Of a stretch of 64,000 bases of DNA, positions 1 through 64,000 are shown piece after piece (the stretch's first letter is position 1; each line of letters starts with the position of its first letter). Made by a program: the position numbers and the translations under genes. A model generated the notes under the pieces. That model made no database searches and was not told the origin of the DNA. It saw only the letters and a program-made list of their open reading frames with translations. This DNA is from Rossellomorea marisflavi (GTDB lineage: Bacteria; Bacillota; Bacilli; Bacillales; Bacillaceae_B). The stretch covers positions 631,501 through 695,500 of the forward strand of contig CP033051.1 in assembly GCA_003667865.1 (NCBI GenBank). Reading direction: 5' to 3'.

Positions 1-970
1 CTGTTTTTTCCTCACTAATCACACCAGCAATACTCATCGCCAATCCTGCAACAGCCACTGAGTAAGCAAAGCCAATCAGCAGAAGCTGCCCAATATTGCT
101 TCCCCATTCCACACTAAATAGGAGACTTGTTGTAAAAACAAATACGATAAATTGTAGAAAAGTAAAGGATAACGTTCCTAGAAATTTCCCCAGTATAATT
201 GAAGAATGTCGGATTGGACTGCTCATTAATCGTGCTAGTGTTTCCGTATTACGCTCTTGGACAATTGTTTTTGCTCCAATAGTTGTATTAAATAAAATAA
301 ACATTGCACCCATAGCTGCTGCGTAGTATTGCATTCCCGAAATCGGTTCCTTTCCATCCATCTCAGCAGTTACAGCATTCACCTGTGACTCCGCAATAGT
401 CGATAGATTATTTGATAATCCTGAGATAGTACCTGCTATATCAAGATCTTGATCCATAGCCGCAACTGGCATTGCTGACAATTCCTTTGCTACAACTGCT
501 GTCGCGATGGAAACAGAAGTAACTCGATCAACATATGACTCTGTTATCGAACTAAGAATAGATGCTTGAAGGTTTTTGGCTGGATCTTTTATCACTTTTA
601 CCGGTTTACCATCACCTTCTAGAAGTCCTTCACCCCACTTCTCAGGAAACACTAATCCTGCATCAACCTTCTCCTGCTCCAATGCTTCTTTCAATTTCGT
701 TTCTGTCTTAAACTCCTTCACCGTCAAACTCTCTTCCAACGCTTCTCCTCTAAGGACTGTCTCGATAAATTGATTGGTCATATCATCGGCAGACATCACA
801 ACAACTCCAACAGTTGTATCAGGCAATGACGCTTCATCATCAAAGACACCCCCAAGTGCCGTTCCGAGTATGGCTGTTAACACTACAGGCATTAATAAAA
901 GCGTGATAAACGACTTTCGATCATGTAAACGAATCTTGATATCCTTCCATGCGATCGTGAACATACTCAT
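1..970 (-). CDS. ABC-2 type transporter permease (3' end beyond window)
   Basis: Reading leftward from the ATG at 970, about 323 codons stay open to the window edge. The start follows AGGAGG by eight bases. An N-terminal membrane segment (around residues 20-40, RKSFITLLLMPVVLTAIL) precedes a long extracytoplasmic stretch. Membrane segments resume near residue 230 with the ABC-2 signature-like region NTTIGAKTIVQERNTETLARL. This is the layout of ABC2_membrane_3 exporters. It starts 12 bases after the ATPase stop, so the two are one operon. With the upstream kinase and regulator the order equals B. subtilis lnrJ-K-L-M, the linearmycin resistance locus. The substrate is inferred only from that synteny, and a second permease (lnrN position) would lie outside. 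Confidence 0.85.
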   Translation of the reverse strand, partial: MSMFTIAWKDIKIRLHDRKSFITLLLMPVVLTAILGTALGGVFDDEASLPDTTVGVVVMSADDMTNQFIETVLRGEALEESLTVKEFKTETKLKEALEQEKVDAGLVFPEKWGEGLLEGDGKPVKVIKDPAKNLQASILSSITESYVDRVTSVSIATAVVAKELSAMPVAAMDQDLDIAGTISGLSNNLSTIAESQVNAVTAEMDGKEPISGMQYYAAAMGAMFILFNTTIGAKTIVQERNTETLARLMSSPIRHSSIILGKFLGTLSFTFLQFIVFVFTTSLLFSVEWGSNIGQLLLIGFAYSVAVAGLAMSIAGVISEEKT

Positions 971-982
971 GATTACAGCCTC

Positions 983-1918
983 CTAGTCTCGTAACGAACG
1001 CCCTGTCAGCTGCAGGAATAGCGTCTCAAGATTTGATTCTTTTATTTCAACGGCTTCAACTTTCAGCCCTTCGTTTACAGCTGTTGTGATGATGGAACCC
1101 AGTACTTCCTGAGGACTTTGCGTGTATACCTCAATCGTTCCAGATTCTTCTTTAAAAACTACCTGCTTCACGTTTTCGACCTGCTTCATAGCTTCTAATG
1201 CCTCACTAGAACACGTTTCAACCATTACCTCCACAAAGCTGCTTCCTGCTATACGACTACAAAGCTCCGACTTAGTGCCAATCGCAATCACTTCTCCATG
1301 GTCAATGATACCAACTCGAGTACAAAGGAACTCAACTTCCTCCATATAATGACTTGTGTATATAATCGTCATCCCTTTTTCATTTAAGCTCTTGACTGTT
1401 TCTAAAATATGATTTCGTGACTGCGGATCAATTCCAACTGTAGGTTCATCCATAATTAACAGCTCAGGTTCGTGCATTAATGCTGCACCAATATTAATTC
1501 TTCGTTTCATACCACCGGAAAAGGTTTCCACTCTATCTTTCTCCCGGTCTTTTAGCCCTACGATGTCCAGTACTTCCTCCACCCGCTTTTTTGCCTTCGT
1601 ACCCGTTAAGCCGTACATTTTGCCCCAAAACAACAGATTATCCCTTGCCGACATCGTAGGATATAGAGCAATTTCCTGAGGAACGACTCCAATTTTTTTC
1701 TTGATTTCAATTGGTGATGCTTTAACCGACTGGTTGGCAACAAGCACATCCCCTTGATCCGCCGACACAAGCCCACAAATCATTGAAATGGTTGTGGATT
1801 TCCCTGCACCATTCGGACCTAGCAGACCGAATGCTTCCCCCTTTTCAATTGTAAAGGAGACATTTTTAACGACTTCTTTCTTTCCAAAGCTCTTCTTCAG
1901 CTCTTTCACCTCTAACAT
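983..1918 (-). CDS. ABC transporter ATP-binding protein, LnrL-like
   Basis: This is the 311-residue ATPase of a drug or lipid exporter. It shows Walker A GPNGAGKST (34-42), Q-loop VPQE (about 79-82), signature SGGMKRR (134-140), Walker B LLIMDEP (153-159) and the switch histidine in TSH (190). The roughly 90-residue C-terminal extension is typical of ABC-2 ATPases. I place the start at the ATG at 1918 because GAGGAG lies seven bases upstream. The longer GTG reading from 1933 would begin inside that Shine-Dalgarno. The length matches what I recall for B. subtilis LnrL/YfiL. It is cotranscribed with the permease and is probably induced by the response regulator encoded upstream. Confidence 0.9.
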   Translation of the reverse strand: MLEVKELKKSFGKKEVVKNVSFTIEKGEAFGLLGPNGAGKSTTISMICGLVSADQGDVLVANQSVKASPIEIKKKIGVVPQEIALYPTMSARDNLLFWGKMYGLTGTKAKKRVEEVLDIVGLKDREKDRVETFSGGMKRRINIGAALMHEPELLIMDEPTVGIDPQSRNHILETVKSLNEKGMTIIYTSHYMEEVEFLCTRVGIIDHGEVIAIGTKSELCSRIAGSSFVEVMVETCSSEALEAMKQVENVKQVVFKEESGTIEVYTQSPQEVLGSIITTAVNEGLKVEAVEIKESNLETLFLQLTGRSLRD

Positions 1919-2023
1919 ATTTCCACTCCTCACTAGGGTTATTTTCCAGTACCTATTATCAACATCTAAAGTATAACGCCTCTTGTTACACTCTGAATCC
2001 CTCTTGAGATAGAAATTTCCTCA

Positions 2024-2049
2024 CAAAAAAAACAGCTATATCAGCTGTA
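2024..2049 (-). terminator. Rho-independent terminator after the response regulator
   Basis: On the minus strand ACAGCT-GATAT-AGCTGT is followed by a run of eight T. It lies 32 bases past the regulator stop, so the kinase/regulator pair and the ABC genes are separate transcripts. The stretch 1919-2023 should then hold the ABC promoter. Confidence 0.75.
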
Positions 2050-2080
2050 TTTCATCGTGAGCTATGCTAAAAGTCATGTA

Positions 2081-2740
2081 TCAAAAGTTCGTAATGTTAT
2101 AGCGTACAGCAAAAATCGCTGCTTGCGTACGATCTCGTAGTTCGAGCTTGCTAATTAAATTGGAAACATGATTTTTCACAGTACCCTCTGTTATGTAGAG
2201 TTCCTGCGCGATCTCTTTATTGTTTAGACCATGCCCCAGCTTTTGTAACACCTCCAACTCCCGTTCTGTTAGCTCTTTTATAATATCAGGAGTTTCACTA
2301 GTCACCTCAGGAGACTGCGTCCGTTTCATTTCTTTAACAATCTCTGCTGTTAGTTCCTTCGGCAATACCATCCCACCAGATTGAACGGTCATGATTGCCT
2401 GCACAATCGCATCAGTTGGCATATCTTTTAATAAATATCCACTTGCTCCTTGTTCAAGTGCCTCAAAAATTAAACCACTGTCGTTGAAGGTTGTGAGCAT
2501 CAACACCTTAATCTCTGGAAAGGCCGTTGTAATCAACTTTGTTCCTTCTACTCCGTTTGCGATTGGCATACGAATATCCATGAGCACAAGGTCTGGTTGT
2601 AGCTCGCTTGCTTTTTCAAATGCTTCTTGACCGTTGGACGCTACGCCAACGACCTCAATCTCTGAGCGTAAATTCAGAATTGTCGCAAGTCCGTCCCTCA
2701 TCAATTCCTGGTCATCAACAATGACGATCTTAACCATCAT
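2081..2740 (-). CDS. NarL/LuxR-family response regulator (LnrK-like)
   Basis: A receiver domain is followed by a LuxR-type helix-turn-helix. Receiver residues are the acidic pair D9/D10, phospho-acceptor D55 in LMDIRMP, T83 and K105. The C-terminal domain begins with LTERELEVLQ and contains GTVKNHVSNLISKL. The start at 2740 overlaps the kinase stop as ATGA; a second ATG follows at once at 2737, and GGGGGAG precedes both. The longer reading from 2758 lies inside the kinase gene and would cover this Shine-Dalgarno. It is translationally coupled to the sensor kinase, and its likely target is the ABC operon immediately downstream. Confidence 0.9.
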   Translation of the reverse strand: MMVKIVIVDDQELMRDGLATILNLRSEIEVVGVASNGQEAFEKASELQPDLVLMDIRMPIANGVEGTKLITTAFPEIKVLMLTTFNDSGLIFEALEQGASGYLLKDMPTDAIVQAIMTVQSGGMVLPKELTAEIVKEMKRTQSPEVTSETPDIIKELTERELEVLQKLGHGLNNKEIAQELYITEGTVKNHVSNLISKLELRDRTQAAIFAVRYNITNF

Positions 2741-3936
2741 GCTCCCCCCATTTGCCACTGAATCTCTTTTAATGGAAAACTCGCTTTTACACTAAAACCT
2801 TTTGACGGATTGCTTTCGAATACGATACTGCCACCGTGTTCATGCACGCGTTCTCTCATATTTTTAAGTCCAAATCCGGGATTCACCTTTGTAGAACCAG
2901 AGCCATTATCTTCAATAATGATTTCCAAAGTAGACTCAGACACTCCCATGACAATGCTGCATTCATCTGCTTGCCCATGTCGTACCGCATTGGTAATGGA
3001 CTCTTGAATTACTCGTGTTGTATCTAGCTGGATTGAAATCGGAATATGTGACACATCTCCTTTTACGGTAAAACTCGACTTCAATCCCGTCATCTTTTGA
3101 TAGTCTTCGAGAAGCTTTCGAATAGTAGAAATAAGTGATTGCGGCTGCACATGATCCTTCAGCGTGCGGACAGATAGCCGAATTTCTTGAAGTGTATTTC
3201 TCGCTAGCTCCTCACAAAGCAGCATCGTTTGTTTGCTTCTTTCTGGTTGTGAGTCTAACAATTCCTTTGCTACCTGGAGCTGTACAAGCAATGCTGTCAT
3301 TTTATGACCAACTGTATCATGTATCTCTCCTGAAATTCGGTTCCGTTCTCGAATCAATGTCAACTCTTCTATTTCACTAGAATAATGGTGTAGCTGTTGA
3401 TGCGCACTTTTTAAAGCTTGATGTGTTTCTTGAAGCTCGTCATATTGTTGTTCAATTTTCTGTTGTGCATGAGAAAGCTTATAAATCAAGTGACCTACAA
3501 CCGCTGCGAACAGGACAAACGTAAAATTAATAACATGCTCCATCACGTGTAAACTGCCTGTTACACGATAAGCATAGTAGAACGATCCGCCCCAAATCAT
3601 GAAGAACGCAAGTGCAAATCCCCATATGATTCTTTTATTCTCTGAAAATAAAAAGAGTGTTACAGCATTGACTCCAAACAATATTAAATAAAGAGTTGAT
3701 TCTGGAAAGAAATACACAAATCCAACAATAAAAAGAGAATCTAATGCCAGCGGAATAGAATAATATTTCTTCCCTAAAGCACTTCCTAAAAAGAGATGAT
3801 TCAATGAAAATCCTATAACAGCAAATAGGACAAATCCGAGTTGGAATGCTGTATGCTCCCCAACAGAAGAATAGTAGATATAACTAATCAGAATAAACAT
3901 AACCAGGCGAATATTACTTAAAAGCCTTAACTTCAT
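2737..3936 (-). CDS. Sensor histidine kinase, HisKA_3 type (LnrJ-like)
   Basis: This membrane sensor kinase pairs with the overlapping response regulator. About six hydrophobic segments fill residues 8-152. A coiled-coil linker follows, then the HisKA_3 dimerisation helix with phospho-acceptor H206 in GEIHDTVGH. The ATPase domain has an N-box (ITNAVRHGQ) and G-boxes (DNGSGS, GFGLKNMRERV). The start at 3936 has AGAGGTG five bases upstream; the reading from 3972 adds a Cys-rich leader without a ribosome site. At 399 residues it is close to B. subtilis LnrJ. A polyene or linearmycin-type membrane stress signal is inferred from synteny only. Confidence 0.88.
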   Translation of the reverse strand: MKLRLLSNIRLVMFILISYIYYSSVGEHTAFQLGFVLFAVIGFSLNHLFLGSALGKKYYSIPLALDSLFIVGFVYFFPESTLYLILFGVNAVTLFLFSENKRIIWGFALAFFMIWGGSFYYAYRVTGSLHVMEHVINFTFVLFAAVVGHLIYKLSHAQQKIEQQYDELQETHQALKSAHQQLHHYSSEIEELTLIRERNRISGEIHDTVGHKMTALLVQLQVAKELLDSQPERSKQTMLLCEELARNTLQEIRLSVRTLKDHVQPQSLISTIRKLLEDYQKMTGLKSSFTVKGDVSHIPISIQLDTTRVIQESITNAVRHGQADECSIVMGVSESTLEIIIEDNGSGSTKVNPGFGLKNMRERVHEHGGSIVFESNPSKGFSVKASFPLKEIQWQMGGA

Positions 3937-4071
3937 ACCACACCTCTTTAGAGGACAGATACACTGTCCCATACTAGTAAACTCTCAGATTAGGTAACAT
4001 TATCCTCACTTTGACCGAACTGGAAGATACCTCCATTATAATCCTAAAAGCACCGTTTGGAAATTGTAAAT

Positions 4072-4113
4072 AGGGACGGACCTTTCGCGCCTCAAGCGCG
4101 AAGGTCCGTCCCT
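4072..4113. repeat. GGGACGGACC palindrome, copy 1
   Basis: AGGGACGGACCTT and AAGGTCCGTCCCT flank a CGCGC/GCGCG stem and a five-base loop, with one unpaired T. It sits 40 bases behind the stop of the minus-strand anti-sigma gene. It belongs to a family with further copies at 6255, 23721, 38140 and (imperfect) 39612. Confidence 0.85.
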
Positions 4114-4153
4114 GTATAAATACTTGAAGGTCTATGTCTTTTTAGTATGGACT

Positions 4154-5566
4154 TCATTCAGAATACAAGTAAGGTTTTTGCTCCCAAGTAAGTTGCTCTT
4201 TATCATTATTTCTCCCATAAAAGGAAGCTATCTTTGGAACATCCACTCGTACAATGTATTGATATTGTCCTTGGTCCCATACTTTTTTATTTTTCTTCTT
4301 GAATTCCTCAGAAGCATTTACAATTCTAGTAAATTCATCTAGAAAATATTTTCCTGCCTCCTTTGCTATTGAATCAGAAGTACTCTCTTCCATACTAACT
4401 ACAAAGTATAAAGGAGAGTGACCCTCACCTGTGACAGTCCCCCTTTCTACGCTGGGAAACCTTTCTAATAGTCTTTTAGTTGCAAGATCAATTAATTCTG
4501 TTTTAATTTTCATTTTTTCTAATTCTGATAATATTTCTTCATAGTTCGTGTAATTATCGGGAACCTCTAGTGTTAGTGTCAAATCTTTAAGTTCTTCATT
4601 TAGTTTTAACTCTTTGTAGATAATATTTGTAACCTTAACACCAGAGTTATATCCATTCTTCTCTAGAACAATTCCTGTGTCATAATCAATTTTTGCTATT
4701 ATTTCATCCCATACTTGATTTCTAGCATCATTCCCTTTTAACTTTAACAACACCCAGTTTTCTTTCTCACTTTTCTCAACAAAACTCCACTCATAATCTT
4801 TAAACTCTGTTTCATCCAAGTGATACACTGGATCTCCATTGTAAAGTCCTCTATCCTTCTTCCATTCTGAAGCAGATATAGAGCTAGTTTTCATATGTTG
4901 GAAGGTTTTATTCATGTGATTAACAATGACAACTTTATCATTCATTGAATAATAGGATAAGTTGCCGATGAGTTCACCATTTTTATAGTTTTTTGTATTT
5001 TCCTTTTCAATAAATTGATCACCTTCAAAAGTTGCAACAATTTCTTTTTCCGTTATTTCACCTGTGTCAAGGCTCTCGACTTCATATCTAAGATAATGTT
5101 TATTTATTTCGGTGCTTTCTTCATCGTATATACCTTGAAAATATTTCTTCCACTCTTCACCTGTTTTGTCCCATTGGGTATCTACATTCTCTTCTTCTAC
5201 TTCAGGCTCAACAGGTTTTTCTTCTGGCTCTTGTTCCTTTACATAATCCTCTACTTTACTTGTCGGTATCTGATCGACTGGAGGTACGACTACCCTTTGA
5301 TCCGGTTCCTCTTCATGAGTTTCTGTAGCTAACTGATCATTAGTATTGTCGTTAAGGTCGAAGAAAGAAAAAGAAATAACAGATAGCAATACAACAGCAG
5401 CAGCTGTTAACCCGTAATGAAAATATACAGACTTTTTAGAAGTGGCCTTTGCTTCCGTAGCTTTTTGCATAATCTCAGCTCTTCTAGATCTAAATTGGTG
5501 TTTTGAAAAAATGTCTTTTTCTAACGAATTCTTTATCTCTTGCTGTTCTTGTTGTTTATTTTTCAT
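4154..5566 (-). CDS. Membrane-anchored anti-sigma factor candidate
   Basis: This 470-residue protein has a charged cytoplasmic N-terminus (1-47), one membrane segment (about 48-69), an acidic Pro-rich linker and a large external domain rich in beta-type sequence. Its gene overlaps the upstream ECF sigma gene by 11 bases, the usual arrangement for a cognate anti-sigma factor. AGGAGG is eight bases before the ATG at 5566; the ATG two codons upstream is too close. The cytoplasmic EIMQK and juxtamembrane RVVVPPV motifs recur in the second sigma-linked membrane protein (17038-17916), which marks the two as paralogues despite different external domains. I do not recognise the external domain as a named family. 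The anti-sigma role is inferred from position and topology. Confidence 0.7.
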   Translation of the reverse strand: MKNKQQEQQEIKNSLEKDIFSKHQFRSRRAEIMQKATEAKATSKKSVYFHYGLTAAAVVLLSVISFSFFDLNDNTNDQLATETHEEEPDQRVVVPPVDQIPTSKVEDYVKEQEPEEKPVEPEVEEENVDTQWDKTGEEWKKYFQGIYDEESTEINKHYLRYEVESLDTGEITEKEIVATFEGDQFIEKENTKNYKNGELIGNLSYYSMNDKVVIVNHMNKTFQHMKTSSISASEWKKDRGLYNGDPVYHLDETEFKDYEWSFVEKSEKENWVLLKLKGNDARNQVWDEIIAKIDYDTGIVLEKNGYNSGVKVTNIIYKELKLNEELKDLTLTLEVPDNYTNYEEILSELEKMKIKTELIDLATKRLLERFPSVERGTVTGEGHSPLYFVVSMEESTSDSIAKEAGKYFLDEFTRIVNASEEFKKKNKKVWDQGQYQYIVRVDVPKIASFYGRNNDKEQLTWEQKPYLYSE

Positions 5567-6107
5567 GATCATAGCCTCCTTCTCGCACTGCTTTTAACTG
5601 GTTGCGACCTCGTTCTAGTCTTGTTCGAACCGTTGATGCATTCACCTTTAAGAGCTTACTTATTTCCTCTGTGTTTAGATCCTCATAATAGAATAGGACC
5701 AAGATTTCTCGGTACTTAATAGGTAAGCTCAACAGATCTTCCCCGAGACTTTTATTGCTCTCATCTTGGATCAGAATGCTCTCGGGACTTTCAATTGATT
5801 GTTTCTGAAAAACGTGAACGATGTCGTTCCACCATGCCGTTTTACGCTTTGTCGAGCGAAGGTAATCTTTACAATGGTTAGCGGTAATACTAAAAATCCA
5901 GGTCTTCAGCTCTGACCTTTGTTCAAACCGTTTAAGGTTTTTGTATATTTTTATAAAAACGTCCTGAGAAATATCTTCTGCTAATGACCAGTCTTTTACA
6001 TAAGTATAAGCAAATTGTACGACAGCTTTTTCATACTGAACGACAATCTCATCAAAATACTCTAGCGTCAATCCTCCGTAGTCCTCTTTATTAATATCGC
6101 TTTGCAT
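5556..6107 (-). CDS. ECF-type sigma-70 family RNA polymerase sigma factor
   Basis: A compact sigma factor of about 183 residues. Region 2 shows AEDISQDVFIKIYKNL and TWIFSITANHCKDYLRS. Region 4 shows LPIKYREILVLFYYEDL and the helix-turn-helix NASTVRTRLERGR. Two starts are possible: ATG 6107 with GGAGG five bases upstream (preferred), or ATG 6119 behind AAAGGGG. It is cotranscribed with the membrane anti-sigma candidate. A TGAGAC-N17-CGTC element upstream suggests autoregulation. It is clearly paralogous to the sigma factor at 17922-18479 (shared YVK-W, AQ/EDISQ and ITAN-CKDYLR blocks). Confidence 0.9.
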   Translation of the reverse strand: MQSDINKEDYGGLTLEYFDEIVVQYEKAVVQFAYTYVKDWSLAEDISQDVFIKIYKNLKRFEQRSELKTWIFSITANHCKDYLRSTKRKTAWWNDIVHVFQKQSIESPESILIQDESNKSLGEDLLSLPIKYREILVLFYYEDLNTEEISKLLKVNASTVRTRLERGRNQLKAVREGGYDHEK

Positions 6108-6156
6108 GGCATCCTCCATGGTGTATAGCCCCTTTATAAATTAAATTCAATTCTTT

Positions 6157-6183
6157 GACGTATGAAGGGGATATACTGTCTCA
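6157..6183 (-). promoter_or_regulatory. ECF-type promoter, candidate autoregulatory
   Basis: Minus strand: TGAGAC (6183-6178), 17 bases, then CGTC (6160-6157), 38-50 bases before the possible starts of the ECF sigma gene. ECF promoters carry a GAAAC-like -35 and a CGTC/CGTA -10. The same element with identical spacing precedes the second ECF gene. Confidence 0.6.
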
Positions 6184-6254
6184 TTATTTAACGAATTTAT
6201 TTTAAATTATAGTTAAAGAAATAGACGAAAACTAAGAACAGACGTTACACGAAA

Positions 6255-6293
6255 AGGACGGACCTTTCGCGAATAACGCGAAGGTCCGTCCCT
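6255..6293. repeat. GGGACGGACC palindrome, copy 2
   Basis: AGGACGGACCTTTCGCG and CGCGAAGGTCCGTCCCT flank a five-base loop. It begins immediately after the stop codon of the minus-strand DUF3221-like gene and may serve as its terminator. The stem heads match copy 1; the centre differs. Confidence 0.85.
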
Positions 6294-6294
6294 C

Positions 6295-6639
6295 TTATTT
6301 GGTTATGAGACTAGCATGGGCACTAGGCGGTAAAGATTCTTGGGTGATCCCGTCCCAATAGACACGAACTTTCTCACCAGGTTCAAAGTTGGTTCTTAGA
6401 ATCTTATTAATGAAAGGCATATAATAGTAGGTTCCTTCCATTTTATAGGCTTCTGAATTAACAATTGCAGCAATTTCTTCTTTTGTTCTACCATGTGCCA
6501 TCTTATTATCAAGCTCAACAACATATACACTACCATCACTCGCTGAAGCAACATAACCATGATCAACTTTCGAATGAACAAACCAATAAATAATTCCCAC
6601 AATTATACTGAACACAAGTAAACGTCTTATCTTCTTCAT
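6295..6639 (-). CDS. Small membrane-anchored protein, DUF3221-like
   Basis: This 114-residue protein has an N-terminal hydrophobic anchor (about 5-22) and a small external domain. The domain opens with GYVASASDGSVYVVE and closes with PGEKVRVYWDGITQESLP plus an Ala/His tail. That pattern (a glycine-led strand pair, then a V-W-F/Y-DG-ES-P motif) is the one I associate with DUF3221/YobA-like proteins of Bacillus. No function is known to me. AAAGGGG lies eight bases before the ATG. It lies upstream of the ECF pair on the same strand, but promoter space separates them. Confidence 0.65.
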   Translation of the reverse strand: MKKIRRLLVFSIIVGIIYWFVHSKVDHGYVASASDGSVYVVELDNKMAHGRTKEEIAAIVNSEAYKMEGTYYYMPFINKILRTNFEPGEKVRVYWDGITQESLPPSAHASLITK

Positions 6640-6798
6640 ATAATTAACCCCTTTAATACTCTATTTATACATATCCTAACAGAATCTGGACCTAACTTAT
6701 TTGGTAATAATCCACAAAAGTTTCTCCAGCTTTTCAGTGACAATAGCTTGCACCATTAAAAACAAAAATTCATAGTGTAGAGTAGACGAGGTGATGTT

Positions 6799-6939
6799 TT
6801 GGATAATTATAAAAAATATGAAGTCATTCCGATGGGCACAAGTAAAGGGTTTGAGATCGACTTAGAGAAAATGTACAAAGAATTTGAGGAAGCCACAAAG
6901 CAAGCAATGGAGATGCAAGACAAAATAAAAAAGGAATAA
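6799..6939 (+). CDS. Small charged protein, 46 residues, TTG start
   Basis: A TTG at 6799 follows GAGGTG by five bases and opens a 46-codon frame ending TAA. The product is hydrophilic and Lys/Glu-rich: DNYKKYEVIPMGTSKGFEID, then a predicted helix ending KQAMEMQDKIKKE. Codon use looks like real coding sequence, and the alternative ATG at 6794 gives only a short unrelated frame. No homologue is recognised. It stands alone between a minus-strand gene and the dynamin operon terminator. Confidence 0.55.
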   Translation: MDNYKKYEVIPMGTSKGFEIDLEKMYKEFEEATKQAMEMQDKIKKE

Positions 6940-7051
6940 TATTTTATTTTGCATTTTGCCTCAAATATACCAAAGAAGTAGGATGCATCATTGCCAACGT
7001 CCAACTTAATTTGTAATATGGGTTTTTCTCCAAGAAAAAGCTATCAAACTG

Positions 7052-7091
7052 AAAAAAATACAATAGCCCCCTTCTCACTAAAAGGGGGCTA
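7052..7091 (-). terminator. Terminator of the dynamin operon
   Basis: On the minus strand TAGCCCCCTT and AAGGGGGCTA flank an eight-base loop and are followed by a T-rich stretch. It lies 13 bases past the stop of the 931-residue GTPase, the last gene of the operon. Confidence 0.85.
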
Positions 7092-7103
7092 ACAGAAGTT
7101 TTC

Positions 7104-9899
7104 TTAACTCTCAATAAGACTTTCTCTTTTCTCAGGAACATTCTGAGCATTTTTTTCTAGATAATACTTCATGCTTTTTACTGCAAATGCATATAGATTT
7201 ACTCTTTCAATGTACTCTTGCTTTTGTTCTTTAAATGTACTTAGAGCCTGTATTTCCTCTTGGTTTACTTCCCTCTGAAAATCAACTTCTTTTTCAATTT
7301 GTTCTTCAAGTGAAGATACGATGTTACTCCAGCTATCTTTTACGATCTCTTCTATGTGATCAAAATGGGAAAGAACTTGGTTAAAGATACCTTCCACTGC
7401 TTCAATAAATGTGTTTTCTTCTAGTTGTTTTTTATAGCGGTTATAGAAGAAGGACTGACTACTTCCCCCTATAATTTTCTGAACCCCGGTTAGCATTCTC
7501 ATAGGAGAGGTGAGTGGTAAAACTTGAATTTCCTTAAGCTGCTTCTCATAGATGGTTGATTCCACATTTTCTAGTAATACCGAGAGAAACTTCTCGTGAT
7601 AGTGGAGTGACATATCCTTTCCAACTAACCCTTCTATTTTCACCTGGAACTGATGCTTTTTAATCTTCATTCTCATTTCTGAAGCATTCTTACTATCTAA
7701 CCATCTTTTAATTTCGAATAATAAGGCTGGTTTTAACTCTTGTTCCCAACTAGACTTAATTTCTTGGTTCATATACTGATTAATGTCTAGATGTACTGTT
7801 TGTAGATTACTGTCCGGTCGCAGCATTCTTGTGCATGCTCTCATTTTGGGAGGTACGGTTTCCCACACTCTATTAACAAAAACAGTACGAGCCTTATGAA
7901 GCTCTTGCAGTAATAATTCTTTTTGTTGTGTACAGTACTCTCTTATTTGCTGTTTTTCAACATTTAGATCAGCAACCAGCTTAAGCCTTTTCTTAATGGA
8001 TTGGTTATATTCTTTTTCGACCCGTATTAAGTCTTCTTCCTTAATATAGTGGGTTGCTTCAAGTAGCTTTGATACTAAGTGCTTACCGCGATGTTCTAGG
8101 TAATTTCTTCGAAAGCCTCTATCCACAAAGCTCATGAACTCATTTATATAAAAATCTGTGTTTGTAAGCGAAGAAAACGGTTGTACAAGAGCATTTTTGA
8201 AATGCTTTTTCACTTTCCTATTTGTATCTTCTAGTAAATCCTCTGCATCTTCTTCATCCTCTTCAATATCAATCTTATTCAGAAGAAAATGTAACGGTAT
8301 ATCTGAGTTTTTTTCATGTATTTCGAGGAGTTTTATCTTTTCTTCCTTTGTAAACGGTGTTCTGGCATTCAATACAAATAGAATCCCATCCGCTAGATTA
8401 AGATGGTCTAGTACCTCATTCGCTCCATCCTCATTATCATTAAAACCCGGTGAATCAATGAGACTTAAAGAATGCATTTCTAATCTTGGATTCGGGAGGG
8501 CGAAATGAACAAACCCTTTCGTATGGGTACCCTTTCCACTGTCATGATTGATCGTCGTAAGGGTTTTAAAATCTTCAAGTGAATCTAGTTGCTTGATATC
8601 CTGACGGTGAATAAGCTGCACATTCTGCTCATGCTGATGTTCTAATACAACCATGGTGGAGGTTGTTGGGAGAACTTCTGTTTCTAACAGCTCTTCCCCT
8701 ACTATCGTATTAATCACACTCGATTTACCATTACTGAAAGTCCCTGCTACAAACAAGTGAAGTTCCTCAAACTTTTGAAGATAGTGCACCCACCAGTTCA
8801 ACCCATTAGGCAGTAAAAAATCTTCTTGTTTTATCCATTGAAGAAATCTATTCGATACATCTTGTAGAAAGAGTATATGTTCTTTATGATTATGAGCTTC
8901 TCTATCTTTAATATCCGCTAACATATCCTTACTAAATGGTGTTAGGAAAACATCATTCCAAGCAAACATATAGGATTGAATGATTGGTCTTTCGTCTTTT
9001 GAGATCTTCCACCAGTTTTTCAACAGTGTCGGCATTAGATTTTTAACCTCTTTTATATCGTGCTCTTCAAACATAAGGCTATGAAAACTAGGCTGATAGT
9101 GTGAAGCAATTGGTTTCAAGTCATAACCTTCATTTTCTAACACCTTATACGTAAAGTTAAATGCATGTAGCCATAGTACATGTTTATCTGAACTGCGATA
9201 GGATTCCCATAGCATAGAAATCACTTCATTAAATATCTTTTCTCCCTTAGCAAAAAGAACCTTGATTACTTCCGTTAGGTGTCCTGGGTAAAGCATCTGA
9301 ATTCGTTCCTGCTGAATATATTCTCTTAATTTCATAATCCAAAAATCATTATTCGCATCCTGCAAGCGTTTAATTTCAGATACGATGAAAAGAAGGGCAT
9401 CATGGTAGAGTGATTCGGCTTCAAAGAAATCTAATGCCATAAAGTTTACTTCTTTGTATTCTGGGTCTATTGCGACAATCTGATGTAGTAATTTTACAGC
9501 ATCTTGAATTCGACGGTCCTCTCGATATAAAGCAAATAGTGAAAGATCATTTTCCAATTTTAAAACTATTGAAGCGTTAGGTGTAATAGCTTGGTATAGT
9601 GACTCTGCCCTTTTAAAATCTCTTAATTCTCTATATGTGTCGGCGATATTTTTCATTGCCCAATCGTGTAAAACGGTGTCTGTAACCTTTTCCCATTTAA
9701 AAATGGCCGTTTCATAATCAGAACAATGAAAGTAATATTCTCCTTGCATATAACGTATTGCCAATAGTTCCTGACTGTCTCCTGCTTGGTTAAGTAGGTG
9801 ACTAAGCTGTGAGGTTAGATTGTCTTCAGACTCACTCGTAAAGGAGGCATATGCCTCCTTTCTAGCGAGTAGTTGTTCTTTTTCGTGTAGTGTTATCAT
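7104..9899 (-). CDS. Dynamin-like GTPase with N-terminal helical repeat domain
   Basis: This 931-residue protein is the last gene of the dynamin operon. Residues 1 to about 370 look like TPR-type helical repeats (for example YETAIFKWEKV, FKRAESLYQAI). A dynamin-family G domain follows: P-loop GTFSNGKSS near 382-391, G3 IDSPGFND, G4 LNKID. The C-terminal 300 residues are helical and coiled-coil, as in dynamin stalks. I see only a weak hydrophobic patch, unlike its two partners. It starts five bases after the small-protein stop with little Shine-Dalgarno, so it probably relies on coupling. A membrane-remodelling partner of the upstream GTPases is the likely role; the TPR-like domain may select targets. 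Confidence 0.8.
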   Translation of the reverse strand: MITLHEKEQLLARKEAYASFTSESEDNLTSQLSHLLNQAGDSQELLAIRYMQGEYYFHCSDYETAIFKWEKVTDTVLHDWAMKNIADTYRELRDFKRAESLYQAITPNASIVLKLENDLSLFALYREDRRIQDAVKLLHQIVAIDPEYKEVNFMALDFFEAESLYHDALLFIVSEIKRLQDANNDFWIMKLREYIQQERIQMLYPGHLTEVIKVLFAKGEKIFNEVISMLWESYRSSDKHVLWLHAFNFTYKVLENEGYDLKPIASHYQPSFHSLMFEEHDIKEVKNLMPTLLKNWWKISKDERPIIQSYMFAWNDVFLTPFSKDMLADIKDREAHNHKEHILFLQDVSNRFLQWIKQEDFLLPNGLNWWVHYLQKFEELHLFVAGTFSNGKSSVINTIVGEELLETEVLPTTSTMVVLEHQHEQNVQLIHRQDIKQLDSLEDFKTLTTINHDSGKGTHTKGFVHFALPNPRLEMHSLSLIDSPGFNDNEDGANEVLDHLNLADGILFVLNARTPFTKEEKIKLLEIHEKNSDIPLHFLLNKIDIEEDEEDAEDLLEDTNRKVKKHFKNALVQPFSSLTNTDFYINEFMSFVDRGFRRNYLEHRGKHLVSKLLEATHYIKEEDLIRVEKEYNQSIKKRLKLVADLNVEKQQIREYCTQQKELLLQELHKARTVFVNRVWETVPPKMRACTRMLRPDSNLQTVHLDINQYMNQEIKSSWEQELKPALLFEIKRWLDSKNASEMRMKIKKHQFQVKIEGLVGKDMSLHYHEKFLSVLLENVESTIYEKQLKEIQVLPLTSPMRMLTGVQKIIGGSSQSFFYNRYKKQLEENTFIEAVEGIFNQVLSHFDHIEEIVKDSWSNIVSSLEEQIEKEVDFQREVNQEEIQALSTFKEQKQEYIERVNLYAFAVKSMKYYLEKNAQNVPEKRESLIES

Positions 9900-9904
9900 C
9901 TTAC

Positions 9905-10216
9905 TTAATCAAATGTTAATGGATCCATTTTATATTGGTTTACATGCTTCAATGGATCCTCATGATGAATAACCGTTTTTAGACCTGTTTCGCCTACTGG
10001 TGGGTCATAAGACAAATTATTCTCCAGAATCCCGTCCGGACTTGTGCGAATATGCGATTTAACTCCTACCCATTCACCATTCACGGGCATTTTATCTGAA
10101 CCTGTATATGACTTGTTATTTTGCTCAATTCCATCTGGAGCTGTCCTTGCATGGCTTTCAACATTGACAACATCTGTATTAACTGAATGACTTGGGTCAA
10201 AGTAAAATTCACTCAT
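9905..10216 (-). CDS. Small protein with duplicated H-RT-PDGI-NN-SY motif
   Basis: A 103-residue hydrophilic protein encoded between two dynamin-like genes. It carries two copies of one motif: VESHARTAPDGIEQNNKSY and VKSHIRTSPDGILENNLSY, about 33 residues apart. Similar H-R-PDG-NN-SY motifs occur in some short bacterial proteins, but I cannot assign a function. Its ATG shares one base with the stop of the preceding GTPase, and AGAGGAGG inside that gene's end serves as ribosome site, so translation is coupled. Retention inside the operon suggests a partner or cargo of the GTPases; this is inference. Confidence 0.8.
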   Translation of the reverse strand: MSEFYFDPSHSVNTDVVNVESHARTAPDGIEQNNKSYTGSDKMPVNGEWVGVKSHIRTSPDGILENNLSYDPPVGETGLKTVIHHEDPLKHVNQYKMDPLTFD

Positions 10217-11973
10217 TATAAAAATCCTCCTCTATTCTCTTCATTTGTAACAAGCTGTAGGACAGGCTCTATTTGTTCATGTCCTTCAATTTTTTCAAGC
10301 TTCCTTTCAAGTTCTAAACGCAGCTTGGCTTGATAGGAATTCATTGTTTGTTCAAACATTTCAACACTATTTAATAAAAGTGCGTCAATCGTTTCGTCAA
10401 TGTATTGCTCTAGCCCTTGTTCAATTTTTTCAACAGCTTGTGTAATAGCCTTTTCTACTTGTGGTAGAACCTCTTGTTTTGCACGATCAAGTTTTCTATC
10501 ACCTAGTAACTTGTTGATAATTGGGAATCCCGCTAATGAAATCAAAGGAAGTAGCATAAATCCGCCCATTGCCATAAAGAGAGCTGCTGCTCCACCGGCT
10601 AAAAGGCCACTTTCAAAGTAGGCATTACTAGAGACCTTTTGATTAGTAATGACAATATTTTCTTTGTGTTGCATACGATACGAATGATAATGGACCTTAA
10701 GACTAGAAGAATATTGGCTAAAAAGTCTTTCAAGCCCTTTCTCAACTTCTAGAACAAGCTGATCAAATAACGTTGTAACATTCGGTGTATGTGCATTCAC
10801 CCAGGATTGTATTTTTCTTTTTAGTAAAAGAGGTAGTGTATTTTCAACATATCCTTTAAAATCTCCTTGGTGAAACGCCTGGATATCTTCAAAGGTTTCC
10901 TCTATTAAATTCTCTTCAAAATGTCGGATGGACTTTCGGGTGATTAATAGAATTTCACGTTGCCTCTCCCTTATATACGATTCAAGCTTTTTCTTTTTCC
11001 GATTAGCTTCTTGACGGAACTGCTCAATCTTTTCGAATTCCTCTTGTATGGCCTCTTTGTTCATTGCTTTTCTTCGTTCTTTCTCTTCTATTTCCATGCG
11101 TACAAAGGAATAAATTGTTTGAAGTCTACTTTCATAAAAAGCCAACTTTTTATTTGCTAGTGTTCCATTATCTAATCGGTCATTAAGGAACTCTGTAAGT
11201 CTTGCAAAATCTTCATTCTGTGGATTCTTTTGTGCCTCTTTGGCAGATAGGAAATAGTAATGAATAGGTTCCTCACCAAGTACTTTCTTTAATTTTTTCT
11301 TAATATACTCTTCTGATTCTTCCCAATCATCCTCATCTATACGATCCTTATAGTTAACAACAAACGCAATCTCACCATGCTTTAACTTCATTACTGTTTC
11401 TTTTAAATAGCCCATTTCAGATTTACTTAATGGTGATGCTGCATTAATGACAAAAAGAATTAAGTCAGATCTAGGAATATAGCTATACGTGACATCTAAT
11501 TGATGATCATTTAAATCTCCTATTCCTGGTGTATCTACTAAAATCGTTCTATTATTTTTAAAAGGTAGAGGTAATTGTAGCTTTAAAAGATTGATATCTT
11601 TATGATCCTGAGTTCCTTCAAACGTAAAATCTTCTAGTTCATGCCTACTTAATGGACGTTCTTCTACTTGTCCACTTTTAAAATAGACTTCATACTTTTC
11701 TGTCTCACCATGACGGATTTCACTTACAGCTGCTGTAGCAGGAAGTACGTCGACTGGAAGTATTGGATTCTGTATTAGAGCATTTAATAAAGAGGATTTC
11801 CCTCTCTTAAATTCTCCCAAAACTGTGATCATTAATGAATCATGTTCTAAATCATTTATAAAATGCGATAAAGGTTGAAAGAAATTAGATTCCGGTAAGG
11901 AACGTTCCATATTTTCATATAGTTTCTTACTATTAGCCAATAACTCTTGTCTTTTCTGCTCGTAGCTCGTCAT
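10216..11973 (-). CDS. Dynamin-like GTPase with C-terminal membrane hairpin
   Basis: 585 residues. The G domain has P-loop GEFKRGKS (53-60), a switch-region Thr in LPATAAV, G3 DTPG (147-150) and a G4-like VNYKD in place of TKxD. Coiled-coil stalk helices follow. A hydrophobic hairpin lies near residues 440-475 (GLLAGGAAALFMAMGGFM, LLPLISLAGFP). This is the layout of bacterial dynamin-like proteins such as B. subtilis DynA or BDLP. The ATG at 11973 has GGAG seven bases upstream; an in-frame TTG two codons earlier is less likely. The stop lies 12 bases from the upstream GTPase stop-start junction, so the operon is tight. Confidence 0.85.
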   Translation of the reverse strand: MTSYEQKRQELLANSKKLYENMERSLPESNFFQPLSHFINDLEHDSLMITVLGEFKRGKSSLLNALIQNPILPVDVLPATAAVSEIRHGETEKYEVYFKSGQVEERPLSRHELEDFTFEGTQDHKDINLLKLQLPLPFKNNRTILVDTPGIGDLNDHQLDVTYSYIPRSDLILFVINAASPLSKSEMGYLKETVMKLKHGEIAFVVNYKDRIDEDDWEESEEYIKKKLKKVLGEEPIHYYFLSAKEAQKNPQNEDFARLTEFLNDRLDNGTLANKKLAFYESRLQTIYSFVRMEIEEKERRKAMNKEAIQEEFEKIEQFRQEANRKKKKLESYIRERQREILLITRKSIRHFEENLIEETFEDIQAFHQGDFKGYVENTLPLLLKRKIQSWVNAHTPNVTTLFDQLVLEVEKGLERLFSQYSSSLKVHYHSYRMQHKENIVITNQKVSSNAYFESGLLAGGAAALFMAMGGFMLLPLISLAGFPIINKLLGDRKLDRAKQEVLPQVEKAITQAVEKIEQGLEQYIDETIDALLLNSVEMFEQTMNSYQAKLRLELERKLEKIEGHEQIEPVLQLVTNEENRGGFL

Positions 11974-11985
11974 AAACAATCTCCT

Positions 11986-13908
11986 TTACTTTTGGATGAG
12001 CTGTTTTTCAAGCTCCTGATTCCATTGAGAGAACTGTTGGAAAATATTCTGCAGCTGCTCTTTCTGACGGTTATAATAGGTTCTTTTTGCCTCAATTTCC
12101 TGTTGTTCCAATCTTTTTGATTGTATAAGGCCATTTAACTCTTCTTTAAGCTGATTGGCTTTTGTTATTACTTCTCCATCAAATTCATCTATGATGGTTT
12201 GTACCGTAGACTCCCATTCCTTCTCAAAGGAAGCTATTGCTTTTTTCTTATTTTTTCTCATCGCTTGATAGAAGCTGCTTTTCACACTATCTAATTGCTT
12301 TTGTCGCTCACGCTCTTTGTATTGCTCGCGTACACTAGCACCAAATCCAAAGAACGAAGCAATCGCTGCAGGAATTAGTGGAATTGCCAGAATCGGTAGG
12401 GCAATAACTGCTGCAAGCGCTCCTAACCCAAGAGAACCTAAAGCAATGCCCCCTAATATCATAAAATCATCATCAAAGGCTGTGACATGTAACCCGTCTA
12501 ATTCTAATGATAGATTAAAGCTTTCCTTTACTTGATTATCGAGCTTTTTCGTTTCACCCTCTAATTCACTGTAAGCCCTCACTGTATATCCACTCAGCAC
12601 GGATTTTTGTTTTTCCATGAGTTTCTGCTGCATTTCTTTTTGAATTGGATTCGAAATAGACGAAATATGAGCTTTCATATTCTCTTTTGTAATGTCTCCA
12701 TAATAGTAGGTTAAACTGTCTTCAACCTCAGCACTCATTCGGTCCATGTTCTTTTGAATAGTTGCTTTCATTGCATCTAATTCTGATATTAGATTCGCCC
12801 GTAAGGTGTTTTTGATAGATGAACCTCTTTGTAGGAAACTGTCCACCTGCGGAAGAAGTTCTTCTATTTTTTGAAGAACATGTTCTCGTTCCATACTAAG
12901 CGCTTGAATTTTCATCGATAACGAACCTTCAATAAGATCCTTTGAAAGCTTCATCCCCCTTTTAATCGGCTTAAGCAGTTTTACATTTCCTCGTTCGTTT
13001 TGAAAAAACACCCCAAGCTCTTCCTCTAATGCAGGTATTCCTGTTTCGATTAGTTCTTGTTCCAATTGAGATAAGGGTTCAGACATTTCCGCTTGGGCTT
13101 GTCTAATTCGTAGGGCTTCCTTACCTGAAATCATAAACACCTTTGGATTATGAAGAAGATCCTCGAGGTTCTTTCGAACAAACTCTTGAACACGTTCAAC
13201 TGACTCTCGAGTTTGTAGTGAATCCTTAAAATTAACGGCAATAAACACTTTTGAGACATCAGCGTTTAAGATCTTTTGTTGCAGAAACCCTTTTTCTGAT
13301 TTTGACAAAGGCGCTTCTGCTGTTAAAACAAGGATTACCGCATCTGATTTAGGAATAAACTTGTATGTAATGTCCTCTCTAGTTTCCTCCAAATCGTTTA
13401 CTCCAGGTGTATCATAAATTTCAACGCCGTTTTGACAGATTGCATTGGGAATTCCTAGTTCTGCATAGTCAATTTCTTGAATCCTCTCAACAGCACGTTG
13501 GTATTCCTCTATTTCTTCAGGATCATCTTCATCTGGTTCATTAGGAGCATTTAGATTTTTTAGTTCCTTTGCTGTAATTGAAACAGGAGCCTTCTCATTA
13601 TGGAAATGAAGCTGAATAAATTGTTCAGTGCTGTAGGTAATCTTATTTAAGATGGCTGTTGTGGGGCGTCCTTTTGAAGGAAGTAGTTTCTCTCCGATAA
13701 GAGAGTTAATGAACATTGATTTCCCTCTATTGAACTCGCCAACCACTGTTAGCATAAAGGCATCCTTTTCTAATTGTTTAATCGTCTCGTTCGTTCGATT
13801 GTGGATTGTATGGAGATGAAGTTCTTCTGCGATACTAGAAATTATACCTAATTGCTCTAGTACATGATTTCTCTTACTCTCATATTCTGTAAATCGTAAA
13901 GATGACAT
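11986..13908 (-). CDS. Dynamin-like GTPase, first gene of the riboswitch operon
   Basis: 640 residues. P-loop GEFNRGKS (57-64), G3 DTPG (166-169) and G4-like VNFKD are visible, followed by long helical stalk regions. A strongly hydrophobic paddle lies near 460-505 (ALGSLGLGALAAVIALPIL). A Gln/Glu-rich coiled coil ends the protein. The start at 13908 has AAAGGGG seven bases upstream; the extended reading from 13956 would translate the terminator hairpin and is rejected. It resembles the second GTPase more than the third. Dynamin-like pairs act on membranes by GTP-driven assembly; roles in membrane repair, phage tolerance and Eleos-type defence are known for relatives. Expression should follow c-di-GMP through the upstream riboswitch. 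Confidence 0.85.
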   Translation of the reverse strand: MSSLRFTEYESKRNHVLEQLGIISSIAEELHLHTIHNRTNETIKQLEKDAFMLTVVGEFNRGKSMFINSLIGEKLLPSKGRPTTAILNKITYSTEQFIQLHFHNEKAPVSITAKELKNLNAPNEPDEDDPEEIEEYQRAVERIQEIDYAELGIPNAICQNGVEIYDTPGVNDLEETREDITYKFIPKSDAVILVLTAEAPLSKSEKGFLQQKILNADVSKVFIAVNFKDSLQTRESVERVQEFVRKNLEDLLHNPKVFMISGKEALRIRQAQAEMSEPLSQLEQELIETGIPALEEELGVFFQNERGNVKLLKPIKRGMKLSKDLIEGSLSMKIQALSMEREHVLQKIEELLPQVDSFLQRGSSIKNTLRANLISELDAMKATIQKNMDRMSAEVEDSLTYYYGDITKENMKAHISSISNPIQKEMQQKLMEKQKSVLSGYTVRAYSELEGETKKLDNQVKESFNLSLELDGLHVTAFDDDFMILGGIALGSLGLGALAAVIALPILAIPLIPAAIASFFGFGASVREQYKERERQKQLDSVKSSFYQAMRKNKKKAIASFEKEWESTVQTIIDEFDGEVITKANQLKEELNGLIQSKRLEQQEIEAKRTYYNRQKEQLQNIFQQFSQWNQELEKQLIQK

Positions 13909-13941
13909 AACGATACCCCTTTGTTGTAGTTCGATAGATAT

Positions 13942-13968
13942 AAAAAAAGCCCACACTAGGTGTAGGGC
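13942..13968 (-). terminator. Riboswitch expression-platform terminator
   Basis: On the minus strand GCCC-T-ACAC, a short loop, GTGT-GGGC and then seven T. It lies between the c-di-GMP aptamer and the first GTPase gene, 34 bases before the ATG. It is the likely on/off switch of the operon. Confidence 0.85.
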
Positions 13969-13983
13969 GAATACATACGTAAC

Positions 13984-14082
13984 TATGTAAAAGCAGCCCG
14001 ACGATCATCGTTCGATTTGAACCTTAGACTCGTGGCTTTGCGTCCTTACTTTTCAGTAAGTTTGCCCTCATTTTATCACTTT
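13984..14082 (-). promoter_or_regulatory. Cyclic di-GMP-I (GEMM) riboswitch aptamer
   Basis: On the minus strand the class-defining blocks appear in order. GGGCAAAC is followed by a CTTAC/GTAAG hairpin with a GAAA-type loop, then GGACGCAAAGCC and GTCTAAGG. A second hairpin (GGTTC/GAACG) follows, then GATGATCGTCGGGCT, the tetraloop-receptor and 3' part. A UAAAA/UUUUA pairing can close P1. It ends about 15 bases before a rho-independent terminator, so control is transcriptional. Whether c-di-GMP turns the operon on or off cannot be read with confidence. Confidence 0.92.
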
Positions 14083-14094
14083 TTGACTATGTCT

Positions 14095-14100
14095 ATTATA
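14095..14100 (-). promoter_or_regulatory. Likely -10 box of the riboswitch operon
   Basis: TATAAT on the minus strand, 13 bases upstream of the aptamer. No good -35 lies at 16-18 bases, so I report only the -10. Confidence 0.5.
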
Positions 14101-14547
14101 CTATAAACCTTTTAATACTTTTATATAAATGTGCACTCTAAACCAAGGAAGTATATTCCAAATTCTTTATTTTTATTATAGAGGGTTCTTGCTTACTATG
14201 CTTTTCGGATGGTTTTGCATTGTATAAATTACATGGACGTTCCATTTATGCTCCAGTCACTTGATTTCCACAAAGAGAGAGTCGAGCTTCCAGGGTAGAC
14301 TATTCCGTTCCAGTGGGTTGAATAAATACTCAAAATGTCTCTTACAACATTCCCCGTTATCATTAATATTTCTGTAATGAAAATACATCTTAACTCAACA
14401 ATAATTTTATGGGCTAGCAGATACCATTGTTGTAACAAAATAAATTAATAAGGGTTAACTTACCAATATTACAATTATTCTACTAATGTTTCATTTCTAT
14501 TAAACCCATATACTTTTACTTGTATGTAAAAAGTAGGAGGTTTGGAC
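14101..14547. other. AT-rich gap with no recognised gene
   Basis: About 440 bases between the riboswitch promoter and an SLH gene. A 69-codon minus-strand frame at 14229-14438 lacks a convincing ribosome site or recognisable motif. The right end should hold the promoter of the SLH gene. Confidence 0.4.
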
Positions 14548-15606
14548 ATGAAAACAAAAGGTCTCTTTTTAGCTATTCTGTCTATATTTTTATTATTAGG
14601 CACTTCATTATCAAGTGTAAGTGCAGCAGAAAATACACTTAATAGCTATGTTATTTCAGATATGGATCCAACAGAATTTGGGTTTTGGCAAATTGATGAT
14701 TTTGTTAGTGCTGATATTATGGATGGTTTTATGGATCCGTCAACCGGTGCCATGAGCATCCAACCAAATAAAAATATAACAAGAGCGGAATTCACAAAGA
14801 TTTTAATAAATGCATTAGGAATAGAAGTAAAATCATTACCGCAAACATTCCAAGATGTAAAGTCGGATAAATGGTACTACGACTATATTAATACGGCGAA
14901 CTCACTAGGTATTGTACAAGGCTTTTCACCGAGTGAATTTAAACCAGGTAGCAACATCACTAGAGGGCAAATGGCTGCTATGATTGTTAGAGCATTTGAA
15001 GATACAGTATCTTTCCCATCTTCGACTGGTCAGATTTTCCCGGATGTTCCCTATCATGCAAGGTTTGCTAGTGAGATTAATAAAGCAGCAGCCCTAGGAA
15101 TCGTTACAGGCTTTGGTGATTATACATTCCGTTCAAGCAATCTTGCCAATCGTGCTCAAGCGGTAGTCGTTATGTTCCGTGCACTTTCTAATGAATCCGC
15201 TATAGCTACAACAGAAGCAGAAGTTACTGCTGTAGTTACAGATTACCTTACAAGAGAAGGAGCAAACCATAACGACATGGACCTTGCTTATGATATTATG
15301 GCGCAATATACTACTGGTTACTATTTAGCAGACGGTAGTCAAATTAATGGTGACTACAAAAACCTAGTAAGCAATGGGTACGATGTCTCCTTAATAGGAG
15401 ATGTTTCAGCAATGCAACTATCGGTGGATTTTCTATCTGATCGTTTTGCTGAAATTATTGTTACTGGGACTACAAATACAGCCGTTATCATTGACAGTAA
15501 TGGAGAACGCTTTGAGAAAACATCCAATCCGAATGACGGGAAGTTCTTCTTAAAGAAAATGATTGATGGATCTTGGAAGGTTTATAACTTTTATCCACAA
15601 GGTTAA
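14548..15606 (+). CDS. Secreted S-layer-homology (SLH) domain protein
   Basis: 352 residues with a signal peptide (cleavage near SSVSA, 23-27) and three SLH domains. SLH1 contains NITRAEFTKILINALG. SLH2 contains FQDVKSDKWYYDYI and ITRGQMAAMIVRAF. SLH3 contains FPDVPYHARFASEI and a weaker NRAQAVVVMF. A C-terminal domain of about 140 residues, possibly NTF2- or lipocalin-like, is not recognised. SLH triplets bind pyruvylated secondary wall polymers, so this sits on the wall. The ATG at 14548 has AGGAGG seven bases upstream; a TTG two codons earlier is rejected. A strong terminator follows. Confidence 0.88.
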   Translation: MKTKGLFLAILSIFLLLGTSLSSVSAAENTLNSYVISDMDPTEFGFWQIDDFVSADIMDGFMDPSTGAMSIQPNKNITRAEFTKILINALGIEVKSLPQTFQDVKSDKWYYDYINTANSLGIVQGFSPSEFKPGSNITRGQMAAMIVRAFEDTVSFPSSTGQIFPDVPYHARFASEINKAAALGIVTGFGDYTFRSSNLANRAQAVVVMFRALSNESAIATTEAEVTAVVTDYLTREGANHNDMDLAYDIMAQYTTGYYLADGSQINGDYKNLVSNGYDVSLIGDVSAMQLSVDFLSDRFAEIIVTGTTNTAVIIDSNGERFEKTSNPNDGKFFLKKMIDGSWKVYNFYPQG

Positions 15607-15630
15607 AAACAACTATAAATAGACGATCAT

Positions 15631-15691
15631 AGTCCCTATCGTGTAGATGACTTTTTACAACGAGTCTACGCTATAGGGATTTTCCTTTATA
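15631..15691 (+). terminator. Terminator after the SLH gene
   Basis: TCCCTAT-CG-TGTAGA pairs with TCTACG-CT-ATAGGGA across a roughly 20-base loop, followed by TTTTCCTTT. It closes the SLH transcript. Confidence 0.7.
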
Positions 15692-15765
15692 TTCATATAG
15701 TTTTAACACCCTAATTCACATATAATCAATTTATTATTCTTAATACAATAAATATGAGGTGGAAC

Positions 15766-16966
15766 ATGGTGTTAGAAAGCGAATTGAAAAATCGATTGGT
15801 TCATCGTAAAGAAACACTTTATTTTGTTTTAACATTACTAGTTAGTATTTTTACTTATCTGATTCTAGTCATTTCCGTTGTTGGAATCATGATTATTCTA
15901 GGTCTTATCCTTGTATCATACTTTTTCCACGCTTTATCTGGTCCCTGCCATATATATTATTGAATCAACAGGAATTCTTAATGCATTTGCTACACGATTC
16001 TTTGGTAAAAACATGGTTGTACTATATTCAGAGATTTTTGATCTATTAGAAGAAGAACGCGAGGACGAGTTACTGTTTGTTCTTGCTCATGAGTTTGCTC
16101 ATCTAAAGCGTCGTCATGTTTTGGTCCATTTGTTACTTCTTCCAGCAATGTTTATTCCTTTTCTTGGTGAAGCTTATTTAAGGGCTTGTGAATATACATG
16201 CGATCGCTATGCAGCTTTTTATGTCGGAAGTTTGGATACAGCGAAAGAGGCACTGTCCATACTAGCTATTGGTAAGAAGCTTTCTAGTAAAATGAATAAA
16301 GAAGCGTACGTTCAACAAATAAGTGAGGAATCTGGTTTTTTTGCGTGGTTGAGTGAAAAGCTTTCTAGTCATCCAGATTTGCCAAAAAGAATCAATAGTT
16401 TGGACAACTGGGCAAATCCTACTCAATATTCTCTTATACGGGAAAAGAAAACCCGGATCATTCTTGGCGTGAGTGCTTCCTTAGTAATTCTATCCATTTT
16501 AGGAACTCTTCTAGTTAAAGGGATTCCTACTATCATTACCTTCTTTGAAGACCCTTATTTGTATGATGATAGCGAATACTATTATGAAGAGGATGTACTT
16601 GAATATCCACCTATTATTCAAGCCTATATGGATGATGACATGGTACTTTTTCAGCAATTAGTTGAGGAAGGAACAGCGATTGATGAGAAAGATATGGATG
16701 GTTATACGGCTCTTCACTATGCTGTTACATGGGAGGACTTAGAAACTGCCGAGTACCTCATTCAAAGTGGGGCTGATGTGAATACTCTGGACAATTGGGG
16801 TTCGACTCCACTAATGAATGCTGTTTATAATCAGGCTAGTGTTGAAATGGTAACGTTGCTATTGGAGTACGGAGCTGATAAAACGATTATGGACTCAGAA
16901 GGAAAAACAGCTTATGACTATGCGGTAGATAATAGAGATGCTGAGCTTAGAAATATACTAAAATAA
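15766..16966 (+). pseudogene. M48 family metallopeptidase with ankyrin repeats, broken by a frameshifting deletion
   Basis: The first frame (from 15766, or GTG 15769) encodes two membrane helices and stops at 15963. A second frame, overlapping it from 15911, continues the same protein: VPAIYIIESTGILNAF, the zinc motif LAHEFAHLKRRH, CEYTCDRYA, a third helix, and two to three ankyrin repeats (GYTALHYAV, GSTPLMNAV). Intact family members have about 35-40 residues between the second helix and VPAIYI. Here FFHAL runs directly into LVPAIYI in another frame, so an internal deletion removed that piece and shifted frame. The second part has only a TTG with no Shine-Dalgarno. I call it inactivated, although a truncated product with the catalytic motif cannot be excluded. 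Confidence 0.8.
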
Positions 16967-16988
16967 TATCAGGTCGTTTTAATCACAT

Positions 16989-17029
16989 AAAAAAGCGAGC
17001 AGGAATCAATGCCTGCTCGCTTTTTTTTG
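16989..17029. terminator. Bidirectional terminator
   Basis: AGCGAGCAGG and CCTGCTCGCT flank an eight-base loop, with A-run on the left and eight T on the right. It separates the convergent M48 remnant and the second anti-sigma candidate gene. Confidence 0.92.
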
Positions 17030-17037
17030 CATCTATG

Positions 17038-17916
17038 TTACTCAGCGTTAGTTTTTTTCCAAAGGGTTAGACGAGTAATCGTAGCTTGATGGTCAAGTAC
17101 CTCTACTAGAGTATCCTTGTTTGGTTCTGAAGATAACTGATGATCTCCTTTTGATACATCAAAAATCACATAATATTCATCTACTTTATAAGATATTTGG
17201 ACAATAGCAAAGATTTCATTAAACCCTACGTTTCCTTCACCAAATGTACGAAACAGTTTATTGACACTGACTCCAGATAACTTAGGTGAGAAGATTTCTT
17301 TAACCGTTCCACCATCTTCAATTCCTGTGTTCAGAAAGTAGTCTCCATATTCATAGTTATAACTCATCTCCGCCCCACGACCTTTATAGCTTGGTTGACC
17401 GAACTGCTGAATCATATCCTCATAGCTCATACCAATATAAAAATCTGTACCGTACATATGTCCCTCGCTTGCATCCTTCATAAATGCATCTGGATTTGCT
17501 AATATGGCTTCCAAATCTATCGTATCGGAATGTGTGATCTCTACTGATTTGGGAACCTCTTCCTCGATAGCAGGTTCCGGATTTGGTTGTTCTTCTATAG
17601 GAGGGACTGTTACCACTCTATCACCCACACCTTCTGGTTCTTTCTCCACCACTTTAGGTTCAGGAGCATTTTTTTCTGCTGCTGATGGTAGAGAGTTTGG
17701 ATCTGAGGACATTTCACTTAACACATAAGGTGATCCTAATATTCCAATAAGGATTAGTGCCGCAAATGTTAAGCCCCAATGAAGCATTTGTTTCGTATGT
17801 CTCTTTTTATTTTCACGATGAATACGTTGCATAATTTCTTCTTTTTGTGAAGGAATAGAAGATTTAGACATTTGTTCATCAATTTCTCTTTTTAAGTTTT
17901 GTAATGGATCCCTCAT
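17038..17916 (-). CDS. Membrane-anchored anti-sigma factor candidate (second pair)
   Basis: 292 residues: cytoplasmic N-terminus with EEIMQRI (26-32), one membrane segment (about 47-66), an acidic Pro-rich linker with DRVVTVPPIEEQ, and an external domain of about 170 residues. That domain has two similar halves, each led by a G-QPSYKGRG- or GEGNVGF-type turn. It recalls DUF4309/YjgB-type domains, but the match is tentative. The ATG at 17916 has GGAGGAG eight bases upstream and follows the sigma stop closely; a GTG at 17925 overlapping that stop is the alternative. Position and topology suggest it holds the upstream ECF factor at the membrane. Confidence 0.7.
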   Translation of the reverse strand: MRDPLQNLKREIDEQMSKSSIPSQKEEIMQRIHRENKKRHTKQMLHWGLTFAALILIGILGSPYVLSEMSSDPNSLPSAAEKNAPEPKVVEKEPEGVGDRVVTVPPIEEQPNPEPAIEEEVPKSVEITHSDTIDLEAILANPDAFMKDASEGHMYGTDFYIGMSYEDMIQQFGQPSYKGRGAEMSYNYEYGDYFLNTGIEDGGTVKEIFSPKLSGVSVNKLFRTFGEGNVGFNEIFAIVQISYKVDEYYVIFDVSKGDHQLSSEPNKDTLVEVLDHQATITRLTLWKKTNAE

Positions 17917-17921
17917 TCTAC

Positions 17922-18479
17922 TCACTCCTCCTCCAACACTTGTTGTAATTTTCTTCTGCCTCTTTCTAGACGTGTCCTTACCGTTGAAGAGGAAATTCCT
18001 AAAAGTTCGGCAATTTCTTCTGAGCTTAGTTCTTCATAGTAATATAGAATGATAACCTCACGATACTTCACTGATAAAGTAAGTACTGCGTTGTACAGCT
18101 GGGAGTCATTTTCTTTTTCGACAACGATACTCTCTGTTGAGTATTCAGTGGATTGTGTTTTTGAAGTTTCCTGCTTAATCCCAAAGACTGTTCGTTTGAA
18201 ATAAGATGTTCGGAGATAGTCTTTACACTTATTTGCTGTTATTTTATATATCCATGTTTTATAAGAAGAAGCCCCTTCAAATGTATCTATAGAGTGATAA
18301 ACTGCTATAAAAACTTCCTGCGAGATATCCTGTGCAGTATTCCATTCTTTCACATAGAAGAATGCTAATTTCACTACATCTTTTTCATAAGTATCAATCA
18401 AGTCCTCTAAGAGAGCATCTTTTGATGTATGAATGTCTAGTTGTTTGTCTATTCGATTTAGTAATGGGTACATCCCCAT
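17922..18479 (-). CDS. ECF-type sigma-70 family sigma factor (second pair)
   Basis: 185 residues. Region 2 shows AQDISQEVFIAVYHSI and TWIYKITANKCKDYLRT. Region 4 shows LSVKYREVIILYYYEEL and SSSTVRTRLERGR. The start at 18479 (MGMYPLLNR) has GGGGAG six bases upstream; the longer reading from 18638 would run through the promoter and has no ribosome site. It is cotranscribed with the membrane protein at 17038. It is paralogous to the sigma factor at 5556, and both have the same promoter-type element upstream. Confidence 0.9.
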   Translation of the reverse strand: MGMYPLLNRIDKQLDIHTSKDALLEDLIDTYEKDVVKLAFFYVKEWNTAQDISQEVFIAVYHSIDTFEGASSYKTWIYKITANKCKDYLRTSYFKRTVFGIKQETSKTQSTEYSTESIVVEKENDSQLYNAVLTLSVKYREVIILYYYEELSSEEIAELLGISSSTVRTRLERGRRKLQQVLEEE

Positions 18480-18511
18480 TAAACTCTCCCCTTTCATGTT
18501 TCTATATAATA

Positions 18512-18538
18512 GACGGATTAGCACCTGAATACGTCTCA
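18512..18538 (-). promoter_or_regulatory. ECF-type promoter, candidate autoregulatory (second pair)
   Basis: Minus strand: TGAGAC (18538-18533), 17 bases, CGTC (18515-18512), 33 bases before the sigma start. Both boxes and the spacing are identical to the element at 6157-6183, while the spacer differs. Confidence 0.62.
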
Positions 18539-18857
18539 TTTTGTTATAAGATTTTTTGTGCAGTTTTATTTGTGTTATTTCCTTTGTGACTATACCATAG
18601 ATAGCTCCACCTAGATATTCCAAATATTGTATCCACAAGTTGGTTAGAAGTATGTTTAATCATGTTTCATCTATTTGTATTTTTTTACCACGAAACAAAA
18701 ATAGAGATTGTATCGACTACTATATTGAGGAGTGAAAAAAAAAGAAGGAAACAGTAATCATATTGATCTGTTTGTTTTTAGTAAGCAGTTTGTAATTACC
18801 TTTGCATTATTGTTATTCTTCTAAGAAACAATATTACTTATAAGGAGTAGTGAACAA

Positions 18858-19193
18858 ATGAAGAATTATACACGTTTCTTTTTTATTCTTTTTATAGCTT
18901 TTACACTGTTAATAGGGTGTCATAACGGGAAGAATGACCCTAGTATACTAGCTGAGGATGAGAATGCTGAGTTTAACGGTCTTATAAAGCATGGAAGAGT
19001 TAAAGGGTCAGAAAATGGAGATATCCCCATAACAACCATTCAAATCATACAAGATGGAGAAAAAGTTGATATTGATGTCCCAACTGAACTTCTAGATGAC
19101 ATTGAAGGGCTAAACAAAGGGGATCACGTTGTCGTTACTTACTTTGGTTATGATTCTGACTACACTCTAGAAAACATACAAAAAGCAGAATAA
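18858..19193 (+). CDS. Small lipoprotein of unknown function
   Basis: 111 residues with a lipoprotein signal: basic MKNYTR, a hydrophobic run, and lipobox LLIGC with C21 as the lipidated residue. The mature part is acidic with a beta-rich core (TTIQIIQDGEKVDIDVP) and ends GDHVVVTYFGYDSDY, perhaps a small OB- or SH3-like fold. I do not recognise the family. It is a single gene with AAGGAG nine bases before the ATG, next to the ECF pair but on the other strand. Confidence 0.7.
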   Translation: MKNYTRFFFILFIAFTLLIGCHNGKNDPSILAEDENAEFNGLIKHGRVKGSENGDIPITTIQIIQDGEKVDIDVPTELLDDIEGLNKGDHVVVTYFGYDSDYTLENIQKAE

Positions 19194-19360
19194 GTAAGTC
19201 TTGAATTTGCCGTATAATTCCGTTTAATTAGCTACACAACATGGAATTTCTTACATTTAATTTCCCCAACACCCAAACAAATCACCATCCTTTTCGTTTC
19301 TTGCTCGAGCATTGGATGAGAGCTTTAGGCTGAAGTAAAGGCTTAGATTTTTTAGTGAAT

Positions 19361-19398
19361 CTCTCTATCTAACAGTCTATAGTAGATAGGGGGTTTTT
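19361..19398 (+). terminator. Possible terminator in the 19194-19520 gap
   Basis: CTATCTA and TAGATAG flank an 11-base loop, followed by GGGGGTTTTT. It lies 170 bases past the lipoprotein stop. I see nothing else in the gap apart from the likely promoter of the next gene. Confidence 0.45.
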
Positions 19399-19520
19399 AA
19401 TAATAGACGTTGAAACATTGAATTGATTAACTTGGTTTACATAAGAAAAGTGGCAACGAGTATCTTACTCCTATGACGAAGGCATTATATATTCGACTAA
19501 TAAAGTAAGGAGGGATGAAT

Positions 19521-20357
19521 TTGAAAAGGACCATAATATTGACTCTGAGTATAAGCCTGATAGTGGGGGTTAGTTCAAGTCAAGCTAAGAAATCATATTC
19601 TACTAAATCCAATTATTCACTAATTGAAGATATAAGAATCAACACTTCACCCCAACAGATAAAAGAGATAGATAATGAAAAAATACAGAATGCCATTTTA
19701 TATGATAGTAAATCTTATCTAGATTTATTGGATTCAACCTTTTGTGAGGATGCAATTTGTAGTGAATATGATATATAGGGGCATCACGTCTATCAAGCTG
19801 GCGAACAAATTGAGATTGAAAATAATAGATTACCTCGAGACGGTCGATACGATGTGAGATTCACAAAATTCAACAGCAAAAATAGCACGTTTCAAACACT
19901 TTTCCAAAAAACAATAAACCGAAATGACTCAAATCTAATAATTGATATTCCAGAAGAAGAAAACGTTACATACTACCTAGAACAAATCGCATTCAATTCT
20001 TATAATGAAGTGTTAAAGAAAGAGATACATCTAGTGTTTGTTCCATACAATGAATTAAATGCAAGAATTCAAATAGACAAAGCAATCTATTCTTCAGAGG
20101 ATACTATACTAGTAACATTAGAAAACATAGGAATAAATAACATAAATACTGGCATTGAATTCGAAAAGTGGAATGGTAACAAATGGAATAAATTCAACGA
20201 TAAACAAATGATTCCAGCTATAATGGGTCCTATAATTAAAACCGGAGAATCATTTATTGAAGAGATTGTACTTAATGAATTTGATAAAGGCTTATATCGC
20301 GTAGTGATGAGATGGTCAAGTGACCAAGAAATTGCTGTGGCTTTTAGAGTGGAATAA
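19521..20357 (+). pseudogene. Secreted Ig-like domain protein interrupted by an in-frame amber codon
   Basis: One reading frame runs from the TTG at 19521 (GGAGGG six bases upstream) to 20357, broken only by TAG at 19776-19778. Before it are a signal peptide (ILTLSISLIVGVSSSQA) and about 60 residues ending CEDAICSEYDI. After it the same frame continues GHHVYQAGEQIEIENNRL and finishes with an Ig-like fold: KAIYSSEDTILVTLENIG, then WNGNKWNKF, then GLYRVVMRW. This resembles the Big_7-type Ig domain of Bacillus surface proteins. No frameshift is present, so a point nonsense mutation or read-through is the simplest reading. Unbroken length would be about 278 residues. Confidence 0.8.
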
Positions 20358-20363
20358 TTTTTA

Positions 20364-20402
20364 TTAAGAGAGCTGACTTTGGTTTAAAAGTCAGCTCTTA
20401 GA
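20364..20402. terminator. Hairpin between convergent genes
   Basis: AAGAGAGCTGACTTT pairs with AAAGTCAGCTCTT across a short loop. T-tracts are weak on both sides, so its strength as a terminator is uncertain. Confidence 0.5.
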
Positions 20403-20440
20403 GGTATCAAGTTTCAACGTTTTTTATTTTTAGTTCCACA

Positions 20441-20896
20441 TTATTGATCTATTTTCTTCTTCAGCACTGCTTCTTCTTTATTGATTCTATTTTTAATTTT
20501 TAAAAGACTCTCTTCTAACTCTTCCATATTTATCATGTCTTTTTCACCTATACTCTTACTGTTCAATAGTGCTAAATAGGTATGTTTAATTCCATCAATG
20601 TCTTTTAAATTTTGTGATTCCTTTAGTCCTAGACTAACAGATTGGATATAATACTGGGTAAATGAATGGCTAATATATTTCTTACTAACTTCCACAGCGT
20701 CCTCTGAAGTATTAGCATCCAAGAATGACCGTACAATATTGTTTGTATACTCTACTTGTTCGTAAAGGCTGTTAACACTTAGTCTTTCAGCTGTTTTTAT
20801 TTTATACAGTTTACTATCTCTTTTTTCTATCATATAAACACCAAAGATAGCTAAAAATACTATAATGACCCCAAAAAACCATAAACTTTTTCTCAT
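20441..20896 (-). CDS. Membrane-anchored helical protein of unknown function
   Basis: 151 residues with one N-terminal membrane segment (about 5-22, FFGVIIVFLAIFGVYMI) followed by a mainly helical, charged external or cytoplasmic domain. The end is a predicted coiled coil (LEESLLKIKNRINKEEAVLKKK). No motif or family is recognised. It is a single gene between hairpins, convergent with the amber-interrupted gene and upstream of the carboxypeptidase on the same strand but with more than 200 bases between. Confidence 0.65.
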   Translation of the reverse strand: MRKSLWFFGVIIVFLAIFGVYMIEKRDSKLYKIKTAERLSVNSLYEQVEYTNNIVRSFLDANTSEDAVEVSKKYISHSFTQYYIQSVSLGLKESQNLKDIDGIKHTYLALLNSKSIGEKDMINMEELEESLLKIKNRINKEEAVLKKKIDQ

Positions 20897-21118
20897 TTCG
20901 TCATCTCCAAAGATGTATATTCTACTACTAATGTCAATGGTAGCACAGTCTACTAAGTTTCTTTATGCCAATTTAAGGTATGTGCTTATTAGTCTGTTTC
21001 GGTGAATTTGGTTAATTACTTTTACTCTTAATTACATTTTTAAACTACATACCTCAGTTAAAAATATATAAATAGGATGCTAAATTTCAGCATCCTACCG
21101 ATTTAATGTTTCTATTTA

Positions 21119-22873
21119 TCATTTTATAAATTGATCAAAAAACTCTGGATGACTCGTTTCAATCCTCTTAAATAAAACAGCTGCTTCTGCTCTTGTTGTT
21201 AGATCAAGTGTTCCAAAGTTACCATCAGAACGGCCATTAAAGATCTTTAAATCCTTTAATAATTGAATATGTTGACTTGACCATTGACCTAGCTCGACAT
21301 CTCCAAATGGTTGAGCAGTCACTTCTGGTAAAGGCTGTTTCGTTAAACGTGCTAATACCACCGCCATTTGTTCCCTAGATATTTCATCATCAGGACCAAA
21401 ATGGCCATTTCCATATCCACCAAATAATTCATGTTTTACTGCTGTTTCAATATAAGGATATGCCCAATGATCCCCAGACACATCTGGAAACGTTGGTTCT
21501 GCTGGTCTTTCTAGTGGAATACCGATGATACGGACTAAAATAACAGCCATTTGATCTCTTGTTAAATTACCCGTCGGATTAAAGGTTTCCTTTGAAGTCC
21601 CTAACATCCACTTATTTTCGTTAACAAAGTCAATTTCTGCTTTCGCCCAGTGATTTTTTTCGACATCAGTAAAGGATCGCTCTGGGAAGTGTTCTAGCTT
21701 GTCTGGCAGGAGCACCCACTTGTTACCTAGTGAGGTTTTTACCTGATACCAGTTTTGAAACTTCTTCAAAGCTTGCACGTTAGCACGCTTGAATTTCGTA
21801 GATTCCTTGCTTCCAAACGATAGGGAACTATAAATATTGTTCGTTTCGTTAATCATTACCGTTTCATTAAAATCTACAGCATTCTTCTTCTGGAGGTCAT
21901 AGCCACTATCGACAGCCCATAACCCAACATCATAATTACGCTTCCAAATCTCAGGGAAGACAGAAAGCGGAACATTCGTATTCCCGACACTGTAGCTTAA
22001 TTCTGGTGTAAAGGCAGGCTTATCAAACTCTTGAATAAACCAATCTGTATATCCTTTTCCACTAGGGTTTGGTTCAGGTTTAACAAGTCTATAGCCTGTT
22101 TTTGATCCTAATTCCTTTGCAAGTGCATAATCTCGTTGATAGTGCTTATTATGAAAATACCAATATAAGATTCTTCCAGAAGTATGATAGGAAACGGCAA
22201 TCTCTGGTTTGATTTTATATGTAAAATCACGTATCGCAATGGATTCCTCTGCTTGAAAAGGCTTAGCCCCTTTATAATTCCACCAATATGGACGATGAAC
22301 ATCCGTTGGCGAGTACCAATTGGCCGGGTATTGTCGATTTAAATCAATCCCCCTCGCATTTGCCTTCCATCTTTTAAAATTGGTACTATTTGCGTTCATA
22401 TAGACAAGCCCCGTGTGATACTTTTTCGGGAAGGCGCTGAGGCCTTTTTGCTGAAGGGTAACACCATCTGGATTTAACATTGGTACAAACCAAATGGACG
22501 TTTCATTTAACAAATCTCTTGTACTATAGATTCCTAGTGTTGAATTTTCCGAATAAGACTCCAAATAGCGCTCCATCATCCTCATATTTAAAGTAGATGA
22601 GATCCATTCCCTCGCATGATGACTTCCATTAATAAAGGCAACAGAATCCCCTTTACCAATCTTAATGGCCCATATGTCTCTTCCAAAAAATGTTTTTCCA
22701 ATAGAATGGTAGGAAACGAGTTCTGGGTATTTTTGTTGAAGCTGTTTAATATCCTCTGTCAGCATTTCATATGTGTACGTCTTTGTTGTATCAACGATTG
22801 ATGCTGCATTAGAAGGTTGATAAGATGATAGAAACAATAAGAGTGATAGACAAATGATGAGTATTTTCTTCAT
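21119..22873 (-). CDS. M14 zinc carboxypeptidase with C-terminal SLH domains
   Basis: 584 residues with a signal peptide (cleavage near SSYQPSNAA). The M14 catalytic domain spans about 30-330. Zinc ligands are H86 and E89 in HHAREW and the His of SYHTSG. The substrate-binding motif is LNRQYPANW and the catalytic Glu is in TPELSY. Three SLH domains follow (from about 400), with FTDVEKNHWAKAEI, FPDVSGDHWAYPYI and ITRDQ/SREQ/TRAEA motifs. The M14 relatives in Bacillus are gamma-D-glutamyl-meso-diaminopimelate peptidases or broad carboxypeptidases, so this is probably a wall-bound peptidase. All catalytic motifs look intact. No operon partner is visible. Confidence 0.88.
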   Translation of the reverse strand: MKKILIICLSLLLFLSSYQPSNAASIVDTTKTYTYEMLTEDIKQLQQKYPELVSYHSIGKTFFGRDIWAIKIGKGDSVAFINGSHHAREWISSTLNMRMMERYLESYSENSTLGIYSTRDLLNETSIWFVPMLNPDGVTLQQKGLSAFPKKYHTGLVYMNANSTNFKRWKANARGIDLNRQYPANWYSPTDVHRPYWWNYKGAKPFQAEESIAIRDFTYKIKPEIAVSYHTSGRILYWYFHNKHYQRDYALAKELGSKTGYRLVKPEPNPSGKGYTDWFIQEFDKPAFTPELSYSVGNTNVPLSVFPEIWKRNYDVGLWAVDSGYDLQKKNAVDFNETVMINETNNIYSSLSFGSKESTKFKRANVQALKKFQNWYQVKTSLGNKWVLLPDKLEHFPERSFTDVEKNHWAKAEIDFVNENKWMLGTSKETFNPTGNLTRDQMAVILVRIIGIPLERPAEPTFPDVSGDHWAYPYIETAVKHELFGGYGNGHFGPDDEISREQMAVVLARLTKQPLPEVTAQPFGDVELGQWSSQHIQLLKDLKIFNGRSDGNFGTLDLTTRAEAAVLFKRIETSHPEFFDQFIK

Positions 22874-23059
22874 ACTTCCTCCTTGAAAATATTATTCTAC
22901 TAACATATTGTAACACAGCAGGAGGGACGTAATTCCTTAATCAAGAGGCCTTTTATGTCTTCTTTAAATATGTGAAACATTTAGAAAACAGTATATATTT
23001 GAAATCTATTTTTTGTTAAAATTTAGGTAGTGAAAAATAGAATGAGAGGAACAAAATGA

Positions 23060-23719
23060 ATGGCGACTCCTGCACAGAAACATTTTCGCAATGAAATGCG
23101 TGAGTTACAAAAAGAAGGTGTTGAGTGGTACGACAAAAAGTACCATTATCCAAAACGAGGAAATAAGAAGAAATGGTCATGGGGACTGGTGGTATTTATT
23201 CTATTTGCGCTATTTGCCAGTGGGATTCCAATGAAGCTGTACCATGATTTGACTGTCTCACATGATCAAAGAATTAGGGCCTATGTTCAAGAACGGGAAC
23301 AATACTTTAGTGCTAGTGACCAAAGCTTTAAACAAGTAATGAATGATATCAATCAACTACAAAATGAATCGTCCCAATCGCTCCTTCCAAGTATTAAAGA
23401 AACCAAAACCACTATAGAGCTTCATTATGAAAAAGTAAAAAAAATGAAACCGCCTAAACACTTTAAAGATTTTCATAAAGAAACGATCCAACACTATGTC
23501 ATGAAACTTGCAGCCATAGACTACATTATGGACGGTGCTTTAGAGAACAGACTGGAGCCTACTTTACTTGATACCTATATCAATGAAATGAACATAAAAC
23601 TAAGTGCCCTACAACCTAAACTAATTGAAGCACTTCAAAAATCTGACCTACGCTACCAGATTGAACCTGACGGAACCATCACCTACTGGGTGAAACAGCA
23701 TCAATACCAGAGCTTTTAA
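23060..23719 (+). CDS. Single-pass membrane protein of unknown function
   Basis: 219 residues: a basic cytoplasmic N-terminus (KKYHYPKRGNKKKWSWG), one membrane segment (about 44-62) and a helical extracytoplasmic domain with coiled-coil character. The C-terminus is a short beta-type end (IEPDGTITYWVKQHQYQSF). AGAGGA precedes the ATG by nine bases; an overlapping ATG four bases earlier opens only a 12-codon frame. No family is recognised. It is followed two bases later by a 17-bp perfect palindrome. Confidence 0.7.
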   Translation: MATPAQKHFRNEMRELQKEGVEWYDKKYHYPKRGNKKKWSWGLVVFILFALFASGIPMKLYHDLTVSHDQRIRAYVQEREQYFSASDQSFKQVMNDINQLQNESSQSLLPSIKETKTTIELHYEKVKKMKPPKHFKDFHKETIQHYVMKLAAIDYIMDGALENRLEPTLLDTYINEMNIKLSALQPKLIEALQKSDLRYQIEPDGTITYWVKQHQYQSF

Positions 23720-23720
23720 T

Positions 23721-23757
23721 AGGGACGGACCTTGCTTTGTAAGCAAGGTCCGTCCCT
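23721..23757. repeat. GGGACGGACC palindrome, copy 3
   Basis: A perfect 17-bp inverted repeat, AGGGACGGACCTTGCTT / AAGCAAGGTCCGTCCCT, with a three-base loop. It occupies almost the whole space between two convergent genes, two bases from one stop and six from the other. It probably terminates one or both. Confidence 0.92.
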
Positions 23758-23763
23758 ATTAGT

Positions 23764-24630
23764 TTATACGCTTCTTAAAAAGCTCCCAATCACACGAACG
23801 TACTCCTCATACTCTTCCACATAAGGCATATGTGCACTATTCTCAAAGACATGAAACTTTGAACCTGGGGTTAGAGAGCTAAAATGCTCTGTAGACTTCG
23901 GTGTGGCTTCATCATAGCGCCCACATGCATACAACGTTGGCACCTTAATGTTCTTTAACTGGCTTGTACAATCAAAGCTTTTTAAATTCCCTGTTACGTG
24001 AAACTCAGATGGTCCCCACATAATATTGTACACTGTAGGATTTCGGTATTCTCTTCCCTTCTTCAGATGCTCTGGATATTCATCCGGTCTGTAGAGGAAA
24101 TGCTTGTTAAAGACAGCTGTTGCTTCCTTGTATTCCTCAGAGTCTGTTGTTCCATTCTCCTCACATCTTTTTAATGTTTCTTGTACATCTTGCGGAAGGA
24201 GTCTTCGGTTTTCATCTTGATCTGCAGCCCATAATGGAGCACTTAAGCATGGACTTGAAAAAATAATACTCTTTACACCTTCAGGCTTTGCCAGGTAGTA
24301 GGCTGCTGCTAATGTCGTCCCCCAGGAATGACCTAGTATGTGGAACTCTTCAAGGTTAAGAGCATCCTTTATTTGACCCAGTTCTTCAACAAATCGATCA
24401 ATATTCCATAGTCTTTCATCTGTTGGCCAATCAGACTGACCACATCCTAATTGGTCGTAAAATATGACAGGTCTTTCTTCTGCTAAAACTTTCAAATCCT
24501 GCATAGAAAAGTGTGATGATCCTGGTCCTCCATGAAGTACGATAACCGGTGTGTTTTCACTCTCTTTATTGTGGAGTTGATACCATACCTTTCCTCCTGT
24601 TACTTCTATGAATCCTTCTGTAATTGTCAT
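23764..24630 (-). CDS. Proline iminopeptidase-family alpha/beta hydrolase
   Basis: 288 residues. The oxyanion motif HGGPG (33-37), YDQLGCGQSD (58-67) and nucleophile elbow GHSWG with S102 are those of S33 prolyl aminopeptidases. The triad Asp is likely in CGRYDEATP and the His in NSAHMPYVE near the C-terminus. A cap domain lies between about 130 and 215. No signal peptide is present, so it acts in the cytoplasm, releasing N-terminal proline or a related amide or ester. It is a single gene convergent with the upstream membrane protein. Relatives include amidases and lactonases, so the substrate is uncertain. Confidence 0.85.
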   Translation of the reverse strand: MTITEGFIEVTGGKVWYQLHNKESENTPVIVLHGGPGSSHFSMQDLKVLAEERPVIFYDQLGCGQSDWPTDERLWNIDRFVEELGQIKDALNLEEFHILGHSWGTTLAAAYYLAKPEGVKSIIFSSPCLSAPLWAADQDENRRLLPQDVQETLKRCEENGTTDSEEYKEATAVFNKHFLYRPDEYPEHLKKGREYRNPTVYNIMWGPSEFHVTGNLKSFDCTSQLKNIKVPTLYACGRYDEATPKSTEHFSSLTPGSKFHVFENSAHMPYVEEYEEYVRVIGSFLRSV

Positions 24631-24892
24631 ATTTACTCCTCCATACTATGCGTTTTATTCGATTTTTTGTCCCAATTACATAAGTAATTCGACTATTGCT
24701 CTTTTTGTTCCTGCTGTAAGTTATTGACCGCTATACATCTTTTTACGTGCTCTAATAATAATAAATAGAATTTTACCTTTTCTAGCCGCATTACATAAAT
24801 TTAATCATATAACAATAGACCTATCTCTCATTCGACAAAATCTAGTATAATATACACAAATTAGCATTTTTATATATAAAGGGGTACAAAAT

Positions 24893-26548
24893 ATGTCATC
24901 TCTAGCCAATGTAGATTTAGTTGAAGAAATAGAAATCAATCCAGAGTTACCTCCATCACAATCCTTACTCCAACAATATGAAAAGATGATTGTGACAACA
25001 TTGCTCCGTGCATTTGCACTAGATTTTATGTTTCGTGATCAGGACGGTGGAAACATTGACACCCCACTTACTGCAAGAGAATATGGACTTAAGAATGAAG
25101 AAGCCAAGAGTCGTTTTGAAGCAAGAGGCGATTACAAAGACCATAAAAACAAATATCATCAGCATAAAAATTATGAAAAACACAATGATCAGGCATCCTC
25201 ATTACGCAAAGAAGGCAAACTAGTGGACTCGTATACTGGTCAAAAGATGCCGCGTAATGAAACACAAGACCTTGATCATACGATTGCTGCTAAGACCATA
25301 CATGATGACCCTGCTGTTTCTCTAACAAAACTAAATGGTGTGGATCTAGCAAATGCCGAAACCAATCTAAACCACACAAACTATTCTATTAACCGCTCTA
25401 AGAAGCAAAAAGATATGACACAGTTTATTGCTGAGCTAGAAGCAAAGCAAGCAGATAACAAAGCGAGGATTCAAGCATTAAAACAAAAGGATTCCTTATC
25501 AGATCGTGAACAAGGTGAATTAAAGAAACTAGAAAACCTGAGTAAAGCCAATACTCAAATGATGAAGGAAGCAGATCAAAAAGCTAGAAAAGCCTATGAG
25601 AATGCAATTCGAACTGATTACCTGAAAAATAAAGAAACCTGGAGCAAATTAAAAAAAGATGCAGCTTCACAAGGATTAAAAATGGGTCTTCGTCAGGTTC
25701 TAGGTGTTTTACTATCTGAAGTTTGGATGATTGTAAGAAAGAAATTCCCTGAAATAGTTGCTAGATTAAAAGAAGCGTTTTCTTTGAAAAGTTTCTTCGA
25801 ACAAGTGGCAGAGGTTTTTAAAGAAGCTTTTACTATGGTGAAAAATAAATTCAAGGAATTAATTCAGACCTTTGCTAATGGTGTGCTAGCTGGAATTCTC
25901 TCTTCTTTGTCTACGTTTTTCATTAACTTTTTCGCGGGCACAGCAAAACATGTTGTGAAACTCATTCGTGAGTTTTGGGGAAGTATTACAGAGATTTTTA
26001 GCTTGTTATTTTTCAATCCTGATAACTTAGAGCCTGGAGACTTAATGCGTGCCATTTCGAAGATCCTTGTGATGGCTGCTTCGGTTGCTGCAGGAACTTT
26101 TGTAGGAGAAGCATTTAGTAAACTTCCAATTGCACAAATCCCTATTATTGGTGAAGCCCTAACCATTTTTATTGGTGGTTTAACAACTGGGATCTTAAGC
26201 ATTTCACTTTTATATTTTATGGATCATTCAAAACAAGTAGCAGAGTTAGTTCGCTATTTAAATGCATTCAGTGACCAATTAGAGAAAAAGCGTGCTTTTT
26301 ATGCAGAACTTCACTCAACTCTTACTGAAAAAGTGGCTGAGCTTTCAAAAATACCTCTAGAAGATTTAAACACTCAAGTTTTGTCTGTTAGAAGCATGAA
26401 TGAGAGTTTAACAAATGCAAGAACAATTGAAGAGAAGAATGCTGTCTTAACTAAGGTAATAAAGGAAATGAATCTGGACTTACCTTACGAAGACCTTCAA
26501 GATTTAAAGAGGTTTATGCGTGATAAGACGGTGACACTACAATTCTGA
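24893..26548 (+). CDS. HNH-like domain protein with C-terminal membrane region
   Basis: 551 residues. Residues 70-190 are charged and contain a candidate HNH/beta-beta-alpha metal motif: QDLDHTIAAK with H129, then LANAETNLNHTNYSINRSKK. A Lys/Glu coiled coil follows (180-240). Three hydrophobic segments lie at about 325-345, 385-405 and 415-440, flanked by amphipathic helices. A C-terminal helical region ends the protein. AAAGGGG is eight bases before the ATG. It is followed after 13 bases by the 11-residue-repeat gene and then by a GIY-YIG gene, all closed by one terminator. I do not recognise the whole protein. A membrane-associated nuclease or effector is a guess from motif and topology. 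Confidence 0.6.
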   Translation: MSSLANVDLVEEIEINPELPPSQSLLQQYEKMIVTTLLRAFALDFMFRDQDGGNIDTPLTAREYGLKNEEAKSRFEARGDYKDHKNKYHQHKNYEKHNDQASSLRKEGKLVDSYTGQKMPRNETQDLDHTIAAKTIHDDPAVSLTKLNGVDLANAETNLNHTNYSINRSKKQKDMTQFIAELEAKQADNKARIQALKQKDSLSDREQGELKKLENLSKANTQMMKEADQKARKAYENAIRTDYLKNKETWSKLKKDAASQGLKMGLRQVLGVLLSEVWMIVRKKFPEIVARLKEAFSLKSFFEQVAEVFKEAFTMVKNKFKELIQTFANGVLAGILSSLSTFFINFFAGTAKHVVKLIREFWGSITEIFSLLFFNPDNLEPGDLMRAISKILVMAASVAAGTFVGEAFSKLPIAQIPIIGEALTIFIGGLTTGILSISLLYFMDHSKQVAELVRYLNAFSDQLEKKRAFYAELHSTLTEKVAELSKIPLEDLNTQVLSVRSMNESLTNARTIEEKNAVLTKVIKEMNLDLPYEDLQDLKRFMRDKTVTLQF

Positions 26549-26561
26549 TAGGAGAAGGAAC

Positions 26562-27743
26562 ATGGGATTCTTTAATAAACTTCGTGATATAAAAGATAAT
26601 GTTAGCTACAAGCTTGATGATATGAAGGATTTTGTTGTTGATAAAGCTAGTGACACAAAGGATTTTATTAGTGATAAGACATTTGATGCGCGTTATTTCA
26701 TCTCAGATAAAGCTGATGACATTAAATACTTTGTTAGTGATAAGGCCAGTGATACAAAGGATTTTATTAGTGATAAATCATTCGATGCCAGATATTTTAT
26801 AAAGGATAAGGTCGAGGATGCACGATACTTTATTGATGATAAAGCCTATGATGCTAAATATTTTATAACCGAAAAATTGAACATTAAATCAAAGGCAGAT
26901 ATTGTAGAGGCAACTTCATACGTTCTATTCCCAGCTCAAATTCCAATTAAGGCCGTAATGTCAGCTGTCGCAAAAAATTCAGCTAACTCGGTCCATGAAC
27001 GAAATGACACTCTCAATAGCAGAATTCAACTTCTTGAAAAATATCAAAAAGAAGGTAAGCTACTCAACGAACATTTAAATACACATCTAGAGGAAATCTC
27101 TAAAGTAAAAGCAACCATCCACCAACAACTGGAAGTATTCTCACAAGCATTTGAACAAATTCACAACCGTCCAACATACAAGCTGCAGTTAGATGGCGTA
27201 AGTATGACATTCGATGAGTTGTTCCAGCACTCTGGAATTGACTCTGAATTTGCAAAGTTCGATTCATATCTATTAAAAATCTATGATGAGGATGCAGGCA
27301 TCATTGACGGATTGATGCGTTCCCCTTTGTTTGCAGCCATTTTAAAATTCCGTGAAAAGGCCCTCAAAGAAAAGATAGAAAATGCTTTAGCTGAAGTAAA
27401 TGCTTGTATTAAAAATATGGAAATCGTCAACCAATACTTCCATGACCTAGATTCAACAGCTGAAATGTTTGAAAAAGAGCTGAAAATTATTGAAAAAGAA
27501 TTTTGGATTTTGGTTCTTTCGCTATCAGAGTTAGTAAAAGAAAAGACTGACTTTGAGGAGTTTTCTAAAGAAGAAATAATGCTACTAGACACCAATATCA
27601 AGTTTGTACGTGTGGTCGTGAATCTATTAAACACACATTTGTTTGAACAAGCAGAACCAGATGCTAATGGGTTAACTCCGATAAACAAAGATGGTGTAAA
27701 AAAGGTTATTGTAGAATCGAGTGGTGTTTTACAAACACTTTAG
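26562..27743 (+). CDS. Amphipathic 11-residue-repeat protein
   Basis: 393 residues. After a short N-terminus, residues 16-103 are eight consecutive 11-residue units of the form DK-x-x-D-x-K/R-x-F-I-x (for example DKASDTKDFIS, DKTFDARYFIS). An 11-residue period gives an 11/3 amphipathic helix, as in alpha-synuclein, perilipins and LEA-like proteins that lie on lipid surfaces. The rest (140-393) is helical with coiled-coil segments and no membrane span. GGAGAAGGAAC precedes the ATG, and only 13 bases separate it from the HNH-like membrane protein, so the two are cotranscribed. Membrane-surface binding is inferred from the repeat; the role is unknown. Confidence 0.7.
   Translation: MGFFNKLRDIKDNVSYKLDDMKDFVVDKASDTKDFISDKTFDARYFISDKADDIKYFVSDKASDTKDFISDKSFDARYFIKDKVEDARYFIDDKAYDAKYFITEKLNIKSKADIVEATSYVLFPAQIPIKAVMSAVAKNSANSVHERNDTLNSRIQLLEKYQKEGKLLNEHLNTHLEEISKVKATIHQQLEVFSQAFEQIHNRPTYKLQLDGVSMTFDELFQHSGIDSEFAKFDSYLLKIYDEDAGIIDGLMRSPLFAAILKFREKALKEKIENALAEVNACIKNMEIVNQYFHDLDSTAEMFEKELKIIEKEFWILVLSLSELVKEKTDFEEFSKEEIMLLDTNIKFVRVVVNLLNTHLFEQAEPDANGLTPINKDGVKKVIVESSGVLQTL
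26607..26870 (+). repeat. Eight tandem 33-bp coding units (11-residue repeat)
   Basis: Eight 33-bp units encode the amphipathic repeat. Units 2 and 5 are identical at protein level (DKASDTKDFIS), and units 3 and 6 nearly so, which suggests duplication of a larger 33-residue block. Confidence 0.85.
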
Positions 27744-27807
27744 ATGGGAGTATGATTCTCCATCTAGCACCTTAATCATATACCGTTCCAGTAAAGGAGG
27801 CAGGCAT

Positions 27808-28305
27808 TTGAACATAAACGAAGTACACCTAATTCAACTAGAATGGGAAGGTCCTTATAAGTTACTAGAATTAGCTTCTATAACAGATGATTGTTTCGAT
27901 TACGGAGTGTATCAGATTTACGGTAAACACCCTGTTTATGGTAGTGATGTTTTATTGTACATCGGAAAAGCTGATTATCAGACGTTAGGTAAACGAATCT
28001 CTCAAGAGAATTGGCTGAACACAAACGATTCAAATAATCTGAAGATATATGTCGGGCGATTACATGGTCCAAATACCCCCACAGAAGCACAGTGGTCTAA
28101 TGAAATAGACCTAGCTGAAAGACTACTAATTTACGTTCATAAACCGGCCTTTAATGCACGGAGTATTTCCTCTCTACCGGATACAGAGCTTCAGAACGTA
28201 CATATACTTAATTGGGGACATTATCGAGACCTTCTGCCTGAGGTTTCTGGAATAAGGTGGACAAGTAAGTTAGATAATATAGAATATGTTAGATATAAAC
28301 TGTAA
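27808..28305 (+). CDS. GIY-YIG-like nuclease superfamily protein
   Basis: 165 residues from a TTG that follows AAAGGAGG by seven bases. The longer reading from 27721 overlaps the previous gene and lacks a ribosome site. The GIY-YIG order is visible: GVYQIYG (GIY position), LLYIGKAD (YIG), KRISQE with the conserved Arg, a Glu in LAERLLIY, and the terminal PAFN. The catalytic layout therefore looks complete. It lies 64 bases downstream of the amphipathic-repeat gene and ahead of a strong terminator. A nuclease function is likely from the family, but stand-alone GIY-YIG proteins have varied roles. Confidence 0.72.
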   Translation: MNINEVHLIQLEWEGPYKLLELASITDDCFDYGVYQIYGKHPVYGSDVLLYIGKADYQTLGKRISQENWLNTNDSNNLKIYVGRLHGPNTPTEAQWSNEIDLAERLLIYVHKPAFNARSISSLPDTELQNVHILNWGHYRDLLPEVSGIRWTSKLDNIEYVRYKL

Positions 28306-28330
28306 TAGATATAGGGTATTTGTTTCATTG

Positions 28331-28361
28331 CTGGACAGGTTAAGCCTGTCCTCTTTTTATT
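28331..28361 (+). terminator. Terminator of the three-gene set
   Basis: GGACAGG and CCTGTCC flank a five-base loop and are followed by TCTTTTTATTTTT. It lies 27 bases past the GIY-YIG stop. Confidence 0.88.
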
Positions 28362-28581
28362 TTTATAACCTTTTGTTTGTATAAACAAACTATAGTATTA
28401 AACCAAATATAGATTTATTAATACGTATATTCATAAAAAACTTGTCGTTTCCCTAGAGCAAATTGCATATATCTCCTATGAAATACGCTATTCCCTCTTT
28501 TGTAGCCCTCACTTACCAACTATTATGCTAAACACACCTAGGAATAAATATAAAGTGCGCGCCCTTTAGAAGGATGCTCAA

Positions 28582-29052
28582 TTGGAAAGCTTCGATACGA
28601 TACTTGAACAGTATAAGCCCATGATTCACAAAATTATTAATTCCCTAAACATTTATAAGAATAAAGATGAATTCTATCAAATCGGTATCATTGCCTTGTG
28701 GGAGGCTTTTAAAAAATTCGAAGAGAAGAACGGTAGTTTTACAGGATATGCCTTTACCACAATTAGGGGACGCATACTCACAGAACTTACACGTCATAGT
28801 AAAGAAAATATTTCAACTGTTAATCCAAGTGAAGAATACTGGAATGCTATAGAAGATGAGAGTCCTTTTTCCCCTCTAGAGGATGAAATAATTCTTAGCT
28901 ATTGTAAAGGATTGACGGAAAGTCAAACCAAGTGGGTAGTGTATTCATTTATTAATATGATGACCATTCAAGAAATCTCCCATATGGAACAAGTCTCTAT
29001 TTCTGCTGTGAAGAAATGGCGAAGGGGTGCTCTGGAGAAACTCAGACAGTGA
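28582..29052 (+). CDS. Small sigma-70 family sigma factor
   Basis: 156 residues from a TTG with AGAAGGATG upstream. Region 2 is short: YKPMIHKIINSLNIYKNKDE then FYQIGIIALWEAFKKFEEKN and FTTIRGRILTEL. A region-4-like end has TIQEISHMEQVSISAVKKWR, a helix-turn-helix. Spacing and sequence differ from the two ECF factors; it is closer to phage-like or YlaC/UviA-type minor sigma factors. No anti-sigma gene lies beside it. It is transcribed toward the large surface-protein genes, but at least 100 bases separate it from the next one. Confidence 0.78.
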   Translation: MESFDTILEQYKPMIHKIINSLNIYKNKDEFYQIGIIALWEAFKKFEEKNGSFTGYAFTTIRGRILTELTRHSKENISTVNPSEEYWNAIEDESPFSPLEDEIILSYCKGLTESQTKWVVYSFINMMTIQEISHMEQVSISAVKKWRRGALEKLRQ

Positions 29053-29170
29053 AAATAATAAAGAAGAATAGGACAAGCGAATCACCGTAAAAATTTACTC
29101 TCTCGTAACATATCTTTTACATTCCCTTGGTAGAGTATAAAAGGAATACCCATTAAAGGAGAATTTAATA

Positions 29171-31315
29171 ATGAAGCTAAAGAAATCACTTGTTTCGGTC
29201 TTGGCAGCAGGAGCTGTTTTTTCTGCGGGTACACCATTCAACACCTTGGCAGCTACCCCTTCTTTATATCAATATCAGGATGATACACTACATATCTCTC
29301 AGGTTGCGCAGTATGATAGTGGTGCAGGTGAGGGCGGTACTGAGATTTTGGCTTATGATGAACACACACACAAAGCGTTTGTAACAAACGGTGCAGAATC
29401 TGCTTTTGACATTCTTTCTTTTGACTCCTTAGAATCCACTTCTTTTCAACAGATTCCTTCTCAGAAACGCATCTACCTTAAAGACTTCGGCATTAACAAT
29501 GTAGCCGATATTACTAGCATCGCTTCCCATCCAACAGAGGATCTGATTGCTCTATCTGTAGTCAGTGACCCGAAAACAGATCCTGGTTACATTTTATTTT
29601 TAACAAAAGAAGGTGAGTTCATCACTAAGGTTCAGGTAGGATCTCTACCGGACATGGTAACCTTTACTCCTGATGGTACAAAGGTCGTTGTGGCCAATGA
29701 AGGTGAGCCTGCTGATGATTATAAAGTTGATCCTGAAGGGTCTATCTCGGTTATTGATATCCAAACTGGTGTAATCAAAGATGCAACATTGTCTCATACT
29801 CTATTAACATTTAAAGAAAGTTTACTAGATGACAAAGTACGAGTGAGCTCTAAAGGGATGGTAACACAGCAACTAGAGCCTGAATATGTTACAGTTTCAG
29901 CAGATAGCAAGCTAGCATATGTTTCTCTACAAGAAAACAATGCGATCGCAACAGTTGACCTAGTGAAAAAGGAAATCGTAAGTGTTAAAGGGCTTGGCAT
30001 GAAAGACCACTCTGTTGCCGGTAATGAACTTGATGCCATTGAAAATGGTGAATACAAATTAGAAAAGCAGCCGCTACTTGGCTATTACATGCCTGATGCA
30101 ATAGAGCTTTTAGAGGTTAATGGTAAAACGTATATCCTCACACCTAACGAGGGAGATTCTCGTGACTATGACGGGTATTCAGAAGAGGTTTCAATTGAAG
30201 ATATTGCTGACAAAATTAAACTAAATGCTGATAACTACGAAGGGTACTCTCAAGAGGAGTTGGACAAGCTTGTTTCAGAGGGACTTCTTGAAAATTTAGA
30301 AGGTACCGATGTGACTGCTGAAAATGGACTAGTAAATGGTGTCTACGAGTCTTTACACTCTTACGGAGCAAGAAGCTTTACCATTTTTGACGCAGAAAAC
30401 ATGGAGCTTGTATTCGATAGTGGCTCTGATTTTGAAAGAATCACATACGAAGCTCTACCTGAATTTTTCAACACGGATAATGATGAAATTGAGATGGACA
30501 AGCGTAGCTCTGCAAAAGGTCCAGAGCCTGAATCTGTTGTAACTGGTAAAATCGGCGACAAAACATATGCTTTTATTGGTTTAGAGCGTACAAGTGCCAT
30601 CATGGTATATGATGTAACAAATCCTGCTGAAGCGACATTTGTCACAATGGTTTCGAGCCGTGATTTCTCAGAGGACATCAAAGGTGATGTTGCACCTGAA
30701 GGATTAAAGTTTATTCCTGCTGAAAAGAGTCCAACTGGAAAAGCACTATTAGCTGCAACACATGAAGTGTCAGGAACAGTAGCAGTGTATGAAATTGCAA
30801 ATGCAGTAACTGAAGAGAAACCATATGTATTTGAAGATGTAACTGAAAATCACTGGAGCTTTAAATATGTAAAAGACCTATATGACCAAAAACTAATGAC
30901 GGGAACTTCCGAAACAACATTCTCACCAGATAGCAACCTTACATTTGGTCAGCTTTCAAAGATTTTATCAAGAGCGTTTCCAGAACATCCAGAACAAGAC
31001 TTAACGACACTTCTTGTATCACAAGGGATTATCCCTACTGAAGACATTCGTGCAGATCAAAAAATCACGCGTCAACAGCTTGCAACTGCTCTTGTGTTTG
31101 CTTATGAAACAGCAACTGGTACTACAGTAGAAGCTTCTGAGTTTGCTTATTCAGATGCTACTGATATCAGTAACTATGCGAAAATAAACATTCAAAAAGC
31201 CCATAAGCTTGAAATCATGAGTGGTTATTCTGACAAAACATTCCGCCCGGAAAATCTAGCAACTCGCGCGCAGGCTGCTAAGGTAATTTCGCTTTTACTT
31301 ACTCACGTTAAGTAA
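29171..31315 (+). CDS. Choice-of-anchor I family surface protein with SLH domains
   Basis: 714 residues with a signal peptide (to about residue 28, TPFNTLAA). Residues 35-540 form a beta-propeller-like choice-of-anchor I domain: GGTEILAYDEHTHKAFVTN, then ASHPTEDLIALSV, VANEGEP, TPNEGDSRDYDGYSEE and PEPESVVTG. These repeat motifs are typical of this extracellular family. Two clear SLH domains and one degenerate unit end the protein (FEDVTENHWSFKYV, ITRQQLATALV, NLATRAQAAKVISLL). It is probably wall-bound; related proteins are often annotated as alkaline phosphatases or esterases without proof. AAAGGAG precedes the ATG. Confidence 0.85.
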   Translation: MKLKKSLVSVLAAGAVFSAGTPFNTLAATPSLYQYQDDTLHISQVAQYDSGAGEGGTEILAYDEHTHKAFVTNGAESAFDILSFDSLESTSFQQIPSQKRIYLKDFGINNVADITSIASHPTEDLIALSVVSDPKTDPGYILFLTKEGEFITKVQVGSLPDMVTFTPDGTKVVVANEGEPADDYKVDPEGSISVIDIQTGVIKDATLSHTLLTFKESLLDDKVRVSSKGMVTQQLEPEYVTVSADSKLAYVSLQENNAIATVDLVKKEIVSVKGLGMKDHSVAGNELDAIENGEYKLEKQPLLGYYMPDAIELLEVNGKTYILTPNEGDSRDYDGYSEEVSIEDIADKIKLNADNYEGYSQEELDKLVSEGLLENLEGTDVTAENGLVNGVYESLHSYGARSFTIFDAENMELVFDSGSDFERITYEALPEFFNTDNDEIEMDKRSSAKGPEPESVVTGKIGDKTYAFIGLERTSAIMVYDVTNPAEATFVTMVSSRDFSEDIKGDVAPEGLKFIPAEKSPTGKALLAATHEVSGTVAVYEIANAVTEEKPYVFEDVTENHWSFKYVKDLYDQKLMTGTSETTFSPDSNLTFGQLSKILSRAFPEHPEQDLTTLLVSQGIIPTEDIRADQKITRQQLATALVFAYETATGTTVEASEFAYSDATDISNYAKINIQKAHKLEIMSGYSDKTFRPENLATRAQAAKVISLLLTHVK

Positions 31316-31388
31316 GATGAGCCGCATTCGTAGTAGTCAGCCAGAGAGAATTCTTGTCTCTGTACGATAGTTATATAGTAGTTTTAAA

Positions 31389-31424
31389 GGAGTCTAGCAG
31401 AACATTCTGCTGGGCTCTTTTTTT
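31389..31424 (+). terminator. Terminator after the choice-of-anchor I gene
   Basis: GAGTCTAGCAGA and TCTGCTGGGCTC flank a four-base loop and are followed by seven T, about 75 bases after the stop. Confidence 0.9.
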
Positions 31425-31935
31425 GGATTATTAATATTTAGATCAAATTTTATTAGGTTCCTCGCCCAATATTTTCAATTGATATTTTTTCATGGTCTGT
31501 AGATAAAGTCACCTTCAGTAAAGTCCTATTTAGGATACACTTTTTCAAACCCGCTAAAATGTTTATTAACATCAACGGATTATTTATTATTTGGTTTCGT
31601 ATTCCTTTAAAAGATCCTAATGATTCTATCAAACTAATTATTTCCTATATGTTTAGTTACATTAACACTAAAGTCACCATGATCCTAATTACCTCTTCTA
31701 AATAAATTACATATTATCCCTGAAAATATTATTCTACAATATTTTTCACATTCCATAACCATTCGTCATTTTGCAACAAACTTAGACAGATAGAGTATTA
31801 CTGCAAAAAAATTAAATAAAAAAATATATTAAAATATTGAGAAAATATATAGGATTAATATGGAAAATATGGTAGAGTACTATTATTGCACAATTCTGAC
31901 TTGTGCGAAAACACAAAGAAAAGGGGAAATGTTCA
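31425..31935. other. AT-rich intergenic region upstream of the protease
   Basis: About 500 bases with no coding sequence I can support. TTGAGA near 31835 with TATGGA 16 bases later is a weak promoter candidate. GCACAA-N7-TTGTGC at 31888-31906 is a small inverted repeat just before the ribosome site and could be an operator or a leader hairpin. Confidence 0.4.
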
Positions 31936-34900
31936 TTGAGCAAGAAAAAGTTTTCTAGATTTTTCAGTAGTATGATGGCAATCCTAATGGTTCTGTCATT
32001 ACTATCACCTGCTGCTTATGCAAATGGTGCAGATGCCAAGCCTTTAGAGAAAGCTCTCGATGCAAGTATTTTGCAACAAAAGGCTGCTATCGCTGAACAA
32101 ACACGCTTATCCAGCGAAATGCCAAAATTACACAAAGATTTACAAGGTTTATCAGGAGATGAAGAAGTATCTGTCATTGTACATCTCTCAGAATCTCCAG
32201 TTGCTTTAGCAAAAGGAATCAGTGAACTAAAAGGAAAAGCATTCACTACTTCCCAAGCTAATTCAGTACAAGCAAAAGTTAAACAACAACAAACTCAAGT
32301 AAGTAAAGAAATGGTTGCAAATGGTATTAAATTTTCAAAAGGGTTCTCATACAATACCGTTTTAAATGGATTCTCTACGAATGTTAAAGCCGATGATCTT
32401 GATAAACTACTTTCTATCGAGGGCATTACATTAGTTGAGCCAGATCCAATTGTATATGCTTCTGACCTTGGGACATCAACAGATGGTGAAACTTCACCTG
32501 AAGATCCTACTACAGCACCAGAAGATGAAGTAACTTCTCCTGAAGATCCTTCTACAACACCAGAAGATGAAGTAACTTCTCCTGAAGATCCTTCTACAAC
32601 GCCAGAAGATGAAGTAACTTCTCCTGAAGATCCTTCTACAACGCCAGAAGATGAAGAAACTACAGAAGAACTTCCTGAAGCTACACCAGTAGATCCAGAA
32701 GCTTATTTGGAAGAAATCCAAAAAGTTGAAGATGAAATGGAAGCTTCAATGAATACTAGTATTTCATTCCTAGGTATTGAACAGCTTTGGAATGAAGGAA
32801 ATGAAGGACAAGGCATTAGTGTAGCTGTACTTGATACAGGTATCGATGCTGATCACCCTGAATTTGCAGGAATTTATAAAGGCGGTAAAAACTTTGTCCC
32901 TCACGTAGGCGATGAATATGCACGCCCTCGTGCTGATGATGATGCTTCTGAGACATCTCCATTAGATCGTCCAGCACACAGACCAGAAGTAAATGAAAGA
33001 GGTTCTGAGTTCCATACTTCACATGGTACACACGTTGCAGGTACGATTGCTGCAATCGGTGCAAATGAGTTTGGAATTAAAGGGATTGCACCTCAAGTAG
33101 ACCTTTATGCATACCGTGTCCTTGGTGCATATGGTAGTGGATCTACATCTGGAATTATTGCTGCTATTGAAGAAGCAGTAATTCAAGAAATGGATGTAAT
33201 CAACCTATCACTTGGTGGTGGCTCGAACACTGAAACGTCAGCTAATTCATTTGCAATCAACAATGCAATGTTAGCAGGTACAATTTCTGTTGTTGCAACA
33301 GGTAATTCAGGTCCGAACCGAGGAACAATGGGAACTCCTTCTACTGCACGTCTAGGGATTGCAGTTGGAAATACAACAAACCCTGAAAGCAGATGGTCAG
33401 CAGATGTTAATGTTACTGTTGGCGATTATACGTATGCAAAAACAAATGCTTTAATGGCTACAACGTTTGCTGAGAACGTTGCAGAACAATTAGCAGGTCA
33501 ATTTGAAGTCGTTGCAGTTCCTAATGTCGGTGAGGCTACTGACTATGAGGGAATTGATGTAGATGGAAAAGTAGCGCTTGTATCTCGTGGTGCCATCGCA
33601 TTTGTCGATAAGATTAAATATGCGAAAGAAAATGGAGCAGTAGCAATCCTGCTACACAATGCTTCAGCAGGTACAATTGGTATTTCGTTAGGTGACGCAT
33701 TTGAATTCATCCCAACATTTGACTTATCTAAAGCGGATGGAGATGAACTTCGTGCTGCACTTGCAAATGGAACAGGTACCGTTACATTCAATAATTATAA
33801 TAGTACATCAACACTAGGTGATGACGTAAACGATTCTAGTTCACGTGGACCTTCAACACCAAACTTTGATATTAAGCCAGATGTTACAGCACCTGGAACA
33901 AATATCATGTCAACAATTCCTATGTACCAAGCGGATTTCCCTGATGCTACATACGATGAAGCATATTCTCGTAAAACAGGTACATCAATGGCAACTCCTC
34001 ATATCGCTGGTATTGCTGCACTGATTAAGAAGGCAAATCCAGATTGGAATGCATTTGATGTAAAAGTAGCACTTTCAAATACAGCTAAAATTCTTGATAC
34101 AACTAAATACGATGTATTCGCTCAAGGGCCTGGTCGTGTAAATGCTTATGCTGCTGCACATCCTGAAATTCTTGCTTATGCATTAGATGAAGCTGTACGT
34201 GATGAAACTGGTGAAATCGTAGATAATATTAAAGGTACTGTTACATTTGGTCCTCAAGATCTAAAAGAAGGCGACATTTCTATTACTAAAGAAATTTTAG
34301 TTAAAGATATCGCTGGTAATGGAGGAGATTATACAGTAACAGTTGACCCAACTAAAACATATGGCGATGCAGTAGTTACTGTAGATGAGACTTCATTTAC
34401 ACTATCTCCAAATGGAGAGCAAACATTAATTGTCACGTTAACTGCATCACAGGCAGATACAGAGCTTGGTGATGAAATGCTAGGTTATATTCATATCACT
34501 GGTAGTGATGATACTGAAGTTTCTCTACCTTTCGCAGTAGATTTCAATGGAGAAATCCCAACAGAAGTTTCAAGTATTAGCATGTCCGAATATGACCTTT
34601 CCTTTGATGGAGATGGATATAAAGATAGTGCTATACTATCCTTTACACTAACAGGTCAAGTAAATCAATTCTTTATTGAGTTATGGGACTATTTAGATCA
34701 GTCTGGTGGACCATATGGTGATGGTTATATTGGTTACTTTGCTTCAGGATCATCACTTGGGGCTGGTTCTTACAATCTTCCAATTAACGGGTCATACGTT
34801 CCTTGGGATGGATCTGGAAGAACGACAATTCCAGATGGTTTATACACGATAGACTTTACTGCAGCTAGTGACAATGTTGCGAATTGGACAGATCCAATTG

Positions 34901-36243
34901 TTGTAAAAACTACAGCACCTAAAATTGAAAGCGAAGTATCAAACGGTGTTGTAAAAGGACAAGTTGTAGATAAATATATCGATTACAATGAAATTTTAAG
35001 TTTTAGTTATGACCTAAATGATAAACTAAATGCTTCATATGTTATAACGAAAGATGGTACTGCTGGTGATTCAGTAGAGTTCAATCTTGAGCAAGATGGA
35101 TCTTTTGAAATTCCTGTTGCTGACTTAAATCCAGAGACTGATAGAGTAGTTGTTACAGTAGTAGATGCTGCCGGAAACGTTGGCACGAACGAAGTGTTCC
35201 CTACTGTATACGCTTCAATCACTCCATTAGATGGGGTAGCAGAAGTTGGCTCTGATTATGAAGTAACGTTAACAGCAAAAGGTCTAGATAATATCGTTGG
35301 TGCTCAGTATGAAATTGCATATGACGATTCAGTATTTACTCTAGATAGCGTAAAAGCTTCTGAAGAGTTCTTAAGTGCTGCTGGTTCAGATGGTGCTGTC
35401 ACGTTAACAAATGAAGAATTAGGTGAAACAGAAGACGGTAAGAAACGTGTATTAGTCGGAGTAGCCTATAAAGGTGAAGTTGATGGGATCTCTGGTAACT
35501 TTGATGTACTAGATTTAACATTCTCTGTGTCTAATAACTTAGATGCCGTTGGAGAATATACAATTGACCTATTCGAGGGTGGAAGCTATAAATTTGTCAA
35601 TAAAGACCAAGTAGATTTATATCCAGACCTTGTAGAATATGCAAAAGTAACAGTTGCTCCAGCATTACAAGATATTACTGGAGAGATTACACCTGAAGCT
35701 TTCCTTGGAACAGATGGAGAACTTCTAGATGGATTAGATGCTTCTAAGCTAGGTGCATCAGTTATTGCCATCGACGAAAATGGTAAAGAAAAAGCAGGTA
35801 CAATTCATGCTGATGGTTCATTCATCATCGAGGGATTAGCATCAGATAAAGTTTATTCTGTTGAACTTCATGTTCCAGGACACTTTGTTGGTTATGCAAC
35901 AGATGTTCACTTAACAAATGTTGTTGATGGTGTTTCTGTACCTACTGATGCTGAAGTATCATTTAAAAAGCTACTAGCAGGTGATGCTAATGGAGATAAC
36001 GTTATTGATATCTCAGATGCTGTATATGTTGCACGCTACTTTATGCAACCAGCTAACAGCAATCCAAAAGCTTTGAAAGCAGATCTTAACCAAGATGGTC
36101 TTGTGAATATCCTTGACCTAAACTATGTTGTTAAGAATTTTGGATTAGTAAATGAAGATGCACCTGATAGCAGTTCATTAGAAGCACAATTAGAGCTTCC
36201 AAATGGCGCGACATTTGAAAACATCTTAACAAACCTTAATTAA
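31936..36243 (+). CDS. Secreted S8 subtilisin-like protease with cohesin-like and dockerin modules
   Basis: 1435 residues from a TTG behind AAAAGGGGA; the signal peptide ends near SPAAYA. In order: an I9-type propeptide (about 60-150), a tandem acidic linker, and the S8 domain with Asp300 (AVLDTGID), His363 (SHGTHVAG) and Ser684 (GTSMATPH). A PA insert precedes the Ser, as in Vpr-type enzymes. Ig/Fn3-like modules follow. A cohesin-like domain lies at about 1095-1241 (VGAQYEIAYDDSVFTL) and a CNA-B/regulatory-like module at about 1250-1340. A dockerin ends the protein with two Ca-binding repeats, GDANGDNVIDISDAVYVARY and ADLNQDGLVNILDLNYVV (1348-1410). The next gene encodes a cohesin-like plus SLH protein, a possible wall receptor. 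The triad is intact. Confidence 0.88.
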   Translation: MSKKKFSRFFSSMMAILMVLSLLSPAAYANGADAKPLEKALDASILQQKAAIAEQTRLSSEMPKLHKDLQGLSGDEEVSVIVHLSESPVALAKGISELKGKAFTTSQANSVQAKVKQQQTQVSKEMVANGIKFSKGFSYNTVLNGFSTNVKADDLDKLLSIEGITLVEPDPIVYASDLGTSTDGETSPEDPTTAPEDEVTSPEDPSTTPEDEVTSPEDPSTTPEDEVTSPEDPSTTPEDEETTEELPEATPVDPEAYLEEIQKVEDEMEASMNTSISFLGIEQLWNEGNEGQGISVAVLDTGIDADHPEFAGIYKGGKNFVPHVGDEYARPRADDDASETSPLDRPAHRPEVNERGSEFHTSHGTHVAGTIAAIGANEFGIKGIAPQVDLYAYRVLGAYGSGSTSGIIAAIEEAVIQEMDVINLSLGGGSNTETSANSFAINNAMLAGTISVVATGNSGPNRGTMGTPSTARLGIAVGNTTNPESRWSADVNVTVGDYTYAKTNALMATTFAENVAEQLAGQFEVVAVPNVGEATDYEGIDVDGKVALVSRGAIAFVDKIKYAKENGAVAILLHNASAGTIGISLGDAFEFIPTFDLSKADGDELRAALANGTGTVTFNNYNSTSTLGDDVNDSSSRGPSTPNFDIKPDVTAPGTNIMSTIPMYQADFPDATYDEAYSRKTGTSMATPHIAGIAALIKKANPDWNAFDVKVALSNTAKILDTTKYDVFAQGPGRVNAYAAAHPEILAYALDEAVRDETGEIVDNIKGTVTFGPQDLKEGDISITKEILVKDIAGNGGDYTVTVDPTKTYGDAVVTVDETSFTLSPNGEQTLIVTLTASQADTELGDEMLGYIHITGSDDTEVSLPFAVDFNGEIPTEVSSISMSEYDLSFDGDGYKDSAILSFTLTGQVNQFFIELWDYLDQSGGPYGDGYIGYFASGSSLGAGSYNLPINGSYVPWDGSGRTTIPDGLYTIDFTAASDNVANWTDPIVVKTTAPKIESEVSNGVVKGQVVDKYIDYNEILSFSYDLNDKLNASYVITKDGTAGDSVEFNLEQDGSFEIPVADLNPETDRVVVTVVDAAGNVGTNEVFPTVYASITPLDGVAEVGSDYEVTLTAKGLDNIVGAQYEIAYDDSVFTLDSVKASEEFLSAAGSDGAVTLTNEELGETEDGKKRVLVGVAYKGEVDGISGNFDVLDLTFSVSNNLDAVGEYTIDLFEGGSYKFVNKDQVDLYPDLVEYAKVTVAPALQDITGEITPEAFLGTDGELLDGLDASKLGASVIAIDENGKEKAGTIHADGSFIIEGLASDKVYSVELHVPGHFVGYATDVHLTNVVDGVSVPTDAEVSFKKLLAGDANGDNVIDISDAVYVARYFMQPANSNPKALKADLNQDGLVNILDLNYVVKNFGLVNEDAPDSSSLEAQLELPNGATFENILTNLN
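32491..32658 (+). repeat. Four 42-bp tandem repeats in the protease linker
   Basis: Four units of 14 residues, TSPEDPSTTPEDEV in the middle copies, encode an acidic Pro/Thr linker between propeptide and catalytic domain. The central copies are nearly identical at DNA level, so copy number may vary between strains. Confidence 0.92.
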
Positions 36244-36250
36244 CCACAGC

Positions 36251-36280
36251 GGGAAGCCTCGTTTTTTAAAGAGGCTTCCC
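36251..36280 (+). terminator. Hairpin between protease and anchor genes
   Basis: GGGAAGCCTC and GAGGCTTCCC flank a ten-base loop, eight bases past the protease stop. No T-run follows, so it may attenuate or stabilise mRNA rather than stop it, leaving the anchor gene partly cotranscribed. Confidence 0.6.
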
Positions 36281-36317
36281 AGCTATTAAACTGAAAATCC
36301 AACAAGAGGTGAAAAGT

Positions 36318-38132
36318 ATGAAACGTATTCTACAATCCACATTAATTATAACCATTGTCCTTCTCCTCATAATGCCTTCCAGTCTTTATGCAGAAACTGG
36401 CTCTCCATCCGCAGAGATTGAAGTATCCAAAGAAAATCTAAAGGCTGGAGACAATTTTGACGTAACCGTTAACTTAAATAATTTTGAAGATATTAATTCA
36501 GTTCAACTTTTACTAAACTATGACAAAACTGTTTTAGAACCCTTAAGTAATAAAGCTGAAATCGTTGGAGTTTTAAAAGAGTACACTGAGTCTTCTGATT
36601 ATATTCAAGCAATCAATAAGGTTGAAGATGGAAAAATACAATTTGCATTCAGTTTAAAAAATGACACGGAGCCTTTCTCTGGATCTGACAAACTTATTAA
36701 GATTCCATTCAAAGTACTAACAGAGAAATCATTCTCCATTTCATTCAATGATCCACAAACCATTTTTACAAGTTCAAAAAATCCAGTAACTGAACTTGAT
36801 GGCGTTCAGCTACTTAGCTACAGCTATACTTTAAACAATGGTGGCGGGAACACAGGTGGCAATGGTGGTAGTACCCCTCCTCCAACACCAACAACACCAA
36901 CTCCTCCTTCAAACGAATCTGAAGGAAAAGACAATGAAGTAATCGTTGGGGCTGAGACAGAAGTATACAAAACGGTAGAAGGAACAGACATCGCAAAAGT
37001 AAAATATGATAAAGCTTCATTAAAAGATAAAATTAATACATTAAGTAAGGATCAAGACACTTTAGTGTTTAGCAGCGATCAATCTGTTGATGTCCAAGAG
37101 TTATCCTTTACTGGAGATATCTTAGAGGTCGTTCAGAATAAAAAGAAGAATATCAATATTAAGTTTGATACACCACTTGCATCATATAATATCCCTACAA
37201 ACGCATTAGGATTAGATCGATTCTACAAAGAACTAAAAGTCAATCAGGTTAAGGATATCTCTCTTACTATTAATGTAGAAAAGTCAACATCTACAATTAA
37301 AAATTCAAACGTAACTCCCCTTGGAGATGTAGTCGATTTTAAAGTCTATCTTTCTAGTGGACAAGGTGTAACAGAACTTAAAACGTTCAAAGGATACGTT
37401 ACACATAAAATGAAATCAAATAATAACGTTAGTATAGCAGCAAAAACAGTAAAAACAGCAGTACGTGTAAATGCTGATGGTACAGTTAGTGGCGTACCTA
37501 CCTACTTAGATGGCGAGACTGCAACAGTATATACTAATGCTCCAGGTAGTCTTGCTTTAGTAAGTCATGTTAAAACGTTCTCAGACATAAAAGGAACATG
37601 GAATGAAGCAACGATTGAAAAGCTTGCTTCTAAATTTGTCATCAACGGTACGACTGAAACAACATTTACACCAGGTAATTCGGTTACTCGTGGACAGTTA
37701 ACGGCACTATTAACAAGAAGTTTAGGACTAGTCGCTTCATCAGAGTACGATAATCGCTTTAAAGATGTTGATGGCGATGAGTGGTATGCATCTGAATTAA
37801 CAGCCGCTGTTGATGCAGGAATTATCGGTGGCTTTGAAGACGGTACCTTTAGATCTGGACAAACTGTTACAAGACAACAAGCTGCAGCTATGATTGCAAG
37901 AGCATTAGACTTTGTCGGGTATCAAGTGGATGCACCATCCGTTGACCTTGCAGAGAAATATGCAGATGTTGGGGCTATGAGCGAATCCGCAAAAGATTCA
38001 ATACAAACAGTAGTAGATGCTGGAATCTTCAAGGGCACAGGCAACAAATTTGACCCTCAAGGAGATACACGTCGAGACCAAATGGCAACCATTCTTGACC
38101 GATTCCTAACACTAATTAAATTCACAAACTAA
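36318..38132 (+). CDS. Cohesin-like domain protein with SLH wall anchor
   Basis: 604 residues; signal peptide to about 28 (PSSLYAE). A cohesin-type domain fills about 32-165 (AGDNFDVTVNLNNFEDINSV, then LLLNYDKTVLEPL). It is joined by a Gly/Thr/Pro linker (178-205) to a roughly 200-residue beta-type domain I do not recognise. Three SLH domains lie at 417-604 (FSDIKGTWNEATI, FKDVDGDEWYASEL, TRRDQMATILDRF). This is the plan of scaffoldin-type anchoring proteins in cellulosome-forming Clostridia, in minimal form. The ATG at 36318 has AGAGGTG six bases upstream; the GTG three codons earlier lies in that site. It sits 75 bases after the dockerin protease. Binding between the two is inferred, not shown. 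Confidence 0.85.
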   Translation: MKRILQSTLIITIVLLLIMPSSLYAETGSPSAEIEVSKENLKAGDNFDVTVNLNNFEDINSVQLLLNYDKTVLEPLSNKAEIVGVLKEYTESSDYIQAINKVEDGKIQFAFSLKNDTEPFSGSDKLIKIPFKVLTEKSFSISFNDPQTIFTSSKNPVTELDGVQLLSYSYTLNNGGGNTGGNGGSTPPPTPTTPTPPSNESEGKDNEVIVGAETEVYKTVEGTDIAKVKYDKASLKDKINTLSKDQDTLVFSSDQSVDVQELSFTGDILEVVQNKKKNINIKFDTPLASYNIPTNALGLDRFYKELKVNQVKDISLTINVEKSTSTIKNSNVTPLGDVVDFKVYLSSGQGVTELKTFKGYVTHKMKSNNNVSIAAKTVKTAVRVNADGTVSGVPTYLDGETATVYTNAPGSLALVSHVKTFSDIKGTWNEATIEKLASKFVINGTTETTFTPGNSVTRGQLTALLTRSLGLVASSEYDNRFKDVDGDEWYASELTAAVDAGIIGGFEDGTFRSGQTVTRQQAAAMIARALDFVGYQVDAPSVDLAEKYADVGAMSESAKDSIQTVVDAGIFKGTGNKFDPQGDTRRDQMATILDRFLTLIKFTN

Positions 38133-38138
38133 AAGAAC

Positions 38139-38197
38139 AGGGACGGACCTTCTTCTTCACTCGAAAGTGAAGATAGAAGGTCCGTCCCTCTTTTTTT
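38139..38197 (+). repeat. GGGACGGACC palindrome, copy 4, with terminator T-run
   Basis: AGGGACGGACCTTCT and AGAAGGTCCGTCCCT enclose an inner CTTCACT/AGTGAAG stem with a CGAA loop and are followed by seven T. It starts eight bases after the anchor-protein stop and has all the parts of a rho-independent terminator. Confidence 0.9.
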
Positions 38198-38328
38198 ATA
38201 GTTAAATTGAGTACATAGACCTAAAGATTAGTCTACACATTTAGACAAAATCACTAAATCTAGTATGTTATCGTTGTACTAGTATGCAATTCTTTTATGT
38301 AATTCTTGAAAAGGAAGTGATTTTTTAA

Positions 38329-39603
38329 ATGAAAATACGGTTATCGTTAATTTTAGTAGCACTATTAATCGGTTCCTCTATGTTTCTTTCGAACCCCGCT
38401 TCTGGGAGAACACTCCCCACATTTAAAGATGGGGCTGACATTAAAAGAGAGCATGATGCGGTCAATAGCTTATATGCTCGTGGAGTCTTTTCGGGTTACC
38501 CGGTAGAATATGGCCAATATGAATTTCGTCCTATGCAAGCAGTCACACGTGCTGAAGCAGCTAAAATGATTACAAATATTCTTGGATGGAAACGTACTGA
38601 AACTACAGAAGCATTACAATTCACAGATGTTCCAAAGGAGAAATGGTATTACGAACCTATTGCAATTCTAGTAGAAAAAGGAATTCTCTCTGGATATGGG
38701 AATGGAGAAATGAAGCCAGAAGCAGAATTAACTCGTTGGCAAATGGCAAAAATTTTAACCTTAAGCTTTGACTATTCACTACAATCTGATGTGACACTCC
38801 CATTTAAAGATGTATCATCAGATTCTGAATTTGCTCCTTTTGTAAAAGCCCTCTATGATCGTAACATTACAGAGGGAACAAAAAAGGGTACGTTTTCTCC
38901 CTATCAAAAGGTTACAAGACATCAGCTAGTAATATTTTTATATCGAGCACATCAACAGGAAGCTGGAAACGACTATAATGCTGGTGAGATCCAAAACCTG
39001 GTAAGCGAGCTACAAACGAAGATTAACGATAAAATTCAGAAAGGGAAAGCATATAAGCCCGATAGAATTCCATATTATACGATTCGCCAGTACTTTCTCT
39101 CAGAAAATTTAATTACAGAGAATGCGGTCGATACCTTTAGACATTACTACGAAACATCATGCACAGCGTGTGATCACATTCTATTCGACATTCCTATGGA
39201 GTTTGATTTATACTTCGACATCCTAGAGCAATCAAATGAACGAATTACTGTAGAGACTGTCTATCCTGCTAATGAATTAGATGACGGACAATTTGAGCAA
39301 TACTCCTTTGTGTATCAAGAAGGCAACTGGGCACTTGATGTTTATAAAGCATGGTCATTTGAAAAAAGACCGTTAAACCTTACTTCTAAACAAGCCCAAG
39401 TATATTTAAACAAAACTCTAGTTCAATACTTTGGTGAAGAAGTGAAATCGATAAAGTTCCTAAGGTCCAGTACAAAAGAACTTCAAGACCCAAACAGCCA
39501 ATCGTTTAAAAAGATTACGTATCATGTATTTGAAGTGACAACAGATAGTGAAACTCGTGAAATAGAAATGAATGCGCAGAATGGCTATGTTTCTGGTTTA
39601 TAA
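38329..39603 (+). CDS. Secreted SLH domain protein with unknown C-terminal domain
   Basis: 424 residues with a signal peptide (cleavage near NPASGR). Three SLH domains occupy about 32-215: FRPMQAVTRAEAAKMITNIL, FTDVPKEKWYYEPI, LTRWQMAKIL, FKDVSSDSEFAPFV, TRHQLVIFLYRA. The C-terminal 200 residues are mixed alpha/beta, include a CTACD motif, and end with a region resembling a small export-type fold. No enzyme motif is recognised. It lies behind the protease and anchor genes but after a strong terminator, so it is its own transcript. Confidence 0.85.
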   Translation: MKIRLSLILVALLIGSSMFLSNPASGRTLPTFKDGADIKREHDAVNSLYARGVFSGYPVEYGQYEFRPMQAVTRAEAAKMITNILGWKRTETTEALQFTDVPKEKWYYEPIAILVEKGILSGYGNGEMKPEAELTRWQMAKILTLSFDYSLQSDVTLPFKDVSSDSEFAPFVKALYDRNITEGTKKGTFSPYQKVTRHQLVIFLYRAHQQEAGNDYNAGEIQNLVSELQTKINDKIQKGKAYKPDRIPYYTIRQYFLSENLITENAVDTFRHYYETSCTACDHILFDIPMEFDLYFDILEQSNERITVETVYPANELDDGQFEQYSFVYQEGNWALDVYKAWSFEKRPLNLTSKQAQVYLNKTLVQYFGEEVKSIKFLRSSTKELQDPNSQSFKKITYHVFEVTTDSETREIEMNAQNGYVSGL

Positions 39604-39611
39604 AATGTAAA

Positions 39612-39647
39612 AGAAAGGTCTGTCGAGGGACGGACCTTTCTTTTTAC
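39612..39647 (+). terminator. Terminator built on a degenerate GGGACGGACC element
   Basis: GAAAGGTCTGTC and GACGGACCTTTC flank a short loop and are followed by TTTTTAC. One arm keeps GGGACGGACC; the other has drifted. It begins nine bases after the SLH gene stop. Confidence 0.85.
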
Positions 39648-39669
39648 TATATATGAACTTTAGGCGACA

Positions 39670-39879
39670 TTACACATCCAAGCTACTTAATGTCCACTCC
39701 TCATTCTCGACTAGCCTCTTAACAAATGCCTTATGAAATTCAGAAATGAACGACTTAATCTTTTGAGGCGTATTGTGTTCACTCAGAAAGAAAACACCAA
39801 TCTCTGATTCTTTCTTTCCAACACGGTCAGTTACTCTCTTCCCACGTTTGCGTATACGATCTGGAAAATTTCGTTAACT
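39670..39879 (-). pseudogene. C-terminal remnant of a decayed gene
   Basis: A minus-strand frame of about 68 codons without a start looks coding: RIRKRGKRVTDRVGKKE, then IGVFFLSEHNTPQKIKSFIS and FHKAFVKRLV, ending LSSLDV and TAA. Upstream, toward 39915, similar sequence continues in other frames with stops, so at least one frameshift and one nonsense mutation are present. The family is not certain. The rest of the gap to 40013 shows nothing else. Confidence 0.4.
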
Positions 39880-40013
39880 CAACAATAGTTCAACTAGAAA
39901 CCACAATCTCGAATACTCCCTAGCTCGTAAAAAAGGTCAAAATAACTTCTCAGGCGTCCAAGATCACTCCAGATCCACAGTAAGGAGATGTATCCATAGC
40001 TCTCATCGATTTT

Positions 40014-41588
40014 CTAGCCCTTTTCAGACAAGATAACAGGTTCCCTCCCCCAGCACTGAACCTGATTACGCCCATGACGTTTCGCATCATATAGAGCTTT
40101 ATCCGCCTTTTTCAACAGCTGATACAGCGTCTCATCCGTTACCAATTCAGCCAGACCAATACTTAATGTGACAGAGATGTCTCCTTCAGCTGTCTCCAGT
40201 GGCTGGATCTCTGTATGTTTTCGAAGTCGCTCGGCAATCCTTTCACTAGCTACTGCAGCACTACCCTTCAAAGCAAGAACAAACTCCTCCCCACCATAAC
40301 GGGCAAATAGTACCTCTTCACTTAATTGAGATTGGCAAACCTTCACCATATGCTTTAGCAATTGATCCCCTACATCATGTCCATACGTATCATTGACGTT
40401 TTTAAAAAAATCAATGTCTAGTAGCATAACAGCAAATGGTGTAGCACTTTGCTTCGCTTCTAAAAATACTTGTTCACATTTCTCGAAAAAAGCTCTGCGG
40501 TTGTAGATTTGTGTAAGCTCGTCATAATAGGCATGGTGCTCTAGTTTCAATTGTAATTTCTTAAGTTCTGTGATGTCGGTAAAAATCAGTAGCAGTCCCT
40601 TGCGATTGTGAGCATGTTGTAGTGGTGAGGTGCGAATCTGATAAATACGCTCTATACCATTTTGCACAAACTGCACTTCCATGCTCGCTATAGCATGTTC
40701 AAGTTCAAGAGGAGGTGAACCTTCTGTTACCTCAAGCCATACCTGGTCAAATGTCATCCCAAACATCGATTTATTCAGCTTTGGAAACATCTCTTTAGAG
40801 GCGTCATTGAACTCTATCATTTGGTTGAAGTCATCCAATACGATTACACCATCATTAATACTATTAAAGATGGTATCTTTGGCAATGGGCATAATTGAAA
40901 ATAAACGTGATGAGCTTATCGACCACACATATAAAAGAGAAGATACCCATAATACCATTGGAACTGGATCGACACCTGGAGGCGTAAGCCCTAATAGATA
41001 GACAAAAGCAGTCAGCATTGGTACAAACTGACCAAACATCAAAGCAATCAATTGCGGGCGGTATTCCTTTGCAGTCTCTCTCCACCGCAACAGTACAAAT
41101 AGAAATGCTACAAACAAACTAGCAAATGTGTAAATTCCATGAATCATGTACCAAATACCAATCTCTTGGAGAACAAAAGGAGCTCCGAGATTCGGATCAA
41201 TTTCATATACACGGTAATGAAGATGATGAAAATCATTCGTCGCAACCATAATCATGCTAATAAAAGGAATGATAAGTAGGGCTATAAATCGCTTTTTTGT
41301 AATCTTAATTCCTAAATAGTGCATGATAAACATTAAGCCTAATGGCGCAGACGCAGGCATGCCTATATAAAGGATGGTTGTCCAGAATTTTATTTCTTCA
41401 AGTGATGTGGAGAGTAAGGTTGCTGCTGCAGCAAAGCAGTATATGGTGATGGAAGCTGTGTAAATCATAAAAATATGTGCAATACTTTTGTACTGATGAC
41501 GTCTAAAAAAGACGTAAGCCCCTAAATACAGATTCAAAACGCCAGAAGTACATATAAGCGTAACGTACGCAGTCACTAATGAGTTCAC
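40014..41588 (-). CDS. Diguanylate cyclase with 7TM sensor and PAS domain
   Basis: 524 residues from a GTG behind AGAGG. Seven hydrophobic segments (about 5-230) form a 7TM sensor module like that in some histidine kinases. A PAS domain (240-345) and a GGDEF domain (350-515) follow. The active-site motif is RYGGEEF, with DIDFFKNVNDTYGHDVGD upstream, so c-di-GMP synthesis is expected. The RxxD inhibitory site five residues before GGEEF is absent (SEEV instead), so product inhibition through that site is unlikely. It stands alone. With the GGDEF-EAL protein at 56991 it is one of two c-di-GMP turnover enzymes here. Confidence 0.9.
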   Translation of the reverse strand: MNSLVTAYVTLICTSGVLNLYLGAYVFFRRHQYKSIAHIFMIYTASITIYCFAAAATLLSTSLEEIKFWTTILYIGMPASAPLGLMFIMHYLGIKITKKRFIALLIIPFISMIMVATNDFHHLHYRVYEIDPNLGAPFVLQEIGIWYMIHGIYTFASLFVAFLFVLLRWRETAKEYRPQLIALMFGQFVPMLTAFVYLLGLTPPGVDPVPMVLWVSSLLYVWSISSSRLFSIMPIAKDTIFNSINDGVIVLDDFNQMIEFNDASKEMFPKLNKSMFGMTFDQVWLEVTEGSPPLELEHAIASMEVQFVQNGIERIYQIRTSPLQHAHNRKGLLLIFTDITELKKLQLKLEHHAYYDELTQIYNRRAFFEKCEQVFLEAKQSATPFAVMLLDIDFFKNVNDTYGHDVGDQLLKHMVKVCQSQLSEEVLFARYGGEEFVLALKGSAAVASERIAERLRKHTEIQPLETAEGDISVTLSIGLAELVTDETLYQLLKKADKALYDAKRHGRNQVQCWGREPVILSEKG

Positions 41589-41775
41589 TATTAGATACCT
41601 CTATCTATTATTTTACAATCTTTTACTATCTTAATTTAGCACATTATTCGGAATAAATGGGTGACATTTTTGTGTGAATTCTGACATTCACGAAAGCATT
41701 TAAAAATTGCGAGAATCATTTTAGCAAAATAAAAAGAACGCACCGTCTATCCAGCTCGTTCCTCATTCTTGTGTA

Positions 41776-41892
41776 TTATATAGTGATAATTTTAAGTAGC
41801 TTTATCCAACCAACTATTGAGACCCACAGAGGAATACTTAGTAACGTTCCCCATAATAGTCCTTTAAAGAAATTTCCTTCTTTGTATCCCAC
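41776..41892 (-). CDS. Small single-pass membrane protein, 38 residues
   Basis: A GTG at 41892 follows GGGGTGA by four bases and opens a 38-codon frame. It encodes a short polar N-terminus (GYKEGNFFK), a hydrophobic span (GLLWGTLLSIPLWVSIVGWI) and a basic end. Short Bacillus membrane proteins often share the KG-L-G-LLSIPLW pattern. A possible terminator (GAACG/CGTTC, then TTTTT) lies at 41729-41755 on the same strand. No function is known. The overlapping plus-strand frame at 41771-42103 has no ribosome site and is rejected. Confidence 0.6.
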   Translation of the reverse strand: MGYKEGNFFKGLLWGTLLSIPLWVSIVGWIKLLKIITI

Positions 41893-42170
41893 TTTATCAC
41901 CCCAATTATGTCTCTATTCTTTCCTCAACATAACCCAAAATAAAGATTCATATACCACTTACCTGGATTTTAATCAAAGAGTTTCTTCGAAGAAAGTAGA
42001 AAGAGTGCTCTTACGTTATGTAAGCAATTTAAAGTGGATAAATAATATATTCCATATAAAGAAGAAAATCTCACTAAAGAAAAAACATTACAAAAATTGT
42101 TAATATTCTAGTAATTTTAGATTATAATAGAATGGTATGAGCCGCAACTAGATTTAAGGAGGAATCAGCG

Positions 42171-42896
42171 ATGAAGCCTGCTACAGCATCTTTGATGTCA
42201 GAACGTTTTGAAGCAGCCTACAATCAAATACATCACTCACTGAAAGATATGGTTAATAGCACTAGTAATAAATTTACGACACTTGTCAGATATGGTAGCC
42301 ATTTAAAGGTTATTCAAAACTTTCAAGATGAGTTAATACAGTTTGCAAAATTACGTAATGCCCTTGTTCATGAAAAACATTCCGATGGAAGTTACATTGC
42401 GGAACCACATCATGATGTAGTTCTTAGATTAGAGCATGTTGCTCAGGTATTATCAAGACCCCAACATGCCATGACAATTGCTACAAAGCCAGTTGTCCAG
42501 TTTCAATACAAAGATACATTGAAGCACATTTTAAACCATGTGGAGTCAGTTACCTATTCCAATTATCCTATATATAAAGGGACAGAGTATATCGGTCTCC
42601 TTACAACAAAGGCGATTGTTAACTGGATGTCTTGTCATCTTCAAAAAAGCACAGTTGACTTATCTCAGGCATCTATACAGGATGTCATGACCTATGATGA
42701 TGAACGCATTGTTCATTTCGCACCAAAGGCAAGTACCATTTTTGAGATTGAATTGCTCTTCGGGAAACACCAACAGAAAAATAAGGAGCTTCAGATGATC
42801 ATAATCACGGAAAATGGCAGAAGAAATGAGAAGCCTTTAGGGGTTGTTACATATTGGGATATCGTAAATCTAAATTATAGTAATGAGAAACAATAA
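42171..42896 (+). CDS. HEPN-like plus CBS domain protein
   Basis: 241 residues. The N-terminal 90 are helical and carry R62-N-A-L-V-H67 in AKLRNALVHEKH, the Rx4H motif of HEPN domains, many of which are RNases. Residues 95-235 form a CBS pair (MTIATKPVVQFQYKDTLKHI, PIYKGTEYIGLLTTKAI, VMTYDDERIVHF, LGVVTYWDIVNL), which usually senses adenine nucleotides. AAGGAGG precedes the ATG. It is a single gene closed by a terminator. A nucleotide-regulated HEPN protein is a reasonable inference; RNase activity is unproven because Rx4H also occurs in non-catalytic HEPN proteins. Confidence 0.72.
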   Translation: MKPATASLMSERFEAAYNQIHHSLKDMVNSTSNKFTTLVRYGSHLKVIQNFQDELIQFAKLRNALVHEKHSDGSYIAEPHHDVVLRLEHVAQVLSRPQHAMTIATKPVVQFQYKDTLKHILNHVESVTYSNYPIYKGTEYIGLLTTKAIVNWMSCHLQKSTVDLSQASIQDVMTYDDERIVHFAPKASTIFEIELLFGKHQQKNKELQMIIITENGRRNEKPLGVVTYWDIVNLNYSNEKQ

Positions 42897-42910
42897 TGGT
42901 TAAAAAAGCT

Positions 42911-42963
42911 CAACACCCCACTACGTTACCGTTTATCATCCGGTTTCTTAGTGGGGTGTTTTC
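42911..42963 (+). terminator. Terminator after the CBS gene
   Basis: AACACCCCACTA and TAGTGGGGTGTT flank a loop with a small inner stem, followed by TTTTC. It lies between convergent genes. Confidence 0.8.
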
Positions 42964-43013
42964 AGTTAAACATAAATCTATTAATAATCTTCAACAGATA
43001 CATAGTTTCAACA

Positions 43014-43700
43014 TTATTGATTAAGCGTTTTCTCAACCTCTAATACACGCATAAGGACAATTGCCATTTCCGCTCTAGTCAGGACACCATTATAACTAAA
43101 CTTCGCTTTTGTAGGATCAAGTGCACGTCCTCCAACCATGATGCCATACTCCTTTGCTAGAGCAATATAAGGTGTAAGCTCTTCTGGAAATCGCTCTTTA
43201 TCAACATAATCTTCTATATAGGAAAGATCAGCTTGTGCAGGTTCAAGCCCAAGATATTTTACAAAAGCAGCAGCTGCTTCTGATCTATTCATAAATAAGA
43301 ATGGCTCATAATAATCCATTCCATCCTCTTCATAACCCGATATAAATGGTTTACTAGCTTCTATATAGTGTACCATTGGATGATTAGCTGGAACATCTTT
43401 ATAAGAAGAATCTACTTCTTCACGTGTTTGATGTTCAATTCCTAGTCCTAGAGTAAATATCTTAGCGAAATGAATACGTTTAATCGCTATGTGTGGTTTA
43501 AAGGTACCATCTGTATATCCATTAATCGCTCCTGCTTCTGAAAGAGCCTCAATTTCATCATATGCATAGTAAACAGTAGGAACATCTGAGTATCTTTGAT
43601 CCGTTGCAGCTTCTGCTTCATTCAATGGTAAGGCCAAAACAGTTGCTACACTTGAGAAAATAATAGTTGTTGCTACTAAGGCATTTCTAAGTTTTTTCAT
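43014..43700 (-). CDS. SLH-only secreted protein
   Basis: 228 residues: a signal peptide (cleavage near NEAEAA) and three SLH domains filling the rest: YSDVPTVYYAYDEIEAL then GYTDGTFKPH, YKDVPANHPMVHYI then MNRSEAAAAFVKYLG, and VLTRAEMAIVLMRVLEVE. No cargo domain is present. SLH-only proteins may compete for wall polymer or contribute a simple S-layer piece. AGGAGG lies before the ATG. It is a single gene, convergent with the HEPN-like/CBS gene. Confidence 0.87.
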   Translation of the reverse strand: MKKLRNALVATTIIFSSVATVLALPLNEAEAATDQRYSDVPTVYYAYDEIEALSEAGAINGYTDGTFKPHIAIKRIHFAKIFTLGLGIEHQTREEVDSSYKDVPANHPMVHYIEASKPFISGYEEDGMDYYEPFLFMNRSEAAAAFVKYLGLEPAQADLSYIEDYVDKERFPEELTPYIALAKEYGIMVGGRALDPTKAKFSYNGVLTRAEMAIVLMRVLEVEKTLNQ

Positions 43701-44053
43701 TATAGTCTTCCTCCTTTAATAATTACTGGTGCACTTGTATAATTTTACCTTATTTATTATAACAAACTATAGCAAACTAATAATTGGTAAATTTATACTA
43801 TTTTAATTATTTAACTTACTTAGGTATTAGTCTCTTTTTATAGCTTGTTATTCACTTACTACAAATATAAAATCTTTCAATAATTTTAAAAATCAAATGT
43901 ACTTGTTCTTATAGCAATTCTTAAGAAGTTTGTACCTACTCCACCAATAAGACTACTTCCTAGTATTTCTTGTCGAGCTTAATCATGATTAAATACTACC
44001 GATATTATTAGAGTATTCTACTAAAACTAAATTCTAATTAGAGGGTGGTAGAG
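43701..44053. other. Divergent AT-rich intergenic region
   Basis: About 350 bases between two divergent genes. I see no gene or RNA. It should hold two promoters, but no clear -35/-10 pair stands out. Confidence 0.4.
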
Positions 44054-44404
44054 GTGACAAAAGATAGACTAAAAGATTTTGATAAAAACGAGGCACTAAA
44101 AAAAGTTAACGAAGCAAATGAGGCTATCCAGTCATTGAAAAGAATGGTTAAGAATCCTGCATTAATTAAGAGAATTAACGAGATGAACACAACACTATTA
44201 TGGTTATCACAGAATATGAACAAAGAAAAGGATTTTCGAACTGCAGATTCTAAAGCGCCACAAAAAAAGAAACAAACAAAGAAAAAGCAAATTATCCATT
44301 ATGAAAGTAAAGGAAGAAATGCACACAGAAGCTCTGGTCTTCACAACATACAAGGTGGGTTTGGTAAGAAGGCAACATATCATGTTAAAGGCTATGAAGA
44401 TTAA
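44054..44404 (+). CDS. Small basic protein of unknown function
   Basis: 116 residues from a GTG at 44054 with GAGGG eight bases upstream (an earlier in-frame GTG at 44045 lies in that site). The N-terminal half is helical (DRLKDFDKNEALKKVNEANE). The C-terminal half is strongly basic (APQKKKQTKKKQIIHYE) and ends HNIQGGFGKKATYHVKGYED. A nucleic-acid-binding or polyanion-binding role is possible from charge alone. No family is recognised. Confidence 0.65.
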   Translation: MTKDRLKDFDKNEALKKVNEANEAIQSLKRMVKNPALIKRINEMNTTLLWLSQNMNKEKDFRTADSKAPQKKKQTKKKQIIHYESKGRNAHRSSGLHNIQGGFGKKATYHVKGYED

Positions 44405-44530
44405 CCTTTCCTTACGTCTTCTTAGAAATAATTGATCGTTCATACTAATTCCATTTTCATACAATCTCCCATTAATCATTCCAATTCCCTTCCAAATCTA
44501 TTATGCTATTACTATAGGGAGGGAATGCTT

Positions 44531-45985
44531 TTGAAAAAAATCTACTCTATTTTTGTGTTATCTGCCATCGTTCTATTAGGTAGTGTCACACAAGCTCAAG
44601 CACAATCATTAACAGATATCAATTCTAAAAATACAGGCTTCTATAATGAGATTATGTACCTTCTAGACAAAGGAGTGGTACAAGGTTTTGGCGATGATAC
44701 GTTTCGTCCTGATAAGGTTGTATCTCGTGCTGAAGCAGCCATTATGATCGGTCGCGCACTTGGATACAACGGAGAACTTCGCAATACTGTTTTTCCTGAT
44801 GTGGCAAAAGATAGTGCTGGTTCTGGGTATATCCAAGCAGCCTATGAAAATAATATTATCCAAGGTTTTCCAGATGGGTCATTTCGTCCAGATGAGACGG
44901 TTACAAGAGGACAAATGGCGATTTTTATTGCTCGTGCTTATGACATTCAAGAGGAAGCACTTGTGCCGTTCTCTGATGTTTCACTGAATATGGCTACCTA
45001 TCGTCCTATTCGCCAAATTTTAGCTTATGGTGTAACGGAAGGGTATAAGGATGGTACGTATAAGCCAAAACAACCACTAACCCGTGCACAATTCTCTGCA
45101 CTGTTAGCAAGAGCAGAAAGCGATCAGTTCCGACTACCTGTTAACACATGTGACTATGACCCTAAGAGCAGAACAAATCCAGACTATCAAACGGTCAATT
45201 GTTTAATTACAACAGCAGCACTGAAATCTGAATCCATCGTTCCACCTGAGATTGTAAAAAGTATTGCAGCCATCGAGAGTAGTAGTAAGCAATTCACTGA
45301 GAACGGTGAGCCAATTATTACAGACGATGGTGGTATTGGTATCATGCAGATTACGAATACAGATGGCTATGATATTGAGCGGTTTAAATATGATTTAACC
45401 TATAACATTGAAGTGGGAATTGACATGTTAGCCTATCACTATAATCGTTCAGACTTACCAAAAATACATGATCACAATCCTATGATTCTAGAAAGCTGGT
45501 ATTTTGCTGTTATGGCTTACAATGGAACAAAAGCAACCAACAGCCCATTATATCAAGATACTGGTTATAACAATTTTGATGCGTATCAAAACAAAGTGTT
45601 TGCTAACTTATATGAATATGGTCAATTTGACGCAAAGGTTATGTTTATCCCAATGACAAAGGAAGACTTCTACTACGGAGAAGACACCAATTATTCAATT
45701 GTGTTTAAAAAAGACCATTATCCAATGTATGTTGATCTATTTCCTTCGCCATCCTATCTTCAATATGGTGACGAAGTGAATTACGTAGGATCAGGCTTAC
45801 GCAGTATTCCAAATACTAAAGGAGCTCTGATTCCACATAATACAGCTGAACCCATTAAGATACTAGGCGCACCAGTTTATGACACAGATCCAAACGCAGC
45901 CAACCAGTTCTTCTGGTATCCGGCAGAAATCATTCGAACCGGTCAAAAAGGTTATATTGCTTCTTCTTATGTGAGATGGGAGTAA
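44531..45985 (+). CDS. SLH-anchored lytic transglycosylase-like protein
   Basis: 484 residues from a TTG with GGAGGG seven bases upstream; upstream in-frame ATGs lack ribosome sites or are too close. A signal peptide (cleavage near AQAQA) leads three SLH domains (about 25-200) with VVSRAEAAIMIGRALG, TVTRGQMAIFIARAYD and LTRAQFSALLARAE. A central SLT-like domain (about 235-355) shows the catalytic-Glu block IAAIESSSKQF, GGIGIMQITN and GIDMLAYHYN. A C-terminal SH3b-like domain (about 390-484) ends GQKGYIASSYVRW. This predicts a wall-bound enzyme cutting glycan strands, in line with the wall theme of the region. Confidence 0.85.
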   Translation: MKKIYSIFVLSAIVLLGSVTQAQAQSLTDINSKNTGFYNEIMYLLDKGVVQGFGDDTFRPDKVVSRAEAAIMIGRALGYNGELRNTVFPDVAKDSAGSGYIQAAYENNIIQGFPDGSFRPDETVTRGQMAIFIARAYDIQEEALVPFSDVSLNMATYRPIRQILAYGVTEGYKDGTYKPKQPLTRAQFSALLARAESDQFRLPVNTCDYDPKSRTNPDYQTVNCLITTAALKSESIVPPEIVKSIAAIESSSKQFTENGEPIITDDGGIGIMQITNTDGYDIERFKYDLTYNIEVGIDMLAYHYNRSDLPKIHDHNPMILESWYFAVMAYNGTKATNSPLYQDTGYNNFDAYQNKVFANLYEYGQFDAKVMFIPMTKEDFYYGEDTNYSIVFKKDHYPMYVDLFPSPSYLQYGDEVNYVGSGLRSIPNTKGALIPHNTAEPIKILGAPVYDTDPNAANQFFWYPAEIIRTGQKGYIASSYVRWE

Positions 45986-46030
45986 GGCGTAACGATTTGA
46001 AGCCATACAAAAGATGCCTCTTATAAATAA

Positions 46031-46080
46031 GAACACCTCTTATGTCATAGTACTACTCTGACGTAAGAGGTGTTTTTATA
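46031..46080 (+). terminator. Terminator after the transglycosylase gene
   Basis: AACACCTCTTATGTCA and TGACGTAAGAGGTGTT flank an 11-base loop and are followed by TTTAT. Confidence 0.9.
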
Positions 46081-46132
46081 ACTGGATAACAATTACAAGG
46101 ACGCAGCTACATCTCTTTCTAAAATTTGACGC

Positions 46133-46846
46133 TCATCCAGAAACATCGTATCCATTTCCCGTTTCCAAGCCAATCTTCCTCAAACCACCAAGATCTAAAA
46201 TACTAAACCCAACCTTCGAGAAAATCGGTAAAATAATAAAAGACAGTACCTCAGTAATACTTTGAGTTAGCCCTAACCCAGATGGTCCGAGTATCCATAC
46301 AGTTGGATAAGCAACCCAAAAGGCAGTGAGATACAGTGCTGTTCGATTATAATGCCTGCCTAATTCTGCACTAGAGGATTGTGCCATTTTTCTTAATGGA
46401 TACCAAATGATATAGAGGATAACGACAAGAGCAATCACACCAAGTGTATACCATATATAGGTTTGTAAACCTGAAGAAAAGTCCGCAATTAACCCTGTTA
46501 GAATCATAATGACATCAGCACCTATTAAAGCACCAATGATTGCCTTGTCTTTTTTCTTCTTATAAAACATAGCTGTCAAAGCAAGAGCTAATAATAGCAA
46601 GGGCGTTGTTACGACCCAATCGAGATATCTAGCAAAATACACGATCCCACTATCGGTATCTAAGAACCCTTGCCCAAGAGCAATCGATAAGTAAGCCAAG
46701 CCTGACCAACACGGAATGAAAATGGCGATTAAGTATTCATATCTTGGGACTCCTCGAGGATTTCTACTTAAAGAATAGAAATATAAAGCACCTACTGCCA
46801 TGACGATAAAATAAAACCAATGTAACGAATAGATTAGGTTATCCAT
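46133..46846 (-). CDS. Microbial (type 1) rhodopsin, xenorhodopsin-like
   Basis: 237 residues with seven membrane helices. Helix C reads ARYLDWVVTTPLLLLAL, giving R73 and the counter-ion or proton acceptor D76. The position of bacteriorhodopsin's proton donor (D96) is A87. Helix F has WVAYPTVWILG. Helix G has LPIFSKVGFSILDL with retinal-binding K211. The residue four before the lysine, D212 in bacteriorhodopsin, is P207. That Asp-to-Pro change is the mark of the Anabaena sensory rhodopsin/xenorhodopsin clade, whose members include inward proton pumps; D218, seven after the lysine, also fits that clade. AAGAGGTG precedes the ATG. No transducer or carotenoid cleavage gene is adjacent. Confidence 0.9.
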   Translation of the reverse strand: MDNLIYSLHWFYFIVMAVGALYFYSLSRNPRGVPRYEYLIAIFIPCWSGLAYLSIALGQGFLDTDSGIVYFARYLDWVVTTPLLLLALALTAMFYKKKKDKAIIGALIGADVIMILTGLIADFSSGLQTYIWYTLGVIALVVILYIIWYPLRKMAQSSSAELGRHYNRTALYLTAFWVAYPTVWILGPSGLGLTQSITEVLSFIILPIFSKVGFSILDLGGLRKIGLETGNGYDVSG

Positions 46847-46924
46847 TACGCACCTCTTACATAAAGTATTTTTATCAGTATGATACCTCTTGGGGGTTTT
46901 AATACGTACTATTGGATATTATTC

Positions 46925-46960
46925 GGAAGCGGCGGGGGAAGCGGCGGGGGAAGCGGCGGG
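46925..46960. repeat. Three tandem 12-bp GC-rich units
   Basis: GGAAGCGGCGGG is repeated three times in a row and runs into the first GGGACGGTTC copy. It is very GC-rich against an AT-rich background. Confidence 0.9.
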
Positions 46961-47047
46961 ACGGTTCTCGCGCTTCATTCCATTGGTTTGAGGAAGCAAC
47001 GGGAGGAAGCAACGGGACGGTTCTCGCGCTTCATTCCATTGGTTTGA
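46957..47047. repeat. Two direct GGGACGGTTC repeats
   Basis: A 35-bp sequence starting CGGGACGGTTCTCGCGCTTC occurs at 46957-46991 and again, identical, at 47013-47047. The head resembles the GGGACGGACC palindromes. No gene is present here. Confidence 0.9.
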
Positions 47048-47103
47048 CACTCGAACAAAGACACAAAACTCCTATTCCCCTACTGATTCTCTATGTTTCC
47101 ACT

Positions 47104-47178
47104 TGAACTAGGAAGCATGAGATCCGTCCCTGCGCTTTCCCCCACGCTTTCTGAACTAGGAAGCATGAGATCCGTCCC
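47104..47178. repeat. Two direct repeats ending GATCCGTCCC
   Basis: A 27-bp sequence, TGAACTAGGAAGCATGAGAT plus CCGTCCC, occurs at 47104-47130 and 47152-47178. Its end is an inverted version of the GGGACGG head, so the cluster has heads facing each other across 47048-47103. C-rich tails follow to 47215. Confidence 0.9.
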
Positions 47179-47281
47179 CGCGCTCCCCGCGCTTCCCACG
47201 CTTCCCCCAAGAAAAAATCTTCCAATCTAGTCTATCTCCCCTACTCTATTCATACACTAGATAGAAAAGGAGGGACGGACC

Positions 47282-48772
47282 TTGAGCCAGTTCGAAAGCC
47301 ATATTAAAAAAAATTTAGAGAACATCCATAAAAACCTATATTTGTCGAAGAGCGACCCACAATATTACGAAAAAATCCTACGGTATAAGGATCCTAGCTC
47401 TTCTGATGCCCATTTTCGATTAGCACAAGAATATGAGGAAAAGGGCGCACTCGTAAAGGCATATATCCATTATCAAAAAGCGGCTGATAGTGACTCACCG
47501 CATTACTTTAAAGCAAAAAGAGCATATAAGAGCCTTGAGGAAAAAATCAATCCACCACAGAATCCACTCCCTATGACTTCTAGACCATCACCTTCTGGAA
47601 GAGTCCCGATGTATATTAAATCCATCATTGCGTTTCTACTATTTATCAATCTAATACTAGTAGCTTTTTTGTTTTGGAAAGCCAATCCGCTTAGTACGAT
47701 TGCTTCAAGCTTAAAAGAATGGGATACAGGTATGAATGTCGTGTATGAGACAGAAGACGTTCCCTATGTCCTTTATTTCCCTGAAGACACGCCAAACTCA
47801 GAAGTAGAAAAAACATTATATGACGAAGCCATTCGTGCAGGAAATGAGCTATCAAATAAGACATTACTTTTATACGGTGTTCGCACATCAGATTCTAAGC
47901 TAGCACAGCAGCTACTTCCCTTAAAGAGTGAGCAAACAAAAGACCAAGCCTTCGTCATTGCAGAGTATAATTCTGCTATTGATCAATCTGTTCACATCCG
48001 CTTTTTAAATACCAATCCGACTACTGTTGAGGATCCGTATTCCTACACATACATTAGTACAAACCTTTTAAGAACAGCGTTGCAACATTATATTGAAGAT
48101 CACGGAGCAGCTCCCTCTACATTGGCTGCTCTTGTTGATGATTATCCAAATAATTATCTGAGTTATATCCCTAATGAACTCTATGTTGGGTCAAATGCCA
48201 TAACTGAAACCTTCTCTGGTCAAGGAGGCTGGGTCTACAATACGAATGCTTCTACTGTCTCTGAAATGGTCTATCCAAATGTTACAGAAACCTTTTCAGA
48301 AGATAGCGTTCAAATCCCGTATCAACCAGTCGAGGTTGTCGTCGATAAGTCATCATTCTCGCTTATGGTTCAAAGTTCTCCTTATATTATGAGCTTGAAA
48401 ACGGTTGGCTTAGGTAAAAACAACTCCACTCCAGAAGGGACATTTACTGTTAAAAATCGGGTAACGCAGCCGAAGGGAATCCACCCAAACATGTTTGGGG
48501 TTGCCGGTTTAGGTATGGGGGAATATGCGATTCACGGAACCTATGATGAAAAATCAGTTGGAGAAGAACAGTCACAAGGCTGTATTCGACTTTTAAATGA
48601 AGATGTTCAAGAGGTTTTCAATCTTGTCCCAAAAGGAGCAACGGTTACTATTGTGAATAACCCTCTTTCTGTTGTGGGGTATACAGTGTTAAAACAGGTG
48701 GGGGTTATTACACCAAAGAGTAAGCATGTTATAGACCAAAATACTAATCAAAAATTTCAGTGGGCAGGATAG
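47282..48772 (+). CDS. L,D-transpeptidase (YkuD) with cytoplasmic TPR-like region
   Basis: 496 residues from a TTG with AGGAGG eight bases upstream; that spacer reads GACGGACC and belongs to a repeat-family half-site. The N-terminal 85 residues are TPR-like (DAHFRLAQEYEEKGALVKAY). One membrane segment lies near 112-132. An external region of unknown fold (150-340) is followed by a YkuD domain (about 345-465) with H418 and catalytic C434 in the HGTYDEKS / SQGCIRL motif. The enzyme should form or exchange 3-3 crosslinks or attach groups to peptidoglycan. The cytoplasmic TPR-like region is unusual and might link it to an intracellular partner. Confidence 0.88.
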   Translation: MSQFESHIKKNLENIHKNLYLSKSDPQYYEKILRYKDPSSSDAHFRLAQEYEEKGALVKAYIHYQKAADSDSPHYFKAKRAYKSLEEKINPPQNPLPMTSRPSPSGRVPMYIKSIIAFLLFINLILVAFLFWKANPLSTIASSLKEWDTGMNVVYETEDVPYVLYFPEDTPNSEVEKTLYDEAIRAGNELSNKTLLLYGVRTSDSKLAQQLLPLKSEQTKDQAFVIAEYNSAIDQSVHIRFLNTNPTTVEDPYSYTYISTNLLRTALQHYIEDHGAAPSTLAALVDDYPNNYLSYIPNELYVGSNAITETFSGQGGWVYNTNASTVSEMVYPNVTETFSEDSVQIPYQPVEVVVDKSSFSLMVQSSPYIMSLKTVGLGKNNSTPEGTFTVKNRVTQPKGIHPNMFGVAGLGMGEYAIHGTYDEKSVGEEQSQGCIRLLNEDVQEVFNLVPKGATVTIVNNPLSVVGYTVLKQVGVITPKSKHVIDQNTNQKFQWAG

Positions 48773-48856
48773 AATCTAGTAGTTTTTAAATTATATTAGC
48801 CACTCAAAACGTAAACCCTTCTGCATCTTTATATCTACACTTCTACATAACAGGTA

Positions 48857-48894
48857 ATAAAAAGCTGATACAAGATTTTGTTTGTATCAGCTCA
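48857..48894 (-). terminator. Terminator after the chemoreceptor gene
   Basis: On the minus strand AGCTGATACAAA and TTGTATCAGCT flank a short loop and are followed by TTTTTATT, 59 bases past the stop at 48953. Confidence 0.88.
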
Positions 48895-48952
48895 TAATAT
48901 CTTATTTATTTCATTACAAATTAACACGCCAACAAGCCCGTCAATTTTCAAG

Positions 48953-50251
48953 CTATACCTTAAACCTTTTAACTAGTGTGTTTAGCTGCTCTACAGATTC
49001 CTTCATTGAAGTCGTTTTGTGTGCTACTTGTTCAATCGCACTAGCGGTTTGGAGTGAGGTTGCCGATGTTTCTTCAATACCTGCAGCAGCTTCTTGAGAT
49101 ATCGAGGCAATATCTGTTACATGATGCTGTACGTTTTTACCGTCTGATTCGATGGTAACCATCGTATTCGTAATGTGTTCAATTTTATCCACCATATTTC
49201 GTACCAAGTCATTCATCTGTACAAACGTTCCTTCTGTTACTTTAATCTGCTCTGTCCCTGTCGCTACACGTTTATACCCTTGTTTAAGAGACGTCACTAC
49301 TTCCGATGAATCCTTTTGAACTGTATTTACGATATTGGTAATATTCCCAATAGAGTTGGATACTTGCTCAGCTAGCTTTCTTACTTCAGAAGCTACAACG
49401 GAAAACCCTTTTCCATGTTCACCTGCTCTCGCTGCTTCAATTGCTGCATTTAAAGCCAGTAGATTGGTTTGTTCTGCAATTTCTTGAATGACCGCAATAA
49501 GTGAAGAGATTTCCTGTGTTTGACTGTCTAGTTTTTCTACTTTCTCAACAGAGTCTTGAACAATTAAATTAATAGAGTTCATATCTGAAACAGATTGCTC
49601 CATACACTCTTTTCCTTTGGACGTCATTTCAAGTACTTGATGGGAATGTCCACTAATCTCTTGACTATCTGTTGTTAATTCTACTATTCTCTTTAAAAAA
49701 CCATCCATAACACTGGAAAGCTCACTAGAGGATGACGCTTGCTGCTCAGAACCTGATGCTAGCTCTTGCATCGTTGCTGAAATCTGTTCTGATGATAGTT
49801 GTACCTCATAAGAATGGTTTTTTACTATATTATTCTGTTCTTCAACAGATAAGCTTGTGTTTTGAATTTCTTCAATCAATTGTCGCATGTTACGAGACAT
49901 TTCATTAAAGGAATGACTTAGCTGTTCAAATTCATCACCAGATTTAACATTAATTGAATAGGTGAAGTCATTTGCGGATAAATGCTCTGCAAATTCTGTG
50001 AACTTTTTCAATGGCTTTTTTATTAAAAAATGTATAATAAAGTATGTTCCGGTTGCACCAATCAAGATGGTAAAGATAGCAGATGCTAGATTAATCAGTG
50101 TTGTATGATCCAAATATAAGCCAGCAATTCCAATGATCGTAGATTGTAAAGCAATAACGATAAAAATAATAAGTATAATAAGTGCGGTAAGTTTTAACTG
50201 CAAGCTCATCTTCATTTTTCTTTTTGAATGGCTACGTTCTGCTTGACCCAT
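48953..50251 (-). CDS. Methyl-accepting chemotaxis protein without large external sensor
   Basis: 432 residues. Two closely spaced membrane helices (about 18-72) leave almost no external loop. A HAMP domain (70-125) is followed by the signalling domain with the conserved hairpin [20 protein letters not shown] and flanking methylation helices. Lack of a periplasm-type sensor suggests sensing of membrane state or a cytoplasmic cue, as in other short-loop receptors. AGGGG lies nine bases before the ATG. Its own terminator follows. No che genes are in the window, so it should join a chemosensory array encoded elsewhere. Confidence 0.9.
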
Positions 50252-50402
50252 GTTCCAATCCCCTTAGTAGCTGAATTTGTATACTTTTTCCCATTTATAA
50301 AAATCTATAAAGTCATTGTTACTAATACAGATCCTCCAACCCGATTCAAACCACCATCTGTTCATTTACTATTAAAAGTATTTTTTTGCGAGGAGATAAC
50401 GA

Positions 50403-50576
50403 TTATTCATCATTTGTACTAACCTCGTTCAGTCGATTTAATAGTTGATCGAGTTCACTGCTATATTGAATGACCTTCTCGTTATTCAACCCAGCCTTTA
50501 GAGCCTCGCTAATCATTTGCTTCCGCTTAATCTCAATATCTTCCTTCAATTTTATTTCTTCTGTGTTCATCCCCAT
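50403..50576 (-). CDS. Spo0E-family aspartyl-phosphate phosphatase-like protein
   Basis: A 57-residue helical protein from ATG 50576, six bases after GAGGGGA. It has the family layout: EIKLKEDIEIKRKQMISEAL then AGLNNEKVIQYSSELDQLLN. Spo0E-like proteins carry a two-helix hairpin with an S-x-x-L-D motif (here SSELD) and dephosphorylate Spo0A-P, delaying sporulation. It is a lone gene upstream of the short chemoreceptor on the same strand, with about 150 bases between. This supports a spore-forming host. An in-frame ATG two codons in is a possible alternative start. Confidence 0.85.
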   Translation of the reverse strand: MGMNTEEIKLKEDIEIKRKQMISEALKAGLNNEKVIQYSSELDQLLNRLNEVSTNDE

Positions 50577-50848
50577 GCAAGTCCCCTCACTTACATTTTT
50601 CGCATTACAATTTTTCAGAGTCCGAGGTTCGAACTCCTACAGAGGAACTGGCTATCTGTGTTTTCTTTCCAAAAATCTTGTTGAAGTTAAGTGATGTAGT
50701 TGAAAGAGCCCTATATGATGTGATAAGCACTTGTCCTAGAGTATTCGCTACTTTATAAGATACTAATATCCTTCTTCAATTATCATTTTCGTTTCCCATA
50801 TGTAAGAACGTGTAGTTATCCTATGCATTCTATCGAGAAATCTAACAC

Positions 50849-51151
50849 TCAATCTGTTACGGATGCTGTAGAGGCACCATTGAAATAGTTTTCTGCTTGT
50901 GCTCGATCTACTCTAGACTTTAATCCATAAATCACCGTTTTAAAATAAAATCCTGCATCCCCATCTCGATCTGTAATGGTTTGGATGTCTAAAATAATGT
51001 TTTTCATTTCATCTATAGTTAAATATTCTAATGCGAGTTTTGCCGCTGTTTCTGATGAAATGGATGCATGACCATTTTGTTTTAAATAACTGCGATAACG
51101 TTTTGTCATACTATTAAATTTTAACTTTATTGCTTTTTCACTTATTAACAT
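50849..51151 (-). CDS. Small helical protein of unknown function
   Basis: 100 residues, mostly helical and without membrane segments: AIKLKFNSMTKRYRSYLKQN, then SSETAAKLALEYLTIDEMKN and DRAQAENYFNGAS. No family is recognised. GGAG lies only one or two bases before the ATG, so the true start may be elsewhere; no better one is visible. It sits between the Spo0E-like gene and the second chemoreceptor, all on the minus strand but with gaps of 200 bases or more. Confidence 0.55.
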   Translation of the reverse strand: MLISEKAIKLKFNSMTKRYRSYLKQNGHASISSETAAKLALEYLTIDEMKNIILDIQTITDRDGDAGFYFKTVIYGLKSRVDRAQAENYFNGASTASVTD

Positions 51152-51349
51152 TCTCCAACCTACCTATCTCTCTTTTCAGTACATTCACTTTTTCTTTTTA
51201 ACTCTTAATCTTATATAGTAAGCCTTTCTCATTACAGTATTATCTTTTACACTGGCTTGAGCGCTTAAGCGGCGCTAAACAGTGCGCATATTAATGACAC
51301 TGCTTAACTGCTTTGTGTAAGAATAAAGGGTAATTAACATTGAATTGGT

Positions 51350-53056
51350 TTACACTCTAAACCTTGTTACAAGACGATTCAGGTTTTCTGCAAGATTGGT
51401 AAGCTCTGTCACATTTTGAGAAATCTCTTCCATTGATGCAGAAGTTTGTTGAGCTGAGGCAGCCGTTTGTTCGATACCTGCAGCGGACTCTTCTGAAACA
51501 GAAGCGATATTGACGATCGATTGATTCATATCCTCGCCACTCTCTGTGACTTCTGCCAAGTCCTTTGTAATATGATTTACTTGTTGAACAACCTCGGATA
51601 TAAGGTTATTGATTTCCTTAAAGGTTTGTCCTGTCACATGAATCTGCTTGGTTCCTTCCTCTACCTGTCCGTATCCAGCTTCTAATGAACCAGCAACAGC
51701 CTTAGATTCATGTTGAACCTTATGAACAATATCCGTAATATCCACTACGGATGAAGATACTTGTTCTGCTAGTTTCCGCACTTCGTCTGCGACTACTGCA
51801 AAGCCTTTACCTTGTTCTCCTGCTCTTGCTGCTTCAATGGCAGCATTCAACGCAAGAAGGTTTGTCTGTTCAGCAATGTCACGAATTACGGATACTAGAT
51901 TTGAAATTTCTTGTGATTGGTGATCTAGGCCCTTAACTTTTGACACTGCATCTTTTACAATGCTATCAATGGTATTCATTTGGTTAACAGACTGCTCCAT
52001 TAACTCACTACCTTGCATCGTCATCTTTTTCACATCTTCTACCGTATGACTGACGTTCATTCCTTGTTTGTTGGCATTCGTTAATTTCTCAATAAACTGA
52101 CTCATTGTTTCTGAAATCTGACTAGATGAACTTGCCTGCTCCTCTGCTCCAGATGATAACTCTTGCATTGTGGATGCAATTTGTTCACTAGACTCTTTCA
52201 CTTCATTTGAGGATTGTGTCATTTCCTCACTCTTACTAGATACCGTTACTGACACTTTATTAATCTCACCAATCATATTTCGCAAGCTCGAAAGCATCGT
52301 GTTCATCGCTTTACTTAGCTGTCCAATTTCATCCTTACCATCGTATGTGCTGTCCTCAATACTTAGATTTCCATCTGAAATATCTGTTGCCATTTGGATA
52401 ACATTTTTCAGATTTGTTTGGATCATTCTATTTACGATATAAATAATTATGGCACTAAGAATAATAGATATAATAATTGAAATAACTAGTACAATGATTG
52501 AACGATCTAAGCTCTGATTCGCTTGTAGGAGAGCATCCTCTCGTTGCTGTTTAATTAACTCTCTTAATTCATCAAATACTTCGGACGTTTCTACGCTTAA
52601 TGACCTTGCCTCTTGTCTCCCTACTTTAACCGCTAGTTCGTCTCCTTGTTGGACAGCAGGCACAATTTCATTTAGGAACAATTCACTAACTTTATTATCA
52701 TTAGTTGCTATAAGCTCAAAGAATTGATTCTCTTCTTTTGTATCCATATTCTTTTTAAATCGATCTTCTAGTGCATTATATGCTTCATGAGTCTCTTTAA
52801 ATTCTTGGATATATACATGCTCTGTCGTATTAATGTAGTCCACGATTCCTATATCCTTCTTCTGAAACAACGAGGCCATCTCGGTCACTTGATCGGTGCG
52901 CTCTTCCCTTTTTTCAACTGCTTCCATATCTTTTTTAATATGATTAACTTCTATAAAAATAACTACTGCTGAAATAATAAATAGTATGAGTGTAATACTT
53001 AATGCAATACCGTATTTTGTTCCGATTTTCACATTACGTAGTAATTTCACTAACAT
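51350..53056 (-). CDS. Methyl-accepting chemotaxis protein with 4HB-type sensor
   Basis: 568 residues. Membrane helices at about 13-34 and 188-210 bracket a 150-residue helical external domain of the four-helix-bundle (4HB_MCP) type. HAMP (210-265) and a signalling domain follow, with [20 protein letters not shown] at its tip and glutamine/glutamate-rich methylation helices. AAGGGGGA precedes the ATG. It resembles the receptor at 48953 in its signalling part but has a true external sensor. The ligand is unknown. It is monocistronic. Confidence 0.92.
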
Positions 53057-53280
53057 CCTTGTTCCCCCTTAGATGAGTTATCGAATCTTCTCTCTTAACC
53101 CCGTACCATCCATACTTTATTCGAATGCACTACCAAAGACCTATTGTCTTACTAAATGATAAGAATTACTTGCTAAATTGTCCAATCGACTTCGGACAGG
53201 TAATCCGTCATTACAACCATCTAATCAGTCCAAAACAGCACAAAAACAATCCATTTAGACACAATAATACAAATTTCTAC

Positions 53281-53316
53281 AAAAAAACCAACCTTTTGAC
53301 AAAGTTGGTTTTTTTC
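53281..53316. terminator. Terminator of the LytTR regulator operon
   Basis: AAAACCAACTTTG and the matching GGTTGGTTTT arm form a hairpin with A-run and T-run on opposite sides, so it can work both ways. It lies about 100 bases past the regulator stop at 53419. The rest of 53057-53418 shows nothing recognised. Confidence 0.85.
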
Positions 53317-53418
53317 ATTACCTCTATTTAATTACCTGGTATACTATCTGCTAAATATTATAAAAAAATGACCTTTAAACGAGATTCTACCTATAATACA
53401 ATTTTCGGTTGAGAAACT

Positions 53419-54150
53419 CTATAACCCCGCCAATATACGTTGAACTTCTTTAATTTGATGTTTTGATATTTTTGCCTTTTGATCATGACTATGAAAAACC
53501 GCATAGTACGATTGTCCGATCGATTCAATATTGCTCAGATAATTCATATTAATAATATAAGATCGATGTGATTGTACAAATTCACTTGATAGTTTTTTTA
53601 GTAAATCCGAGAGTGGTTCAGTATAAGAAAACACCTTCATTTTTGTATGAATCAATGTTTTCCTATCTACTTTTTCAATAAATACAATCTCGTCAAACTG
53701 AATAATGGAATAACTATTGTAATGCTTTAAGACCAATTTCTTGTCATTTCCTTTAGATGGAATTCCTTCAGGAACAGGAGGTGGCACACTTTTACTTAGT
53801 AGCACTGCACGGTCCAATGCCTGTTTCAATCTACCAAAGTCAATAGGTTTCACGATATAGTCTGCCGCATTAATACCTAAAGCTTCGACTGCATATTGAT
53901 CATGACCTGTTAAAAAAATCACTTGAAGATGGGGCAGTAGACTCTTACATGATTTGATGGCATCCATTCCACTCATCAATGGTAATCCAATGTCTACAAT
54001 AGCAATATCCGGCCTTTCTGTGACCAAATAGCGAATCAATTCTTCTCCGTGCTCCGCTTTGCCCACAATGGAATAGTCAGGGAGAGCAGAAATAAAATGC
54101 TCTAGCACCTTTCTTGAAGTATGATCATCCTCAGCAATTACAATTTTCAT
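53419..54150 (-). CDS. LytTR-family response regulator
   Basis: 243 residues: a receiver domain with D8/D9, phospho-acceptor D53 (IVDIGLP), a Thr in FLTGHD and a Lys in IVKPID. A proline-rich linker leads to a LytTR DNA-binding domain (about 145-243) with VFIEKVDRKTLIHT, FVQSHRSYIINMNYL and ISKHQIKEVQ. The start at 54150 has GGAGGTG six bases upstream; the longer reading from 54165 overlaps that site. It follows the hybrid kinase by 50 bases and is probably its output. LytTR regulators often control wall, autolysin or bacteriocin genes, which fits the surface-rich neighbourhood. Confidence 0.9.
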   Translation of the reverse strand: MKIVIAEDDHTSRKVLEHFISALPDYSIVGKAEHGEELIRYLVTERPDIAIVDIGLPLMSGMDAIKSCKSLLPHLQVIFLTGHDQYAVEALGINAADYIVKPIDFGRLKQALDRAVLLSKSVPPPVPEGIPSKGNDKKLVLKHYNSYSIIQFDEIVFIEKVDRKTLIHTKMKVFSYTEPLSDLLKKLSSEFVQSHRSYIINMNYLSNIESIGQSYYAVFHSHDQKAKISKHQIKEVQRILAGL

Positions 54151-54199
54151 GCTACCCACCTCCATCTAACTCTTTTATAAAAATTAAAAGATCCACTTC

Positions 54200-56821
54200 T
54201 TATTGCAGGTATTCATTTAATTTTTTATACAATAAAGAGACATCAATTGGTTTTGTCATATAATCATTACACCCATAGGATAGTGCTTTCACCATATCTT
54301 CTTTTATTGCATTGGCACTAATGGCAATAATCGGGACATTACTTTTTTCTTGATGTCTAATAACATCAACAACATCTAAGCCATCAACATCTGGAAGATC
54401 CATATCTAATAGAATGATATCTACTTTTTCTTGAACAAATAGATTAATCCCATCAATCCCATTTGAAGCTATAAGGAGATTTACATGCTGATGATCTAAT
54501 ACTTTTTTGACAAGCTGTTGATTCATCGGGTTGTCTTCAATATATAGAATAGTAGATGTAGATACCTCTAACATTTGCTGCAAAATATCATTATTATTGT
54601 CTTTCTTAACCGGTATAGTATCAATCAATGGAAGTCTCACCTGCACTGAAGTCCCTTTACCTACTTTACTTTCTAACTGAATCGTACCATTTAATTGTTC
54701 TACTAATTGTTTTACAAGCGCTAGTCCAATACCCGCACCCGAGACATTTGAGCCCTCTTCCATAATTCGATAGAATGGTTCAAACACCTTATCTAGTTCA
54801 ACATGTGAAATTCCAATACCTGAATCTGTAATTTGCACACATACGTTGTTATCCTCTTGGTAGGTTTTCACTACTACTTGTCCATTCGGCTGGTTATACT
54901 TAATTGCATTTTCTAATAGATTAAGAAAGATTTGCCGTAATTTTGTATTATTTCCTAAGACAACTGGATTTTCGAGATCAAAATCGGAGATAATCTCTAT
55001 ACTACTATCATCGGCAATTGGCTTTATCATTTGAGTACTTTCTTGTAATATTTCGTTTAATGCAACTTCTTTCAGCGTAATTTGAGATGGGTCTGTTTCC
55101 ATACGTGTCAAATCTAATACAGAATTAATTAACTGTAGCAGGTGATTTCCTGCTGTGAATATCTCCTTTAGATACGCATGATGCGTTTCGTTTAAGTCTT
55201 TATCCATCTGCAGCACTTGTGCAAAGCCTAATACACCATTTAAAGGTGTTCGAAGCTCATGACTCATCTTTGAAAGAAATTCAGACTTGGCATTATTAGC
55301 TTTATCTGCCTCTTCCTTTGCTACCAACATTTCTTGTTCTGCCAGTTTTTGATCTGTTATGTCTACAATTGTATTAATGATTTCGACTACTTTTCCTGAT
55401 TTTTTAACTGGCTTTAAGAAACTAAGGGCGTCACGTCCCATAATAGTACCTTCAAAAGCAACTTCTTCACCCTGCCAGGATTTCTCATAATGCTTTAAGA
55501 CGTTATGATATTGATCTTGTTTCTCTAGAAGCTCTTCTAATGTTTTTTCTTCAAAGAAAGAACGATCTAGACCAATGTTGTACAGTAGTTGTCCGCCTGC
55601 AAGTACCACAAGAAATTGATTGTCTACTTTTTTCACCTTAAGTGTGATGCACAACTGATTTTTAATAATCTTTTGAAGTTCTTCCTCTGCTTCATATTGT
55701 TTTTGAAGCGCCTCATTTTTTTCAGTAATATCCTTTGCAACAAGATACGTACCCACTACTCGGTTTAATTGATGAATCGGTATAAATGTGAACATGGCTT
55801 CAAGGGGCTTACCGTTCTTCCTTATAATCGCCATTTCCATATAATCAGTTTTATTGGATAGCGTATCATGTAATAGTTTTGATAGCTTTTCTTGTTCATC
55901 AACTGGAAATAACGATGTAACGTGCTCGTCTAAAACATGCTTTTTTGAATATCCCAGATAAGTTAAGAATGATTGATTCACATCCTTCACTATACCATCA
56001 CGGTCGAGCTCCAGAACTAAATTCGGTGTTAAGTGAAAAAGAGATCGAAACTTTTCGTTAACGAGATTCTTTTGTTCAATAATACGCTTACGGTCAACGT
56101 ATACTGTGTTGATAAAGCTAACAAAAATAAAGATTGCGGCAATACCAATAAAAAGCGCAATAATCGATGTATCATGATCAAAGACATTGCTTTCCGCCTG
56201 CCTCGATACAAAGGAGACCGATTCTAACATCGTATATTGCACACCTATTAAAAAACTTCCAAAAACAACCGAAATTGCTGCTCTTTCTAAAAATCTTCTC
56301 CACTGGTTTGATTGTGTAAAATGATGGATAATTAAAAAGTAATTAAGAATTGGAATAATGATTACATATCCTGATGCTAAAAGAATCAATGTCCAATCAA
56401 ATTCTAAGTTGCTGACTTCCTTTAGTGAAAAAATACCTGTAAATTGTGCTGCTATAAGAGACACTGAAAAAATCAATCCGCTAAATACATGTGAGATTTT
56501 CGAGTAGCTTTTAGAAGAAAGAATATAAAACGTAAACAAAGAGCCCACGATACTAAAAAGACCAGAAATAACAAGTAGGACAATATCTAGCTTTGGAGTG
56601 AAGGGTCTTGTGAATCCTATGATTCCAATAACTATCATGCTCCAATAGAGAATACCCAATCCAATGGACATCGCAATTAGATTGGATGGATTTTGGCTCT
56701 GTATTTGGTAGACTATTTTTCTTATATAATCGTGCTTAAACCAAGAATATAGGATGGCCATTACACTAATTGTGCTAAAATAAAAGATCCCTCCGGATTC
56801 AAAAATAGTAAACTCTATCAT
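54200..56821 (-). CDS. Hybrid sensor histidine kinase
   Basis: 873 residues. Eight or so membrane segments fill 1-245. Two PAS-type domains follow (about 255-375 and 385-490). HisKA has the phospho-acceptor in FLSKMSHELRTPLNGVLGF (about 515-535). HATPase_c has N-box LENAIKYNQ and G-boxes DSGIGIS and GAGIGLALVK. A C-terminal receiver (about 755-873) has ED at its start, the phospho-acceptor in LLDMDLPDVDGLD and a Lys in MTKPID. TAGGAGAG precedes the ATG. Its position before the LytTR regulator suggests phosphotransfer through the internal receiver. The signal is unknown. Confidence 0.92.
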   Translation of the reverse strand: MIEFTIFESGGIFYFSTISVMAILYSWFKHDYIRKIVYQIQSQNPSNLIAMSIGLGILYWSMIVIGIIGFTRPFTPKLDIVLLVISGLFSIVGSLFTFYILSSKSYSKISHVFSGLIFSVSLIAAQFTGIFSLKEVSNLEFDWTLILLASGYVIIIPILNYFLIIHHFTQSNQWRRFLERAAISVVFGSFLIGVQYTMLESVSFVSRQAESNVFDHDTSIIALFIGIAAIFIFVSFINTVYVDRKRIIEQKNLVNEKFRSLFHLTPNLVLELDRDGIVKDVNQSFLTYLGYSKKHVLDEHVTSLFPVDEQEKLSKLLHDTLSNKTDYMEMAIIRKNGKPLEAMFTFIPIHQLNRVVGTYLVAKDITEKNEALQKQYEAEEELQKIIKNQLCITLKVKKVDNQFLVVLAGGQLLYNIGLDRSFFEEKTLEELLEKQDQYHNVLKHYEKSWQGEEVAFEGTIMGRDALSFLKPVKKSGKVVEIINTIVDITDQKLAEQEMLVAKEEADKANNAKSEFLSKMSHELRTPLNGVLGFAQVLQMDKDLNETHHAYLKEIFTAGNHLLQLINSVLDLTRMETDPSQITLKEVALNEILQESTQMIKPIADDSSIEIISDFDLENPVVLGNNTKLRQIFLNLLENAIKYNQPNGQVVVKTYQEDNNVCVQITDSGIGISHVELDKVFEPFYRIMEEGSNVSGAGIGLALVKQLVEQLNGTIQLESKVGKGTSVQVRLPLIDTIPVKKDNNNDILQQMLEVSTSTILYIEDNPMNQQLVKKVLDHQHVNLLIASNGIDGINLFVQEKVDIILLDMDLPDVDGLDVVDVIRHQEKSNVPIIAISANAIKEDMVKALSYGCNDYMTKPIDVSLLYKKLNEYLQ

Positions 56822-56950
56822 TGTTCTCTCCTAATAGATAAATTATTTTCATATTATCATAGTACTAAAGACTATCTTAGATACCCATGGAATATATCCC
56901 CAAGACTTGTTTCGGTTATTTTATCAAATTTTTTAGTTTATCCAATAACA

Positions 56951-56991
56951 GACAAAAGCCTGCATCCATTTAGGATACAGGCTTTCTATTT
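56951..56991 (-). terminator. Terminator after the GGDEF-EAL gene
   Basis: On the minus strand AAAGCCTGTATCC and GGATGCAGGCTTT flank a five-base loop, followed by TTGTC. It touches the stop codon at 56991. Confidence 0.8.
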
Positions 56992-59789
56992 TAACCTAGT
57001 GAATTTACTGTTTGTGATTTATAGTAAAGTCGTTCTTCTTCTAGTAGACTATTGACTTGATCAACTGGGATCGGTGGACTAATGAGATATCCTTGCACTT
57101 CCCCGCAGTGTAAGTCATGTAAATATTGAAATTGCTCTTCTGTTTCTACTCCTTCAGCTACTACTGACAGCCCTAACTTATTAGCCATTGAAATCACCGC
57201 TGTAGCAATAACCGTATCCTGCTGCTCCATTAGTAAGTCTTGAATAAAGGATCGATCAATCTTAAGTGTATCCACAGGGAATCGTTTTAAATAGTTTAAT
57301 GAGGAGTAACCAGTACCAAAGTCATCAATCGCAATTGAAACACCAATCTTTTTCAATAGCTTTAGTGTTCGAACAATGCCTCGTTTGTTTTCCATAATGG
57401 CCGTTTCCGTAATTTCAAGCTCTAACCAAATCGGATCTAACCCTGTTTTATCTAACACTTCATGAACGGTTTTAACAATATCACTATGTTTAATTTGTAG
57501 CACAGATAAATTCACCGAAATCTTAACTGGAGGAAACCCTATATCCTGCCATTTTTTATTTTGTCTGCATGCTTGCTCTAATACCCATTCACCAATTTCT
57601 AAAATCATTCCACTCTCTTCTGCTATTGGAATAAACTCTGCTGGAGCTACCATCCCAAGCTCTGCCTGTTCCCAACGTAAAAGGGCTTCAAACCCAGAAA
57701 TCTTCCTCGAATAAGTATCCATTTTCGGCTGATAATGTAAATGAAATTCATTGTTCACCAAGGCATCACGCATATACGCTTCAAGCTTATACTTATTTGA
57801 TAGCATGGAATTCATTTCAGGATGATAAAAACGATACGTATTCTTACCTTGATTTTTTGCCTGATACATGGCAGTATCTGCATTTTTTATTAAACAATCT
57901 ACATCTTCCCCATCCTGAGGATACATACTTATACCGATACTTGTTGTCGTAACAAAAGATTGTCCATCAATTTTATATGGCTGTGCAAGGGCATGGATTA
58001 GTTTAGACGCAATGTTCGCTACCTGTTGTTTGTCATCAATTACTGGCAGGATGACCGTAAATTCATCTCCTCCAAGACGTGAGATTATGTCTCGTTCATC
58101 TAGTGATTCTCGTAATCTCGTACTAACTGCTTGAAGAAGCTTGTCCCCCATACTATGACCAAAGTTATCGTTTACATATTTAAACCGATCTAAGTCCATA
58201 AAAAGAACGGCTACATGAGATTCATCTTCTGACGCAAGTTCAATTTCTTGCTCTAAGCATTGCTTAAACATATGACGATTTGGTAGCTTTGTTAGGCTGT
58301 CATGGGAAGCAAAGAATTTTATTTTTTCCTCATTTAATATTCTTTCTGTAATATTCGTTGCAAAACACAACACAGTATTACATGTACCATCTTCATTGAT
58401 GATTGGAAGCTTATGAACCTGCATATAATGCTTGTTTCCGTAGCAATCCCAAACGGCAGCTTCTGAAATATATCGTTCTTCCTTTTGTTCTATTACTTCT
58501 CGGTTTATTGAAAGATACAATCGTACATCCTCTTCGTTCAACTTAAATTCAGCATCCGTTTTTCCGATAACCTCTTCTGGAGTTGTCCCTAGTAATTCTG
58601 CGTAGGCTTTATTTGCTAATCGATAGCGACCTTCCCAATCCATAATATAGATCGCATTTGGACTCTTCTCGATAATCTGACGTAAAAACTCCTTTTGGGT
58701 ATTCAATGAAGCTTCCTTTTCTTTCACTTCTTTTCTAGCTGTTTGAATTGAGGCAATCATTTCATTAAACCGACTAGAAATTTGTCCAACCTCATCATTC
58801 CTACGGATATTTTCAATATACGTACGATAATTACCTTTCGCTACTTGGTCAACACCTTCGTATAGTTTTCGTAATGGTTTAATGGTTAACGTCGCATGGA
58901 GTGCAGCAAGAATTGTCAGTAAGATGATAATAATCGACGTGAGTAACCATAACGACTTGTGGAACTCATACATTCCAATATAGGTCGTCTCAACAGGAAC
59001 TTGTGCTACAACTCCCCAGTTCAGACCTGGGATATATTGATAGGAAGAATACATTTCAATTCCAAACTCATTGGTTAGATGCATATAACCTGACTCTTTA
59101 CCTACTAAAGCTTGAACAGCTGGGTTGTCTGTAACATCCTCTCCTAGCATATCTTTTCTAGGATGTGCAATCAGTTTACCACTAGAATCAATGATATAAG
59201 CATAGCTATTCACACCAATATTAAGATCCTTAAACATTGATTGAAATAAGCCTTGTTCATCAAGGTGGATAGAGAGGTGCAACGTTCGCATTAGCACGTT
59301 CTCTTCATTATATATAGGAATAGAAAGCAGTAGAATCGATTGAGCAGATTCAAATGCTTTTGTTAAAACATTACTAAAATACATCGTGTTCTGCTCATTA
59401 AATTCTATATTTTGATAGGAATATAAATTTAAGTATTTAGATACTAATACATTTCCTGTTTCATCCGTAATCGCACCACCATCAAAAAATGGAGAGGTGT
59501 TAATTAACTTTTTTAGTTCTTGATTTAACTTAAGGTAATTTCCAGAAAGAAGATCTTTATTATGTTGACTGCTTTCAGATATTGCAGTTGAATTTTCAAC
59601 GACCATCTCAACCTGATCAGACAAACGCTCTACTGCTAAATCTGTCATTTCTTTAAATTGATTCTGTGATATCTTTGGAAGAATGACACTAGAAGAGACA
59701 AAAACAAAAGCAATTAGAAAAACAATGATACTAAATAAGACGAGAAAAATTCTCCAAAATATATGTGATTTTAACATGTTGATTTTCAT
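56991..59789 (-). CDS. GGDEF-EAL c-di-GMP turnover protein with Cache, HAMP and PAS
   Basis: 932 residues. An external dCache-type sensor (about 35-275) lies between two membrane helices. HAMP (about 295-350) and PAS (370-490) follow. GGDEF has intact SRLGGDEF near 575. EAL has GFEALLRWE, SVNLSVLQ, ELEITETAIME, AIDDFGTGYSSLNYLKRF and VVAEGVE, so both active sites look complete. The inhibitory RxxD before GGDEF reads DERD and is probably not functional. Direction of net activity cannot be read from sequence. TAGGAG precedes the ATG. With the cyclase at 40014 it may set the c-di-GMP level read by the riboswitch at 14 kb. Confidence 0.92.
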   Translation of the reverse strand: MKINMLKSHIFWRIFLVLFSIIVFLIAFVFVSSSVILPKISQNQFKEMTDLAVERLSDQVEMVVENSTAISESSQHNKDLLSGNYLKLNQELKKLINTSPFFDGGAITDETGNVLVSKYLNLYSYQNIEFNEQNTMYFSNVLTKAFESAQSILLLSIPIYNEENVLMRTLHLSIHLDEQGLFQSMFKDLNIGVNSYAYIIDSSGKLIAHPRKDMLGEDVTDNPAVQALVGKESGYMHLTNEFGIEMYSSYQYIPGLNWGVVAQVPVETTYIGMYEFHKSLWLLTSIIIILLTILAALHATLTIKPLRKLYEGVDQVAKGNYRTYIENIRRNDEVGQISSRFNEMIASIQTARKEVKEKEASLNTQKEFLRQIIEKSPNAIYIMDWEGRYRLANKAYAELLGTTPEEVIGKTDAEFKLNEEDVRLYLSINREVIEQKEERYISEAAVWDCYGNKHYMQVHKLPIINEDGTCNTVLCFATNITERILNEEKIKFFASHDSLTKLPNRHMFKQCLEQEIELASEDESHVAVLFMDLDRFKYVNDNFGHSMGDKLLQAVSTRLRESLDERDIISRLGGDEFTVILPVIDDKQQVANIASKLIHALAQPYKIDGQSFVTTTSIGISMYPQDGEDVDCLIKNADTAMYQAKNQGKNTYRFYHPEMNSMLSNKYKLEAYMRDALVNNEFHLHYQPKMDTYSRKISGFEALLRWEQAELGMVAPAEFIPIAEESGMILEIGEWVLEQACRQNKKWQDIGFPPVKISVNLSVLQIKHSDIVKTVHEVLDKTGLDPIWLELEITETAIMENKRGIVRTLKLLKKIGVSIAIDDFGTGYSSLNYLKRFPVDTLKIDRSFIQDLLMEQQDTVIATAVISMANKLGLSVVAEGVETEEQFQYLHDLHCGEVQGYLISPPIPVDQVNSLLEEERLYYKSQTVNSLG

Positions 59790-59810
59790 ATAATTCTCCT
59801 AGTTAAGGGA

Positions 59811-60240
59811 AATGAAGTTGTTGGTAAGGACTATTACTTAAGTCCTATTGGATAATAGTAATCATTATTCACAAACCTGTCCAACTGACTTTTTTCCAAC
59901 AAGACATTATGATAATCCATTTAAACCTTAAGCTACTTCTTTCAGACTTATATTTAGTGAATTTAGGTATATTTTTTTAAAACAAGAAACTAAGTTGTTG
60001 GTAATATAAAGTAATTGATGAATGTGGTAATTTATGTAGCACTGGAATGAGAATCGGCCGTTTAAGTTGTGTAGTTAAGGAGATTTTGTTAAAAAATTTA
60101 TTATAGGAGATTAGAATCTTACTGTTTAAAAGTGAATAAAATCAATTACACATAGGATCTCAACTGAATTTGTATGATTACTAGGCTATGAATACTACTT
60201 CCTACCTCTTTTATCCTACATAGGGTTATTTATTCAGTCC
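59811..60240. other. AT-rich intergenic stretch
   Basis: No gene, RNA or repeat recognised. The left part should hold the promoter of the GGDEF-EAL gene. Confidence 0.4.
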
Positions 60241-60282
60241 GTTTATGGTATAATAGTAAGAATAGGCTGTGAGGAGGTAAAT

Positions 60283-60451
60283 TTGATATTTTGGGGAATA
60301 GATATTTGTTTCTATTAAATATTTATCTGATTATAAGTACTCTGACATGAATACTCCAAAAAATGATGCTCGAACCATTACTATAGAAGAATGTTTTGCA
60401 CAAACAAAGCCTACGTTTGTGAGTCTAATTTTGAGTATGTCCAAATTGTAA
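60283..60451 (+). pseudogene. Small gene broken by a one-base frameshift
   Basis: TGG-TATAAT (60246-60254, extended -10) and GAGGAGG (60271-60277) lead to a TTG at 60283 that encodes IFWGIDI and stops after 11 codons. The next frame then continues VSIKYLSDYKYSDMNTPKND and further to TAA at 60451. One base too many in the ATATTTG stretch near 60305 would explain this. Restored, it is a 56-residue protein of unknown family. A sequencing error is also possible. Confidence 0.42.
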
Positions 60452-60577
60452 CTCCAGCCGACTATTAACCTAAAGCTCCAAATGGATAGAAGAAGGTTTT
60501 CAAATCTAGAACCATTCTATTCATGCAATATGTGTCAAAAATAGACCTATTCATAGGAATAGTAAGGAGCGTAAAAA

Positions 60578-60859
60578 ATGTTAGCAAAAATTAAAAAAGT
60601 TAAGCTATTTACTGAATTCAAAAATCCAATCTATAAGGTACTACTTGAATGTCCTGAAGGGGACAAATTATATATTAAGTTTGATTATACCCATTCAAAG
60701 AAGAAATATTTACCCTTGAAGGTAGAATACAACGGGATTAATAAAGGTACGAAGCTTGCATGGTACACAAGCGATCAAGAAAAAATGAGTGTGAATCGCT
60801 TCTTAGAGAAGATTGCACTTCGTATTAATAAGAAATATAACTATGTACAAAAAGATTAG
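60578..60859 (+). CDS. Small basic protein of unknown function
   Basis: 93 residues, basic and mixed alpha/beta: LFTEFKNPIYKVLLECPEGD, then LYIKFDYTHSKKKYLPLKVE and FLEKIALRINKKYNYVQ. TAAGGAG precedes the ATG, and a strong terminator follows the stop. No family is recognised and no operon partner exists. Composition suggests a soluble cytoplasmic protein. Confidence 0.65.
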   Translation: MLAKIKKVKLFTEFKNPIYKVLLECPEGDKLYIKFDYTHSKKKYLPLKVEYNGINKGTKLAWYTSDQEKMSVNRFLEKIALRINKKYNYVQKD

Positions 60860-60867
60860 TGAAACCC

Positions 60868-60915
60868 AAAGGTTCACATGTCCTAGGCTTGCTCAGGATG
60901 TGTGAACCTTTTCAT
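60868..60915 (+). terminator. Terminator after the 93-residue gene
   Basis: AAAGGTTCACATGTCCT and AGGATGTGTGAACCTTTT form a long stem with a short loop, nine bases after the stop. Confidence 0.88.
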
Positions 60916-61040
60916 GTTAATTTTTAGAGAACTTACTATTTTTTAAAAAAACAATGGAATTCAACACTTCGTAATAGGCTAGAGATTTGAATAGCTCATA
61001 TCCTTTACACTGCAAAATAACTTACTACACATGTTGAAAA

Positions 61041-61050
61041 GTGTTATAAT
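61041..61050 (+). promoter_or_regulatory. Extended -10 promoter of the cobalamin unit
   Basis: TGTTATAAT carries the extended TG motif and a perfect TATAAT, about 20-30 bases before the riboswitch. The -35 (TTACTA at 17 bases) is weak, which is acceptable for an extended -10. Confidence 0.6.
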
Positions 61051-61069
61051 TCGACATAAGTGAATAACC

Positions 61070-61218
61070 CGTGCAGAAAAAAGGCGTTTTAAAATAAAAG
61101 GGAATTCGGTTAGAATCCGAAGCTGTCTCCGCAACTGTAAGTACGAAAGAAATTAGGTGAACCATGTGAAGTGGACCCTAAGCATAACTTGAGTACAAGC
61201 CAGATACCTGCCTTTTTT
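61070..61218 (+). promoter_or_regulatory. Cobalamin (AdoCbl) riboswitch
   Basis: The core blocks are present in order: AAGGGAATTCGG, AATCCGAAGCTGT, the B12-box-type CCGCAACTGTAAGTACG, and AAGCCAGATACCTGCC. AAAAAAGGC near 61077 can pair with GCCTTTTTTT at 61210 to close P1. It precedes a PduO-like gene and btuF, and high cobalamin should lower their expression. Confidence 0.95.
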
Positions 61219-61294
61219 TCCATCGTATTATGCTCTTCGGAAGTTAAGAGGATGGTGCGGCAGTTCGTTAATCTATCTTTTAGATTCCATACAT

Positions 61295-61323
61295 GCCGGC
61301 CAATATCTTGGGTGGCTTTTTTT
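61295..61323 (+). terminator. Riboswitch expression-platform terminator
   Basis: GCCGGCC and GGGTGGC pair with one mismatch across an eight-base loop, followed by seven T. It lies between aptamer and first gene. Confidence 0.7.
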
Positions 61324-61373
61324 GTTGCCTGGAGATACGACAGGGTTTCACAAGCAGGAAGGGAGTGAAGATA

Positions 61374-61898
61374 GTGGGGAAAAAGGATCTTCGATATATC
61401 TGCTATCCATACATGAGAGAGTCTGTTTCAACGGTCGATTACGAGATTCAAACAGACGCACTTTGCACAAGGATTGGATTGGCTGCTTCATACACGACAC
61501 AGCATCCAAAACTACATCAGCACTTACTGTATCTAGCAGAGATGGTTTATCACGCGAACGGTTCTGTCCGTGGAAATATAGCCATCACAGATGAGGATTT
61601 AAATCGTTTAAGTGATTTATATGATGAATACGTTATTGAAGTAGAAGATGAGATTAAAACCTTTCTTCTCCCACAAGGAGGAACAACTGCATGTATGCTG
61701 CATATGTGTCGAAGTGAAGCAAAGAAATCGGTACGTGCTCTACATAAGGTAAGCGTTGAAACCAAAGTACCGAATATTCTTTTCAAATATTTGCATCTGC
61801 TAGCAAACGTCTTCTTCGTTATGGCAGTGTATGTAAACAAGGTTGAAGAAGTAAAAGAAATTCCATTTATCAGTAAATCTTATGAAGTAAAAAACTAA
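61374..61898 (+). CDS. PduO-type adenosyltransferase-like protein lacking the ATP motif
   Basis: 174 residues from a GTG with GGGAG eight bases upstream; the longer frame from 61293 crosses the terminator. Helical-bundle motifs match PduO/YvqK corrinoid adenosyltransferases: STVDYEIQTDALCTRIGLAA (normally TVDELNS-IGLA), FLLPQGGTTACMLHMCRSEA (normally F-LPGG-A-LH-ART), and KYLHLLANVFFVMA (normally YLNRLSDLLF). The N-terminal TGDxGxT ATP-binding motif is missing, and the RRAER motif reads AKKSVRA. So this is probably not an active adenosyltransferase. It may bind or hand over cobalamin. It is cotranscribed with btuF, 20 bases downstream. Confidence 0.75.
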   Translation: MGKKDLRYICYPYMRESVSTVDYEIQTDALCTRIGLAASYTTQHPKLHQHLLYLAEMVYHANGSVRGNIAITDEDLNRLSDLYDEYVIEVEDEIKTFLLPQGGTTACMLHMCRSEAKKSVRALHKVSVETKVPNILFKYLHLLANVFFVMAVYVNKVEEVKEIPFISKSYEVKN

Positions 61899-61918
61899 GA
61901 GAAATAAGGAGAACCACG

Positions 61919-62893
61919 ATGAAAAAACATCTATCATATTATCTACTACTACTAGCATCCATTATGCTTGTATTATCTGCATGTGGAAATGAACAAGGTG
62001 AAGGAACTGAAGTCACAGAAACAGAAGAAACCGATGCTTCGAATACAGAAGCACCAGTTGAAGAAGGTCCCTATACAGTGGTTGATGACCGCGGTTTAGA
62101 TATTGAATTCGAAGCAGTTCCTGAGTCAGTAGTTTCGTTAGCTCCAAGTAATACGGAAATCTTATTTGCATTAGACAAAGGCGATACCGTTGTTGGGGTA
62201 ACAGACTATTGTAATTATCCAGCAGAAGCTTTAGAGATTGAAAAGGTTTCAGATTCTGTTACGGTCAATCAAGAAGCAGTACTAGCCTTAAATCCAGATG
62301 CTATTATCGCATACACTGTTGGTAATGAAGAAAGCATCAAAGCATTTGAAGATGCAGGAATCCCTGTATTTGTTATTGAATCAGCCCAAACAATTGAGGA
62401 TGTCTATGGAGACATTGAACAGCTTGCTGCTGTTATGGGTGCTGAGGATAAAGGTGAAGAACTGAACAGCTCAATCAAAGAACAAATCTCTACAGTGGCT
62501 GAAAAAGTATCGACACTAGAAGAAAAGCAACCGGTGTATTTCGAAATCAGCCCGCTACCAGAAATCTTCACAGCAGGTTCTAATACATTCCAACAAGAAA
62601 TCTTAGCTGCTGCAGGTGTTCAAAATATTTTTGAAGACTTAGAAGGCTGGGCAAAACTAAATCAAGAAGAGATTGTTGCTCGTAATCCTGAAGTCATCTT
62701 AACGACGGTTAATTACGTTGAAGACCCAATTGGGGAAATTAAAGCACGACCAAGCTGGAATGAAATCCAAGCTGTAGTAAACGACAAAGTGTTTGTACTA
62801 GACGCGGATGTCCTATCTCGCCCTGGTCCAAGAATTGGTGAGGCAGTTGAATTGACTGCTAAGACGGTTTATCCGGAGTTGTTTGCTCAGTAG
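61919..62893 (+). CDS. btuF: Vitamin B12 ABC transporter substrate-binding lipoprotein
   Basis: 324 residues; lipoprotein signal with C22 in VLSACGNE and an acidic Thr/Glu tether. The class III binding-protein fold has VVSLAPSNTEILFAL, VVGVTDYCNYP, ALNPDAIIAY and NPEVILTTV motifs, as in BtuF. Control by the cobalamin riboswitch supports corrinoid as ligand. AAGGAG precedes the ATG. The permease and ATPase genes (btuC, btuD) normally follow, but here a repeat pair and an IS1182-type element come next, so they lie further away or elsewhere. Confidence 0.9.
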   Translation: MKKHLSYYLLLLASIMLVLSACGNEQGEGTEVTETEETDASNTEAPVEEGPYTVVDDRGLDIEFEAVPESVVSLAPSNTEILFALDKGDTVVGVTDYCNYPAEALEIEKVSDSVTVNQEAVLALNPDAIIAYTVGNEESIKAFEDAGIPVFVIESAQTIEDVYGDIEQLAAVMGAEDKGEELNSSIKEQISTVAEKVSTLEEKQPVYFEISPLPEIFTAGSNTFQQEILAAAGVQNIFEDLEGWAKLNQEEIVARNPEVILTTVNYVEDPIGEIKARPSWNEIQAVVNDKVFVLDADVLSRPGPRIGEAVELTAKTVYPELFAQ

Positions 62894-62900
62894 TTTGTTG

Positions 62901-62975
62901 GCGGGGGGAAGCGTGGGGACGGTTCTTGTGCTTCTTTTGCTTCTTTTGGGGAGAAGCGCGGGGACGGTTCGAGAC
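62901..62975. repeat. Two GGGGACGGTTC repeats
   Basis: GGGGAAGCGTGGGGACGGTTC and GGGGAGAAGCGCGGGGACGG heads repeat about 46 bases apart directly behind btuF. They match the GGGACGGTTC units at 46957 and 47013. Confidence 0.8.
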
Positions 62976-63048
62976 CAGTGAAAAAGTCAGTTATCATTTA
63001 TAACCTTCGGTTTTAAGTTTGTTCTGCTTGACTTAAATAATTTTAAAC

Positions 63049-64000
63049 ACAAAAAAGCCCTCCTAATGTTATAATTTTGTATCGACCAAGAAACAAAATT
63101 TTACTAGGGGGGCTTTATTATGCTTCGAATTGAGCCAAAGCAATCAAGTTTTCATTCAATATTATATGATAAAATTCCAGAAAATCATACCCTTAAGAAG
63201 ATTTCTTTAGTAGTAGATTTTAGTTTTATTAATATTTTACTAGCGGACAGTTATTGCGCAGGATTTGGTCGTCCTGCAAAAGAACCAGAATTAATGTGTA
63301 AACTTCTCTTATTACAACAACTCTGTAACCTTTCAGATGAGAAGCTTATTATGGATGCAAATTTAAACCTTGCCCACTTATATTTCCTTGGGGTAAATCC
63401 TGAAACGGTCCTACCTGATAAAAGTCTATTATCCAAATTTAGAACGCAACGCCTTGGAGAAACCACGCTCGATGAGATCATTACTGAGGTCGTAAGACAA
63501 TGTATAGAACAAGGTATTATTGAGAGTAAGAGTGTTAGTATTGACTCTACTCATATAGAAGCGAATACAAAAAAGAAAACCCCTGAAAGAATCATGAAGC
63601 ACTTAGCTAAAAGAATTATCAAGACTTACGAAGAAGAATCCGGTAATCCCTTAGAAAATCTACCAGCAATTCCAGAGTACCAGGAAATAGAGGATCACAA
63701 AGAAGCAAAAACTGTGATGAAAACCTATTTAGAAACTGTCATTGACGAAGTCAATAAGCGTACATCTGTTAAAGAGTCTCAGACTCATAAGGTCATTCAA
63801 AAGTCTCGTGAGATACTAAAAGACCCAAAGTTTTTGAACCAAAAAAGTATTCGTTCCCTTATCGATGAAGACGCAAGGGTTGGCAGGAAGAGTAAAACGC
63901 AAGACTTCTATGGCTATAAAACGGAGTTTGTGATGACAACGGATGAACGAATTATTACTTCAGTAAGGACTTCAGATGGTGCTTATGTGGATGGCAGTTA
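63049..64000 (+). mobile_element. IS1182-family insertion sequence (right end beyond window)
   Basis: The left end holds an imperfect inverted repeat, AAAAGCCCTCCTA...TAGGGGGGCTTT with inner AATTTTGT/ACAAAATT (63049-63118), just before the transposase start. It may act as a hairpin blocking read-in transcription. The exact boundary and target duplication cannot be set because the right end is missing. Confidence 0.75.
63120..64000 (+). CDS. IS1182-family transposase (3' end beyond window)
   Basis: The frame from ATG 63120 (AGGGGGGC 12 bases upstream) stays open for 293 codons to the window edge. It shows the N-terminal domain FGRPAKEPELMCKLLLLQQL, the LPDKSLLSKFRTQRLG block, the DDE first Asp in SVSIDSTHIEANTKKK, and KSKTQDFYGYKTEFVMTTDE before the edge. 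These are the order and motifs of IS1182 transposases. No stop or frameshift is seen, so the element may be active. Confidence 0.9.
   Translation, partial: MLRIEPKQSSFHSILYDKIPENHTLKKISLVVDFSFINILLADSYCAGFGRPAKEPELMCKLLLLQQLCNLSDEKLIMDANLNLAHLYFLGVNPETVLPDKSLLSKFRTQRLGETTLDEIITEVVRQCIEQGIIESKSVSIDSTHIEANTKKKTPERIMKHLAKRIIKTYEEESGNPLENLPAIPEYQEIEDHKEAKTVMKTYLETVIDEVNKRTSVKESQTHKVIQKSREILKDPKFLNQKSIRSLIDEDARVGRKSKTQDFYGYKTEFVMTTDERIITSVRTSDGAYVDGS

Follow-up and report, generated by a model that had tools for sequence, protein, structure and literature searches.

Why would a riboswitch for c-di-GMP stand at the head of an operon of dynamin-like GTPases? In the window, the whole stretch of 64,000 nt of Rossellomorea marisflavi that was analysed (GCA_003667865.1, contig CP033051.1, positions 631,501-695,500 of the forward strand), the minus strand carries a c-di-GMP-I aptamer, a terminator and a tight four-gene dynamin operon, in that order. 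The novelty lies in the combination of known parts, which was not found in a search of the open-access literature; nor did that search yield any dynamin operon under direct RNA control by a second messenger. An earlier note likewise knew of no described case of such control. A link between a dynamin and c-di-GMP is already published in the opposite direction, as reported in the accessible text of PMC6510439.

A covariance-model search with the Rfam c-di-GMP-I (GEMM-I) model bears out the aptamer proposed in that note, with a clear RF01051 match on the minus strand at 13989-14076 (79.6 bits, where the gathering score is 35; E 5e-14) that covers all 87 model positions (1-87) and in which no pair is marked as non-standard. 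The alignment contains the GAAA loop (the GNRA tetraloop on P2), the GGGCAAA core and the specificity G, at what we take to be the position of residue G20 on the window aptamer. A G20A variant of c-di-GMP-I binds cGAMP, according to the accessible part of PMC6274999. Upstream, a putative promoter on the same strand (14095-14129) combines a -10-like TATAAT (14100-14095), visible by eye as had been claimed, with a weak -35; the promoter scan gives only a 9/12 match overlapping TATAAT, and 17 of 22 bases of the -10 region are the same in R. vietnamensis. Downstream of the aptamer lies the expected expression platform, an intrinsic terminator (13942-13968, minus strand) consisting of a GCCC...GGGC hairpin (13968-13949; scan stem 13966-13950; -9.4 kcal/mol) and seven T, and the operon closes, again as predicted, on a 12-pair stem and T-run at 7091-7064 of the minus strand. 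As classes, the scans return terminators and promoters at or below chance (6 terminators against 4.9 in shuffles, 14 promoters against 24.7), so that the position of these elements counts for more than their number.

The four genes, all on the minus strand, overlap by 1 base at the tightest junction and stand 12 bases apart at the widest, and ribosome-binding sites are visible by eye upstream of genes 1-3 and less clear for gene 4. The first (11986-13908) encodes DLP1, of 640 aa from the ATG at 13908, or 656 aa in a GTG frame starting between the terminator and that ATG; the second (10216-11979) encodes DLP2, of 587 aa from a TTG or 585 aa from an ATG behind AAAGGAG. A small protein of 103 aa follows (9905-10216), in which the repeat SHxRTxPDGIxxNN occurs twice and the tail reads DPLKH, as defined from an alignment of eight operon small proteins; a word-limited search found six other clusters at E <= 0.001. 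The last gene (7104-9899) encodes a 931-aa protein with a TPR-like N-terminal region and a dynamin GTPase. Dynamin_N is matched by all three large proteins at 82-93 bits against the Pfam cut-off of 27 (DLP1, 89.8; DLP2, 93.1; TPR-dynamin, 82.2), which upholds their description as dynamin-like GTPases, whereas the TPR part of the 931-aa protein gives only matches below cut-off. The GTPase motifs G1-G4 can be recognised as well: the columns GxxxxGKS, D(T/S)PG and NxKD are invariant or nearly so in 10 aligned DLP1 proteins. Hydropathy places hydrophobic stretches near residue 498 of DLP1 and residue 465 of DLP2, and finds no strong one in the TPR-dynamin (maximum 0.97). The predicted structure of DLP1, built of long helices with a mean pLDDT of 76 (below 50 in the hydrophobic part, residues 472-524), resembles BDLP and IniA; its best PDB match is 2J69 (BDLP), at E 1e-18 but with a TM score of 0.41.

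The aptamer-operon pairing recurs in two further bacteria. In R. vietnamensis, aptamer (79.3 bits), terminator and first dynamin gene follow one another as in the window, and in Peribacillus acanthi the same series (aptamer, 78.4 bits) precedes a differently ordered dynamin operon; in all three leaders a hairpin and T-run separate aptamer and start codon. Between the window and R. vietnamensis, the aptamer core is identical at 64 of 74 positions (86%), against 383/597 (64%) in DLP1 DNA, 29/84 (35%) in the expression platform and 80/181 in upstream DNA, a pattern that suggests selection on the aptamer and a platform rebuilt with its terminator kept. Furthermore, a kinase gene near the window operon is located on a different contig in R. 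vietnamensis, where both ends of the operon's contig are more than 50 kb away, so that aptamer and operon have remained linked while their surroundings differ; the latter are nonetheless partly alike, with a sigma-factor gene nearby in both (44-46% identical). Judged from these comparisons, the pairing looks to be under selection. The DLP1 tree requires at least two changes of riboswitch label, forced by its starred branches, and by this sequence evidence the P. acanthi pairing is a separate case from that of Rossellomorea. A survey of gene neighbourhoods, suggested in the earlier note, thus recovers the pairing in two other species but not as a general feature: in Rfam scans of 25 such operons, two near-copies (L099 and L100) included, a switch at gathering score is present in only 3 and is hence an optional add-on. 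A home-made covariance model with only 8 pairs (R1) was used as a sequence-like scan; in the first 25 sources its three strong matches agree with those of Rfam, and three more, which were weak (E 0.23-4.8), were dropped. Two candidates for further cases were rejected: locus L109 has four c-di-GMP-I switches around the operon, none directly upstream, and in L112 the switch precedes an upstream PAS-MCP-like gene and not the operon directly. No new carriers emerged in the genus of P. acanthi (1/3) or in the family of genome G054 (3/17).

These observations bear on whether a riboswitch-bearing leader might simply have landed before the operon, without any role. The aptamer is lacking in 22 of the 25 operons, and P. 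acanthi, as a single case, has by itself a chance of about 0.06 of arising in this way (0.061 direct placements expected over 24 relative genomes, assuming 2500 units each). Nevertheless, the aptamer core shared with R. vietnamensis has persisted while its flanks diverged, and the aptamer-operon unit persists in two settings, which makes chance placement very improbable.

If the switch is functional, its direction has to be read from the layout of the leaders. The terminator starts 20, 38 and 26 nt past the aptamer in the three leaders, without aptamer-terminator overlap. Cd1, an OFF switch of Clostridioides difficile, is laid out in this way, with a terminator outside the aptamer, whereas in the ON switch pilM terminator and aptamer are mutually exclusive (both from the accessible text of PMC9262584). 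In truncated transcripts, the terminator 5' arm pairs into the aptamer with probabilities of 0.68, 0.80 and 0.55, against 0.45, 0.55 and 0.35 for shuffled arms, fractions of 0.040, 0.043 and 0.207 of which pair as strongly, so that an antiterminator is weakly supported; seven other leaders of the genome range from 0.06 to 0.62 on a like measure, and no terminator was found in three more. With a terminator that does not overlap the aptamer but has a 5' arm able to pair into it, the arrangement weakly favours an OFF layout, in which c-di-GMP would stop transcription. The riboswitch would then control an accessory four-gene dynamin operon through transcription attenuation: at high c-di-GMP, ligand binding to the aptamer would keep the 5' arm of the terminator available, so that transcription would stop, whereas at low c-di-GMP, in motile, free-living cells, that arm would pair into the aptamer and the operon would be transcribed. 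Its products would then most likely come together at the cytoplasmic membrane and shield it, or close it again, under phage attack or envelope damage, in the manner of DynA though as an additional set that is regulated. As a whole, this explanation, an attenuating c-di-GMP-I switch, most likely OFF, over a membrane-protecting dynamin operon, has in our estimate about an even chance of being correct.

Somewhat unlikely, by comparison, is a leader that works as an ON switch, with the operon expressed in sessile cells, or that is unresponsive and exerts little control. The terminator probability of the full-length window leader is only 0.37, and the accessible text of PMC11218506 reports that Bc1, located before an MCP gene, bound its ligand while host expression hardly changed, and cites older work in which Bc1 activated a reporter when placed in B. 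subtilis. Against an ON switch stands the separation of terminator and aptamer in all three leaders, and against an unresponsive one the better conservation of the aptamer core than of coding DNA, which argues against loss of function. The OFF reading, for its part, meets a difficulty in R. vietnamensis: the terminator hairpin, there set by hand, has an equilibrium probability of 0.96, so that read-through would be possible only via kinetics.

With respect to function, membrane guarding, possibly anti-phage, is our leading guess. The operon is patchy, occurring in 21 of 397 genomes of the order (window genome included), and PADLOC models are matched among its neighbours, which gives circumstantial evidence for an anti-phage role. 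On the side of known biology, DynA delays lysis and so protects B. subtilis populations against phage (PMC8844932, accessible text). Among 137 neighbour proteins of 23 operons, 22 PADLOC models, several of one family and some generic regulators, are matched by one or two proteins each, and in genome G039 the operon is followed by matches to BnzA and BnzB (434 and 264 bits). Millman et al., in 2022, reportedly described Bunzi and a dynamin system (Eleos). At 1e-15, none of 98 DynA neighbours matches PADLOC, but the control is weak, since DynA sits for the most part in syntenic core regions. Neither the TPR-dynamin nor the small protein is assigned to a defence family by PADLOC. In the collections searched, 3 plasmid records and 1 phage record match in part, none of them spanning 80% of DLP1, so that no plasmid or phage vehicle was found there. 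The more specific proposal that the three dynamins work together with the small repeat protein as an accessory membrane defence set by c-di-GMP through the riboswitch, armed in motile, phage-exposed cells and off in sessile ones, is doubtful; if true, it would make this a riboswitch-controlled, lifestyle-gated innate immune operon.

A role without defence, in which the dynamins act around flagella or chemoreceptor arrays or in the switch to sessile life, co-regulated with MCP and cyclase genes, is likewise tentative. The genome holds 11 RF01051 matches, and 7 of the 10 others precede MCP, CheW, GGDEF, HD or surface-protein (SLH-GDSL) genes, so that the dynamin operon would share its signal with a classical c-di-GMP gene set. 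A flagellin gene adjoins the operon in L091 and lies 2.3 kb away in L093, a flagellin-like gene stands immediately upstream in L123, and the 137 neighbours include three GGDEF, two EAL and two flagellin matches; in 7 of 24 genomes the operon has further riboswitches no more than 20 kb away, eight in total against 1.59 expected, although the data had been seen before this 20-kb limit and the flagellin test were picked. Most operons inspected, however, have no motility neighbour, and the operon is far rarer than c-di-GMP-I itself (351 of 397 genomes), for which its carriers are not enriched (20/21 against 331/376, same draw, p 0.49). Feedback is less probable still, and indeed very unlikely: one dynamin would dock on a diguanylate cyclase, as RdcA does in E. 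coli, and the riboswitch would close the loop. The operon has no cyclase gene, and the model PRK09866, whose cut-off is 1146, gives its proteins only 18.6, 16.1 and 24.6 bits; this model represents CrfC (RdcA/YjdA), which we take to be one protein with RdcA. There is precedent for the contact itself, since the dynamin-like GTPase RdcA directly interacts with and activates DgcE (PMC6510439, accessible text).

From the occurrence of the pairing in two other bacteria, it would seem that membrane remodelling or defence answers to lifestyle signals. If the switch works, one could ask cleanly at this locus whether bacteria tune membrane remodelling or their tolerance of phage to the motile-sessile switch, and the two separate pairings provide a natural comparison. 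The analysis also points to a recurring gene module of DLP1, DLP2 and a third large dynamin, in many operons with the small protein, which turned up chiefly in Bacillota and also in an Acidobacteriota genome.

Among known systems, the window leader shares with the OFF-type Cd1 an aptamer followed by an intrinsic terminator outside it, while the targets that the accessible sources name for c-di-GMP-I switches, including Cd1 and Bc1 and Bc2 of B. thuringiensis, comprise flagellar genes, one MCP and one collagen adhesin, and the window target is a dynamin operon. DynA of B. subtilis is likewise a membrane-acting member of the dynamin superfamily from the Bacillales, but its model has 1187 positions and the window proteins are separate, single-headed and 585-931 aa long. 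An assignment of the operon to DynA, expected at about 1190 aa, was rejected (37-79 bits against the NF052648 cut-off of 1600); the R. marisflavi genome has a separate 1222-aa dynamin frame (G000:C1:4018801-4021404). Eleos (LeoA/LeoBC) shares the tandem dynamin-like genes, and the PADLOC scores are 81 bits (LeoA) and 69 bits (LeoBC) for DLP2 and 52 bits (LeoBC) for DLP1; this assignment too was rejected, a separate pair on another contig of R. vietnamensis scoring 402 (LeoA) and 365 (LeoBC). Eleos is a two-gene pair, from which the window operon differs in gene number, small protein and TPR-dynamin. The closest solved relatives by sequence or fold are Nostoc BDLP (2J69), the C. jejuni DLP pair (5OWV) and mycobacterial IniA (6J72), whose names and titles, on which alone they were compared, contain no reference to a third dynamin, a small repeat protein or a riboswitch. 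Lastly, the RdcA/RdcB-DgcE system of E. coli also ties a dynamin-like GTPase to c-di-GMP, but there RdcA acts on the cyclase, whereas in the window c-di-GMP is predicted to act on the expression of the GTPases.

On the minus strand of the window, the c-di-GMP-I riboswitch that an earlier note had placed before a three-dynamin operon is matched by the Rfam covariance model RF01051 at 14076-13989 (79.6 bits, gathering score 35), and the claimed order was likewise recovered: a putative promoter, the aptamer, a downstream terminator hairpin with seven T (13968-13942), four closely packed genes and a strong terminator at the operon end (7091-7064). Dynamin_N exceeds the Pfam cut-off in DLP1 (640 aa), DLP2 (585-587 aa) and the 931-aa TPR-dynamin, and the TPR matches in the N-terminal part of the latter fall under it. 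Hydropathy reveals hydrophobic stretches near residue 498 of DLP1 and residue 465 of DLP2, and none comparable in TPR-dynamin. The predicted structure of DLP1 (mean pLDDT 76, below 50 in the hydrophobic part) is BDLP-like, with 2J69 as best PDB match (E 1e-18, TM 0.41). Two sigma-factor-like genes flank the operon (4154-6119 and 17038-18638 (-), 47% identical over 160 aa, the first with Pfam support), each followed by a gene resembling, by eye, an anti-sigma factor; a related sigma-factor gene also lies near the operons of R. vietnamensis and G003. Elsewhere, the window contains a Cobalamin riboswitch (61064-61229 (+), 64.2 bits).

The R. marisflavi genome (4.59 Mb, one contig) contains 11 RF01051 matches and a separate 1222-aa dynamin frame, DynA-like in length. 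The genes next after the other ten matches encode CheW plus an MCP, two more MCPs, two GGDEF proteins, an HD protein, an SLH-GDSL esterase, a NERD protein and a protein without Pfam match, and one place has no clear target gene. DLP1-type operons were matched at E <= 1e-60 in 10 of 149 other genomes; counting R. marisflavi, an order-level draw gave a match in 21/397 genomes and a class-level draw in 8/398, five of the 8 already known. Type 1 operons comprise DLP1, DLP2, sometimes a small protein, and TPR-dynamin last; type 2 operons combine DLP1, DLP2 and usually a small protein with a third dynamin of ~530-1280 aa, which opens or closes the gene order. Alignment shows a pair of SHxRTxPDGIxxNN repeats in the 103-aa small protein, together with a DPLKH tail; six other clusters were matched at E <= 0.001 among 5.8 billion proteins, in a search that depends on shared short words and missed all the long small proteins aligned from type 2 operons. 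Where the small gene is absent, three type 1 operons are preceded by one or two divergent genes of 127-163 aa (L054:6225-6683, L055:11992-12922, L056:6326-6721), with, by eye, a common motif. In the 1116-aa third dynamin of genome G039 (L057:11146-14496 (-)), a TcaA NTF2-like domain is matched around residues 849-958 (88 bits).

The neighbourhood survey extended the pairing to two relatives and found it missing from most operons: at the Rfam gathering score, a c-di-GMP-I riboswitch lies directly upstream in 3 of 25 loci (two near-copies, L099 and L100, included), those of the window, R. vietnamensis (type 1, DLP1 56% identical) and Peribacillus acanthi (type 2), and is absent from 22. Scanning 79 loci of named genomes recovered the same two relatives (L101, L134). 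L109 and L112 were rejected as further pairings, their riboswitches being nearby and not directly upstream; L109 (Oceanobacillus salinisoli) has four within 16 kb (2611-18052) around its operon, and that at 17969-18052 precedes a gene resembling, by eye, GTP cyclohydrolase I.

Between the two Rossellomorea, identity is high in the aptamer core (64/74) and the -10 region (17/22) against 80/181 upstream, 29/84 in the platform separating aptamer and start codon, and 383/597 in DLP1 DNA, and on this sequence comparison the pairing is therefore more than chance; the platform has been rebuilt, its terminator nevertheless kept. A histidine-kinase gene near the window operon has its counterpart on contig C27 of R. 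vietnamensis, while the operon lies on C2, >50 kb from its ends; aptamer and operon thus stay together in different surroundings, although these are not wholly changed, since a sigma-factor gene (44-46% identical) lies near both operons. For P. acanthi, a simple random model assuming 2500 units per genome gives a probability of ~0.06 that a riboswitch falls directly before the operon at least once in 24 genomes, and this case on its own is suggestive. A single gain of the riboswitch followed by losses may account for all three carriers; a 46-row DLP1 tree requires at least two changes of riboswitch label, and the nearest kin of P. acanthi do not carry that label.

With regard to function, the operon is not Eleos, because R. 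vietnamensis encodes its LeoBC/LeoA pair (365 and 402 bits) apart from the operon, while the operon proteins score 52-81, and identity with DynA was rejected (37-79 bits, cut-off 1600). Directly behind the type 2 operon of G039 lies a BnzA/BnzB pair (L057:3336-6169 (-), 434 and 264 bits), BnzA and BnzB being the Bunzi defence system, and single defence matches, such as SoFic, occur among 137 operon-neighbour proteins; DynA neighbourhoods, a weak control, gave 0/98 defence-model matches. Together with the patchy occurrence of the operon, these matches hint at a defence role. PRiA4_ORF3 was found in 3/137 neighbour proteins of 23 operon loci (by eye, L052, L058 and L093), and a 551-aa window protein (24893-26548 (+)) matches PDC-M40B, a candidate defence family of PADLOC (119 bits), with no Pfam match at 0.001. 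A motility and c-di-GMP programme is hinted at by a flagellin gene adjoining the operon in L091 and 2.3 kb from it in L093, a flagellin-like gene immediately upstream in L123, three GGDEF and two EAL proteins among the 137 neighbours, and at least eight further riboswitches (1.59 expected) within 20 kb, a limit not fixed beforehand, in at least 7 of 24 genomes. The two roles can be compatible: through delayed lysis, DynA shields populations against phage (PMC8844932).

Neither the riboswitch class nor the protein superfamily is new. Among papers listed on c-di-GMP-I with Bacillus and chemotaxis, or on riboswitches, c-di-GMP and antiphage systems, no title or abstract start deals with dynamin control. 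Of three papers in which c-di-GMP, riboswitch and dynamin occur together, one describes the dynamin-like RdcA as an activator of DgcE (PMC6510439); in a paper from the antiphage listing, the defence gene abiF is controlled by a premature-termination RNA that its authors call "riboswitch-like" (PMC12373285). The riboswitch-dynamin pairing is easy to test experimentally.

The terminator is located beyond the aptamer in each of the three leaders, starting 20 (window), 38 (R. vietnamensis) and 26 (P. acanthi) nt after it, and computed folding of transcripts ending at the terminator 5' arm allows this arm to pair into the aptamer. Its partner in the window is GAGGGC at the ligand site, with a probability of 0.68 (0.45 for shuffled arms, 4.0% of which are as high), and arm-aptamer pairing reaches 0.80 in R. 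vietnamensis (0.55, 4.3%) and 0.55 in P. acanthi (0.35, 20.7%); seven other leaders of the R. marisflavi genome give 0.06-0.62, and no terminator was found in three more. Such pairing would be the basis of OFF control, in which c-di-GMP stops transcription. Equilibrium terminator probabilities are 0.37, 0.96 and 0.38, respectively, and the OFF prediction is therefore weak; given a functional switch, we lean modestly towards this direction. Among known c-di-GMP-I riboswitches, Bc1 binds its ligand yet hardly regulates (PMC11218506), and the predicted arrangement of the three dynamin leaders is unlike that of the ON switch pilM and the same as that of the OFF switch Cd1 (PMC9262584).
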